Origin: Candidatus Olsenella stercoravium
GTDB lineage: Bacteria > Actinomycetota > Coriobacteriia > Coriobacteriales > Atopobiaceae
Length of the DNA stretch: 39,240 bases
Reading direction: 5' to 3'
NCBI GenBank assembly: GCA_019116265.1
Contig: DXBZ01000043.1
Coordinates: 1-39,240, forward strand
Below the pieces are notes generated by a model that made no database searches, was not told the origin of the DNA, and worked only from the letters and a program-made list of their open reading frames with translations. Made by a program: the position numbers and the translations under genes. Below, one piece after another: positions 1 through 39,240 of this stretch (position 1 is its first letter; each line of letters opens with the position of its first letter).

Positions 1-47
1 AGTCCCGTTTCGGCACCATTGCCGTTGCGGGGGAACGGAGGCGGATC

Positions 48-101
48 ATGGGTGATATGGCTGATGTGGCTGATGTGGCTATACTTATTTGGACAGCCTG
101 A
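48..101 (+). pseudogene. Start of an unknown gene cut by the IS element
   Basis: A possible start codon at 48 has a GGAGG ribosome-binding site about 7 bases upstream. The frame runs through the 9-bp repeats and enters the left end of the insertion sequence, where it stops at 99-101 after 17 codons. This could be the first codons of a gene whose remainder is lost, or chance. Nothing in the peptide is recognisable. The prophage scaffold fragment on the other side of the IS is on the opposite strand, so the two are not halves of one gene. Confidence 0.2.
53..79. repeat. Three tandem 9-bp repeats at the IS left end
   Basis: Three direct copies of TGATRTGGC lie at 53-61, 62-70 and 71-79. The last merges into the left terminal sequence of the IS3-family element. 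The same 9-mer, inverted, sits at the right end (1287-1295), so the repeats look like duplications of the element's own tip or of its preferred target. Confidence 0.7.
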
Positions 102-137
102 TGAGAGCCTGAGGGCCCTTCGAGGAAGGGAGGCCCC

Positions 138-425
138 ATGCGGGATCAGAAGCACCCCAGGCAGTTCACCGAGGAGTTCAGGAGGCAGATAGTCGCTCTG
201 GTGGACTCCGGCAAGCCCCGCGCCGAGGTGATGCGCGAGTACGACCTCGGCAAGTCGACGCTCGACCGCTGGATCCGCCGCGCGCACGCGTGCGGCTCCA
301 CCGCCGCCGCGGACAACCGGACGCCCGAGCAGAACCGCCTCATCGAGCTGGAGCGGGAGAACGCCCGCCTCAGGATGGAGGTCGATGTCCTAAAACAAGC
401 GGCGCTGATATTCGCACGAAAGTGA
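138..425 (+). CDS. IS3-family transposase OrfA (helix-turn-helix subunit)
   Basis: A 95-residue OrfA. Residues 1-50 form the helix-turn-helix that recognises the terminal repeats (FTEEFRRQIVALVDSGK...EYDLGKSTLDRWIR). Residues 65-95 form the leucine-zipper-like coiled coil (NRLIELERENARLRMEVDVL) typical of IS3 OrfA proteins. The stop TGA overlaps a GTG in the next frame (GTGA, 422-425). OrfB lies in the -1 frame, so the active transposase OrfAB is probably made by -1 slippage on the C-CTA-AAA-C stretch around 389-396, a mechanism known for the family. GAGGAAGGGAGG just upstream supports the start. Confidence 0.9.
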   Translation: MRDQKHPRQFTEEFRRQIVALVDSGKPRAEVMREYDLGKSTLDRWIRRAHACGSTAAADNRTPEQNRLIELERENARLRMEVDVLKQAALIFARK

Positions 426-1267
426 CGGTGATAGCGGCCAACGCCCGCCGCTACCCGGTATCAGCGCAGCGCAGGATCCTGGGCGTGCCCCGCTCCACGT
501 ACTACCGGATGCTCGCGCACCCGCCGCGCCCGAAGGCGCCTGACCCGATCGAGCCCGACGTGCTCGGCGCCTTCGAGGCGTCGCGCGGCGGGTGCGGTGC
601 CTGGAGGCTGAAGGTCGCCCTCGAGAGGGCCGGCATCACCGCCTCCAGGCGCAGGATATGCCGGATCATGAGGGAGAACGGCCTCTCGAGCGCGTACTCT
701 GGCCGCGCACCGAAAGGCGGCGACCGCCCCGTCCAGCCGCCTTCGGCGGAGAACGTCCTGGCAAGGTCCTTCGACGGCCACGCGCCACACACCCACGTCG
801 CGGCCGACCTCACCTACGTGCGCGCCGGCGGCTCGTGGTGCTACGTGTGCCTGCTCGTTGACCTCTACAACCGCGAGATAGTCGGCTGCTCGTGCGGGCG
901 GCGCAAGGACGCGCGGCTGGTCAAGGCCGCCTTCTCGAACGTGGCGTTCCCGCTCACCGCCATCGAGGTCTTCCACAGCGACAGGGGGTCGGAGTTCTGC
1001 AACGGGGAGGTCGACGCGCTGCCCTCGGCCTTCGGAATCGAGAGGTCGGTCTCGCGCCCCGGCAACCCCTACGACAACGCGGTCGTCGAGTCGACGAACA
1101 GGGTGCTCAAGCGCGAGCTGGTGCGCGGGCGGGCGTTCCCGTCGGAGGATCGGCTGAGGACGGAGCTCTTCGACTGGGTGAACTGGTGCAACAACTGCAG
1201 GCTGCACTTGACGCTCGGCTACATGACGCCGGCAGGGTTCAGGGAGGCGGGCCTGATCCTCTCGTAG
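422..1267 (+). CDS. IS3-family transposase OrfB (DDE integrase domain)
   Basis: The catalytic half of the transposase, with an HTH_21-like region followed by an rve integrase core. The DDE triad is intact: Asp in AADLTYVRAG, Asp in VFHSDRGSEF, Glu in YDNAVVESTN. The C-terminal NCRLHLTLGYMTPAGF motif is the usual IS3 ending. The GTG at 422 overlapping the OrfA stop is used as the start. The same frame is open upstream to 290, so a frameshifted OrfAB fusion is equally possible. Both frames are open, so this copy may still be active. Confidence 0.88.
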   Translation: MTVIAANARRYPVSAQRRILGVPRSTYYRMLAHPPRPKAPDPIEPDVLGAFEASRGGCGAWRLKVALERAGITASRRRICRIMRENGLSSAYSGRAPKGGDRPVQPPSAENVLARSFDGHAPHTHVAADLTYVRAGGSWCYVCLLVDLYNREIVGCSCGRRKDARLVKAAFSNVAFPLTAIEVFHSDRGSEFCNGEVDALPSAFGIERSVSRPGNPYDNAVVESTNRVLKRELVRGRAFPSEDRLRTELFDWVNWCNNCRLHLTLGYMTPAGFREAGLILS

Positions 1268-1292
1268 CCCTGTCCAAAAAAGTGTTGCCATA

Positions 1293-1646
1293 TCACACGT
1301 CGTTGCCGTGGTCGGAGAGGAGTACGCGTGCCGCCTTCACGTTGCGCACGCCCGCGAGCTGCAGCTTGAAGTCGATGCGGTCGCTCTCGCCCTGGGCCTT
1401 GAGCTCCGCGATCTCGCCGCGCAGCTGCTCGGCCGTCTCGGCGTTCTTCGCCGCCTCGGCAACCTGGGCCTCGAGCGAGGCGATCTTCTCGTCGCGCTCG
1501 GCGATCTGCTTCTCGTAGTCGGGGGCGTTGCCGCCGGTCACTTCCTGCTGGCTCTGCTGCGTCTCCTGCTGCTCTTGGCCCTGCTGTTGCGACGCGTCCT
1601 GCGCACCCTGCGTGGCTTCCTGGCTACCATTAGTCTCACCGTCCAT
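1293..1646 (-). pseudogene. Phage scaffold (GP20-like) protein, 3' end cut by IS
   Basis: The predicted protein starts at 1646 (MDGETNGSQEA). It has a Gln/Ser-rich N-terminus, a predicted coiled coil (EKQIAERDEKIASLEAQVAE) and then FKLQLAGVRNVKAARVLLSD. The last stretch matches the pattern of phage minor capsid scaffold proteins of the GP20/DUF4355 type, in which a 'LKAAGVRNPKAARALLD'-like motif precedes the C-terminal part. Translation stops two bases from the inner IS boundary, after GNDV, so the C-terminus is missing. This is the only clear prophage gene in the window and implies that a prophage stood here before the IS insertion and neighbouring deletions. Confidence 0.65.
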
Positions 1647-1687
1647 GTTCCTGCCTGCCTTTCGTCTCGTAAGGCGGGCAGAGACGA

Positions 1688-1721
1688 ACAATGCCCGCAC
1701 CTTTACCGGTACGGGCATTGT
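1688..1721. terminator. Strong hairpin between phage fragment and defence operon
   Basis: ACAATGCCCG (1688-1697) pairs with CGGGCATTGT (1712-1721). Three further base pairs lie inside, around a 6-base loop. It lies just downstream of the minus-strand operon ending at 1750 and upstream of the scaffold gene. There is no strong T run, so it is a terminator or processing hairpin by position rather than by canonical sequence. Confidence 0.5.
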
Positions 1722-1749
1722 CTTGGGGTGTCACAAGCTGGGGGTTTTG

Positions 1750-3840
1750 CTATTGCTCCTTGAGCTGTTTTCCGTCCTTTGTGCTCCAGGCCTCCTGGCC
1801 ATTGGTCGGTCTCCCGATGATGACGTCTGCTGCCCTCGTAGGCGACTCGAATTCATGGTCCTTCTGGAAGACGCCGTCCACAATCGTGCCATTGGCGATG
1901 AGCTCTTCACGGTCTTCCGCGCTCCAGGGATGATGGGCTTCAAGCGAAGGCACTATGTGACTTGAGATACGCGACCCGGCCTGTACCGTAAATCCGCCGC
2001 TGCTCAGATAGCCTGATGCGTCAGACTCGTTGCCCGTGCAGAAATACAGGACTGTTTCGCTATTGTCGGGTTCAACAACGACTGGCACATCGGGAATATC
2101 AACATGCCAGACTATCGTGGCGTATCCGAGAAGCAAATCAGCGCGTTCAGAGATCAAAACCTCATTCCACACGTCAGAAGCAAGAGGCTCTACCATTGAC
2201 GGCAACCCGCCAGCACAGAGCGTTAGGCCCTTGGTCCTCTTGGTACCTGCCTTCTTAGACTTCCAGGCGGAATCGCTGATGGAGCCATTGAGCTTTTGGG
2301 GAATCACGGCAAGGTTACCGAGGGTGAGCAGCGTCCTGTCGCGCTGCTCCTCAGCCTCTTTGTTTCCGAGGCGACCCCAATGGTTGCGCCACTTCTTGGG
2401 CATGAGGTGCTCAAGGCTGTAGGGCTTGAACCCGAGCATGGTGGTACTTGACCCCTCCGGCCACATTGCCGTCTCGAGCAGGTAGAGGATGCCTCTGGCC
2501 TGTAACGAGGTAAGGCGGTGCTCCTCGTGGAAACTTGCCTTCAAAGCATCGTCGTCGGGATAGGTGGTCGTGACATCTTCCTTCGCGGCCAGTTTACCGA
2601 CAAGCTTGTCGGGCGTGTCGATGTCCTCCCGGATGAGCCCGTTGAAGAACCTGTTGTAGTTCTTCGTCGTCTCGCGGCAGACGATGCGTCGCATGATGAA
2701 GGATTCGAGGATGCCGAGCATCTTGCTAAATGTCTCTTCGTCGTTTGGCATGCAGCTTCTCAGGTAGAGGATGTACGGGATGAGCGTCGAATTCTGCAAA
2801 CCGAAGATGACGACGTTGATCCTGTCGGTTCCGGGCTCCTTGCCCACGACGCTGTCACAGGCGTCGGGATTGAAGGTCGCCTTGAACCACGTGGCGAACG
2901 GCTTTATGGAATCGAGCACGTACTGCTTGCTCCGATAGTGCCTGATCTCGATGAAGTTGCGATACGACTGGAATAGCTTCTCTACCTTTTCGTATGCCTT
3001 CTTGTCGTCGGCGGTGACCTCTATCTCGCTGTCCTCGACGAGGATCTGGAGCAATGAGTCGAAGAAGATGTCGATAAGGGACCTCTTGAAGCGGCCGGTC
3101 GTTATCTCCTGGTCCCAGTAGGCACGCGTCTCTCCATCGGCCTCGAACACGGCCTCCCAGTTTGCCTTGTAGAGGTCGATATCCTCGCTGCTGAAGAAGT
3201 AGTTCTTGAGCAGTTCGGCGGTGGTGAGGCGCACGCCGAGGGAGTTGATGGTGTCGAAGACCTGCTGCTCGTCCTCGCCGTCGTCCACGGTGATCATGAC
3301 GAAGGCCATGAGCTCGGTCATCTCGCTCAGATCCATCAGCTCGGCGGCCTCCTCGTCGATGCTCTCCTTGAAGTAGTTGTATGCACCGATCACGCCGGTC
3401 TCACCTTCGATGTCCTCGAGCTCGGTGAGGGCAAGTATCCTCTCGAAAGCAGGCCTGTCTTTGTGGTTGTGCCGCATCGACGGAGCGACGAAGTCCTTCT
3501 TCTTGTTCTTGGTGATGAAGAAGTTCTCGAAGGTGTCGATGTCATCGTTGAGGATGGCGATGACACGCATCATCACGAGGAGCGTCGTGAGTCGTTGCTG
3601 ACCGTCAACCACTACGAACTTGCCTGCGAAGCCCTCCTCGTTGGCACCCTTGACCGTCGTGTCTTTGAGGATGACTGAGCCGAGGAAGTACTCCTCATCA
3701 CGCTCGCACATCCCCTTGAGGTCTTCGAGGATGCGCTCCCATTCGGTCTTTCCCCATACGTATGCGCGTTGATAGAAAGGAATCTCCAACAGCTTGTTTC
3801 GCGGGAAGATGTCGCCAATTTGCTTCTTGTATGCCTGCAT
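1750..3840 (-). CDS. DUF262-DUF1524-DUF4357 protein (GmrSD/SspE-like nuclease candidate)
   Basis: A 696-residue protein. The N-terminal DUF262 domain carries IPFYQRAYVWG (residues 20-30) and the conserved DGQQRL nucleotide-binding motif (79-84). A DUF1524-type HNH-like nuclease region contains LEHLMPKKWRNHW near residue 475 and GNLAVIPQKLNGSISDSAW about 50 residues later. The last roughly 110 residues (GGFTVQAGSRIS...SPTRAADVIIGR) fit DUF4357, a small domain often added to restriction or methyltransferase proteins. DUF262-DUF1524 proteins such as GmrSD and SspE restrict modified or phage DNA in an NTP-dependent way; the same role here is inference. It is the last gene of a four-gene minus-strand operon, 18 bases after its neighbour. 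Base composition is more AT-rich than the flanking chromosome. Confidence 0.82.
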   Translation of the reverse strand: MQAYKKQIGDIFPRNKLLEIPFYQRAYVWGKTEWERILEDLKGMCERDEEYFLGSVILKDTTVKGANEEGFAGKFVVVDGQQRLTTLLVMMRVIAILNDDIDTFENFFITKNKKKDFVAPSMRHNHKDRPAFERILALTELEDIEGETGVIGAYNYFKESIDEEAAELMDLSEMTELMAFVMITVDDGEDEQQVFDTINSLGVRLTTAELLKNYFFSSEDIDLYKANWEAVFEADGETRAYWDQEITTGRFKRSLIDIFFDSLLQILVEDSEIEVTADDKKAYEKVEKLFQSYRNFIEIRHYRSKQYVLDSIKPFATWFKATFNPDACDSVVGKEPGTDRINVVIFGLQNSTLIPYILYLRSCMPNDEETFSKMLGILESFIMRRIVCRETTKNYNRFFNGLIREDIDTPDKLVGKLAAKEDVTTTYPDDDALKASFHEEHRLTSLQARGILYLLETAMWPEGSSTTMLGFKPYSLEHLMPKKWRNHWGRLGNKEAEEQRDRTLLTLGNLAVIPQKLNGSISDSAWKSKKAGTKRTKGLTLCAGGLPSMVEPLASDVWNEVLISERADLLLGYATIVWHVDIPDVPVVVEPDNSETVLYFCTGNESDASGYLSSGGFTVQAGSRISSHIVPSLEAHHPWSAEDREELIANGTIVDGVFQKDHEFESPTRAADVIIGRPTNGQEAWSTKDGKQLKEQ

Positions 3841-3858
3841 GATGCAATCCTAACCTGT

Positions 3859-4188
3859 TTAGAATGACTCTTCACTTAGAGCGTCAACCGATTCAGCAGC
3901 CTGTTCTTCGTCCTCCACGAACCATGAGGCGTCTATCGAATCGCAAGCCTTCTTAAAGATCGCTTTGACGGTGTCGAAGACATGTTTAGCCTGACCTTGG
4001 AGGCTATCTGCAGGTTGTACAAGCTCGTACTCAGGCTTCTCTTTCAACCCCATAAAGAAGAGCTTGTAGAAATCGTTAGTGCTAAACGTCAAGGTGCCCT
4101 TGCCAATTTCGAAGGCGGTTTCCCCATCACCAACAAGCACGAAGCGGTAACTATCTTGTGTGTCTTCGAAACTAACTTGCCTTTTCAT
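3859..4188 (-). CDS. Small unknown protein of the putative defence operon
   Basis: A 109-residue acidic protein that I do not recognise. It has an N-terminal beta-rich half (RQVSFEDTQDSYRFVLVGDG...GKGTLTFSTNDFYKLFF) and a charged helical C-terminus ending in DEEQAAESVDALSEESF. No membrane segment or signal peptide is seen. Its start overlaps the last 17 bases of the upstream PHP-ATPase gene. Its ribosome-binding site GGAGG (about 4198-4202) is inside that gene, so the two are translationally coupled. The fixed position between the ATPase and the DUF262 protein suggests an accessory or regulatory subunit of the same system. Confidence 0.75.
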   Translation of the reverse strand: MKRQVSFEDTQDSYRFVLVGDGETAFEIGKGTLTFSTNDFYKLFFMGLKEKPEYELVQPADSLQGQAKHVFDTVKAIFKKACDSIDASWFVEDEEQAAESVDALSEESF

Positions 4189-6562
4189 ATCGCTTCATCC
4201 TCCTCTGGATGGTATCAAGTCCGCCCTCGATGTTCTCTGCGACAGTCTCTAGCATGCTGTACTCGTCGCACTCGTATTCGAGGGCGCCACTTCGGATGCA
4301 CAAAGCACCGTCTTTCTTGCCGATGAAGATCACGTTGTCTACGTCGAGGTTTACGATGAACTGGGGGTTGTGCGTTATGAGGATCACCTGGCGCGAGCTG
4401 GCGATGTCACGGAACTCCCTTAGCACCGTCTCTTTGATTGCCTTTTGAGATATCTGATCTTCAGGCTGGTCAACAATATAGATGCCATCGCCAACGCTAC
4501 TGTCTGCCATCAGTGCGAAATACATTTGGGCGTTGTAGCCCTGTGATAGTTCGTTGTAGACGTCGTCGCCCTCGCGAATAATCGACTTCGCAGGTTGCAG
4601 CTTCTCGTCCAGCGCGCTTTCGAATCTGGTTGTGAGCACCGAAAGAGGATCTTCCTCACCATCGGGATAGTTGTTGATTGCATCAATGACGCTCTCGTAA
4701 CTGGACGTGAGGGTATCGAGGCTCTTGTGCTTGCCGATAAGCCCATCGATGAGCGAGGAGAGAAGCTTCGGCGTGATTGCATCAACTCCGAGTTTGCAAA
4801 CGAATTGCAGGTCACCGACAGGATTTGGGTCCACTGTTACGGGCATTGTTTCGAAGTCAAACGAGAAATCCTGCAAGCGGCGCTCGTGCATCACAGCATC
4901 TGCAACCATGCCGCCAATGCGGTCAATGGAATGCTGGTATTCCGCTTGCGACTTATGCGCATCGGTTACGACTTGGTTCTGTGCGGTCTCGAGCTCTGTA
5001 ACAGCCTCTTCAACCTTGTTGGCGACCCTGCCATCAAGGTGAATTCTGCTAACTACTTTTTGGTGTCGCCCGGTGATGCGTACGAGAGCTGCCAGCGCTA
5101 CATCAAAGTCCTTCTTGTCATCATCGGTGAGAACTTCTTCGTGCAGCGTGGCTGCATTAGATAGCTGGATACGAGAGGCTGTGATGTCGTTGATTAGACC
5201 ACTGTGTGGGCTTGAGTCATCCAGCTTTATTCCCTTGTCGAAGGTAACGCTCTCCGGTGCTTCTAATGGACGCTCTGCAGGAATGACGTATTCATAGAGC
5301 GATGCGAGGGCTTCCTGATATTCGCATGATCTCCTTAATGCCTGCAGGTACATATTGAACTGCCCCATGGCATAAAGCTTGTATGGCGCTGGCTCTATGG
5401 GTGCAGGAAAATGCTTGTCGAGTTGCTTTCTTGCTTTGCCAACACTGAGTTTGGCAAAGGTTTCCCTGATGGATTCCTGGCCGTCGAAACAGAGAACGTG
5501 GCCGTCAGGTATTGTTGTCCGAAGCGAGAGCCCCATGGAGGCAAGATACTTTTCCTGGCCTCTTTTAGCCGTTGGCTTCACTCCATCGAAACGATTGAGC
5601 GCATTAAGCAGGGAAGATTTGCCTATCGAATTGTCCCCAATAATTGCATTGATACCAGGCGATAGTGGGATGGTGATGTTTTCGCCACCTAGTGTGAGCT
5701 CAATTCCACCTAGCGCCTTCGTTGAGCCGCTAAAGAAGCTGGGCACAGTCTTAATGCGAGAAATGTCAGTCACCGCCATCGCCAATCCTTTGAAGGTCGG
5801 CAGGCACTTGAGATACGTAGGGGCGTAGTTGCGGTCGGCTTGGTTTGGCTGAGTGTCGTAGTTCGGATAGACGCTCCATACATGGCAGTCAGAACCAGTG
5901 ATGAAGCGAAGCTGCTCTTGTTGATCGTGAGTATAGGCGTAACTTCTGTTGAAGAGCTCGTTCCTTCGGTTCTTGTACTCGTAAGCCTCGAAGTACTCTA
6001 CGAACAGGAACTTGTTGTACAGATCCTCTCCGACACTGTTGGCATCGTTTGTCCTCGTGCGCGCAGAGCCGGGCGAATTCTTTTGATGCGCGATGGCAAC
6101 TATGTCTAGCCCGATATCGCGAATGATGCCCCAATAGGTATCCTCGTTGAAAGCGTTGCCGTCGTCATAATTTGGCTTACCATCCTTAAAGGGTATCGCA
6201 GTGCTTATGCGCTTAACGGCCTCCTCATCTCTGTCATCGAAGATCGTAACGACGTGTATGGGTTTGCTGCCCTCGTTCGTCTTGAAGCTCACTGTGAACT
6301 CTACGCCCGGAAGCACTCTTTGTAGGAACCGAGCATTATCCACCTTGCTGCGCAAAGCACCGTAAATGCTGTAATCGAAGCAATCGTGGTCGGTTATAGC
6401 GACCATATTGACCTCGTACTCTTCAAGCTTCTCGAAGAGAACGCCAATGTTTTCGACCGTTCCATCCTTGACCTTGTGCCCATCCTTATGAGCGGAAGCG
6501 GCAGAGTGGATATGAAAGTCTATCTTGACCGGTCTTTGGACTATTTGACCAGTTGATGCCAT
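4172..6562 (-). CDS. PHP-domain / ABC-type ATPase fusion protein
   Basis: A 796-residue fusion. The N-terminal PHP phosphoesterase shows metal ligands in HIH (residues 17-19), TDHD (57-60), the PGVEF region, DIVAIAH and ITGSDCH. The second part is an SMC/ABC-like ATPase: Walker A IIGDNSIGKSSLL near 310, a helical insert, an ELSQGYNAQ signature near 672, a Walker B region IYIVDQPEDQIS near 690 and an H-loop ILITHNPQF near 730. I recall NCBI naming PHP-ATPases of this build 'TrlF family', but could not check this. PHP domains hydrolyse phosphoesters and are found as nucleases, and ATPases of this kind act as sensors in several anti-phage systems. It starts 14 bases after the methyltransferase and overlaps the next gene by 17 bases. 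Full-length, with every motif present. Confidence 0.85.
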   Translation of the reverse strand: MASTGQIVQRPVKIDFHIHSAASAHKDGHKVKDGTVENIGVLFEKLEEYEVNMVAITDHDCFDYSIYGALRSKVDNARFLQRVLPGVEFTVSFKTNEGSKPIHVVTIFDDRDEEAVKRISTAIPFKDGKPNYDDGNAFNEDTYWGIIRDIGLDIVAIAHQKNSPGSARTRTNDANSVGEDLYNKFLFVEYFEAYEYKNRRNELFNRSYAYTHDQQEQLRFITGSDCHVWSVYPNYDTQPNQADRNYAPTYLKCLPTFKGLAMAVTDISRIKTVPSFFSGSTKALGGIELTLGGENITIPLSPGINAIIGDNSIGKSSLLNALNRFDGVKPTAKRGQEKYLASMGLSLRTTIPDGHVLCFDGQESIRETFAKLSVGKARKQLDKHFPAPIEPAPYKLYAMGQFNMYLQALRRSCEYQEALASLYEYVIPAERPLEAPESVTFDKGIKLDDSSPHSGLINDITASRIQLSNAATLHEEVLTDDDKKDFDVALAALVRITGRHQKVVSRIHLDGRVANKVEEAVTELETAQNQVVTDAHKSQAEYQHSIDRIGGMVADAVMHERRLQDFSFDFETMPVTVDPNPVGDLQFVCKLGVDAITPKLLSSLIDGLIGKHKSLDTLTSSYESVIDAINNYPDGEEDPLSVLTTRFESALDEKLQPAKSIIREGDDVYNELSQGYNAQMYFALMADSSVGDGIYIVDQPEDQISQKAIKETVLREFRDIASSRQVILITHNPQFIVNLDVDNVIFIGKKDGALCIRSGALEYECDEYSMLETVAENIEGGLDTIQRRMKRYEKAS

Positions 6563-6576
6563 AATCGCCTACCAAA

Positions 6577-8025
6577 TTATCTCGTACTGCGTCCCAGGCG
6601 TCTTGCCTGTAGCGTCTGCCATATTCGCCAGCATCCTTCGCACACCTCTTCTTCAAACCCCATACGATCGATGAGCACGGCCCTGTCTACGTAGTCGAGA
6701 GCGGTCTCTATGTTCTTTCCTGAACGTATTACATCGTCCACTCTCTCTATCACATCAGATTTCAAGGTGTCATCAATGGCGAGCTGTGCGGGATCCAGCA
6801 CTCTGATGTTGCCGACCTCCTTGGGCAATATCTCAAGCACTCCACCTCCATAGCTCCTGCCACAAAGCTCGGTGAATGCAAATGCGATGCTGTTATAATA
6901 TGCGATGATTGCCAATTCTGGGTCGACGCCGCCTTCGAATTTCATTCTGTGCATCGTGTCCGTCGAAATAGCGTTGCATCGGTTGAGCACAAACTTCGGA
7001 TAGAGGTTGTTCCTTCTAAGGAAGAAGGCGTCGGGTATCCAAATAGAAGGGACGGCATACCAATTATCGCGAATAGAGCACTTGTAGCCCTTGCCCTCCC
7101 CGCGCTCTTCGCCCTCATCGATATAGGCCTGCTGCGCCTTTGTCATCTTTTCGTATTGGCCGTCTTCGAGTACGAGCAACCTGGCTCTTTTGCCTTGGCT
7201 TCGGTTTCGTTCCCAGTCGTCGTTTGTGAAGAATACGCCTGACGCATGAGAACTTCTGCCGATGAGAGGAAGTGTGAAATCGTCTAACTCATACGTCGCT
7301 GATGTCTCATCGGTCAAAGAGAAGAATGAATTGTTGCCAGTTGTCACACCGACGTTGATTAGGGCAATGTCAGAAAACGGCACAAGCCGGTCATCCTTGT
7401 AGAGATTATTAAGTACCCTCGCGTCGCATGCATTTATGAAGTATCTCGTCCATTTCTCATCGAAAGATACGAAAGGTTGAAATTCGATTTCATCGAAGGA
7501 ACACCCCACAAGGTCTTCCACACTATCTGTCTCAATAACGCGGATGGAGCTTTGGCCAGCCCCCTTCTTGCCGATGAAAACGACGATTTCCTGTTCGATA
7601 TCGCTAAACACGAGCTTCGAGAATGCAAGTAGGGTGATGTTACTGTAGTGGCGTGCCAGGAACCTCCGCAGGTCTTCTGCATAGACGACTTGAAGAATCT
7701 CGGCTGGGATTACGAATGAGAGCGTCCCTCCCTCAGCAAGAAGGTCGGTGCATGCAACCATGAAGCCAACCCATGCGTTCACAAGCTTATTCGCTCTCAT
7801 TCCCTGCCGGTTCAGTATGTCCGCGAGCAGCGTGCGTTGCTCGGGCTCAAGGTATTGATAGCGAATGTAGGGCGGATTGCCGACGATGAGGTCATAACTA
7901 CCAGGCTTTGCCTCCTCGTAGAACTCAAAGAAGTCACGATGGTGGTAGTTCACGGTTGCTTTGCCGCATTGAATTCTCTGAGCGTTAAGCAAGGCTTCTT
8001 CATCTATCTCGATCGCATCCACCAA
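6577..8025 (-). pseudogene. N6-adenine DNA methyltransferase, 5' end missing
   Basis: The remaining frame of 482 codons begins at VDAIEIDEEAL, which is methyltransferase motif II (the acidic SAM-ribose loop). It goes on to motif IV NPPY (residues 50-53), which marks amino-methyltransferases of the Eco57I/N6-adenine type. The C-terminal half is a target-recognition region (LPLIGRSSHASGVFF..., GRSYGGGVLEILPKEVGNI). The N-terminal part with SAM-binding motif I is absent. Immediately upstream lies the end of an IS3-type element, and only a TTG at 8025 is available as a start. Enzymatic activity is therefore unlikely. It heads the operon that includes the PHP-ATPase, so this break probably also removed the native promoter. 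Confidence 0.82.
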
Positions 8026-8053
8026 TGAATCTACCCCGATTCCGTTTACACCC

Positions 8054-8230
8054 CTACGCCGCCTTCAGGCGGCGATCGTCCTCGGGCCGGTTGGCCCGCT
8101 CGAACTCCTCGGGGCTGAGGTATCCCAGCGCCGAGTGGGTCCTTGCCCTGTTGTAGAAGCACTCGATGTAGTCGAATATCTCCAATGCCGCCTGATCCCG
8201 CGTCTCGAACGTGCGGGCGTGCACGCACCC
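8054..8230 (-). pseudogene. IS3-family OrfB remnant (C-terminal 58 codons)
   Basis: The minus-strand frame reads ETRDQAALEIFDYIECFYNR followed by ARTHSALGYLSPEEFERA, the unmistakable C-terminus of an IS3-family OrfB. It is unrelated in detail to the two other IS3 copies here. The remainder is missing because the second IS element begins at about 8231. Downstream of its stop, GTGTAAACGGAATCGGGG resembles a terminal repeat of this subgroup, so the remnant element probably reaches about 8027 and is what truncated the methyltransferase gene. Confidence 0.8.
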
Positions 8231-8285
8231 TGGATTGGCTACACTAGGTTGGACAGTTTCACGAGGGCCTACGGAAGGAGGCTCG

Positions 8286-8573
8286 ATGGCCGATCCAAAG
8301 CACCCGAGGCATTTCACCGACGATTTCAAGAGGCAGGTTGCGTCGCTCTACAACGCAGGGAAGCCGCCAAGCGAAATCATGCGCGAGTACGATCTCGGGA
8401 GCACGACGCTGCGAAGGTGGATCGACTCCATCAACGCCACCGGCTCGCCGCGCGCCGCCGACGACAGGACCCCCGAGCAGAACAGGATCATCGAGCTGGA
8501 GCGCGAGAACAAGAGGCTCCGCATGGAGGTCGACGTCCTAAAACAAGCGGCGCTGATATTCGCACGAAAGTGA
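8286..8573 (+). CDS. IS3-family transposase OrfA, copy 2
   Basis: A 95-residue OrfA closely similar to the one at 138. The helix-turn-helix (FTDDFKRQVASLYNAGK...EYDLGSTTLRRWI) is followed by the coiled coil (NRIIELERENKRLRMEVDVL). GGAGG five bases before the ATG fixes the start. It ends at a TGA overlapping the GTG of OrfB, with the same C-CTA-AAA-C frameshift stretch as copy 1. Confidence 0.88.
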   Translation: MADPKHPRHFTDDFKRQVASLYNAGKPPSEIMREYDLGSTTLRRWIDSINATGSPRAADDRTPEQNRIIELERENKRLRMEVDVLKQAALIFARK

Positions 8574-9427
8574 CGGTGATAGCGGCCAACGCCGACCGCT
8601 ACCCGGTATCGGCGCGGTGCGAGATCCTCGGCGTGCCGCGCTCGACCTGCTGCTACCTCCGCTCGCGCCCGGGGCCCCCGCCCGCGCCGGACCCCGTCGA
8701 GCCCGACGTTCTCGCCGTCCACGCGGAGAGCAAGGGCAGGTACGGCGCGAGGAAGGTCAGGGCGTCGCTCGAGCGGCGCGGCGTCGTCGCGATCCGCAGG
8801 CGGATATCCCGCATCATGAGGGAGAACGGCCTCTCGAGCGCGTACGGGAGGAAGCGCTTCAAGGCGCACCCGGGCAAGCAGAACGGGGCGGAGCTGCCGA
8901 ACGTGCTCGACCGGTCCTTCGACGGGTGCGCTCCGCGCACGCACGTCTGCAGCGACCTCGCCTACGTGCGCGCCGGCGGCTCCCGGCGCCACGTCTGCCT
9001 GCTCGTCGACCTCTACAACAGGGAGATCGTCGGCCACTCGGCGGGAAGCAGCAAGGGGGCGAAGCTCGTCAAGGCGGCCTTCGCGACCCTGGAGTTCCCG
9101 ATCTCGGACATCGAGGTCTTCCACACCGACCGTGGCAGCGAGTTCGACAACGCCGAGATCGACCTCATGCTTGAGACGTTCGGCGTCGAGCGGTCGCTCT
9201 CCGCCAAGGGCTGCCCCTACGACAACGCGGCCGACGGGTCGACGAACAAGATACTCAAGGCGGAGCTGGTCTACAGGGACAGCTTCTCCGACCTCCGCGA
9301 CCTGCAGGCCAAGCTGTCCGACTACGTGCACCGGTGCAACAACATCAGGATCCACTCGACGCTCGGCTACATGAGCCCCGTCGAGTTCAGGAAGGCGGGG
9401 CTGATCCTGTCGAAACCGTCCAAATAA
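8570..9427 (+). CDS. IS3-family OrfB, copy 2, catalytic Glu replaced by Gly
   Basis: An open OrfB of normal length with the first two catalytic aspartates (CSDLAYVRAG and VFHTDRGSEF). The third catalytic position, Glu in copy 1 (DNAVVESTN), is Gly here: DNAADGSTN, codon GGG at 9236-9238. A single GAG to GGG change would explain it. The DDE triad is broken, so this transposase should be inactive on its own although the frame is undisrupted. The C-terminal NIRIHSTLGYMSPVEF motif is intact. Confidence 0.85.
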   Translation: MTVIAANADRYPVSARCEILGVPRSTCCYLRSRPGPPPAPDPVEPDVLAVHAESKGRYGARKVRASLERRGVVAIRRRISRIMRENGLSSAYGRKRFKAHPGKQNGAELPNVLDRSFDGCAPRTHVCSDLAYVRAGGSRRHVCLLVDLYNREIVGHSAGSSKGAKLVKAAFATLEFPISDIEVFHTDRGSEFDNAEIDLMLETFGVERSLSAKGCPYDNAADGSTNKILKAELVYRDSFSDLRDLQAKLSDYVHRCNNIRIHSTLGYMSPVEFRKAGLILSKPSK

Positions 9428-9441
9428 GTGTTGCCAATCCA

Positions 9442-9462
9442 GAGCCTGTCGTTGAAGTTCAT
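9442..9462 (-). pseudogene. First codons of a gene cut by IS copy 2
   Basis: On the minus strand an ATG at 9462 is preceded by AAAGGA about six bases upstream. It encodes MNFNDRLW before entering the right end of the IS. The strong ribosome-binding site suggests a real gene start. The rest of the gene is not found on the far side of the element, where an IS remnant lies. Function unknown. Confidence 0.3.
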
Positions 9463-9701
9463 GGTCGTTCCTTTCGGTCGGTTCTGCAGTCCACACCGCG
9501 TGGGTGCAAGACCATGGAACCGCGCGACGGGCTCTGGCGCCACCGACGACGGTTGGCAATTTGTCAACCAAGGGAGGCATCGATGGGTTTCCAACTGCCC
9601 CATTATCCCATGAGCGTGGCTGGGGTCGCTATTCACCCGGCGCAACCGCAACAGCTTTTGTCATGGTGGCATCTGTTATCAAATGGCTACAATACATAGC
9701 A
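9463..9701. other. Gap without a recognisable gene
   Basis: About 240 bases between the IS-truncated gene start and the antitoxin. I see no frame with a ribosome-binding site and no tRNA cloverleaf. The last 50 bases turn AT-rich and probably hold the antitoxin promoter; a TACAAT at 9688-9693 is a possible -10. Confidence 0.4.
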
Positions 9702-9715
9702 AATATCAACATATT
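9702..9715. promoter_or_regulatory. Palindrome upstream of the antitoxin
   Basis: AATAT-CAAC-ATATT lies 13 bases before the antitoxin start, next to its ribosome-binding site. RelB/DinJ-type antitoxins usually repress their own operon through short palindromes in this position, so this is a candidate operator. Confidence 0.4.
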
Positions 9716-9728
9716 GTTGGAGGTAACT

Positions 9729-9974
9729 ATGAGTTCACAGCTTGCGACGCGCGTGGAAGACGCTGAGGCGGAGCGCTTCCGCGAGACGACACGGCTTCTG
9801 GGCACCACGCCGGCAGATGCGATGCGCATCTTTGTGTCCGCCTTCAATGCTCATCGCGGATTTCCGTTTGAGGTGCGCTTGCCCGAGCCCAAGGTCGAGG
9901 CCTTCGCAACCGAGCGGGAGGCGGCAGACTTTTCCGACAGGCTTGCCCTGAGGATGATGAGCGATGCGCGGTGA
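9729..9974 (+). CDS. RelB/DinJ-family antitoxin
   Basis: An 81-residue protein with the N-terminal ribbon-helix-helix pattern of RelB/DinJ antitoxins (VEDAEAERFRETTRLLGTTPADAMRIFVSAFN) and a C-terminal toxin-binding tail (FPFEVRLPEPKVEAFA...ADFSDRL). TTGGAGG six to seven bases before the ATG supports the start. It overlaps the following MazF-like frame by 11 bases, the usual coupled antitoxin-toxin layout. Because the toxin is truncated, this is now probably an orphan antitoxin. Confidence 0.82.
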   Translation: MSSQLATRVEDAEAERFRETTRLLGTTPADAMRIFVSAFNAHRGFPFEVRLPEPKVEAFATEREAADFSDRLALRMMSDAR

Positions 9975-10089
9975 GATTTGGACGATGCGCGATGATCTTT
10001 ACGCAAGCAAGGCACGGCTGGTCGTCATCGTGCAGAGCGACAGCATGAGCGGGTTCGACTCCGTTGCATCTCATAAGCTGTCGTCGTGA
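9964..10089 (+). pseudogene. MazF/PemK-like toxin, truncated after about 35 codons
   Basis: MRGEIWTMRDDLYASKARLV followed by VIVQSD and FDSV is the N-terminal beta-barrel start of MazF/PemK endoribonucleases, including the conserved GEIW and the arginine before VVIVQSD. After FDSV the frame switches to unrelated sequence and stops at 41 codons; family members are about 110. A deletion has removed the RNA-cutting core, so the toxin should be dead. Confidence 0.75.
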
Positions 10090-10108
10090 CGTATAGAGAT
10101 GGTGTCCC

Positions 10109-10492
10109 ATGGATTTCCAGAGCATAGACGCCCGGCTGATCTCGCGCCCCAGTGCCACCAAGGCCTTCCACGAGAAGTGGGGTTGGATGGTCTACTGGGT
10201 GGGCGGTAGGCAGTTCGCTTGCGAGTTCACGGCCTCCGCTGACGCCAAGGCACCCTACGCGGGACGTCACCTGCTGTCGCTCAAGTGCGACCCCGACCGC
10301 ATCCTCGAGCTGCGCGCTGAGTACCCGGGCGCGGTGCTGCCCGGCTACTACTCCGACGGGCGCATGTGGATCTCCGTCGACCTGGATGCCGATCTGCCCG
10401 AGGGCCTCGTGCTCGACCCGTGCGACATGAGCTACGACCTCGTTTTCTCCAAGTTGCCCAAGCGCGTTCAGTGGGAGGTTTCTGACGTGTAG
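10109..10492 (+). CDS. MmcQ/YjbR-family protein
   Basis: A 127-residue protein matching the YjbR (CyaY-like fold) family. Visible features are a central WMVYWVGGRQFACEF strand pair, LLSLKCDPDRILELRAEYPG, the aromatic PGYYSDGRMWISVDLD segment and the closing SYDLVFSKLPK helix. The family is described as DNA-binding (MmcQ/YjbR); its physiological role is unclear. Length is normal and the gene looks intact although both neighbours are broken. Confidence 0.85.
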   Translation: MDFQSIDARLISRPSATKAFHEKWGWMVYWVGGRQFACEFTASADAKAPYAGRHLLSLKCDPDRILELRAEYPGAVLPGYYSDGRMWISVDLDADLPEGLVLDPCDMSYDLVFSKLPKRVQWEVSDV

Positions 10493-10559
10493 CGGCACGG
10501 CCTGCGCTGGCGACGGGGCGGTTGCCTGCAATGGGCGAGAGGAGCCCGTGCGAGAGGCA

Positions 10560-10919
10560 CCCCGATGAATTGGCTTTCGTTCGTAGGAACGGGGACACAC
10601 GTCACCTGATGCCGTTCCAGCTCAATGCAGAAATCCAAGGCCATTGCATCCAGTTTGCGTGTAATGGCATTTCTCACCATCGTATAGGGGACGTCTGATT
10701 TGCTGTTCAGCGCGCCAACTGGAAATCTGCATCCAAACGAGATCGCCGACTTGCACGCTGGAAACACATCGAGGGGATGATAGCCCTTCGACGCGTTGGC
10801 AAACCTATCCATATTCGCGATGCCGCACAAATCTGCGCCGAGCGCAGACAAGATTTCCTTTACCCGTTTGCTGTCTATCGTACTGTTGCTCCGTAACCGC
10901 CACCTTGTCTTTGCCTGTT
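10560..10919 (-). pseudogene. Epoxyqueuosine reductase-like protein, N-terminal fragment
   Basis: The minus-strand frame reads VKEILSALGADLCGIANMDRF, HPLDVFPACKSAISFGCRFP, VPYTMVRNAITRKLDAMAL and CVPVPTNES. This is the N-terminal region of the 4Fe-4S, QueG-like reductase family. The alignable part ends near 10560 and the ferredoxin-like Cys clusters that should follow are absent, so only about 120 of 250 or more residues remain. The likely original start near SKRVKEIL now reads ATA in place of ATG, with GGAG at the right distance; the ATG at 10919 lies in a 5' extension. This is a decayed gene. Confidence 0.65.
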
Positions 10920-10974
10920 CCATATCATATAGCAGATGCTGCGGACGGGCTCGCTCTGAGCTTCTGTCATGATA

Positions 10975-11073
10975 GCGAATGCCGATTTCGGCTTCTGCCA
11001 TAAATTGGTTGATACCGATTTCGGTTTCCGCCATAATAAGGTGAATGCCGATTTCGGTATCCGCCAGAATCGA
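10975..11073. repeat. Three 33-bp direct repeats with palindromic cores
   Basis: Three imperfect copies (10975-11007, 11008-11040, 11041-11073) share the core RCCGATTTCGGY, itself a near-perfect palindrome, followed by TTYYGCCATAA or a variant. The exact 33-bp period is about three helical turns, which would place the cores on one face of the DNA. The array ends 8 bases before the start of the AAA_14/DUF4143 gene, the position of an operator or a recognition array. Confidence 0.75.
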
Positions 11074-11081
11074 GGTCGAGG

Positions 11082-12455
11082 ATGTATCGCAACGCCATGA
11101 TAAAGCTCCTCGCTTGGAGCGACAGCCCCCATCGCAAGCCGCTCATTGTCAACGGTGCCCGTCAGGTGGGAAAGACATGGCTCGTCCTTACTTTTGGGGC
11201 GAATCGCTACGATTCCGTTGCCCACGTCGTGTTCTTGGAGAACGAGGATATGAAACGGGCTTTCGCGGGAAGCCTCGATGCGGATCGCTTGCTTACCATC
11301 ATCGGCGCGGCGACGGGAACCAATCCCCGTGACGGTAGAACGCTCGTGTTTCTCGACGAGATTCAGGAGTGCCCGCGTGCCATCACCGCTTTGAAGATGT
11401 TCTGCGAGCGGCGGCCAGACGTGCCTGTTGTCGCAGCGGGATCCCTCCTCGGCGTGGCTCTCAACCGGGAACGTGAGAAGGTTGGGGACGGCACGTCGTG
11501 GCCCGTCGGGAAGGTCGATTACCTTGATCTGCATCCGCTCTCGTTCGACGAGTTCGTGCGCGAAATCGGCAACTCTGCACTTGCAGACGCGGTTTCCCAG
11601 GGTGACGCCGATCTCATCAGCGTCTTCTCCGAGCGTCTGACTGATCTTTTGCGCATCTACTACTACGTGGGAGGAATGCCCGAGGCGGTGTGCCGCTACA
11701 GCGAGACCGGGGATTTTGCGGCGGCACGGGCGGTGCAGCAGACGCTGCTTGCGGATTACGAGCATGACTTCTCGAAGCACGTCGAGAGTGCTCTCGAGGT
11801 GGAACGCATCCGTCAGACCTGGCATTCGGTGCCCGTTCAGCTTGCGCGGGAGAGCGACCTTCGTCGGTTCAGCTATGCATCCGTCCGAGAAGGCGGACGC
11901 GGGCGGGACTATCGAGATGCTGTCGCATGGCTTGTCGATGCTGGCCTGGTTACTAAGATTCCGCGTGTGACCAAACCGGGGATCCCGCTCAAAGGGTATG
12001 CCGACGAGATGTACTTCAAGCTCTACCTGCTTGACATCGGACTTCTGGGCGCGGCGACGGGGCTCGAGCCTCGCGTGCTCGTGGAGGGGAACCGGCTCTT
12101 CACTGAGTACAAGGGCGTCTATGCCGAGCAGTTCGTGTGCCAGCAGCTCGTGGCGGGCGGTGCGGTGCCGTACTACTGGTCGGCGGACGGCAAGCAGAAG
12201 AAGGGCGAGGTCGACTTCCTGCTCGAGGTTGCGGGGTGCCCCGTCCCTGTTGAGGTCAAGGCAGACGAGAACATCGCCGGGGGAAGCCTCGCCGCATTCG
12301 TGCGGGACTATGGGCTCGGGCGTGCTGCGCGCTTCTCGCTGCGCGGGCTGAAGAAACAGGACTGGCTGGTAAACGTGCCGCTCTACGCCGCCAATGCCTT
12401 TCCGGACATTCTTGAGCGGCCGAATATAAGCCACAATATGCCACTACGGACATAA
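11082..12455 (+). CDS. ATP-binding protein, AAA_14 + DUF4143
   Basis: A 457-residue member of a very common family of unknown role. The AAA_14 domain has Walker A NGARQVGKTWL (residues 24-34) and Walker B LVFLDEIQECPRA (88-100). DUF4143 follows (roughly 200-360: YYVGGMPEAVCRY, a winged-helix-like part). Near residue 375 the C-terminus shows GEVDFLL...VPVEVKA, a PD-(D/E)XK nuclease-type signature often seen at the end of these proteins. The start was chosen after GAGGTCGAGG. The gene is intact and has the three-repeat array directly upstream. Confidence 0.88.
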   Translation: MYRNAMIKLLAWSDSPHRKPLIVNGARQVGKTWLVLTFGANRYDSVAHVVFLENEDMKRAFAGSLDADRLLTIIGAATGTNPRDGRTLVFLDEIQECPRAITALKMFCERRPDVPVVAAGSLLGVALNREREKVGDGTSWPVGKVDYLDLHPLSFDEFVREIGNSALADAVSQGDADLISVFSERLTDLLRIYYYVGGMPEAVCRYSETGDFAAARAVQQTLLADYEHDFSKHVESALEVERIRQTWHSVPVQLARESDLRRFSYASVREGGRGRDYRDAVAWLVDAGLVTKIPRVTKPGIPLKGYADEMYFKLYLLDIGLLGAATGLEPRVLVEGNRLFTEYKGVYAEQFVCQQLVAGGAVPYYWSADGKQKKGEVDFLLEVAGCPVPVEVKADENIAGGSLAAFVRDYGLGRAARFSLRGLKKQDWLVNVPLYAANAFPDILERPNISHNMPLRT

Positions 12456-12639
12456 TGGGGGCGCAGTTTGGATATGTGCGATTGCTCCGCCGGCGTCCAG
12501 GGTTGCCGACGGTTCCGGACGAAGGAGTCCTAGGATTCTGCTGAGTGCGGAGATACGCCGGCGCCCTGAACCGCGCCGACCAACACAGTTTGAGTTGTTG
12601 GAAGCCTGCCTCATCGCGCATATCTGAACTGCACCGCCA
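12456..12639. other. Gap without a gene
   Basis: About 180 bases between the ATPase and the decayed P-type ATPase. No supported reading frame, repeat or structural RNA was seen. It probably contains the deletion joint that removed the front half of the following gene. Confidence 0.4.
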
Positions 12640-13728
12640 TTCATCCTCGTCGTTTTTTGCCCGTGTGCGCTCGTGCTCGCCACACCCACGGCCATCATGG
12701 CGGCGATCGGCAACGCCACCAGGCACGGCTTTCTGGTGCGTGAGGGGGACGCGCTCGAGCGCCTGGCGCAGGTCAGGCGCGTGTGCTTTGACAAGACAGG
12801 CACGCTCACCACGGGGGAGCCGCAGGTGGTTGCCGTGTGTGCGGGCGAGAAGGACGTGAGCGAGGACGCGTTGCTCACGGTTGCCGGCGCGGCCGAGAAG
12901 CGATCCGAGCACCCCCTCGGGCGCGCCATCGTGGCCGCGGCCACGGAGCGCGCCGGAGCGGCGCCGAAGGACCCGACGTCCTTTGCCATGGTGCCCGGTC
13001 GCGGCGTGGTGGCAGAGGTGGGCGGGCGCACGGTGTACGCCGGCAGTGCCGCGCTGGTGGCGGAGCACGGTCTGGCTATACCGGACGCACTGGGGAGGCG
13101 CGCGGACGCTGCGCGCGCCGAGGGGGCAACGATCACCTATCTCGGCTGGGGCGACGCGGCAGCGGGGTTCATCGCGCTCGCCGACCGCGTGTGCGAGAAC
13201 GCCACCGCTACGCTTTCGGCAGTGCGGGAGACGGGCGTGGAGCCGGTGCTCCTCACGGGGGACCACGAGGCGGCGGCCGCCCACGTGGCTGCCGAACTCG
13301 GCATCATCACCTACAAGGCCGCCTGCCTGCCCGAGGACAAGCTCTCCTTCATCGATGACTCGGAGCGCGCGGGCAAGGGAGTTTGTATGGTCGGCGACGG
13401 CGTCAACGACGCGCCTGCGCTCAAGCGCGCGCTCGTGGGCATCGCCATGGGCGGCATCGGCAGCGATATCGCCGTCGACGCGGCGGACATCGCACTCGTG
13501 AACGATGACATCGCCGAGCTACCGCACCTCCTGCGCCTCGCGCGCCGCATGATGACGACCATCAAGATCAACCTCACGTTCTCGATGACGCTCAACTTCA
13601 TCGCGATCGCGCTCGCCATCTCGGGCGTCCTGAACCCTGTGGTGGGCGCCCTCGTGCACAACGCGGGCTCGGTGCTCGTTATCGTCAACTCCGCGCTTCT
13701 ACTGGGATGGAAGCCGCGCGTTCGGTAA
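12640..13728 (+). pseudogene. P1B heavy-metal ATPase, C-terminal half only
   Basis: The frame opens after a TGA (12625-12627). Recognisable sequence begins at FILVVFCPCALVLATPTA, the CPC metal-binding motif of transmembrane helix 6. It continues through the phosphorylation motif DKTGTLT, the HP motif (SEHPLG), GDGVNDAPALK and the last two membrane helices to a natural stop. The N-terminal metal-binding domain, first membrane helices and actuator domain (TGE motif) are absent. The rest could only be translated from an internal GTG such as 12673, so it cannot form a working pump. A CPC motif usually indicates Cu+/Ag+ or Zn2+/Cd2+ transport. Confidence 0.82.
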
Positions 13729-13805
13729 GGCTGCTAGGGGCGGTATTCGGCCTAGCGGCGAGCTTGATGATTGACGCTTACGAGGCGTCGCTGTAGAAGC
13801 ATCCG

Positions 13806-14687
13806 TTACCACCGGGCGAGAAACGCGAGCGTCTGGGTGAAGGCGTCCTCGCGGCTTTGCCGGCATGCTTCGGGGTGGGCGCGCTCGACGCGGAAGAGCT
13901 TGAGCGAGGGTGTCTCCATGGGCACGAGGATGTGGCTCGCGTACTCGTAGGAGCGTCGCGTGATCTCGAAGGGATGGGCGTGCTTGGCGAGGCACTGCTC
14001 GACGATCCGACAGGCCTCGTCGCTCGGCCACATGGCGTCATGCGAGGGGCTGGCGAGAAGGACGGGCCCGTTGATGCGCTCCACGGCAATCCAGGCCTCC
14101 TTGGGCGCGCGCTCGACGATCCGCTCGTAGACGAAGCGCATGTCGAGCTGGCGCTCGGTGACGATACGGCGGATGATGCCGAGGTAGGGGAGCCTCCCGC
14201 CGCCCCGCGCGCAGGGCACGGGCTCGCCGCGCCAGGTCCAGCTCGAGCGGTCGCTCAGACCCTTGCCGGCAAGGCTTTTGTTGCCGGTGATGCCCGGCAT
14301 GGCGCAGGCGAGCGGGGAGATGGCGACGACGCAGGTGATCTGAGGCATGAGCGAGGCGGCGAGAAGCGCCAGCTCGCCGCCCTTGGAGATGCCGTAGATC
14401 CCCACGCGGTCAAAGCCACGCTGCCGGAGATAGGCGACGGCACGTTCGATTGGCTCGATCGGCACCTCGATGAGCTCATCGGGGAGTCCCGGCACGTTCC
14501 AGTAGCACAGGCCGAGCGCCGCGATGCCCTCCCGTGCGAAACGCGCACCGAGGTTGCGCGGGATGTTCTCGTTGCCCTCGCTACCGCCGAGCACGATGAG
14601 AGCCTTGCCGGAGTACGCTTCGACGTGCCGCTCCGGCAAGTGGAGGAATCCGAAGAAGACGTCTTGCTCGACGGTGAACCGTTCCAT
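13806..14687 (-). CDS. Alpha/beta hydrolase, BAAT / acyl-CoA thioester hydrolase C-terminal type
   Basis: A 293-residue protein with an alpha/beta hydrolase core. The nucleophile elbow YGISKGGELALL is near residue 120, the acid is in SPSHDAMWPSDEA and the histidine in YEYASHILVP. The layout matches the BAAT/acyl-CoA thioester hydrolase C-terminal domain (PF08840), and the N-terminal non-catalytic domain of eukaryotic relatives is absent, as in most bacterial members. GTGGAG ends four bases before the ATG. It lies 48 bases downstream of the P-type ATPase on the same strand, so it is probably the third gene of that operon. Substrate unknown; a Ser rather than Cys nucleophile suggests an esterase or thioesterase. 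Confidence 0.8.
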   Translation of the reverse strand: MERFTVEQDVFFGFLHLPERHVEAYSGKALIVLGGSEGNENIPRNLGARFAREGIAALGLCYWNVPGLPDELIEVPIEPIERAVAYLRQRGFDRVGIYGISKGGELALLAASLMPQITCVVAISPLACAMPGITGNKSLAGKGLSDRSSWTWRGEPVPCARGGGRLPYLGIIRRIVTERQLDMRFVYERIVERAPKEAWIAVERINGPVLLASPSHDAMWPSDEACRIVEQCLAKHAHPFEITRRSYEYASHILVPMETPSLKLFRVERAHPEACRQSREDAFTQTLAFLARW

Positions 14688-14735
14688 GTCTCCACTTCCC
14701 AGCGACAGGCCCCACAGCGGACCGATTGATGCTTC

Positions 14736-16811
14736 CTAGAGACGTCGAGCGCTTTCTGCGGCCAGCGCGATGGTGGTGCCGTTGTGCAGGAGCGCCGAGG
14801 TCTGGGGTCGGATGATGCCGACGATTCCCGCAGCGAGAAGCGCCGAGTTGATGCCCATAACCGCGGTGAACGAGCGGTCGAGGCGCCCCATGAGGGAGCG
14901 GCTGAGCGCGTGCAGGCGCACGATGGCGTCGAGCCCGCCCGCGGCGAGCGTGACGTCGGCGACCTCCTGCGCGATGGCGGTGCCCGTGCCCATGGCGATG
15001 CCCACATCGGCGGCGGAGAGCGCCGGCGCGTCGTTAACGCCGTCACCCACCATGACGACGCGTTGCCCGCGAGCCACGAGCGCCTCCACGTAGGCATGCT
15101 TGTCCTCGGGGAGCAGGTCAGCCCGGTACTCGGTGATGCCCGCCTCGGCGGCGATGCGTGCGGCGGTGCGCTCGTTATCGCCGGTGAGCATGATGATGTG
15201 GTCGATGCCCTGCGAGCGAAGTGCCGCAATTGCCTCGGGCACTCCTGCCTTTAAGGGATCTTCGATGCCGAGCACGCCCACCAGCTTTCCGTCTTGGGCG
15301 AGGTAGAGCGGTGAGAGGCCTTCGAGGTCGCCGTTGATGCGCGCCTCTGCCTCGGGGGCGACTTCGACGTGCTCGTCCTCCATCACGAAGTGGCGACTAC
15401 CGATGACGATGCGCTTGCCATCGAGCGCCGATGCGATGCCGTGCGCCACGATATAGGCGACCTCGGCATGGCGTTCGCGATGCTCGAGGCCGCGCGCGGC
15501 GGCGGCCGCCACCACGGCGCGCGCCACGGGATGCGGGAAATGCTCCTCCAGGCAGGCCGAGGTGCGCAGCACCTCGTCCTCGGTCCAATCGGGCACGAGG
15601 GCGAGCACGCGCGCGACCCGGGGCGTCGCCTCGGTGAGCGTTCCCGTCTTATCGAACACGATGGTGTCGGCGGCGGCGATGGCCTCGAAATGCTTGGCAC
15701 CCTTGACGGCCATGCCCTCGTGCGCGCTCTGGCTCATGGCGGCGAGCACGCTGATGGACGACGTGAGCCTGAGGGCGCAGGAGTAGTCGACCATGAGGGC
15801 GGCCGATGTCTTGGCAAGGCTTTTCGTGGTCGCCGCCACAAGCCCTGCAAGCAGGAAGTTCCACGGCACGAAGCGGTCCGCGAGGTGCTCGCGGCGCGTC
15901 TGGATCTCGCTTTTGAGCTGCTCTGTTGCCTCGACGAGGCTCACGATGGAGCGGAGCTTGGTCGAGGCGGGCTCGGCGCCCACGCGGATGACGATCTCGC
16001 CCTCTTCTACCGCGGTGCCGGCAAAGACGTCGTCGCCGGCCATGCGCTCCACGGCGAGCGGCTCGCCGGTGAGCGCCGCCTGATTGACCATGGCCTCCCC
16101 GCGTACCACCACGCCGTCGACGCACACGGGCATACCGGTGCGCGCCACGACGAGGTCGCCCGTGCGGAGGCTCTGGGCGGGCACGGTGACCTCCTCGCCG
16201 TCCTCGAGGCGACGCGCGCTTTGGGGGATGGCCATGAGAGAGCTGATGAGCTCGTGCTCGGAGCGCGTGCGGGTGGCGTCCTCGAGAGCCTCGCCCAGAT
16301 CGAGCAAGAACATGGTGCTTGCCGCGGTCTTTGGGTCGCGCTTGGCAAACGAGAGGCCGATGGCCGAGGCGTCGAGCACCGGCACGTCGAGACGCCCGCG
16401 CCTGAGCGAGGCGAGGCCGGCGCGCAGGAACCCGAGGTAGTGAAGCCCGGCCCATACCGCGCGCAGCGCGGGAGGGAGGAGCCAGCGGCGGATCAGGTGG
16501 TTGCCCACGAGGCGGACGATGCTGCGCGCAACGGGCGCGCCCACGGGCACGAGCGCCGCAGGCGTCTGGACGCTCGTCTTTTCGAGCTGGGGGAGTGCGA
16601 GCGCATCCAGTCGATCAAACAGGGCCGTCCTTGCGGGAGCGTCGCGATACCAGACGGCAACCGAGCGGATGCGAGGATAGGCGCGCACGCGCTCGACGCC
16701 CGCCCAAGAGGAGAGCGTCGTCTCGAGAGCGACGACGTCGGATGCGACAAGACGCTCGATGAGCGTCAGGCGCACTCGCCCCGGCACCTCATGTTCGATG
16801 GCGTATCGCAC
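14736..16811 (-). CDS. P1B-type metal-transporting ATPase with SCA motif
   Basis: A 691-residue heavy-metal P-type ATPase. The N-terminal HMA-like fold (HEVPGRVRLTLIERL...) has no CxxC metal ligands. The actuator loop TGEP is near residue 248, and helix-6 motif DYSCALRLTSS near 340 carries SCA in place of CPC. The phosphorylation site DKTGTLT is near 387, the HP motif in EEHFPHPVAR, and GDGVNDAPALS near 586. It starts with GTG, 8 bases after the small PacL/DUF1490-like gene. Pumps with a degenerate CPC and an unliganded HMA domain include mycobacterial CtpC-type exporters of Zn or Mn; the metal here cannot be told from sequence alone. Confidence 0.88.
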   Translation of the reverse strand: MRYAIEHEVPGRVRLTLIERLVASDVVALETTLSSWAGVERVRAYPRIRSVAVWYRDAPARTALFDRLDALALPQLEKTSVQTPAALVPVGAPVARSIVRLVGNHLIRRWLLPPALRAVWAGLHYLGFLRAGLASLRRGRLDVPVLDASAIGLSFAKRDPKTAASTMFLLDLGEALEDATRTRSEHELISSLMAIPQSARRLEDGEEVTVPAQSLRTGDLVVARTGMPVCVDGVVVRGEAMVNQAALTGEPLAVERMAGDDVFAGTAVEEGEIVIRVGAEPASTKLRSIVSLVEATEQLKSEIQTRREHLADRFVPWNFLLAGLVAATTKSLAKTSAALMVDYSCALRLTSSISVLAAMSQSAHEGMAVKGAKHFEAIAAADTIVFDKTGTLTEATPRVARVLALVPDWTEDEVLRTSACLEEHFPHPVARAVVAAAAARGLEHRERHAEVAYIVAHGIASALDGKRIVIGSRHFVMEDEHVEVAPEAEARINGDLEGLSPLYLAQDGKLVGVLGIEDPLKAGVPEAIAALRSQGIDHIIMLTGDNERTAARIAAEAGITEYRADLLPEDKHAYVEALVARGQRVVMVGDGVNDAPALSAADVGIAMGTGTAIAQEVADVTLAAGGLDAIVRLHALSRSLMGRLDRSFTAVMGINSALLAAGIVGIIRPQTSALLHNGTTIALAAESARRL

Positions 16812-16819
16812 GGTCGCGC

Positions 16820-17137
16820 CTACGCCTCAGCAGGAGCGGGCTCGACGGGCTCGGCTGCGTCGGTTGCTTTGGACGTTTCCTGGTCCTCGTCATCCTCGGT
16901 GTCGTAGACGGTCTCGTTAAGGTACGTGGCCTCGGCGACGATGTCATCCATCTCGGCGCGGGTGCGCTCGATGGCATCCTCGCAGGCGCGCTTGGCGCGC
17001 AGGCCCGCCGCGACGGCCTCGACGTAGAGGCGCTTGGCCGCGTCGCTCGTGAGCACCTTGCCGCCGACCGACCCGATCAACACCCCCGCGCCCAAAAGCA
17101 GGCCGTGCGTTCCCTTGAGAAAACCTAGAGCACTCAT
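16820..17137 (-). CDS. PacL/DUF1490-like small membrane protein
   Basis: A 105-residue protein. Its N-terminal glycine-rich membrane helix (GTHGLLLGAGVLIGSVGGKV) is followed by an amphipathic region with the pattern LRAKRACEDAIERTRAEMDD and IVAEA, then an acidic, Pro/Ala-rich tail. The arrangement strongly resembles mycobacterial DUF1490 (PacL) proteins, which bind and support P1B ATPases such as CtpC. Coriobacterial versions may be filed as DUF6110 (recalled, not checked). PacL's terminal His-containing metal site is not seen; the tail here has only Asp/Glu. GGAGGGAG before the ATG at 17137 decides the start. It is the first gene of the operon with the ATPase. Confidence 0.65.
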   Translation of the reverse strand: MSALGFLKGTHGLLLGAGVLIGSVGGKVLTSDAAKRLYVEAVAAGLRAKRACEDAIERTRAEMDDIVAEATYLNETVYDTEDDEDQETSKATDAAEPVEPAPAEA

Positions 17138-17178
17138 GTCGAACTCCCTCCGTCGCGCACAAAAGTACGCCTTGGTGA

Positions 17179-17197
17179 ACAGTTTCAAGTCAACTGT
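17179..17197. promoter_or_regulatory. Inverted repeat in the metal operon promoter region
   Basis: ACAGTT and AACTGT, separated by seven bases, lie about 42 bases upstream of the PacL-like gene start and overlap a TTGACT that could be the -35 element on the minus strand. It is a candidate operator for a metal-responsive repressor. Confidence 0.4.
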
Positions 17198-17261
17198 AGC
17201 TCACATTTGAGGAATGGTCGGCGTGTTTTCCGCAAGGGGTCAAATGGGGACTGTCCCGTAT

Positions 17262-17287
17262 GCGCAAAAGGGACATCCCTTTTGCGC
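17262..17287. terminator. Terminator hairpin after the DUF6796-like gene
   Basis: GCGCAAAAGGGA (17262-17273) pairs perfectly with TCCCTTTTGCGC (17276-17287), directly after the minus-strand stop codon. The inner A/T run gives a bidirectional terminator. A second small palindrome, GGGAC-T-GTCCC, lies 5 bases further on. A related hairpin follows the oleate hydratase gene at 23530. Confidence 0.65.
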
Positions 17288-17288
17288 G

Positions 17289-17924
17289 TTACCCAGCGAG
17301 CTTGCAGACGAGCATCGCGGCGAACATGATCGTGAAGACGAGGTTGCTCCATCCGCCAAAGAGGATGCAGCGCGCCGGCTGCGGCACGCGCATCCACACA
17401 AGACCGAGAAAGCTCGTGACCAGCGGCGTGAGGACCACAAGCCAGGCGGGGAAGACGGTCTGTCCGAGCACGACGGCCGCGGCGAGCACAACAAAGCCCA
17501 GGTACATGGGCACGGTGGCAAACCGCATGACAAACATGATGCTGCCCGCGACCTCGTTATACAGTTCTTCTCGCCCTGCCTTGGCGATGACGGAGAGATA
17601 GACGTACTGGGCGTGATAGGCACCGCCGCAGATGAGGGCAAAGGCGAGCAGCGCCGCAGCCAGCCAGACGAGCCAGGAGAGGCCGCCGCGCGCCGTGAGC
17701 GCAAGCCCGGCAAAGCCGAGCACGTAGAAGAACGCGGAGACCGGTCCGAGCGCACCTCCAAGCCGCACGCGGCCGGCGGGCACGTCGCGCATGATGCGCA
17801 TATACGGCTTGAGCGTGCCGTCCATGTCGTAGGCGCCGGGCGTGAAGTAGAGCAGCATGTCCCCGGCAAACATGAGGATCGACCCCAGGAGCCCCAGGGC
17901 GAGAAGAACGAGCGTCGCTGGCAT
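17289..17924 (-). CDS. Polytopic membrane protein, DUF6796-like
   Basis: A 211-residue protein with about six hydrophobic segments, starting with PATLVLLALGLLGSILMFAG. Conserved-looking loop motifs are DMLLYFTPGAYDMDGTLKP, GGAYHAQYVYLS and MRVPQPARCILFGGWSNL. This resembles a small family of integral membrane proteins common in Coriobacteriia and Firmicutes (DUF6796 as far as I recall) with no known function. GGGAGG before the ATG at 17924 was used to choose the start over an ATG 12 bases upstream. Its stop is followed at once by the hairpin at 17262-17287. Confidence 0.65.
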   Translation of the reverse strand: MPATLVLLALGLLGSILMFAGDMLLYFTPGAYDMDGTLKPYMRIMRDVPAGRVRLGGALGPVSAFFYVLGFAGLALTARGGLSWLVWLAAALLAFALICGGAYHAQYVYLSVIAKAGREELYNEVAGSIMFVMRFATVPMYLGFVVLAAAVVLGQTVFPAWLVVLTPLVTSFLGLVWMRVPQPARCILFGGWSNLVFTIMFAAMLVCKLAG

Positions 17925-17995
17925 GGCGCCTCCCATCCATCGCGGGCGTCAGATGGCCCCGGAGCCTGCCCGGCCCCGGGGCCTCAGGGCAAGCC

Positions 17996-18082
17996 TTACG
18001 CCTCGACGAGGCTCCTTGCGGCCGCCTCGAGCTCGGCGACGGCATCGTCGTCGGGGGCCTCGTTGGCGATTACGGTGCAGAC
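17996..18082 (-). pseudogene. C-terminal remnant of a gene cut by the IS21 element
   Basis: Upstream of a TAA at 17996-17998, a frame reads TVIANEAPDDDAVAEL and EAAARSLVEA, with strong high-GC codon bias. It runs into the left end of the IS21-family element without a start. It looks like the last 25 or so codons of an unrecognised gene. The start of that gene is not found at the other side of the element. Confidence 0.4.
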
Positions 18083-18167
18083 TGTGTTTCGTCAAGTAGT
18101 TTTGAGCAGAATGTGCATCGACTTTTGAGCAGGCTGCGCACGGGACGTGCGCAGCCATTTTGAGCGG

Positions 18168-18911
18168 CTACCCCTCCTGCATGAGGGCGTGCCTCACGCG
18201 GTACGACTCGCCGCGGAACTGGACGAGCCTGCCGTGGTGCACCACGCGGTCGATCACGGCGGCGGCCATCTGGTCGTCCCCGAACACCCCTCCCCAGCGC
18301 GAGAACTCGAGGTTCGTGGTGATGACCACGCTCTGCCTCTCGTAGGCGTCGGCGAACACCTGGAAGACGAGGCGGGCCCCGTCGGCGTCGAGCGGAAGGA
18401 ACCCGAGCTCGTCGATCACGAGCAGCCGCGCCCGCGCGATCTGGGACATCTCGCGGTCGAGCCTGCCCTCCTCGCGGGCGCGGCGCAGGCGCATCACGAG
18501 CGAGGACGCCGTGAAGAACCTGGCCTCGAGCCGGCTGTCGCACGCGAGCTGGCACAGCGCGCTCGCCATGTGCGTCTTGCCCGTGCCCACGTCGCCCATC
18601 AGCACCAGGTCCTCGCGGCGGTCGAGGAAGGAGAGCGACAGCAGGTCCTCGCGGCCGAGCCCCTCGGGCCACGACACCGCCGACCAGTCGTAGCCGTCGA
18701 AGGTCTTCGGCGCCGGCAGGCCGCAGCGCCTGAGCAGCGCCGCGCGCTTGGAGGCGTCCCTGCTCGCCGCCTCGGCCTCGAGATACGAAGCCAGGTACTC
18801 CACCTGCTTCGGGCTGCCGGCGCCCGCCCACTCCCTGAGCACGGAGGTCGTGAGCGAGCACCTCCTGCCCGCCTCCACGACCCTCCGGGAGAGCTCCGCG
18901 CTAGCCGGCAT
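18168..18911 (-). CDS. istB: IS21-family helper ATPase IstB
   Basis: A 247-residue AAA+ protein of DnaC type. It has Walker A LMGDVGTGKTHMA near residue 105, Walker B RLLVIDELGFLPLD, sensor-1 VVITTNLEFSRWG and the C-terminal VIDRVVHHGRLVQFRGESYR motif typical of IstB. It assists IstA by binding DNA and directing target choice. It starts 11 bases inside the end of istA, as usual for this family. All motifs are intact. Confidence 0.93.
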   Translation of the reverse strand: MPASAELSRRVVEAGRRCSLTTSVLREWAGAGSPKQVEYLASYLEAEAASRDASKRAALLRRCGLPAPKTFDGYDWSAVSWPEGLGREDLLSLSFLDRREDLVLMGDVGTGKTHMASALCQLACDSRLEARFFTASSLVMRLRRAREEGRLDREMSQIARARLLVIDELGFLPLDADGARLVFQVFADAYERQSVVITTNLEFSRWGGVFGDDQMAAAVIDRVVHHGRLVQFRGESYRVRHALMQEG

Positions 18912-20379
18912 GCGACTCGCCCCCTCGCAGGAAGGCGTCGTAGACGCCGAGGTCGGCGCCCCCGGATGCCTCCGGGCCGCCCGCCGCGATCCTCCTGGCA
19001 AGCACGTCGACGGTCGCGTCGTCGGGGACACGGCCGCCCTCCACGACGCGCAGCGCCGCGCCGCAGGCGGCCTCGAAGCCCGACGCCTCCGCCGCGCGGG
19101 ATATGGAGCGCAGCGTCTGCCTCCGCTGGGGGGCGTCCATGCGGTCGATGCCCTCGACGAGGGCGGCGGGCATGTCGCGCCTGATCACGGACTCCCCGAA
19201 CGCGCGCGGCCGCGCCACCAGCGCCGGCACGAGCGAGAGGGGGTTGCGCACCGCCGGGCCGTCGCCGAACGCGCGCGGCAGCAGGGCGACCCTCCTGCCG
19301 CGGTCGGCGAGGACCTCGACCGTGTCGGCGCGGACCCCGACCAGGAGCTCCCGGGAGTGCCAGGCCGGCCCGGCGCAGTACTCGCGCCCGTCGACCGCGA
19401 CGTAGCCGCGCTTGTCCGCCCGGCAGCGCACCCACCTGACGGCGTCGAAGGGCGCCGAGGGGAGCGCGAGCATCGCGGCGAGGTCCTCGGCGAGCGCCTC
19501 GGGCGTGGGGCGGCCGTCGCGCGCCCGCGACGCGGCGTTCAGGCGGTCGCACCCCTCCCTGAGCAGCGCGTTCAGCTCGGCGAGCGAGCCGACGCGGGGC
19601 ACCGGCACGAGGAGGTTGCGCCTGATGAAGCCCACGGCGTTCTCCACGGAGCCCTTCTCGTTGCCCGAGTACGGGTTGCAGTAGCGGCTGCCCATGCGGT
19701 AGTGGGCGCGGAACAGGGAGAACAGGTGCGACTCGGTGACCTCCCCGCGCACGCGGCGGCCGGCCTCGGTGGCGTTGTCGAGCACGAGCTCGCGCGGCGC
19801 CCGACCGATCCAGCCGAAGATGTCCGCCAGACCCGCGCACATGCACTCCGCGCGCTGCGACATGCCGGCCACGGCGTAGCGCGCGTTGGAGTGGGGCAGC
19901 GTGAGCGCCAGGAGCTTCAGGTGGGCCCGCTCGCCGGCAAGGGCCGCCTCGAAGCTGCCGTAGTCGGCCTGCGCGGTGCCCGGGGCCCACTCGAGCTCGA
20001 GGTACCCGCCCCCGGCGCCCGCGCCGCGGGCGAGCCTCCACTCGCGCACGTGGCGCTGGACGGTCGAGTAGGAGCCCTCGTAGCCCCTCTCCTCGACGAG
20101 CCTGTCGTAGAGCCGCTTGGCGGTGTGGCGCTGCTTGCGCGGGGCGCCGAGGTCCGCCTCGAGCACCGCGTCGACCCACGCCACGTGCTCCTCGAGCGCG
20201 GGGCGGGGGCGCTCCTCCGGGAGCGGCGGCGCCGGCGAAAGGTCCTCCATGTCGGCGTACCTCGCCACGGTGTTGCGGCTGAGGTGCAGCTCGCGCGCGA
20301 TCTCCGCCCTCGGCACGCCCCTCGCGTCCATCGAGCGTATATCATTCCTCACATCCAGGGGCACGGTCATCTCCTCCAT
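18901..20379 (-). CDS. istA: IS21-family transposase IstA
   Basis: About 492 residues. An N-terminal helix-turn-helix (SMDARGVPRAEIARELHLSR) is followed by an rve integrase core with Asp in AQADYGSFEAAL, Asp in LVLDNATEAG and Glu in GNEKGSVENAVGF, then a C-terminal beta-barrel-like region. The frame is open from 20424; ATGs at 20379 and 20370 are more plausible because AAGGA and GGAGG lie just upstream. I chose 20379. With an intact triad and intact istB, the element may be mobile. Confidence 0.9.
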   Translation of the reverse strand: MEEMTVPLDVRNDIRSMDARGVPRAEIARELHLSRNTVARYADMEDLSPAPPLPEERPRPALEEHVAWVDAVLEADLGAPRKQRHTAKRLYDRLVEERGYEGSYSTVQRHVREWRLARGAGAGGGYLELEWAPGTAQADYGSFEAALAGERAHLKLLALTLPHSNARYAVAGMSQRAECMCAGLADIFGWIGRAPRELVLDNATEAGRRVRGEVTESHLFSLFRAHYRMGSRYCNPYSGNEKGSVENAVGFIRRNLLVPVPRVGSLAELNALLREGCDRLNAASRARDGRPTPEALAEDLAAMLALPSAPFDAVRWVRCRADKRGYVAVDGREYCAGPAWHSRELLVGVRADTVEVLADRGRRVALLPRAFGDGPAVRNPLSLVPALVARPRAFGESVIRRDMPAALVEGIDRMDAPQRRQTLRSISRAAEASGFEAACGAALRVVEGGRVPDDATVDVLARRIAAGGPEASGGADLGVYDAFLRGGESHAG

Positions 20380-20547
20380 CCTTCCCGGGCGGTCCTCGCC
20401 AAAGTTCGCGCCCGGGAAAACCATACGGCGGGGGCCGCGCCCCTGGCCCCGGGGACACGGCCCTCATGCTCAAAGTGCTCAATTCCTGACGCACGCGGCG
20501 CTCAGATCCCGGTGCTCATTCGGACCATTTCCTATTGCACATCAACA

Positions 20548-20742
20548 CTCGAGGAGGGCTTCGGCGCGAGGCCCGAGGCCGACGATGGCGGGGCTCGGGT
20601 CGTCGTGGACCCCGCCGCGCCCGGCGCCCAGAAGCTCGACGCGGTGGTCAGGGCATGGGCAGCGATGCGCGCGAGGCTGGACTCCGGGGAGATCTCCGAG
20701 GATGAGTACCTCGACTGGAAGCGCGGGTTCGGCGGAAGGTAG
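20548..20742 (+). pseudogene. C-terminal fragment of a gene at the right IS21 border
   Basis: A plus-strand frame enters from the IS21 right end and reads GARPEADDGGARVVVDPAAP, then QKLDAVVRAWAAMRARLDSG and EISEDEYLDWKRGFGG before a TAG at 20740-20742. The amphipathic ending resembles short C-terminal tails of coriobacterial helix-turn-helix regulators, but no domain is left to prove it. The 5' part is missing, and the fragment on the other side of the IS is on the opposite strand, so these are two different genes. Confidence 0.4.
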
Positions 20743-20750
20743 ATTTTGGC

Positions 20751-20799
20751 GGTTAAGGGGGCATTTCTTGCTAAACCGCAATAATACGGCCCCTTAACG
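20751..20799. terminator. Inverted repeat after the gene fragment
   Basis: GGTTAAGGGG (20751-20760) is complementary to CCCCTTAAC (20790-20798) across about 30 bases. Position after a stop codon suggests a terminator or the border of a small element, but the loop is long and there is no T run. Confidence 0.35.
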
Positions 20800-21113
20800 G
20801 GAGTGTTTGCATTATTCGGGAGCACTGATGGCTTCGAGGCGCTGCGGGATTTTTTTTCTGCGCCCAGTCGACTTGAAAGAGGGCGTCAGGGTGTGGAGCA
20901 CACAGTTTGCATGCTTCCTGGTTTGCCGAGTTTTGCATCCATATACAGCGCGGCTTTCCTCCTAAACGCAATGGCTCGGGGCGTTCTTGCGTAGTGTGCC
21001 CGGCATTCGCTATCCGAAAACGACCAGTTCGTTTTGCTTCGGATAGTACAGGATATATATTCGACATTAAGGATGTGCTGACCAACTGGGATCTAATTGA
21101 GGATGGTGCAAAG
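20800..21113. other. Leader region of the RES-like gene
   Basis: About 310 bases with no convincing gene; the frame of the downstream gene is open here from 20907 but without high-quality start signals until 21075-21114. CTATCCGAA (21010-21018) and TTCGGATAG (21038-21046) form an inverted repeat that could be an operator or leader hairpin. TATCCGAAAAC occurs again at about 22395, after the gene. Confidence 0.4.
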
Positions 21114-22238
21114 ATGGAGTTATCTTGGCTGTTGAATGATTTCATCTGTAATGACCTATATGCTCCGTTTGTTGTCAAACTGGACAATGACTACTATTCC
21201 TGCCTTATGGAGAAATACAACATTGTGTTCAATCAGGCGGAAAAGGCCGGTGCGGATGATGGCAGCCTGGCAATAATAAAGAAATATCGAAATAAAATCC
21301 TCGAAGCCCTGCGTAGTTACTACAAGGCCGATATTGCAAAAAGCAACACAATCATCAGGAATTTGGTTTCAGAAGTTCGTTCCGATTCTTTTGCGGTTGC
21401 AAAGCTAGGTGAGAGTTGGGCCTTTCCGGGGAACAGGAGCCAGGAGATACAATTCTTTCGGTCGAGAAAAGGGAGTCCTTCCAGTGCCTACGCGGCAAAA
21501 GAGATGTTGCATTTGCCGAAGAGCCTGAGATCTAAGACCAGAAGCTACAGGTTTAGTATCCCCGGCAGTCCGGCCTATTATCTTGCAAATTCTTCGTATG
21601 GATGCTGGATAGAGACGGAATTTCCGCCGGAAATCGATTTCAACGTCTCACCGGTAGTTTTAGACGGCACGCAGAAAATACTCAACTTGGCAATCAATGT
21701 GAGAGATTTCGGCGGCTTGGACGGTTTTGATGAGGGGCGCGTTCATTGCTGGCTTAAACTATTCATGCTCATGATAGCGACCTCGTACAGAATTGACGAA
21801 GCTGGCAGAACGTTCAAGTCTGAGTACATCGTCTCCCAGGCAATAATGATGGCGTGTAAGAAGCTTGGTCTTGACGGGGTCGCCTATTATTCCCGGCGCG
21901 TGGAAGACGACGTATTCGCACGCTGCGCCGTCAACCTCGCTCTATTTGTTAATTATGATCAGCACAAGGAGTACTCCCCACTCATTAAACATATGAAAAT
22001 AGATGATTCCTTCAACTATGCCCTGTACAAACAGCTCTCTCCGTCGCTGAGATGTAGAGACTATGAACTGAGGTCTGTCGACCATGCGTATATAACGAAT
22101 ATTGGCAGCTATGACAGACAGCATCCCTATAGAGAAACAGAGTTCTTCGAGTTCGACAGATACCTGTTCGCAACTTGGCAAGGAAAGACGAACGGGAGGG
22201 GAAAAGACGATCTTCCTTGGGATGTGTCCGTTGATTAG
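21114..22238 (+). CDS. RES-like domain protein (candidate NAD-consuming toxin)
   Basis: A 374-residue protein in an AT-rich patch. The N-terminal 130 residues are helical and unrecognised (MELSWLLNDFICNDLYAPFV). From about residue 115 a RES-type pattern is visible: an FFRSRKG arginine, EMLHLPKSLR, YRFSIPGSPAYYLANSSYGC followed by WIETEF with the glutamate, and a downstream KSEYIVSQAIMMACKKLGLD segment. RES toxins degrade NAD+. Here no antitoxin-like partner lies next to it, so a stand-alone defence or abortive-infection role is conceivable but inferred. GAGGA ten bases before the ATG supports this start; a GTG at 21075 is an alternative. Codon use and base composition differ from the neighbours, suggesting transfer. 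Confidence 0.6.
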   Translation: MELSWLLNDFICNDLYAPFVVKLDNDYYSCLMEKYNIVFNQAEKAGADDGSLAIIKKYRNKILEALRSYYKADIAKSNTIIRNLVSEVRSDSFAVAKLGESWAFPGNRSQEIQFFRSRKGSPSSAYAAKEMLHLPKSLRSKTRSYRFSIPGSPAYYLANSSYGCWIETEFPPEIDFNVSPVVLDGTQKILNLAINVRDFGGLDGFDEGRVHCWLKLFMLMIATSYRIDEAGRTFKSEYIVSQAIMMACKKLGLDGVAYYSRRVEDDVFARCAVNLALFVNYDQHKEYSPLIKHMKIDDSFNYALYKQLSPSLRCRDYELRSVDHAYITNIGSYDRQHPYRETEFFEFDRYLFATWQGKTNGRGKDDLPWDVSVD

Positions 22239-22871
22239 TGTTCGGAAGCCGTAGTGATTGTCGTAAGAATTCAATTGGACATGAAATGAAGATGATGACG
22301 AATGGTGATAAAAGTGGTTCTCGGTATTGACTGCTAGCGTTGGGAGCCTCTCGCCAGTAATTAGCGTTGAGTTCATTTTGAGTTCAATTTGGGTATCCGA
22401 AAACCGCCTGATTCCAGTAAATGGGAAGACGGCGGTGCACCACATAGACGAGAGGCCATGGAAATGCACGATTTGATTACTGAGTGGGAGTAATTATTCA
22501 GGAAGCTATGGGGTTTAAACCGCCAATATTGACAAAAATGCCCCGATAAACGCGATATTTGCTATGCCGGTCCAAGTCGAGAGGCTGGGACTGGCATACG
22601 TTTGTTTGGACGGTAGGACTAGCTCGAGCGGGTTTGCCCCCTCTGTCACTATGGCGTCGCGGTGCGTCCGCCGGAATTTGCCGGTGCGGCAAGTCGTGCC
22701 TCATACATGGCAATCATGGGGCTCGATGCTGGGACGCCGCGGGGCGAGGCGCTTCCTCGGGCGCTCCTTCGGCCCCGTTCCTGCGGCAGAAGGCCGAGCT
22801 GGGCACATGTTAGAATTTCTCTGCATGATCACCGCTGGCAAGTGTCAACGCCTCAAGTTTGGAGGGCGCGC
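22239..22871. other. Long gap, AT-rich then GC-rich, no gene seen
   Basis: About 630 bases. The first 330 keep the AT-rich composition of the RES-like gene, then composition jumps back to GC-rich near 22560, marking the border of the insert. TATCCGAAAAC near 22395 repeats the sequence near 21011. No frame has both a ribosome-binding site and plausible codon use; the frames here look like shadows. Confidence 0.4.
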
Positions 22872-23351
22872 ATGGACCACGATTTCTACGAGTGGGCGTC
22901 CGAGGCCCCGATGCGCACGCCCGACGGCTTTTCGGAGGCTGCGACTGCGGCGGGGGTTGCCGCCTCGGTTGCGGAGCGAAACGAGATGCTGGCCTATGCG
23001 CTTCAGACCTTCGGCCGTGGCCACGCCCAGCTGCTCGGACGCATTCTCTCTGGTTATGAAAAGGCGAAGAGACTGCAGATTCGCGGGATGATTGCCTACG
23101 CGGTGGTTGCCGTGCTGGCCCTAGTTGTTGTCCTGTCGCTCCCGTTTCCCATGGATGCGGAGCTTAGGGTCATTGTTTGGCTCTCGTTTGCCGGGCTGCT
23201 CTTCATTCCGTTCATTCCCCTGTGGATTCTGCTTTGCAACCATCTTCTCGCACCTGACTGGAATGCCTATGCGACGTGGTATCGCCGTCGTGATCGCAAG
23301 GGGCTTGGCTTCGAGGATCTCTATCGCGCCATGGGCGTGCCGCGCCCGTAG
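22872..23351 (+). CDS. Small membrane protein with two adjacent helices, unknown function
   Basis: A 159-residue protein that I do not recognise. A soluble N-terminal helical half (YEWASEAPMRTPDGFSEAAT...GHAQLLGRILSGYEKAKRLQ) is followed by two hydrophobic segments (MIAYAVVAVLALVVVLSL and VIVWLSFAGLLFIPFIPLW) and a basic, Tyr/Trp-rich cytoplasmic-type tail ending in FEDLYRAMGVPRP. GGAGGG six bases before the ATG fixes the start. The frame is open further upstream without start signals. It stands alone between the AT-rich insert and a pair of strong hairpins. Confidence 0.6.
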   Translation: MDHDFYEWASEAPMRTPDGFSEAATAAGVAASVAERNEMLAYALQTFGRGHAQLLGRILSGYEKAKRLQIRGMIAYAVVAVLALVVVLSLPFPMDAELRVIVWLSFAGLLFIPFIPLWILLCNHLLAPDWNAYATWYRRRDRKGLGFEDLYRAMGVPRP

Positions 23352-23481
23352 GGGCGGGACCAGCGAGGGGCACACTTGCGTCCACGCGCCGCGCGGACGA
23401 GGTCGCGTGGGGCCCGTTTCCCGCTTGCCAAGCGGGAGCAAAGTGGAGTTCCGCCTGTATTTCTCCAAAGAGGGCTAAAAA

Positions 23482-23521
23482 ACGGCCTTGTTTTCGCCAA
23501 TTGACGCGAAAACAAGGCCGT
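23482..23521. terminator. Bidirectional terminator hairpin
   Basis: ACGGCCTTGTTTTCGC (23482-23497) pairs perfectly with GCGAAAACAAGGCCGT (23506-23521) around an 8-base loop: a 16-bp stem between two convergent genes, preceded by an A run on the plus strand. Confidence 0.75.
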
Positions 23522-23529
23522 GTCCAGGA

Positions 23530-23560
23530 GCGTGCAAAAGTGCCTGTCCCTTTTGCACGC
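23530..23560 (-). terminator. Terminator hairpin after oleate hydratase
   Basis: GCGTGCAAAA and TTTTGCACGC form a perfect 10-bp stem. It overlaps the last base of the oleate hydratase stop codon. The sequence resembles the hairpin at 17262-17287, which also follows directly on a stop codon. Confidence 0.65.
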
Positions 23561-25455
23561 TAGATTGCCTCGAACTCCCTCAGGACCTTCTCGATGTCAG
23601 TCCCCCTGACCTTCTTGAGCGCCTCCTTGAGCGCAAACCGCTCGACCAGGCCAAGCTTCATGTCGGTGACCGGCTTGCCGTCGCGCAGCTTCACGCTCGC
23701 CATGAGCAGGTCGCGCACGTCAAAGACGCTGCCCCACACCTCGGGCACGCCGCGGTCGACGTCGCAGAGCGTGTAGACGGCCTCCATGCCGGTGCGCATG
23801 GAGTACTCGGTCGTGAAGATGGTGTCGCGCGGCGTCTCGGCAAACTGGCCGATGAAGGCAAAGTTGACCGCGCCGTCGGGCACCACGTCGGGGCGGTCTC
23901 CCGCTGCCCGCGGCATGAAGAACGCCGTGATGTAGGGCATCATGACCGGCACCGTGTTGGCGTGTCGCGCGGCGAGCTCGGCGATGCGGTCCTCGGGAAC
24001 GCCCATGTGGTAGAGCCACTCCTGGCAGATCTCCTCGCCGGTGCAGTCGCGCATGGGCTTTCTCACGTAGTTGCCGGGCTCGTCGGGGAAGAGGCCGTAC
24101 ACCCAGACGCACAGCTCGTTCTTGGGTTGGCCGCGGAACTGCTGCTGGCGGTTGAGCGTCCAGCTCATAAGCCAGTTGGAGTCGGTGCAGGTCACGATGC
24201 CGCCGGTGACCACGTGGCCGCTGAAGGGGTCGCGCTTGCAGATCGCCTGGATGTAGGGTGGAATCTCGCCGTCGAGGGTCGTCACCGTGGCGCTCATCCA
24301 CTTGGTCTTCTCGGGGTCGCCGCAGAAGGTGTCGGGATGGCCGAAGCTGGGGTCCTGTGCCGCGATGCGGCGCCACATGTCCCAGCCGCCGCCGGGGGAG
24401 AGCTCGGGCCTCCACGCCGCGGGTCTGTCTTGCGCCCCCATGGTTGAGTTCTCGACGCAGCCGCCGTTGGTGATGAAGACGAGGTCGTCCTCGGTGAGGT
24501 CAATGACCGTGGTCGCGCCGGCCTCGGCTCCATCGACTGCCGCCGTTCGGCTCAGCACGATGCTCGTCGCCACCTTCCTCGCGGGCGAGCTGTAGGGGTT
24601 GCGCGGAAAGGCCGCCTGCTGGATGCGCTGTATGGTGTCCTGGCCGGTGCCGGTGCGCGGACGCACTGGGCCCGCGCCGCCTCCGATGGAGAACCTTATG
24701 TCCTCGACCTTCGTGTTGAAGTGGAACTGCACGCCCGCGGCCTTGAGGTATTCGACGAGAGGCAAGATCATCGACTCGTACTGGTTGTACCTGGTGAAGC
24801 GCAGGGCAGAGAAGTCCGGCAGTCCGGCGATGTGGTGGATGTAGCGCTTGATGTAGAGCTTCATCTCGAGCGCGGAGTGCCAGTTCTCGAATGCGAACAT
24901 GGTGCGCCAGTACATCCAGAAGCTGGAGGAGAGCACCTCGTCGTCAAAGAAGTCGGTGATGGGACGGTCGTAGAGTTTCTCGTCCGGCGTGAAGAAGAGC
25001 TCCATGATCTCCATGGCCGCCTTGTCCGAGAGGCCGAACTTCCCGGCGCATCCCGCGTCACGCCCGCGATCTTTCGTCGCGCGGCAGAGCGAGTAGTTGG
25101 GGTCCTCCTTGTTGAGCCAGTAGTACTCGTCAAGTACGGAGACTCCGGGCGTCTCGATGGAGGGGATGGAGCGGAACAGGTCCCACATCACCTCGAAGTG
25201 GTTGTCCATCTCGCGACCGCCGCGCATGACGTAGCCAAGGCCGGGGATGTCGAGGCCGTCGCACGCGCCTCCCGCCACGTCGTCCTTCTCGAAGATGTGG
25301 ATGTTCTTGCCCGGCATCTGGGCGTCGCGGACGAGATAGCACGCGGCGGAGAGCGCCGCCAGGCCCGTGCCCACGATGTAGGCGCTCTTATGCTCGATGC
25401 CCGCGGGCTTCTTGGGACGAGCGAATGCCTCGTAGTTGCCGCTTGAATAGTACAT
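23560..25455 (-). CDS. ohyA: Oleate hydratase
   Basis: A 631-residue FAD enzyme that adds water to the cis-9 double bond of unsaturated fatty acids such as oleate, giving 10-hydroxystearate; it detoxifies host or dietary fatty acids. It shows the dinucleotide-binding motif AYIVGTGLAALSAACYLV (residues 25-42), GGACDG and the FAD/active-site loop MRGGREMDNHFE with Glu82 at the known catalytic position. Family signatures DLVFITNGGCVENSTMG, SWTLNRQQQFRGQP and FAFIGQFAETPRDTIFTTEY are also present. Length is normal. The ATG at 25455 has GAAAGGTG upstream; the longer open frame to 25881 overlaps the regulator gene and is not used. It is preceded on the same strand by a TetR-type regulator. Confidence 0.95.
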   Translation of the reverse strand: MYYSSGNYEAFARPKKPAGIEHKSAYIVGTGLAALSAACYLVRDAQMPGKNIHIFEKDDVAGGACDGLDIPGLGYVMRGGREMDNHFEVMWDLFRSIPSIETPGVSVLDEYYWLNKEDPNYSLCRATKDRGRDAGCAGKFGLSDKAAMEIMELFFTPDEKLYDRPITDFFDDEVLSSSFWMYWRTMFAFENWHSALEMKLYIKRYIHHIAGLPDFSALRFTRYNQYESMILPLVEYLKAAGVQFHFNTKVEDIRFSIGGGAGPVRPRTGTGQDTIQRIQQAAFPRNPYSSPARKVATSIVLSRTAAVDGAEAGATTVIDLTEDDLVFITNGGCVENSTMGAQDRPAAWRPELSPGGGWDMWRRIAAQDPSFGHPDTFCGDPEKTKWMSATVTTLDGEIPPYIQAICKRDPFSGHVVTGGIVTCTDSNWLMSWTLNRQQQFRGQPKNELCVWVYGLFPDEPGNYVRKPMRDCTGEEICQEWLYHMGVPEDRIAELAARHANTVPVMMPYITAFFMPRAAGDRPDVVPDGAVNFAFIGQFAETPRDTIFTTEYSMRTGMEAVYTLCDVDRGVPEVWGSVFDVRDLLMASVKLRDGKPVTDMKLGLVERFALKEALKKVRGTDIEKVLREFEAI

Positions 25456-25504
25456 GGTCGCACCTTTCTTACGTGCGCACCGGGCGTGTCCGATGCGTCT
25501 GGTT

Positions 25505-25538
25505 CCATGGTGGGTCCGCGACGGGCGGCGCACCATGG
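25505..25538. promoter_or_regulatory. Inverted repeat between the TetR gene and ohyA
   Basis: CCATGGTG (25505-25512) and CACCATGG (25531-25538) form an exact 8-bp inverted repeat with an 18-base spacer, 50 bases upstream of the oleate hydratase start. It is a candidate operator for the adjacent TetR-type protein, although such a wide spacer is unusual for that family. Confidence 0.4.
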
Positions 25539-25551
25539 GCAGAACGGTGCC

Positions 25552-25590
25552 TCTGTACGGTTTCTTATCAATGCGGCCGGATTGTACAGA
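25552..25590. promoter_or_regulatory. Second inverted repeat upstream of ohyA
   Basis: TCTGTAC (25552-25558) and GTACAGA (25584-25590) flank 25 bases containing TTGATAAG on the minus strand. Together with the neighbouring repeat it marks this 170-base gap as a regulatory region rather than a simple intra-operon spacer. Confidence 0.4.
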
Positions 25591-25624
25591 CGGGCGAGAA
25601 GAACGGGCGAGGCCCGCGCCCCCA

Positions 25625-26239
25625 CTATGACGCGGCGGGTCCCTCTGGCACGCTGCCCTCGCTCCCGGCGACGTAGCCGCCGGGGATCTCGAGTCGGTCG
25701 AGCGCGGTCTCGATGGCGCCGTCTGCGACGGTGGCCACCCGCTGTACCAGCTGCTGCGGGTCGTCGCGCATGTCTCGGGCGATCCAGTCCAGGACCGTTC
25801 CGATGAGGGCGTGCGCGAAGAAGCGCGCGATGAAGTTCCTGTCCTGTTCGCGCACGCACCTACGCGCCGCGTGCTCGTCAACCACGTCCTTCACCAGGTC
25901 GCTCACTACGGGAACGAGAAACCGCTCCACCTGCTCGCGACTCATGTCATGGTAGATGCTCGTGATGAAGGGCTTGTTCTCGCGCAGGGAGAGAAACGTG
26001 TCGAGGAGGCCGGTCTGCCAGGTGTCGGCGGTCTTGTTGCCGGCGATGGCCCGCGCGGCGTCCTCCTCGCACGACCACTCGACCAGGTCGTAGATGTCCT
26101 GGAAGTGATAGTAGAACGTCATGCGACTGATCCCGCAGTCGTCGGTGATGTCCGCGATGGTGATCTTGCCCAGGGGCTTTTCGAGCAGGAGGCGCTTGAG
26201 CGAATCCTCGAGTGCGCGCTTGGTGAGCTGGCTTGGCAT
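25625..26239 (-). CDS. TetR-family transcriptional regulator
   Basis: A 204-residue protein. The N-terminal TetR DNA-binding domain reads TKRALEDSLKRLLLEKPLGK and ITIADITDDCGISRMTFYYH (residues about 5-45). A helical ligand-binding domain with the DhaS/TetR_C-like pattern follows (FITSIYHDMSREQVERFL...FFAHALIGTVLDWIARDM). It is the nearest upstream gene to ohyA on the same strand, with inverted repeats in the gap. Control of ohyA in response to a fatty acid is a reasonable inference, not shown by the sequence. Confidence 0.85.
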   Translation of the reverse strand: MPSQLTKRALEDSLKRLLLEKPLGKITIADITDDCGISRMTFYYHFQDIYDLVEWSCEEDAARAIAGNKTADTWQTGLLDTFLSLRENKPFITSIYHDMSREQVERFLVPVVSDLVKDVVDEHAARRCVREQDRNFIARFFAHALIGTVLDWIARDMRDDPQQLVQRVATVADGAIETALDRLEIPGGYVAGSEGSVPEGPAAS

Positions 26240-26401
26240 GGGCCCTCCCAGTGGTCGTTTCTCTCCGTATACCCTTGCGTGCCGGAGGGGTTTGCGGACA
26301 ACGGCGACGGGCGCGAGAACAGGCGCGGCGACGGCGGATGTGCGTCACCCACGGCCGCGAGCTCATGGGCTTGCGCGGCAAGGCCTGGGGCCTTACCGGG
26401 C

Positions 26402-27178
26402 CTATGCCGAGACGAACTTACGGCGCAGCTCTTCGCGCGCGTCGTCGTCGACGCCGAGCGCGTCGGCGAGATACGCGTCGAGCGAGCCGTACGCCTCGTT
26501 GACCGCGTCGAGCGCCGCGTGGAGGTAGCGCGCGTCCACGCCGCCGACGTCGAACATGTTCTGCGCCGCGCCCTTTGCCTCGATCAGCTCGTTCGTGGCG
26601 AGATAGTCCTTCTCGACAAGGTCCCAGGGGACGCCAAGCGCCGTCTCCACCAGCACAGAGGCCATCCCGCAGCGGTCCTTGCCGGCGGAGCAGTGCCAGA
26701 GCGCGGCGCCCTCCTCGAGGGAGAGAAGCTCACGGAAGAGGCTGCGGTAGGCGGCGATTCCGTCCTCGCCGAGCACGAAGCGCGGGTAGAGGCCGGCGAA
26801 CAGGTCGGTGATGTCCAGCTCGCCGCTCTTGAGCTTCTCGCCCAGCGTCCTTATCGCCTCCTGCGCGTCTCCGCCGCTCGGCGCCCGGAACACGGGCAGG
26901 CGGACGAGGCGCGCCTCCGGAAGGAGCCCCATGGGATCGGGCCAGTGCGCCGCCTCCTCGTCGGTGCGGAGGTCTATGACCAGACGCACGTCGTAGGCGT
27001 TCCGCAGCGTCGCCAGGTCCTCGGCGGTCGCCGGGGCGAGCATCCCAGAGCGCAGGAGGAGCCGGGGCCTGACGTGTCCGCTGCCTGCGGGAAGCCCTCC
27101 CAGGTCGCGGGTGTTGTGCAGACCCTCGAGGGCAATCTTTCCGTGGTTGGTGAGGTTTGGCTCGATCGTGTCCGTCAT
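26402..27178 (-). CDS. Tyrosine-type protein phosphatase (Y_phosphatase3)
   Basis: A 258-residue protein with the N-terminal LHNTRDLGGLPA motif typical of bacterial lipid/tyrosine phosphatases of this family, and VIDLRTDEEAAHWPDP. The CX5R active-site loop is LWHCSAGKDRCGMAS near residue 163, followed by YLATNELIEA. AGGGAG seven bases before the ATG at 27178 decides the start over an ATG 33 bases upstream. It hydrolyses phosphotyrosine or phosphoinositide-type substrates in relatives; substrate unknown here. Divergent from tex. Confidence 0.88.
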   Translation of the reverse strand: MTDTIEPNLTNHGKIALEGLHNTRDLGGLPAGSGHVRPRLLLRSGMLAPATAEDLATLRNAYDVRLVIDLRTDEEAAHWPDPMGLLPEARLVRLPVFRAPSGGDAQEAIRTLGEKLKSGELDITDLFAGLYPRFVLGEDGIAAYRSLFRELLSLEEGAALWHCSAGKDRCGMASVLVETALGVPWDLVEKDYLATNELIEAKGAAQNMFDVGGVDARYLHAALDAVNEAYGSLDAYLADALGVDDDAREELRRKFVSA

Positions 27179-27298
27179 GCGGCGCTCCCTGTCGGCGGCG
27201 TGCGTTGCCAAGGCTACTTATCCCCAAAAGTCACGTCTCCCACGCGGTTCGGCTATGCTAGGTGGCTCTTGCACGCAACCGTTTGGAGCCACAGACAC

Positions 27299-29455
27299 AT
27301 GGACCTTATCGCCACGCTCGCAAGTGAGCTCAACCTCAGGCCAGAAGCCGTCGAAGCCGCAGTCAAGCTCATCGACGAGGGGAACACCATCCCCTTCATC
27401 GCGCGCTACCGCAAGGAGGCCACGGGCGGCATGGACGACGTCGCCCTGCGCGCCCTCGACGAGCGCCTCGCCTACCTGCGCAACCTCGAGAAGCGCAAGG
27501 AGGACGTCCTTGTCCTCATCAACGCGCAGGGCAAGCTCACGCCCGAGCTCGAGGCGGAGATCCGCGCGGCCACGCAGCTCCAGCGCGTGGAGGACCTCTA
27601 CAAGCCCTACCGCAAGAAGCGCATGACGCGGGCGCAGAAGGCGCGCGAGGCCGGTCTGGAGCCGCTGGCAAACATGATCTTTATGCAGGTGGCCGCCAAG
27701 GGGTCCGCGCTCGACGAGGCGGCGCGCTTTGTGACGCCGGAGGCCGCCGAGGCCGGCTTTGACACGCCGGAGAAGGCGCTTGCCGGTGCGGCGGACATTG
27801 TGGCGGAGGTCGTGGCGGAGGACGCCGAGAACGTCGCCGACCTGCGCGCGTTCACCGAGGCCACGGCGGACGTCGTCTCCGCGGCAGTGAACGCAGACGA
27901 GAAGACCCCCTACGAGCCGTATTACGACTACGCCGAGCCTGCGGCCAAGATCCCCAACCACCGCGTGCTGGCCATCGATCGCGGCGAGCGCGAGGAGAAG
28001 CTCCGCGTGCGCGTGCGCGTGGACGAGGCGGCCGCGATCGCCCGCCTCGGCGCGCGCTGGCCGCGCCGGCAGGGCGTCTTTGCCCCGGTCTTTGAGGCGG
28101 CCGTCGCGGACGGCTACAGGCGCCTGATGGCGCCCTCGCTCGAGCGCGAGGTCCGCGCCAAGCTCACCGTGCGCGCCCAGACGGACGCCATCAAGGTCTT
28201 TGCCAAGAACCTCGAGAGCCTGCTCTCGGCCCGCCCGGTGCGCGGTGCCCGCATCATCTCGCTCGACCCGGGCTACCGCACCGGCTGCAAGGTGGCGGTG
28301 CTGGACGAGACGGGCAAGCTGCTCGACCACGGCGTAGTCTATCCCACCAAGCCGCGCCACGATGTCGCGGGCACCAAGCGCGAGCTCAGGCGCCTGGCCG
28401 AGAAGTACGCGATCAACACCATCGTCATCGGCAACGGTACGGCCAGCCGCGAGACCGAGGAGGTCGTCTCCGAGTTCATCGCCGAGTCCGCGCCGGAGCT
28501 GCGCTACACGATCGTCAACGAGGCGGGTGCCTCGGTCTACTCGGCCTCCGAGCTCGCGAGCCAGGAGTACCCGGACCTCGACGTCACCACGCGCGGCGCC
28601 ATGAGCCTGGGGCGGCGCCTGCAGGACCCGCTCGCCGAGCTCGTGAAGATTCCGCCCCAGTCCATCGGCGTGGGCCAGTACCAGCACGACCTCGACCAGG
28701 CTGAGCTTGCGCGCACGCTGGGCTACGTGGTGGAGGACGTGGTCAACCGCGTGGGCGTGGACGTGAACACCGCCAGCGCAAGCCTTCTGGGCTACGTCTC
28801 CGGCATCACGGCCGCCGTGGCCAGAAACATCGTGGCCTACCGAGAGGAGCACGGCGCCTTCACCGACCGCCGCGAGCTCAAGAAGGTCCCCCAGCTCGGT
28901 CCCAAGGCGTTCCAGAATGCGGCGGGCTTCCTGCGCATCACCGGCGGCAAGAATCCGCTCGACGCCACCGCCGTGCACCCGGAGAGCTATGACGTGGCGA
29001 CGGCGCTGCTCGAGCGCGCGGGTGTGGGCGCGGATGAGCTCACGCGCGGCGGCGTGCCCGACATCGAGAGCCGCGTGGGCAGCGTGGGCGCGCTCGCGAC
29101 CGAGCTGGGCTGCGGCGCGCTCACGCTGATCGACATCGTGGCCGAGCTCAAGAAGCCGGGACGCGACCCGCGTGACGACGCCCCGGAGCCCGTCTTCAGC
29201 TGCGCCGCGCTCTCGATTGACGATCTCCAGCCCGGCATGGAGCTCACGGGTACCGTGCGCAACGTCGTGGACTTTGGCGCCTTCGTGGACGTGGGCGTCC
29301 ACCAGGACGGCCTCGTGCACATCTCCAAGCTGGCCCGGCGCTTTGTCAAGCATCCGAGCGACGTCGTGGCGGTGGGGGATACGGTGAAGGTCTGGGTCGA
29401 GCGCGTGGACCGCGACCGCGGCAAGATCTCGCTTACCATGGTGCAGGGCAAGTAG
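27299..29455 (+). CDS. tex: Transcription accessory protein Tex
   Basis: A 718-residue RNA-binding protein of normal family length. The N-terminal Tex helical region (EAAVKLIDEGNTIPFIARYR...YLRNLEKRK) is followed by the YqgF/RNase H-like domain (RIISLDPGYRTGCKVAVLDE). Next come the helix-hairpin-helix segment (VDVNTASASLLGYVSGITAA, ELKKVPQLGPKAFQNAAGFL) and a C-terminal S1 domain (GTVRNVVDFGAFVDVGVHQD). The longer frame upstream of 27299 is an artefact crossing two minus-strand genes. Highly conserved housekeeping gene with strong high-GC codon bias. Confidence 0.95.
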   Translation: MDLIATLASELNLRPEAVEAAVKLIDEGNTIPFIARYRKEATGGMDDVALRALDERLAYLRNLEKRKEDVLVLINAQGKLTPELEAEIRAATQLQRVEDLYKPYRKKRMTRAQKAREAGLEPLANMIFMQVAAKGSALDEAARFVTPEAAEAGFDTPEKALAGAADIVAEVVAEDAENVADLRAFTEATADVVSAAVNADEKTPYEPYYDYAEPAAKIPNHRVLAIDRGEREEKLRVRVRVDEAAAIARLGARWPRRQGVFAPVFEAAVADGYRRLMAPSLEREVRAKLTVRAQTDAIKVFAKNLESLLSARPVRGARIISLDPGYRTGCKVAVLDETGKLLDHGVVYPTKPRHDVAGTKRELRRLAEKYAINTIVIGNGTASRETEEVVSEFIAESAPELRYTIVNEAGASVYSASELASQEYPDLDVTTRGAMSLGRRLQDPLAELVKIPPQSIGVGQYQHDLDQAELARTLGYVVEDVVNRVGVDVNTASASLLGYVSGITAAVARNIVAYREEHGAFTDRRELKKVPQLGPKAFQNAAGFLRITGGKNPLDATAVHPESYDVATALLERAGVGADELTRGGVPDIESRVGSVGALATELGCGALTLIDIVAELKKPGRDPRDDAPEPVFSCAALSIDDLQPGMELTGTVRNVVDFGAFVDVGVHQDGLVHISKLARRFVKHPSDVVAVGDTVKVWVERVDRDRGKISLTMVQGK

Positions 29456-29476
29456 GCGGCGGCGCGAGGAGATAAG

Positions 29477-29974
29477 ATGAGGCCTATGAGGCGCGCAAAT
29501 CGCCAGATCACCGATCCCGCAGAGGTCCGTGCGCTCATCGAGCGGTGCCATACCGTGAGGGTCGGTGCGGTTGACGAGGACGGGGTGTTTGTCGTCCCCC
29601 TGAACTTTGGGTATGAGTGGGTTGGCGGGCGTCTCGTTCTCTATCTGCACTCCGCCAGCGAGGGGCGCAAGGCTGAGGCCTTCTCGCGTGGGCCGAGGGT
29701 CGCGATCGAGATGGACGTCGAGCTGGGCGTGATCACGGGGGGCTACGCGTGCGCCTACTCGTTTTCCTATCAGAGCATCATGGGATCCGGGCTCATATCG
29801 CCCGTGGCCAACGTGGATGAGAAGAGGCGCGCGCTTGAACTGATCATGCGCCACATGGCACCCGATGCCCCGCGCGATTCCTCTGGCAAGTTTTCGTTCT
29901 CGGATGAGGCAGTGGAGCGCGTTGCGATCTTCCGGATTGATGTCAACGAGCTCGCGGCAAAGCAGCGGCTTTAA
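29477..29974 (+). CDS. Pyridoxamine 5'-phosphate oxidase-like flavoprotein (NimA-type)
   Basis: A 165-residue split-barrel protein. It has RQITDPAEVRALIERCHTVR, then VVPLNFGYEW, LVLYLHSASEGRKAEAFSRG and VAIEMDVE, the pattern of NimA/PNPOx-like FMN proteins, many of which are nitro-reductases or heme-related enzymes. AGGAG six bases before the ATG supports the start. It follows tex by 21 bases and precedes the B3/B4 gene by 13, so the three may be co-transcribed. Substrate not predictable. Confidence 0.85.
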   Translation: MRPMRRANRQITDPAEVRALIERCHTVRVGAVDEDGVFVVPLNFGYEWVGGRLVLYLHSASEGRKAEAFSRGPRVAIEMDVELGVITGGYACAYSFSYQSIMGSGLISPVANVDEKRRALELIMRHMAPDAPRDSSGKFSFSDEAVERVAIFRIDVNELAAKQRL

Positions 29975-29987
29975 TGGGGCGGGCGCG

Positions 29988-30683
29988 ATGTTCTTCTCGA
30001 TAGACGACGAGGTGTTTGGGAGGCTGCCGGTGCTCTGCGTGGGCGTGGTGCTCGCGGAGGGCGTCGACGGCACGGGGGAGCACCCTGCGGTGGACGCGCT
30101 GCTCGACAAGGCGGTCCGCGACGCCGAGCGCCGCCTCGAGGGCGCCCACGCCAGCGAGGACCCGCGCGTCCAGCCCTACCGCGAGGCATTCCACGAGCTG
30201 GGCATGAGCCCCAGCCGCTATCCCTCCTCGAACATCGCCCTGCTCAGGCGCATCGCCAAGGGCAAGGGTCTCTGGCGCGTGAACCCGGTCGTGGACCTGG
30301 GCAACGCCATCTCCATCAAGTACGGCCTGCCGCTCGGCGCCCATGCGCTGGGTGAGGAGGACGTGCTCGAGCTGCGCTTCTCTCGTCCGGGCGACGTCTT
30401 TGTGGCGCTGGGAGAGGCGGAACCGGACGCCACGCTCGCGCCCGGGGAGCTCGTCTACGCGGTGGGCAGCCTCGTGCACACGCGCCGCTGGACCTGGCGC
30501 CAGAGCGAGAACGGCAAGGTGGAGCCCTCGACGACGCGCATCGCGTTTCCGATTGACGGCTTCACGGGCGTCAACGAGACCGAGGTCAGGGCTGCGTGTG
30601 AGGAGCTCGCGGCGATGCTGCGGGATGAGTTTGGCGCGCGGGCCGAGGTTCTTCTCGCCAGTGCGGGCGCGCCGAGGGCGTAG
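29988..30683 (+). CDS. B3/B4 tRNA-binding domain protein
   Basis: A 231-residue stand-alone copy of the B3/B4 domain found in the beta subunit of phenylalanyl-tRNA synthetase. Signatures are YREAFHELGMSPSRYPSSNI, LWRVNPVVDLGNAISIKYGL and GAHALGEEDVLELRF. Free-standing members are proposed to act in trans-editing of mischarged tRNA; the role here is inference. It starts 13 bases after the flavoprotein gene and ends 3 bases before the convergent YoaK-like gene. Confidence 0.85.
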   Translation: MFFSIDDEVFGRLPVLCVGVVLAEGVDGTGEHPAVDALLDKAVRDAERRLEGAHASEDPRVQPYREAFHELGMSPSRYPSSNIALLRRIAKGKGLWRVNPVVDLGNAISIKYGLPLGAHALGEEDVLELRFSRPGDVFVALGEAEPDATLAPGELVYAVGSLVHTRRWTWRQSENGKVEPSTTRIAFPIDGFTGVNETEVRAACEELAAMLRDEFGARAEVLLASAGAPRA

Positions 30684-30686
30684 GGG

Positions 30687-31370
30687 CTACTCCGCCTCGC
30701 CGGTTGCGGGCTCCGCGATGAAGTGCAGCGACAGCAGGAAGAGCGCGCTTATCGCCAGGCAGGCATACTGGCCCACGGCGTCGATGAGGAACTTGCAGAT
30801 CACGGCGCCCACGCAAAACGATATGACGAGCGCGGCGTAGCGGTGCGAGCGGTGCAGCTCGTGGGCGTCCTTCTTGAAGAGGCCGTCGTAGAGGGTCTCT
30901 CCGAAGGAGCGCAGGTTGCCGGTGCAGAAGACGCTCGCGTAGGCGGACTTGGTGCCAAACTGGCGGAAGTTCTCGTACGAGACGGCGGCGCAGAACGAGA
31001 TGGCGCTGTTCACGATCAGGTGCGGGGTCCACGAGGGCAGCAGGGCGATCGCCGCAAACGCTGCGGCCTCAAAGATGGCGACCCAGCGCTGCATGCCATA
31101 GGTCCTGCCGTCGTGCACCTGGAACAGGACGTGGCGGGAGAGCATGACGCCGAGGACAAACGCGCAAATGGAGACCAGGTAGCGGGCAACGCCGAGCCAT
31201 GCGCCCTCGGCGAGGTTCATGCAGAGCAGCACGATGTTGCCCGTCTGGCCCGTGGCAAAGACGTGACCGTGCAGCAGGTAGGAGTACGCGTCCATGAAGC
31301 CGCCGGCGCAGATGACGGTAAGGCCCAGGCGTACGGGCACCTTGGCCCGCCTCGATGTAGCTGTCTCCAC
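30687..31370 (-). CDS. YoaK-family (DUF1275) membrane protein
   Basis: A 227-residue integral membrane protein of the YoaK/DUF1275 family. The conserved N-terminal AGGFMDAYSYLLHGHVFATG and QTGNIVLL motif is followed by about five more hydrophobic segments and the NFRQFGTKSAYASVFCTGNL motif. Function unknown; often called a transporter. GGGAGG seven bases before a GTG at 31370 is the best ribosome-binding site, so I prefer this start to the upstream ATGs. Convergent with the B3/B4 gene. Confidence 0.85.
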   Translation of the reverse strand: METATSRRAKVPVRLGLTVICAGGFMDAYSYLLHGHVFATGQTGNIVLLCMNLAEGAWLGVARYLVSICAFVLGVMLSRHVLFQVHDGRTYGMQRWVAIFEAAAFAAIALLPSWTPHLIVNSAISFCAAVSYENFRQFGTKSAYASVFCTGNLRSFGETLYDGLFKKDAHELHRSHRYAALVISFCVGAVICKFLIDAVGQYACLAISALFLLSLHFIAEPATGEAE

Positions 31371-31446
31371 TGGGCAACCTCCCATTTGCCGCGTGTACCG
31401 CACGACATCCTAGGCCAAGCGAGCTCGTGGGAGGTGGCGAGCCTGT

Positions 31447-31674
31447 GCATTTTTGCCGCTCGTGATGGAAAATCGCGAATCGAAATGCAAAAACGCGGCT
31501 CGTGATGGAGGTTTTGGACCCATTTGACGACGCGCAATCCCGACGCGAGAGAGAATGCCCAGTTGGGAAAATCAAATTTCAAATAAGTTCGCGTCGAGGC
31601 GCCGAAATCTACTATCACGAGCCGCGTTTTTGCATTCGGAATTGCCGTTTTCTATCACGAGCGACGTTTTTGCA
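31447..31674. repeat. Long imperfect inverted repeat element with four related units
   Basis: Two head-to-tail units on the left (31447-31468 and 31485-31508) face two on the right (31612-31635 and 31652-31674). The inner pair shares a perfect 22-bp match, ATGCAAAAACGCGGCTCGTG plus AT, in inverted orientation. The outer pair shares CGCTCGTGAT followed by RGAAAA. About 100 bases lie between the inner units. The whole arrangement could fold into a long hairpin and resembles a REP/BIME cluster or a small non-autonomous element. Confidence 0.75.
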
Positions 31675-31743
31675 GGTCTTTAGCGGGTGGCCGGCGCGTC
31701 GCCGCCGTGACCTGGAGGGGCGATATACTTCACGTGACCGTAC

Positions 31744-32433
31744 ATGCCGGGCGAGCGACGTTGGGACTCTGCGGTGGACCTGCCGGACGGATTTGAGCTG
31801 CGAGATGATGGCCAGGGGCTTGCGCTTGCGGGTGATGGCATGGTGCTGCGCGCCGACTTTACGCGGCTCCTGCCGCGCTTGCGACCAGACCGTCTGGGCC
31901 GCGAGCTGCTCGTTCGCGCAGCGCGCGTCCGCGGCGCGGAGGCTCCGACGGCGGTTGATGCCACGGCGGGGCTGGGGGAGGATTCGCTACTTCTGGCGGC
32001 GGCGGGCTTCACGGTCACGATGTTCGAGAAAGACCCGGTGATTGCGGCGCTCCTACGTGGCGCGCTCGAGCACGCGGCAAACGATTCGCAGCTCGCGGGG
32101 GTCGTCGCGCGGATGACGCTCGTCGAGGGCGACTCCGTGACTGGCCTGCACAGTCTAGACTTTACTCCTGACGTGGTGTTTCTCGATCCCATGTTCCCCG
32201 AGCGCACCAAGAGCGCAGCGGTGAAGAAGAAGTTTCAGCTGCTGCATCACCTGGAGCGACCGTGCAACAACGAGGATGAGCTGCTGGACGCCGCGCTTGC
32301 CGCGCGCCCGCGCAAGGTCGTGATCAAGCGACCGCCCAAGGGTCCGTGGCTCGCCGGCGCCAAGCCGAGTCACGCGCTCGCGGGAAAGGCCGTTCGCTAC
32401 GACGTCATCGTTCCGTCGCCTGCACCACGCTAG
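31744..32433 (+). CDS. rsmJ: RsmJ-like 16S rRNA guanine-N2 methyltransferase
   Basis: A 229-residue class I SAM methyltransferase. Motif I is PTAVDATAGLGEDSLLLAAA and motif II TVTMFEKDPVIAALL. The catalytic-region motif DVVFLDPMFPERTKSAAVKK is characteristic of RsmJ (YhiQ), which methylates guanosine 1516 of 16S rRNA in E. coli. The C-terminal KVVIKRPPKGPWLAG closes the fold. The ribosome-binding site is weak. It precedes the GMP synthase gene by 36 bases. Confidence 0.85.
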   Translation: MPGERRWDSAVDLPDGFELRDDGQGLALAGDGMVLRADFTRLLPRLRPDRLGRELLVRAARVRGAEAPTAVDATAGLGEDSLLLAAAGFTVTMFEKDPVIAALLRGALEHAANDSQLAGVVARMTLVEGDSVTGLHSLDFTPDVVFLDPMFPERTKSAAVKKKFQLLHHLERPCNNEDELLDAALAARPRKVVIKRPPKGPWLAGAKPSHALAGKAVRYDVIVPSPAPR

Positions 32434-32469
32434 AATTGGGGCAACGATTCCCCGTTCAAAGGAGCAGGC

Positions 32470-33456
32470 ATGGACCTCCCGAACAAGCGCCCGGACGACA
32501 TGGCGCGCATCACCACCCCCGAGCTTGCGCAGGCCTTCATCGACGAGCAGGTCGAGGCCGTCCGCGTGCAGGTCGGCGACAAGAAGGTCCTGCTTGCCCT
32601 CTCCGGTGGCGTGGATTCCTCCGTGGTGGCGGCGCTGCTGATCAAGGCTATCGGCAAGCAGCTCATCTGCGTGCACGTGAACCATGGCCTCATGCGCAAG
32701 GGCGAGTCCGAGCAGGTCGTCGACGTCTTCCAGAACCAGATGGACGCCAACCTCGTCTACGTTGACGCCACGGACCGCTTCCTCGACCTGCTGGCCGGCG
32801 TGGCCGAGCCCGAGCGCAAGCGCAAGATCATCGGCGCCGAGTTCATCCGCGTCTTTGAGGAGGAGGCCCGCAAGGTCGCCGACGACGTGGACTTCCTCGC
32901 GCAGGGCACCATCTATCCCGACATCGTGGAGTCCGACGGCGTGAAGGCCCACCACAACGTGGGCGGCCTGCCTGATGACCTGCAGTTTGAGCTCGTGGAG
33001 CCCGTGCGCCTGCTCTTCAAGGACGAGGTCCGCGTGGTGGGCCGCGCGCTCGGGCTGCCCGAGGGCATGGTCGAGCGCCAGCCGTTCCCGGGCCCGGGCC
33101 TGGGCGTGCGCTGCCTCGGCGCCATCACGCGCGACCGCCTGGAGGCGCTGCGCGAGGCGGACGCCATCCTGCGCGAGGAGTTCGCGGAGGCGGGGCTTGC
33201 TGGCAAGGTTTGGCAGTACTTCGTCGTGGTGCCCGACATGCGCGCCACCGGCGTGCGCGACGGCAAGCGCGCCTATGACTGGCCGGCCATCATCCGCGCC
33301 GTCAACACCGTCGACGCCATGACCGCCACGGTGCCCGAGCTCGACTGGGCCCTGCTCAAGAAGATCACCGACCGCATCCTCGCCGAGGTTCCGGGCATCT
33401 GCCGCGTGACGTACGATCTGACTCCCAAGCCCGTCGGCACGATAGAATGGGAATAA
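32470..33456 (+). CDS. guaA: GMP synthase ATP-pyrophosphatase subunit (no glutaminase domain)
   Basis: A 328-residue protein covering only the C-terminal two thirds of usual bacterial GuaA. It has the ATP-PPase P-loop LLALSGGVDSSVVAALLI (residues 41-58), the HVNHGLMRKGE motif, AQGTIYPDIVES, HHNVGGLP and the dimerisation domain ending RVTYDLTPKPVGTIEWE. It converts XMP to GMP using ATP and ammonia. The N-terminal glutamine amidotransferase domain is absent, and AAAGGAGCAGGC right before the ATG shows that this is a true gene start. Either a separate glutaminase subunit exists elsewhere, as in many archaea, or free ammonia is used. Confidence 0.9.
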   Translation: MDLPNKRPDDMARITTPELAQAFIDEQVEAVRVQVGDKKVLLALSGGVDSSVVAALLIKAIGKQLICVHVNHGLMRKGESEQVVDVFQNQMDANLVYVDATDRFLDLLAGVAEPERKRKIIGAEFIRVFEEEARKVADDVDFLAQGTIYPDIVESDGVKAHHNVGGLPDDLQFELVEPVRLLFKDEVRVVGRALGLPEGMVERQPFPGPGLGVRCLGAITRDRLEALREADAILREEFAEAGLAGKVWQYFVVVPDMRATGVRDGKRAYDWPAIIRAVNTVDAMTATVPELDWALLKKITDRILAEVPGICRVTYDLTPKPVGTIEWE

Positions 33457-33476
33457 GAATTTAAATTAAAATCTCT

Positions 33477-33510
33477 GGGCGTCCCGTCGTTTCCGAGCGG
33501 CGGGGCGCCC
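33477..33510 (+). terminator. Intrinsic terminator after guaA
   Basis: GGGCGTCCCGTCG pairs with CGGCGGGGCGCCC (one mismatch) around a short loop, followed by TCTTGTCT. It stands 20 bases after the guaA stop codon in an AT-rich spacer. Confidence 0.65.
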
Positions 33511-33539
33511 TCTTGTCTGGCGAGAAGAACGGAGGCTTG

Positions 33540-34166
33540 ATGGACCTCACGGAAGTGCGGCGGCGCATGGCCGACGGCCGGCTCTACGTCTGCAACAGCC
33601 CGGAGCTCTTTGCGGAGCAGGAGCGCCGGCGCGACGTGCTGGGTGCCTACAACGCGTTGCCGTTCAGTAGCTCTGAGGAGCGCGACGTCCTTCTCGCCCG
33701 GCTCGTCGCCGAGGCGGGCGACGGCTGCATGATCGAGCCGCCGCTTCACGCCAACTGGGGCGGCGCCAACCTGCACCTGGGCAACAACGTCTACGCCAAC
33801 ATGGGCCTCACGCTGGTGGACGACGCCGACATCTTCATCGAGGATGACGTCATGATCGGACCCAACGTGACCATCTGCGCGGGCACGCACCCCGTCTCGC
33901 CGCGGCTTCGCGCAAAGGGGCTCCAGTACAACAAGCCCGTTCGCATCTGCGCCGGCGCCTGGCTCGGCGCGTGCTGCGTGGTCCTGCCGGGCGTGACGGT
34001 CGGCGCGGGGTCGGTGGTGGGCGCGGGCAGCGTGGTCACGCGCGACGTCCCCGTCGGGGTGGTCGCGGCCGGCAACCCGTGCCGCGTGCTGCGAGAGATT
34101 GGCGAGAAGGACGAGCGCGTGTACGACCACGACAAGCCCGTCGACGAGACTTGGCTCCACGCATAG
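33540..34166 (+). CDS. Maltose/galactoside O-acetyltransferase
   Basis: A 208-residue left-handed beta-helix (hexapeptide) acetyltransferase of the Maa/LacA family. The N-terminal Mac domain (ADGRLYVCNSPELFAEQERR) is followed by PPLHANWGGANLHLGNNVYA, DDVMIGPNVTICAGTHPVSP with the catalytic His, and the C-terminal hexapeptide turns VVLPGVTVGAGSVVGAGSVV. It transfers acetyl from acetyl-CoA to a sugar 6-hydroxyl. GGAGG four bases before the ATG at 33540 is better than the TTG 27 bases upstream. It sits between guaA and the glucosidase; a sugar-related role fits the latter. Confidence 0.9.
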   Translation: MDLTEVRRRMADGRLYVCNSPELFAEQERRRDVLGAYNALPFSSSEERDVLLARLVAEAGDGCMIEPPLHANWGGANLHLGNNVYANMGLTLVDDADIFIEDDVMIGPNVTICAGTHPVSPRLRAKGLQYNKPVRICAGAWLGACCVVLPGVTVGAGSVVGAGSVVTRDVPVGVVAAGNPCRVLREIGEKDERVYDHDKPVDETWLHA

Positions 34167-34322
34167 CGCGGGCGCGGTGCGCGCCCGTGCCGCCCTTTCC
34201 TCGCCGAGACGGAGCGACTACGGAAAAGGGCCGGGTTTTCGGGGCTGTTTTCCGCAGACGCTCCGCCTCGGCGAATTGGTGCCGGCTGCCGTTTTGTCGG
34301 CGCGAGGACAACGGACGTGTTG

Positions 34323-34352
34323 TACAATCGTCTCAGACTGGAAACGTTTCCA
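34323..34352 (+). promoter_or_regulatory. Promoter -10 and LacI-type operator of the glucosidase gene
   Basis: TACAAT (34323-34328) is a good -10 element. Ten bases downstream lies the perfect 14-bp palindrome TGGAAACGTTTCCA (34339-34352), the form bound by LacI/GalR-family repressors. It would overlap the transcription start or first transcribed bases, so binding should repress. No clear -35 lies at 17 bases. The regulator gene is not in the window. Confidence 0.7.
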
Positions 34353-34383
34353 ACAACGGGAACGAGAGCAGAAAGGGGAGCCC

Positions 34384-35946
34384 ATGAGCACCTGGCTCGA
34401 CGACGCGGTCTTCTACGAGATCTACCCCCAGAGCTTCAACGACACCAACGCAGACGGCATCGGCGACCTGCCCGGCGTCATCGAGAAGCTCGACTACGTG
34501 CTCGAGCTCGGCTGCAATGCCGTCTGGCTCAACCCCTGCTTCGTCTCGCCGTTCGGCGACGCGGGCTACGATGTGGCGGACTACTGCCGCGTCGCCCCGC
34601 GCTACGGCACCAACGACGACCTCGCGCGCCTCTTCGACGAAGCCCACGCGCGCGGCATGCACGTCCTTCTCGACCTCGTGCCGGGGCACACCTCGATAGA
34701 GCACCCGTGGTTCAAGGAGTCCGCCAGGGCCGAGAAGAACGAGTACACCGGCCGCTACGTTTGGACCGACGACGTCTGGACGCCGGTGGGGGACGTGCCC
34801 GGCGTGAACGGCGTGCTGCGCGGCGTCGCCCAGCGCAACGGCGCCGTTGCCGTGAACTTCTTCGCCTTCCAGCCGGCGCTCAACTACGGCTTCTACCGCG
34901 TGACGGAGCCCTGGCAGAGCGCCATGGACTCCCCGGAGGCCCTCGCCACGCGGCAGGCGATGAAGGACGTCATGGCGTTCTGGCTCGAGCGCGGGTGCGA
35001 CGGCTTCCGCGTGGACATGGCCGGCTCGCTCGTGAAGGACGACCCCGAGCAGGAGGGCACGATCGCCCTCTGGCAGGACATGCGCGCCTTCCTGGACGAG
35101 CGCTATCCCGAGGCCGTGCTCATTTCCGAGTGGGGCGAGCCGGACAAGACCATCCGCGCGGGCTTCCACATGGACTTTCTGCTCCAGTTTGGCACCTCGC
35201 ACTACCTGGACCTCTTCCGCTGCGAGCATCCGTGGTTCAGCCGCGAGGGCGCGGGCGACGCGAGCGAGTTCGTTGCCACCTACCGTCGCAACATGGAGCT
35301 CACGGACGGACGCGGCCTCATGTGCATCCCCTCCGGCAACCACGACATGGACCGCCTGCGCAAGTACCTGGACCCGGAGGAGATGAAGCTGGCGTTTGCC
35401 TTCATCATGTCCATGCCGGGATGCCCCTTCGTCTATGCGGGCGACGAGATCGGGATGCGCCACCTGGACGTGACCTCCGTCGAGGGCGGCTACCAGCGCA
35501 CGGGCGCGCGCTCGCCGATGCAGTGGGACGCGGCCGAGAAGAACCTCGGCTTCTCCGACGCTCCGACGGAGCGGCTCTACATCCCGCAGGACAGCGGCAA
35601 CGACGTGCCCACGGTCGCAGCGGAGATGTCCGACGAGGCGTCGCTCTGGCGTGAGGTGCAGCGGCTCATTGCGCTGCGTCGCGCCACGCCGGCCCTCGGC
35701 GTGAACGCCGCGGTGGAGTTTGTCTACTGCGAGAAGGGCGCCTATCCGCTCGTCTACCTGCGCACGGAGCGCGGGGAGGGTGGCCAGCGCGTGCTGGTGG
35801 CCCTCAACCCGTCGGCGCGCGCGGTCGAGGTGCCGTGCGAGGGCGAGCCGGCGCGCACGCTCTACGCCCTCGGCGACGCGGCAAAGCTCGTCGACGGCAC
35901 CCTATCCGTCCCCGCCTGCTCGGCAACCTTCCTCGAGCTGGCGTAG
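34384..35946 (+). CDS. GH13 alpha-glucosidase/amylase-family enzyme
   Basis: A 520-residue GH13 (beta/alpha)8-barrel hydrolase. Conserved regions are DAVFYEIYPQSFNDTNADGI, LLDLVPGHTS, the nucleophile region GCDGFRVDMAGS (Asp), the acid/base region AVLISEWGEP (Glu) and SGNHDMDR (transition-state Asp), then the C-terminal beta domain. It probably cleaves alpha-1,4 or alpha-1,6 glucosides in the cytoplasm, since no signal peptide is present. The start follows GAAAGGGGAGCCC. A LacI-type operator upstream indicates sugar-dependent control. Confidence 0.9.
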   Translation: MSTWLDDAVFYEIYPQSFNDTNADGIGDLPGVIEKLDYVLELGCNAVWLNPCFVSPFGDAGYDVADYCRVAPRYGTNDDLARLFDEAHARGMHVLLDLVPGHTSIEHPWFKESARAEKNEYTGRYVWTDDVWTPVGDVPGVNGVLRGVAQRNGAVAVNFFAFQPALNYGFYRVTEPWQSAMDSPEALATRQAMKDVMAFWLERGCDGFRVDMAGSLVKDDPEQEGTIALWQDMRAFLDERYPEAVLISEWGEPDKTIRAGFHMDFLLQFGTSHYLDLFRCEHPWFSREGAGDASEFVATYRRNMELTDGRGLMCIPSGNHDMDRLRKYLDPEEMKLAFAFIMSMPGCPFVYAGDEIGMRHLDVTSVEGGYQRTGARSPMQWDAAEKNLGFSDAPTERLYIPQDSGNDVPTVAAEMSDEASLWREVQRLIALRRATPALGVNAAVEFVYCEKGAYPLVYLRTERGEGGQRVLVALNPSARAVEVPCEGEPARTLYALGDAAKLVDGTLSVPACSATFLELA

Positions 35947-36032
35947 GGGCGCCCGACGCCAGCCATGCCGCGCGGCGCCGCCGTTGGCGGGGGGGTTCCG
36001 TACGTGCTGGGCCGTGCAGCTCCTCTCGGCGA

Positions 36033-36096
36033 TTATTCGCCTGAGCGAATAGAACTCCCTCCGGCCCTCGTGTCATAGTTATTCGTGAAAGCGAAC
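36033..36096. promoter_or_regulatory. Two related operator-like palindromes
   Basis: TTATTCGCCTGAGCGAATAG (36033-36052) and TTATTCGTGAAAGCGAACAC (36079-36098) share TTATTCG followed, four or five bases on, by AGCGAAYA. They are 46 bases apart (start to start) and upstream of the LuxR-type gene; the second is 39 bases before its start. They are probable binding sites for a dimeric regulator, perhaps autoregulation. Confidence 0.55.
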
Positions 36097-36136
36097 ACAT
36101 ATGACGACGTCGCCTGGGGCGACCGGGAGGACTGCA

Positions 36137-37339
36137 GTGGAGTACATGACCGTGCGGGAGGCGGCGCGACGCTGGAACGTGACGGAGCGCCTGGTGCAGC
36201 GGCTGTGCGCCGACGGCCGCGTTGACGGCGCGGTCAAGTTTGGCCGCTCATGGGGCATTCCCACGGTCGCGCGCAAGCCCGAGGACCCGCGCCGCGCGGT
36301 CGCGCCCTCCGTCGGCACGGGTCGCCCGCGTCGCCTGCCCGGCGACCACGCCAACCTCATGCCGCTCATGAACACCCCCTTCGAGCCGGGTCATGCCCGC
36401 GAGTTCGTCGAGTCGCTCGACGCCGGTCCCCGCGCGGACATCGCCCGCGCGGAGCTCGCCTACTTCTCCGGCAGGGCGGACGAGGCCGCCGGGCTCGTCG
36501 AGGAGCACCTCGAGAGCGAGGACTTCGAGATTCGTCTCTCTGCCTGCCTCATCTGCGCGTACGCCAACCTTCCACTGGGCCGCATCGACCTCTCCCGTCG
36601 CGCGCTCGACGCGGCGAGAAGTGCGCTCGCGCGGGCGTCGGCGGAGAACCCGCAGCTCCGAGCCGCCGAAGGCTTCATCTCGCAGGCTGCGAGCGTGCTG
36701 CTGCACCTTCCGGTTCCCACGGACGCGCCGGGCGCCCAGGAGGTGATGCCGCTCCTGCCGATGGGTCTGCGCGCCTTCGCGTTCTACGTCCAGGCCCACG
36801 CCTTCTATCTCGCCGGCGACTACGCGCACAGCCTCGGGATCGCGGAGACGCTGCTCACGGGCATGGAGGAGGTCTACCCCATACCGTTTATCTACCTGCA
36901 TCTCGTTGCCGTGATGGACCTCATGAGCCTGAGGAGGACCGAGGAGGCGCGCGAGCACCTGCTGGCCGCATGGGAGCTGGCGCGCCCGGACGACCTGATC
37001 GAGGGGTTCGGCGAGCACCACGGGCTTCTCGGCGGCATGCTCGAGGCGGTGATCAAGCCCGCGTGGCCCGAGGACTTCAAGCGCATCATCGCCATCACGT
37101 ACCGCTTCTCCGCGGGGTGGAGGAGCGTGCACAACCCTGCGACCGGCGACGACGTGGCGGACAACCTCACCACCACGGAGTTCGCCGCGTCGATGCTCGC
37201 TGCGCGGGGCTGGACCAACGCGGAGATAGCCGAGCACATGGGCGTGTCCCCCAACACGGTGAAGAGCTACATCTCGTCCTCGCTGCAGAAGCTCGGTATC
37301 ACGCGCCGCCAGGACCTCGGGCGTTTCATGCTGGCGTAG
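36137..37339 (+). CDS. LuxR-type regulator with an added N-terminal MerR/excisionase-like helix
   Basis: A 400-residue regulator. The C-terminal LuxR helix-turn-helix is TTTEFAASMLAARGWTNAEI followed by AEHMGVSPNTVKSYISSSLQ. The middle (about residues 75-320) is helical and TPR/MalT-like (RAELAYFSGRADEAAGLVEE, LRAFAFYVQAHAFYLAGDYA). The first 45 residues are unusual: MTVREAARRWNVTERLVQRL and GAVKFGRSWGIP form an excisionase/MerR-type winged helix as in DNA-binding helix_turn_helix_17 domains. A GTG start is chosen because GGGAGG lies six bases upstream; ATGs at 36101 and 36146 are alternatives. Regulated target unknown; the surface-protein gene downstream is a candidate. Confidence 0.8.
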   Translation: MEYMTVREAARRWNVTERLVQRLCADGRVDGAVKFGRSWGIPTVARKPEDPRRAVAPSVGTGRPRRLPGDHANLMPLMNTPFEPGHAREFVESLDAGPRADIARAELAYFSGRADEAAGLVEEHLESEDFEIRLSACLICAYANLPLGRIDLSRRALDAARSALARASAENPQLRAAEGFISQAASVLLHLPVPTDAPGAQEVMPLLPMGLRAFAFYVQAHAFYLAGDYAHSLGIAETLLTGMEEVYPIPFIYLHLVAVMDLMSLRRTEEAREHLLAAWELARPDDLIEGFGEHHGLLGGMLEAVIKPAWPEDFKRIIAITYRFSAGWRSVHNPATGDDVADNLTTTEFAASMLAARGWTNAEIAEHMGVSPNTVKSYISSSLQKLGITRRQDLGRFMLA

Positions 37340-37359
37340 GTCGGCCCCAGACCTGTCTG

Positions 37360-37393
37360 GCATCACCCGTTTTCCCATCTGAACGGGTGATGC
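37360..37393 (+). terminator. Terminator hairpin after the LuxR-type gene
   Basis: GCATCACCCGTT (37360-37371) pairs perfectly with AACGGGTGATGC (37382-37393) around a 10-base loop. There is no T run; a C10 tract begins five bases later. Confidence 0.6.
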
Positions 37394-37398
37394 GCCCG

Positions 37399-37408
37399 CC
37401 CCCCCCCC
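37399..37408. repeat. C10 homopolymer upstream of the surface-protein gene
   Basis: Ten consecutive C residues, 70 bases before the start codon of the secreted protein and just after a strong hairpin. Poly-C/G tracts of this length are prone to slipped-strand length change and are used for phase variation in other bacteria. Confidence 0.6.
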
Positions 37409-37417
37409 TCGCTGAGA

Positions 37418-37448
37418 ATTGGACCGTCATACCTCTCTTCCGTCCAAT
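37418..37448. promoter_or_regulatory. Inverted repeat in the surface-protein promoter region
   Basis: ATTGGAC (37418-37424) and GTCCAAT (37442-37448) are 7-bp inverted arms with a 17-base spacer, ending 29 bases before the ATG. The left arm contains TTGGAC, a possible -35 element, so binding here could control transcription. Confidence 0.4.
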
Positions 37449-37477
37449 GCGACGGATTGCCGAGAAGGACGGTGGCC

Positions 37478-39240
37478 ATGGGGAAGAAACTTGCGACGAT
37501 AGTGGCGTGCGCGTTCGCTGCGGTGCTGTTTGCGGTGCCGGCGCCTGCGTGGGCGGTTGAGCACAAGGGCATCAACGTCAACGGTGTCGATATCGTCGCG
37601 GACGACGACCATATCGTCGAGTGCGGGAACGGTACGGCGGAGTATGATCCCACGACCGGCGTGCTCACGTTGACGAATGCCAAGATAACAAAGGGTACCG
37701 GCTACATAACCACACAGTGCGGTATCGAGAGCGGCAGGGACATGAGCCTGAACATCGTCCTGGTGGGCGAGAACACTACGACCTTGCCCATAAGCGCGAC
37801 GAGCGGTGATTCGGCTGATCCGGTGATCGATGGTACATGCGGTGACATCACGATTTCTGGTCCGGGAAGCCTTGAAGTCACGAGCTCTCAGGTCGCACCG
37901 AACGCCATCAACGCTTATAACAGCCTGACAATTAAGGACGGAGCGCGCGTTACCGTTCACTCCGAGAGCAGCTGTGCCATCAACGCGCAGAACGGGAGCG
38001 TAAACATCATCAGCGGCGCTCATGTGGAGGCGACGTCGGCTGGTGACTATAGCTATGCCGTCGGTGCTCTGCAGCCGAGTGGCGATACCAAGGATAACGA
38101 CATTGTCGTCTCCGGGGAAGGGACGTATCTTAAGGCGTCTAGCGCCAAAGCGGCGGTCAACGTGGGCCTTCCAACGCTTTATGCGGGGAACGATCTCGTT
38201 TTAGAGGACGGTGCAGTAATCGAGGTCGACGGAACCGCTGTTGCCAACAAAGATGTGACGATTCAGAGCGGTGCTAATCTCTCGGCATCAAACGAGGGCG
38301 GCTCCTATGCCCTGTACGCTGTGGGCGCGTTGACGATTGATGGTGCGTCCGTGTCCGCGAGCAGCGTTAGAGGATACGGCATCGTCGCGCGCGAGAACCT
38401 GTCTGTTCACGACGCCATCATCGATGCGCGGTCCACGGATTCCAACGGGCTGGGGGTCACTTTCGGCGGAGCGACCATTGACGGCGGGACGATTACCTTA
38501 TCCTCGGAAAACAATGCCGCTCTGTCGACGGCGGGTAACGCTTCGATTGTCAGTGGTGTCGTAACGCTCAAGGGAGGTTCATCGGGGGCTCTTGCGGTTG
38601 CGGGCCTCAACTTTGGCAGCAAGAACTGGTATCAGTGGGCAACATCGGCGGCCGGTGAGGTGACCAAGAGCGAGTCCGACGCTTACGATTCTGCTGACCG
38701 AACCGACACCTACCTGCGCATCGAGCCCGTTGGCACTACGTACGATCTGGCCGTCTCAGGCGGCGAGGGCAGCGGTTCGTACGTTGCTGGCACGCAGGTC
38801 ACCATCTCTGCGGACGCGCTCAATGCAAGTGGGCACTTCAGCGGATGGACGGCGAGTGACCCGACGGGTGCCGGCGTGCTTGCCAATTCCTCAGCTGCCG
38901 AGACTACCTTCACGATGCCTGCCGGTGCCGTCGAGCTCACTGCGAACTACGAGCCCCATGCCGTTCTGGAGCACGTTGCCGCCGTTGACCCCTCCTGCAC
39001 GAGCGAGGGCACGGCCGAGCACTGGAAGTGCACGGAGTGCGGCGCGCTCTTCTCGGATGATGGGGGTGCGACGCTCGTTAGTTCCGATGACCTGTCGGTT
39101 CCGGCCCTCGGTCACGACTATGTTGACGGCGTCTGCACGGTGTGCGGCGAGAAGGACCCGGACTACGTGGCGCCCGAAGATCCCGAGAAGAGCGATACGA
39201 CCATCCCCGCGACGGGTGACGCGAGCGTGCTCTTCTCGCT
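37478..39240 (+). CDS. Secreted beta-helix surface protein with IPATG anchor, runs off the window
   Basis: The frame is open from the ATG at 37478 to the last base, 587 codons. A signal peptide is clear: MGKKLATIVACAFAAVLFAV followed by PAPAWA. The next 380 residues are short Gly/Asp/Asn-rich repeats (DITISGPGSLEVTS, NDIVVSGEGTYLKAS, DVTIQSGANLSAS), as in right-handed beta-helix adhesin-like proteins. Around residue 420 an InlB-type bacterial repeat (YDLAVSGGEGSGSYVAGTQV...FSGWTAS...FTMPAGAVELTANY) begins. Cys pairs (WKCTECGALF, VCTVCGEKD) follow. The end, TTIPATGDASVLFS, looks like a variant LPXTG sortase signal and the start of its membrane anchor. AAGGA eight bases before the ATG supports the start. 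Ligand unknown. Confidence 0.82.
   Translation, partial: MGKKLATIVACAFAAVLFAVPAPAWAVEHKGINVNGVDIVADDDHIVECGNGTAEYDPTTGVLTLTNAKITKGTGYITTQCGIESGRDMSLNIVLVGENTTTLPISATSGDSADPVIDGTCGDITISGPGSLEVTSSQVAPNAINAYNSLTIKDGARVTVHSESSCAINAQNGSVNIISGAHVEATSAGDYSYAVGALQPSGDTKDNDIVVSGEGTYLKASSAKAAVNVGLPTLYAGNDLVLEDGAVIEVDGTAVANKDVTIQSGANLSASNEGGSYALYAVGALTIDGASVSASSVRGYGIVARENLSVHDAIIDARSTDSNGLGVTFGGATIDGGTITLSSENNAALSTAGNASIVSGVVTLKGGSSGALAVAGLNFGSKNWYQWATSAAGEVTKSESDAYDSADRTDTYLRIEPVGTTYDLAVSGGEGSGSYVAGTQVTISADALNASGHFSGWTASDPTGAGVLANSSAAETTFTMPAGAVELTANYEPHAVLEHVAAVDPSCTSEGTAEHWKCTECGALFSDDGGATLVSSDDLSVPALGHDYVDGVCTVCGEKDPDYVAPEDPEKSDTTIPATGDASVLFS

What the first reader, a model, noticed from the sequence alone, without database searches (positions are those of the whole stretch)
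4172..6562. PHP phosphoesterase joined to an ABC-type ATPase in one chain
Metal ligands HIH, TDHD, AIAH and GSDCH are all present, together with Walker A, an LSQG-type signature, Walker B and an H-loop. This pairs a hydrolase with a DNA- or damage-sensing style ATPase in a single polypeptide. The Walker B glutamate position reads DQPED, so how ATP hydrolysis is catalysed deserves attention.
Basis: seen in the sequence. Interest (0 to 1): 0.55.

Follow-up and report, generated by a model that had tools for sequence, protein, structure and literature searches.

The report
PHP-ATPase cassette with damage-linked partner
The gene is a real fusion of a metal-dependent phosphoesterase to an SMC/RecN-like ATPase, and with a small overlapping partner gene it forms a mobile two-gene cassette that jumps between bacterial restriction systems; in some relatives the partner carries a LexA-type self-cutting domain or a copy of the tail of single-strand-DNA-binding protein, which suggests a DNA-damage-triggered antivirus switch.

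Summary
Window 4172-6562 (minus strand) is an intact 796-aa ORF with an N-terminal PHP domain (closest fold RNase AM) and an SMC/RecN/PtuA/AriA-like ABC ATPase. Ligands and ATPase motifs are conserved across 48 relatives; Walker B reads DQPED in all 48. It is a distant, sub-threshold relative of TrlF and Ppl.

The larger finding is that the real unit is two genes. Every intact, readable relative is followed by an overlapping ~100-aa acidic protein; in the window this is 3859-4188. The pair moves as a cassette: two loci are 87% identical exactly from the ATPase start to the partner stop, one behind an Eco57I-type and the other behind a type I restriction system. Elsewhere it follows BREX, DpnII, Eco47II, Mrr, TdeIII or type III genes. 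One clade's partner is fused to a LexA/UmuD-like S24 domain with intact Ser/Lys dyad and CAG cleavage site. Other partners end in SSB-like tips (DEDIPF) that resemble the tail of the host's own SSB.

I infer a backup effector for restriction systems, restrained by the partner and released on DNA damage or ssDNA. Partner polarity and substrate are untested. In the window the adjacent methyltransferase is truncated by insertion sequences.

The parts
4172..6562 (-). PHP-ATPase, 796 aa (PHP domain about residues 12-270, then ABC/SMC-type head with coiled-coil insertion about 390-560)
   Evidence: ORF; NCBIfam TrlF E 4e-42, below cut-off; AF2 pLDDT 88.3; Foldseek to RNase AM and SMC/RecN/AriA; 71% identical full-length homologue in Adlercreutzia
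5753..6529 (-). PHP domain: H17, H19, D58, H59, E88, H103, H159, D225, H227
   Evidence: invariant in 48 relatives except H159 (39/48); RNase AM fold match
5615..5638 (-). Walker A GDNSIGKS
   Evidence: translation; K315 48/48
4538..4549 (-). ABC signature LSQG
   Evidence: translation; G675 48/48
4457..4483 (-). Walker B IYIVDQPED with natural Q in place of the catalytic E
   Evidence: DQPED 48/48, also in profile-found relatives
3859..4188 (-). Small acidic partner, 109 aa, overlapping the PHP-ATPase stop by 17 nt
   Evidence: present after every full-length relative with readable downstream sequence and all 22 Coriobacteriia matches; 59% identical in Adlercreutzia; AF2 pLDDT 80.4
1750..3840 (-). 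GmrSD-type (DUF262/DUF1524) restriction protein with C-terminal DUF4357, 19 nt downstream of the partner
   Evidence: Pfam GmrSD_N 4e-34, GmrSD_C 3e-13, DUF4357 2e-14
6577..8025 (-). M.Eco57I-like DNA methyltransferase, N-terminus missing (aligned part starts at residue 92 of the homologue)
   Evidence: Pfam M_Eco57I_C 4e-33; 53-55% identical to the methyltransferase beside the same cassette in Butyrivibrio L026
8230..9442 (+). IS3-family insertion sequence with 31-nt terminal inverted repeats; an IS3 transposase C-terminal fragment lies at 8054-8229 (-)
   Evidence: inverted repeats; HTH_Tnp_1; ORFs
290..1267 (+). Second IS3-family element remnant on the other side of the operon
   Evidence: 75% DNA identity between 124-1294 and 8273-9439

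Best explanation
Window 6562-3859 (minus strand) is a two-gene antivirus/genome-integrity cassette: a PHP-ATPase effector and a small acidic partner, translated from overlapping ORFs. The PHP domain is the catalytic, metal-dependent nuclease or nucleotide phosphoesterase, most like RNase AM. The SMC/RecN/AriA-like ATPase head senses or gates. Its natural E-to-Q change at Walker B predicts slow hydrolysis and a long-lived ATP-bound dimer, with E701 the likely stand-in base. The partner holds the effector in check and links it to DNA damage: in one clade through a LexA/UmuD-like S24 domain expected to self-cleave on RecA filaments, in others through an SSB-like C-terminal tip that could respond to SSB-coated ssDNA or recruit SSB-binding proteins. 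The cassette is a portable second line behind R-M and BREX systems, firing when restriction fails or leaves breaks. Shown here: both genes, their conserved pairing, exact cassette borders, R-M adjacency, folds, motifs, S24 fusion and SSB-like tips. Inferred: defence role, inhibitor polarity, trigger, substrate.
For: Motifs and conservation. Fold: RNase AM PHP and SMC/RecN/JetC/PtuA/AriA heads. Partner present after every full-length relative with readable downstream sequence, mostly overlapping the stop by 14-29 nt. Cassette mobility: L026 and L028 align at 87% only over 7992-10620, exactly ATPase start to partner stop, with Eco57I-type versus type I R-M upstream; L033/L039 and L029/L035 show similar limits. 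Upstream genes: HsdR, BrxL, DpnII, Eco47II, Mrr, type III Res, TdeIII, Eco57I-type. S24 fusion in 8 loci, PF00717 7e-20, with invariant CAG, SGxSM serine and CK lysine, one origin on the tree; its N-terminal part matches the plain partner (hhalign 99%). SSB-like tips in 9 of 53 partners against 1 of 525 other ORFs; SSBs of the carrying hosts end in DEDIPF/DQDIPF.
Against: No function, toxicity or phage phenotype was tested. The window's own partner has neither an S24 domain nor a clear SSB tip (it ends SEESF), so its trigger is extrapolated from relatives. Roughly half of the loci lack an obvious R-M gene directly upstream. L035 has an intact ATPase with a truncated partner, awkward for a strict inhibitor unless it is an assembly error. 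PADLOC matches are weak and local, and the partner matches nothing in Pfam above cut-off, NCBIfam or PADLOC.
Confidence: 0.5

Rival explanations
1. The partner is an activator or co-sensor, not an inhibitor: as with UmuD to UmuD', S24 cleavage or SSB-tip docking loads the PHP-ATPase onto damaged DNA and switches it on.
For: UmuD hit for the S24 part; a protein with an SSB tip would be expected to bind SSB-interacting proteins, so recruitment is natural; L035 keeps an intact ATPase with a truncated partner.
Against: Strict pairing in an overlapping operon and strong acidity fit an inhibitor equally well or better, but nothing here decides polarity.
Confidence: 0.25
2. A PrrC-like guard: the PHP-ATPase is held inactive by the neighbouring restriction enzyme itself and fires when a phage anti-restriction protein hits it.
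For: Direct linkage to R-M operons, as for prrC in a type I R-M locus (PMC2610378).
Against: Near-identical cassettes sit behind unrelated enzymes (Eco57I-type, type I), and others behind BREX, DpnII and type III, so a specific contact with each is unlikely; many copies have no adjacent R-M gene, and in the window the adjacent methyltransferase is broken.
Confidence: 0.1
3. A DNA-repair enzyme (RecN/SbcCD-like end processing) that clusters with restriction genes only because both sit in defence islands.
For: RecN/Rad50/SMC-type head; SOS-like S24 and SSB tip fit repair.
Against: Patchy distribution (22 of 400 Coriobacteriia genomes), transfer between families (71% identity with Adlercreutzia), exact cassette borders inside R-M operons.
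Confidence: 0.1

Closest known systems
TrlF family AAA-like ATPase (NCBIfam NF045780; Photorhabdus trlRFG locus, PMC7554251)
   Same: PHP plus ABC-type ATPase in one chain; Walker B DQPED also in the Klebsiella TrlF
   Different: 145 bits against a 350-bit cut-off (a true TrlF scores 533). TRL has a small gene trlR and an AlbA_2/HATPase gene trlG; here the small gene is downstream and overlapping and there is no trlG. The Klebsiella TrlF has no overlapping small partner
Ppl anti-phage protein (NF042955; PADLOC Ppl)
   Same: PHP plus SMC-like ATPase named as anti-phage
   Different: 44.8 bits against a 1000-bit cut-off, local match at the ATPase C-terminus only
PARIS AriA/AriB
   Same: AriA is the best solved-structure sequence relative of the ATPase (1e-8) and a fold match. 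PDB 8v46 bears DQPE where 8v45 and 8ux9 bear DEPE, so the natural Q here matches what looks like an engineered E-to-Q form
   Different: effector is a separate TOPRIM protein in PARIS, a fused PHP domain here
PrrC / RloC
   Same: ABC ATPase plus nuclease effector linked to R-M (PrrC) or DNA breaks (RloC)
   Different: their effector part is an anticodon nuclease, not PHP; linkage here spans many R-M types
LexA / UmuD (Peptidase S24)
   Same: S24 domain, Ser-Lys dyad and Ala-Gly site in 8 partners
   Different: N-terminal part is the PHP-ATPase partner domain, not a DNA-binding HTH; absent from the window copy
AbpAB, Retron-Eco8, Hachiman (ssDNA-binding-protein or damage triggered defences)
   Same: proposed trigger type (PMC10732053)
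   Different: unrelated proteins

Membership tests
PHP phosphoesterase superfamily | metal-ligand set HxH, D/H, E, H, H, DxH | tested here: met
   (motif III H159 varies in 9 of 48 relatives but is present in the window)
PHP phosphoesterase superfamily | PHP fold | tested here: met
   AF2 plus Foldseek to RNase AM 7ug9 (TMt 0.59) and 9etk
ABC/SMC-type ATPase | Walker A, signature, Walker B, H-loop, head fold | tested here: met
ABC/SMC-type ATPase | catalytic Walker B glutamate | tested here: not met
   Q699 in 48/48
TrlF family (NF045780) | score above curated cut-off of 350 bits | tested here: not met
   145 bits
TrlF family (NF045780) | PHP plus ATPase in one chain | tested here: met
Ppl (NF042955) | score above curated cut-off of 1000 bits | tested here: not met
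   44.8 bits
PARIS | separate TOPRIM AriB effector | tested here: not met
   neighbours are a methyltransferase, the small partner and GmrSD
PrrC-type R-M-linked guard | linked to an R-M operon | tested here: met
PrrC-type R-M-linked guard | anticodon nuclease domain | tested here: not met
   PHP domain instead
Anti-phage defence system | protects cells from phage | not testable with these tools
   needs plaque assays

The most novel reading that the evidence does not exclude
A portable PHP-ATPase/partner cassette whose partner is a swappable DNA-damage input: RecA-triggered LexA-like self-cleavage in one clade, molecular mimicry of the host SSB C-terminal tip in others, both controlling the same nuclease-ATPase whose ATP cycle is naturally locked by a Walker B E-to-Q change, and plugged into types I, II and III R-M and BREX loci alike.
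Probability: 0.35. Interest if true: 0.8.

Novelty: new variant of a known kind. Interest (0 to 1): 0.62.

Why it matters
PHP-ATPases of the Ppl/TrlF kind have no mechanism in the papers I could search. A conserved partner that in one clade is a LexA-like self-cleaving protein, and in others ends like SSB, makes the trigger of such a system directly testable (recA dependence, SSB-tip competition). It would link R-M failure or DNA breaks to a backup response through a cassette that moves between unrelated restriction systems. The invariant DQPED is also a natural counterpart of the E-to-Q change used to trap ABC ATPases.

Tried and rejected
Foldseek of the partner model gave no significant match (best E 0.11; weak RNase-H-like topology only). 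SOS boxes (GAACN4GTTC) were not found upstream of the cassettes. Plasmid and phage collections hold only distant matches covering about 15% of the query. No tRNA or Rfam element was found in the window. The idea that the whole 1750-8025 stretch is one fixed system was dropped: GmrSD lies near the cassette in only one other analysed locus (L042) and the upstream R-M differs between near-identical cassettes. Literature searches for this two-gene unit found nothing; TrlF led to the Photorhabdus TRL paper. AF2 of the complex could not be run (monomers only). A 2020 review of ABC ATPases (gkaa726) was not held, so prior mention there is possible.

Full report
1. Observation. The stretch 4172-6562 holds a 796-codon ORF on the minus strand. 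Pfam recognises the ATPase (AAA_21 2e-8, AAA_15, AAA_23). NCBIfam places the protein nearest to TrlF (4e-42) and more weakly Spaf_1101 and Ppl, all far below their curated cut-offs. Weak PHP hits are to 3',5'-nucleoside bisphosphate phosphatase and RNase RNM.

2. Relatives. A scan of genome contigs with an 8-sequence alignment gave 66 loci, mostly Lachnospiraceae and other Clostridia, Coriobacteriia and Bacilli. The best is 71% identical over the full length, in Adlercreutzia caecimuris, while the window's own family (shared with an Olsenella genome) has only 25-37% relatives, which suggests transfer between families. In the class, 22 of 400 genomes carry a match. Across 48 aligned relatives the PHP ligands and ATPase motifs are invariant, save H159 (39/48), and Walker B reads DQPED in every one. 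The scan patterns favour TDH and DQPED, so I checked relatives found by profile or protein search: DQPED persists, even in a side clade (L023, L113-L116) that lacks the GSDCH motif, and in the Klebsiella TrlF.

3. Fold. AlphaFold2 with the 48-row alignment gave mean pLDDT 88.3. Foldseek against the PDB found SMC, RecN and Wadjet JetC heads, RNase AM (7ug9 TMt 0.59; 9etk), retron PtuA and AriA. By sequence profile the best solved relative is AriA of PARIS; its entry 8v46 reads DQPE where 8v45 and 8ux9 read DEPE. I infer that 8v46 is an engineered E-to-Q mutant. The PHP-ATPases carry that Q naturally, which predicts slow hydrolysis or an alternative base; E701, also invariant, is the obvious candidate.

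4. The partner. Directly downstream and overlapping by 17 nt is a 109-aa ORF (3859-4188). Such an ORF follows every full-length relative whose downstream sequence is readable: 53 genome and viral-contig loci and all 22 Coriobacteriia matches, side clade included. L035 has a shortened copy, possibly a frameshift. The overlap is mostly 14-29 nt. The partners are nearly all acidic and match nothing in Pfam above cut-off, NCBIfam or PADLOC. Profile comparison joins the subgroups (window clade with S24 clade 99%, with clade B 95%, with clade C 96%). Its AF2 model is confident over the first ~85 residues but has no significant PDB match.

5. A moving cassette. Loci L026 and L028 align at 87% DNA identity from 7992 to 10620 only, exactly the ATPase start to the partner stop. 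Upstream, L026 has an Eco57I-type R-M pair and L028 a type I hsdMSR operon. L033/L039, L029/L035 and L036/L057 also share essentially the two-gene stretch and little else. Directly upstream genes across the set include HsdR (L028, L038, L030), BrxL (L033, L036, L091), DpnII (L029, L069-L071), Eco47II (L058), Mrr (L037), TdeIII (L080), type III Res (L065) and Eco57I-type methyltransferases (L026, L027, L062, L067). I count roughly two dozen loci, about half of those where the neighbour can be read; several others have no same-strand neighbour or one of unknown or unrelated kind.

6. Damage-linked partners. In eight loci the partner is extended to 213-249 aa by an S24 domain (PF00717 7e-20; LexA and UmuD in NCBIfam; LexA crystal structures). 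The CAG cleavage site, the SGxSM serine and the CK lysine are invariant in all eight. On the ATPase tree this is one origin inside the window's own clade. In the other large clade, and in a distant viral-contig relative (L092), 9 of 53 partners end in an acidic stretch plus xPF (DEDIPF, EEDIPF, DEELPF, DADVPF, SECPF and the like), against 1 of 525 other ORFs in the same loci. That one is an Abi_C-domain protein near another copy of the cassette. SSBs of carrying hosts end in YDEDIPF or FDQDIPF. The SSB tip is a well-described docking peptide (PMC5872125). The counted loci are related, so these are perhaps four lineages, not nine events.

7. The window copy. The partner ends in SEESF and has no S24 domain, so its own input is unknown. 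Upstream lies an M.Eco57I-like methyltransferase, 53-55% identical to the one beside the Butyrivibrio cassette but missing about 91 N-terminal residues; the R subunit found in L026 is absent from the window. The break coincides with an IS3-family fragment and a complete IS3-family element with 31-nt inverted repeats. A 75% identical element lies on the far side. Downstream, 19 nt after the partner, is an intact GmrSD-type protein with DUF4357.

8. Mechanism. Shown: domain architecture, conservation, pairing, cassette borders, S24 fusion, SSB-like tips. Inferred: that the partner restrains the PHP-ATPase and is inactivated or displaced on DNA damage. In LexA and phage repressors S24 self-cleavage ends repression (established knowledge), which favours the inhibitor reading; UmuD shows that cleavage can also activate. 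Defences triggered by SSB-type proteins or DNA damage are known (AbpAB, PMC10732053). Substrate: RNA or small nucleotides by analogy with RNase AM; DNA is not excluded.

9. Known or new. PHP-ATPases as such are known (TrlF, Ppl). The two-gene cassette, its R-M portability and the S24 or SSB-like partners were not found in any library or open paper I could search; subscription literature was largely out of reach. I rate it a new variant of a known kind.

Noticed in passing
L049 4748-5566 (-): A 272-aa Abi_C-domain protein near another copy of the cassette ends in PPAYDDDIPF, a perfect SSB-like tip; another probable defence gene using SSB mimicry.
   Followed up: partly
window 290-1267 and 8230-9442: Two IS3-family copies (75% DNA identity, same orientation) flank the defence operon 1750-8025, like a composite element.
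   Followed up: partly
window 1750-3840 (-): GmrSD-type protein with C-terminal DUF4357; the same three-domain architecture sits upstream of the S24-type cassette in L042.
   Followed up: partly
L023, L113, L114, L115 (side clade): PHP-ATPases with HxH and TDH kept but no GSDCH motif, each still followed by a small overlapping partner: possibly a catalytically altered PHP.
   Followed up: no
L052, L053, L055, L056, L061, L075, L084, L086, L089: PHP motif III histidine (H159) replaced by C, S or Y while all other ligands stay; three of these also carry the SSB-like partner tip.
   Followed up: no
window 27221-30109 (-): 963-aa open frame with no Pfam match; not shown to be a gene.
   Followed up: no
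window 37457-39238 (+): Probable secreted surface protein with an InlB B-repeat-like domain, running off the contig end.
   Followed up: no
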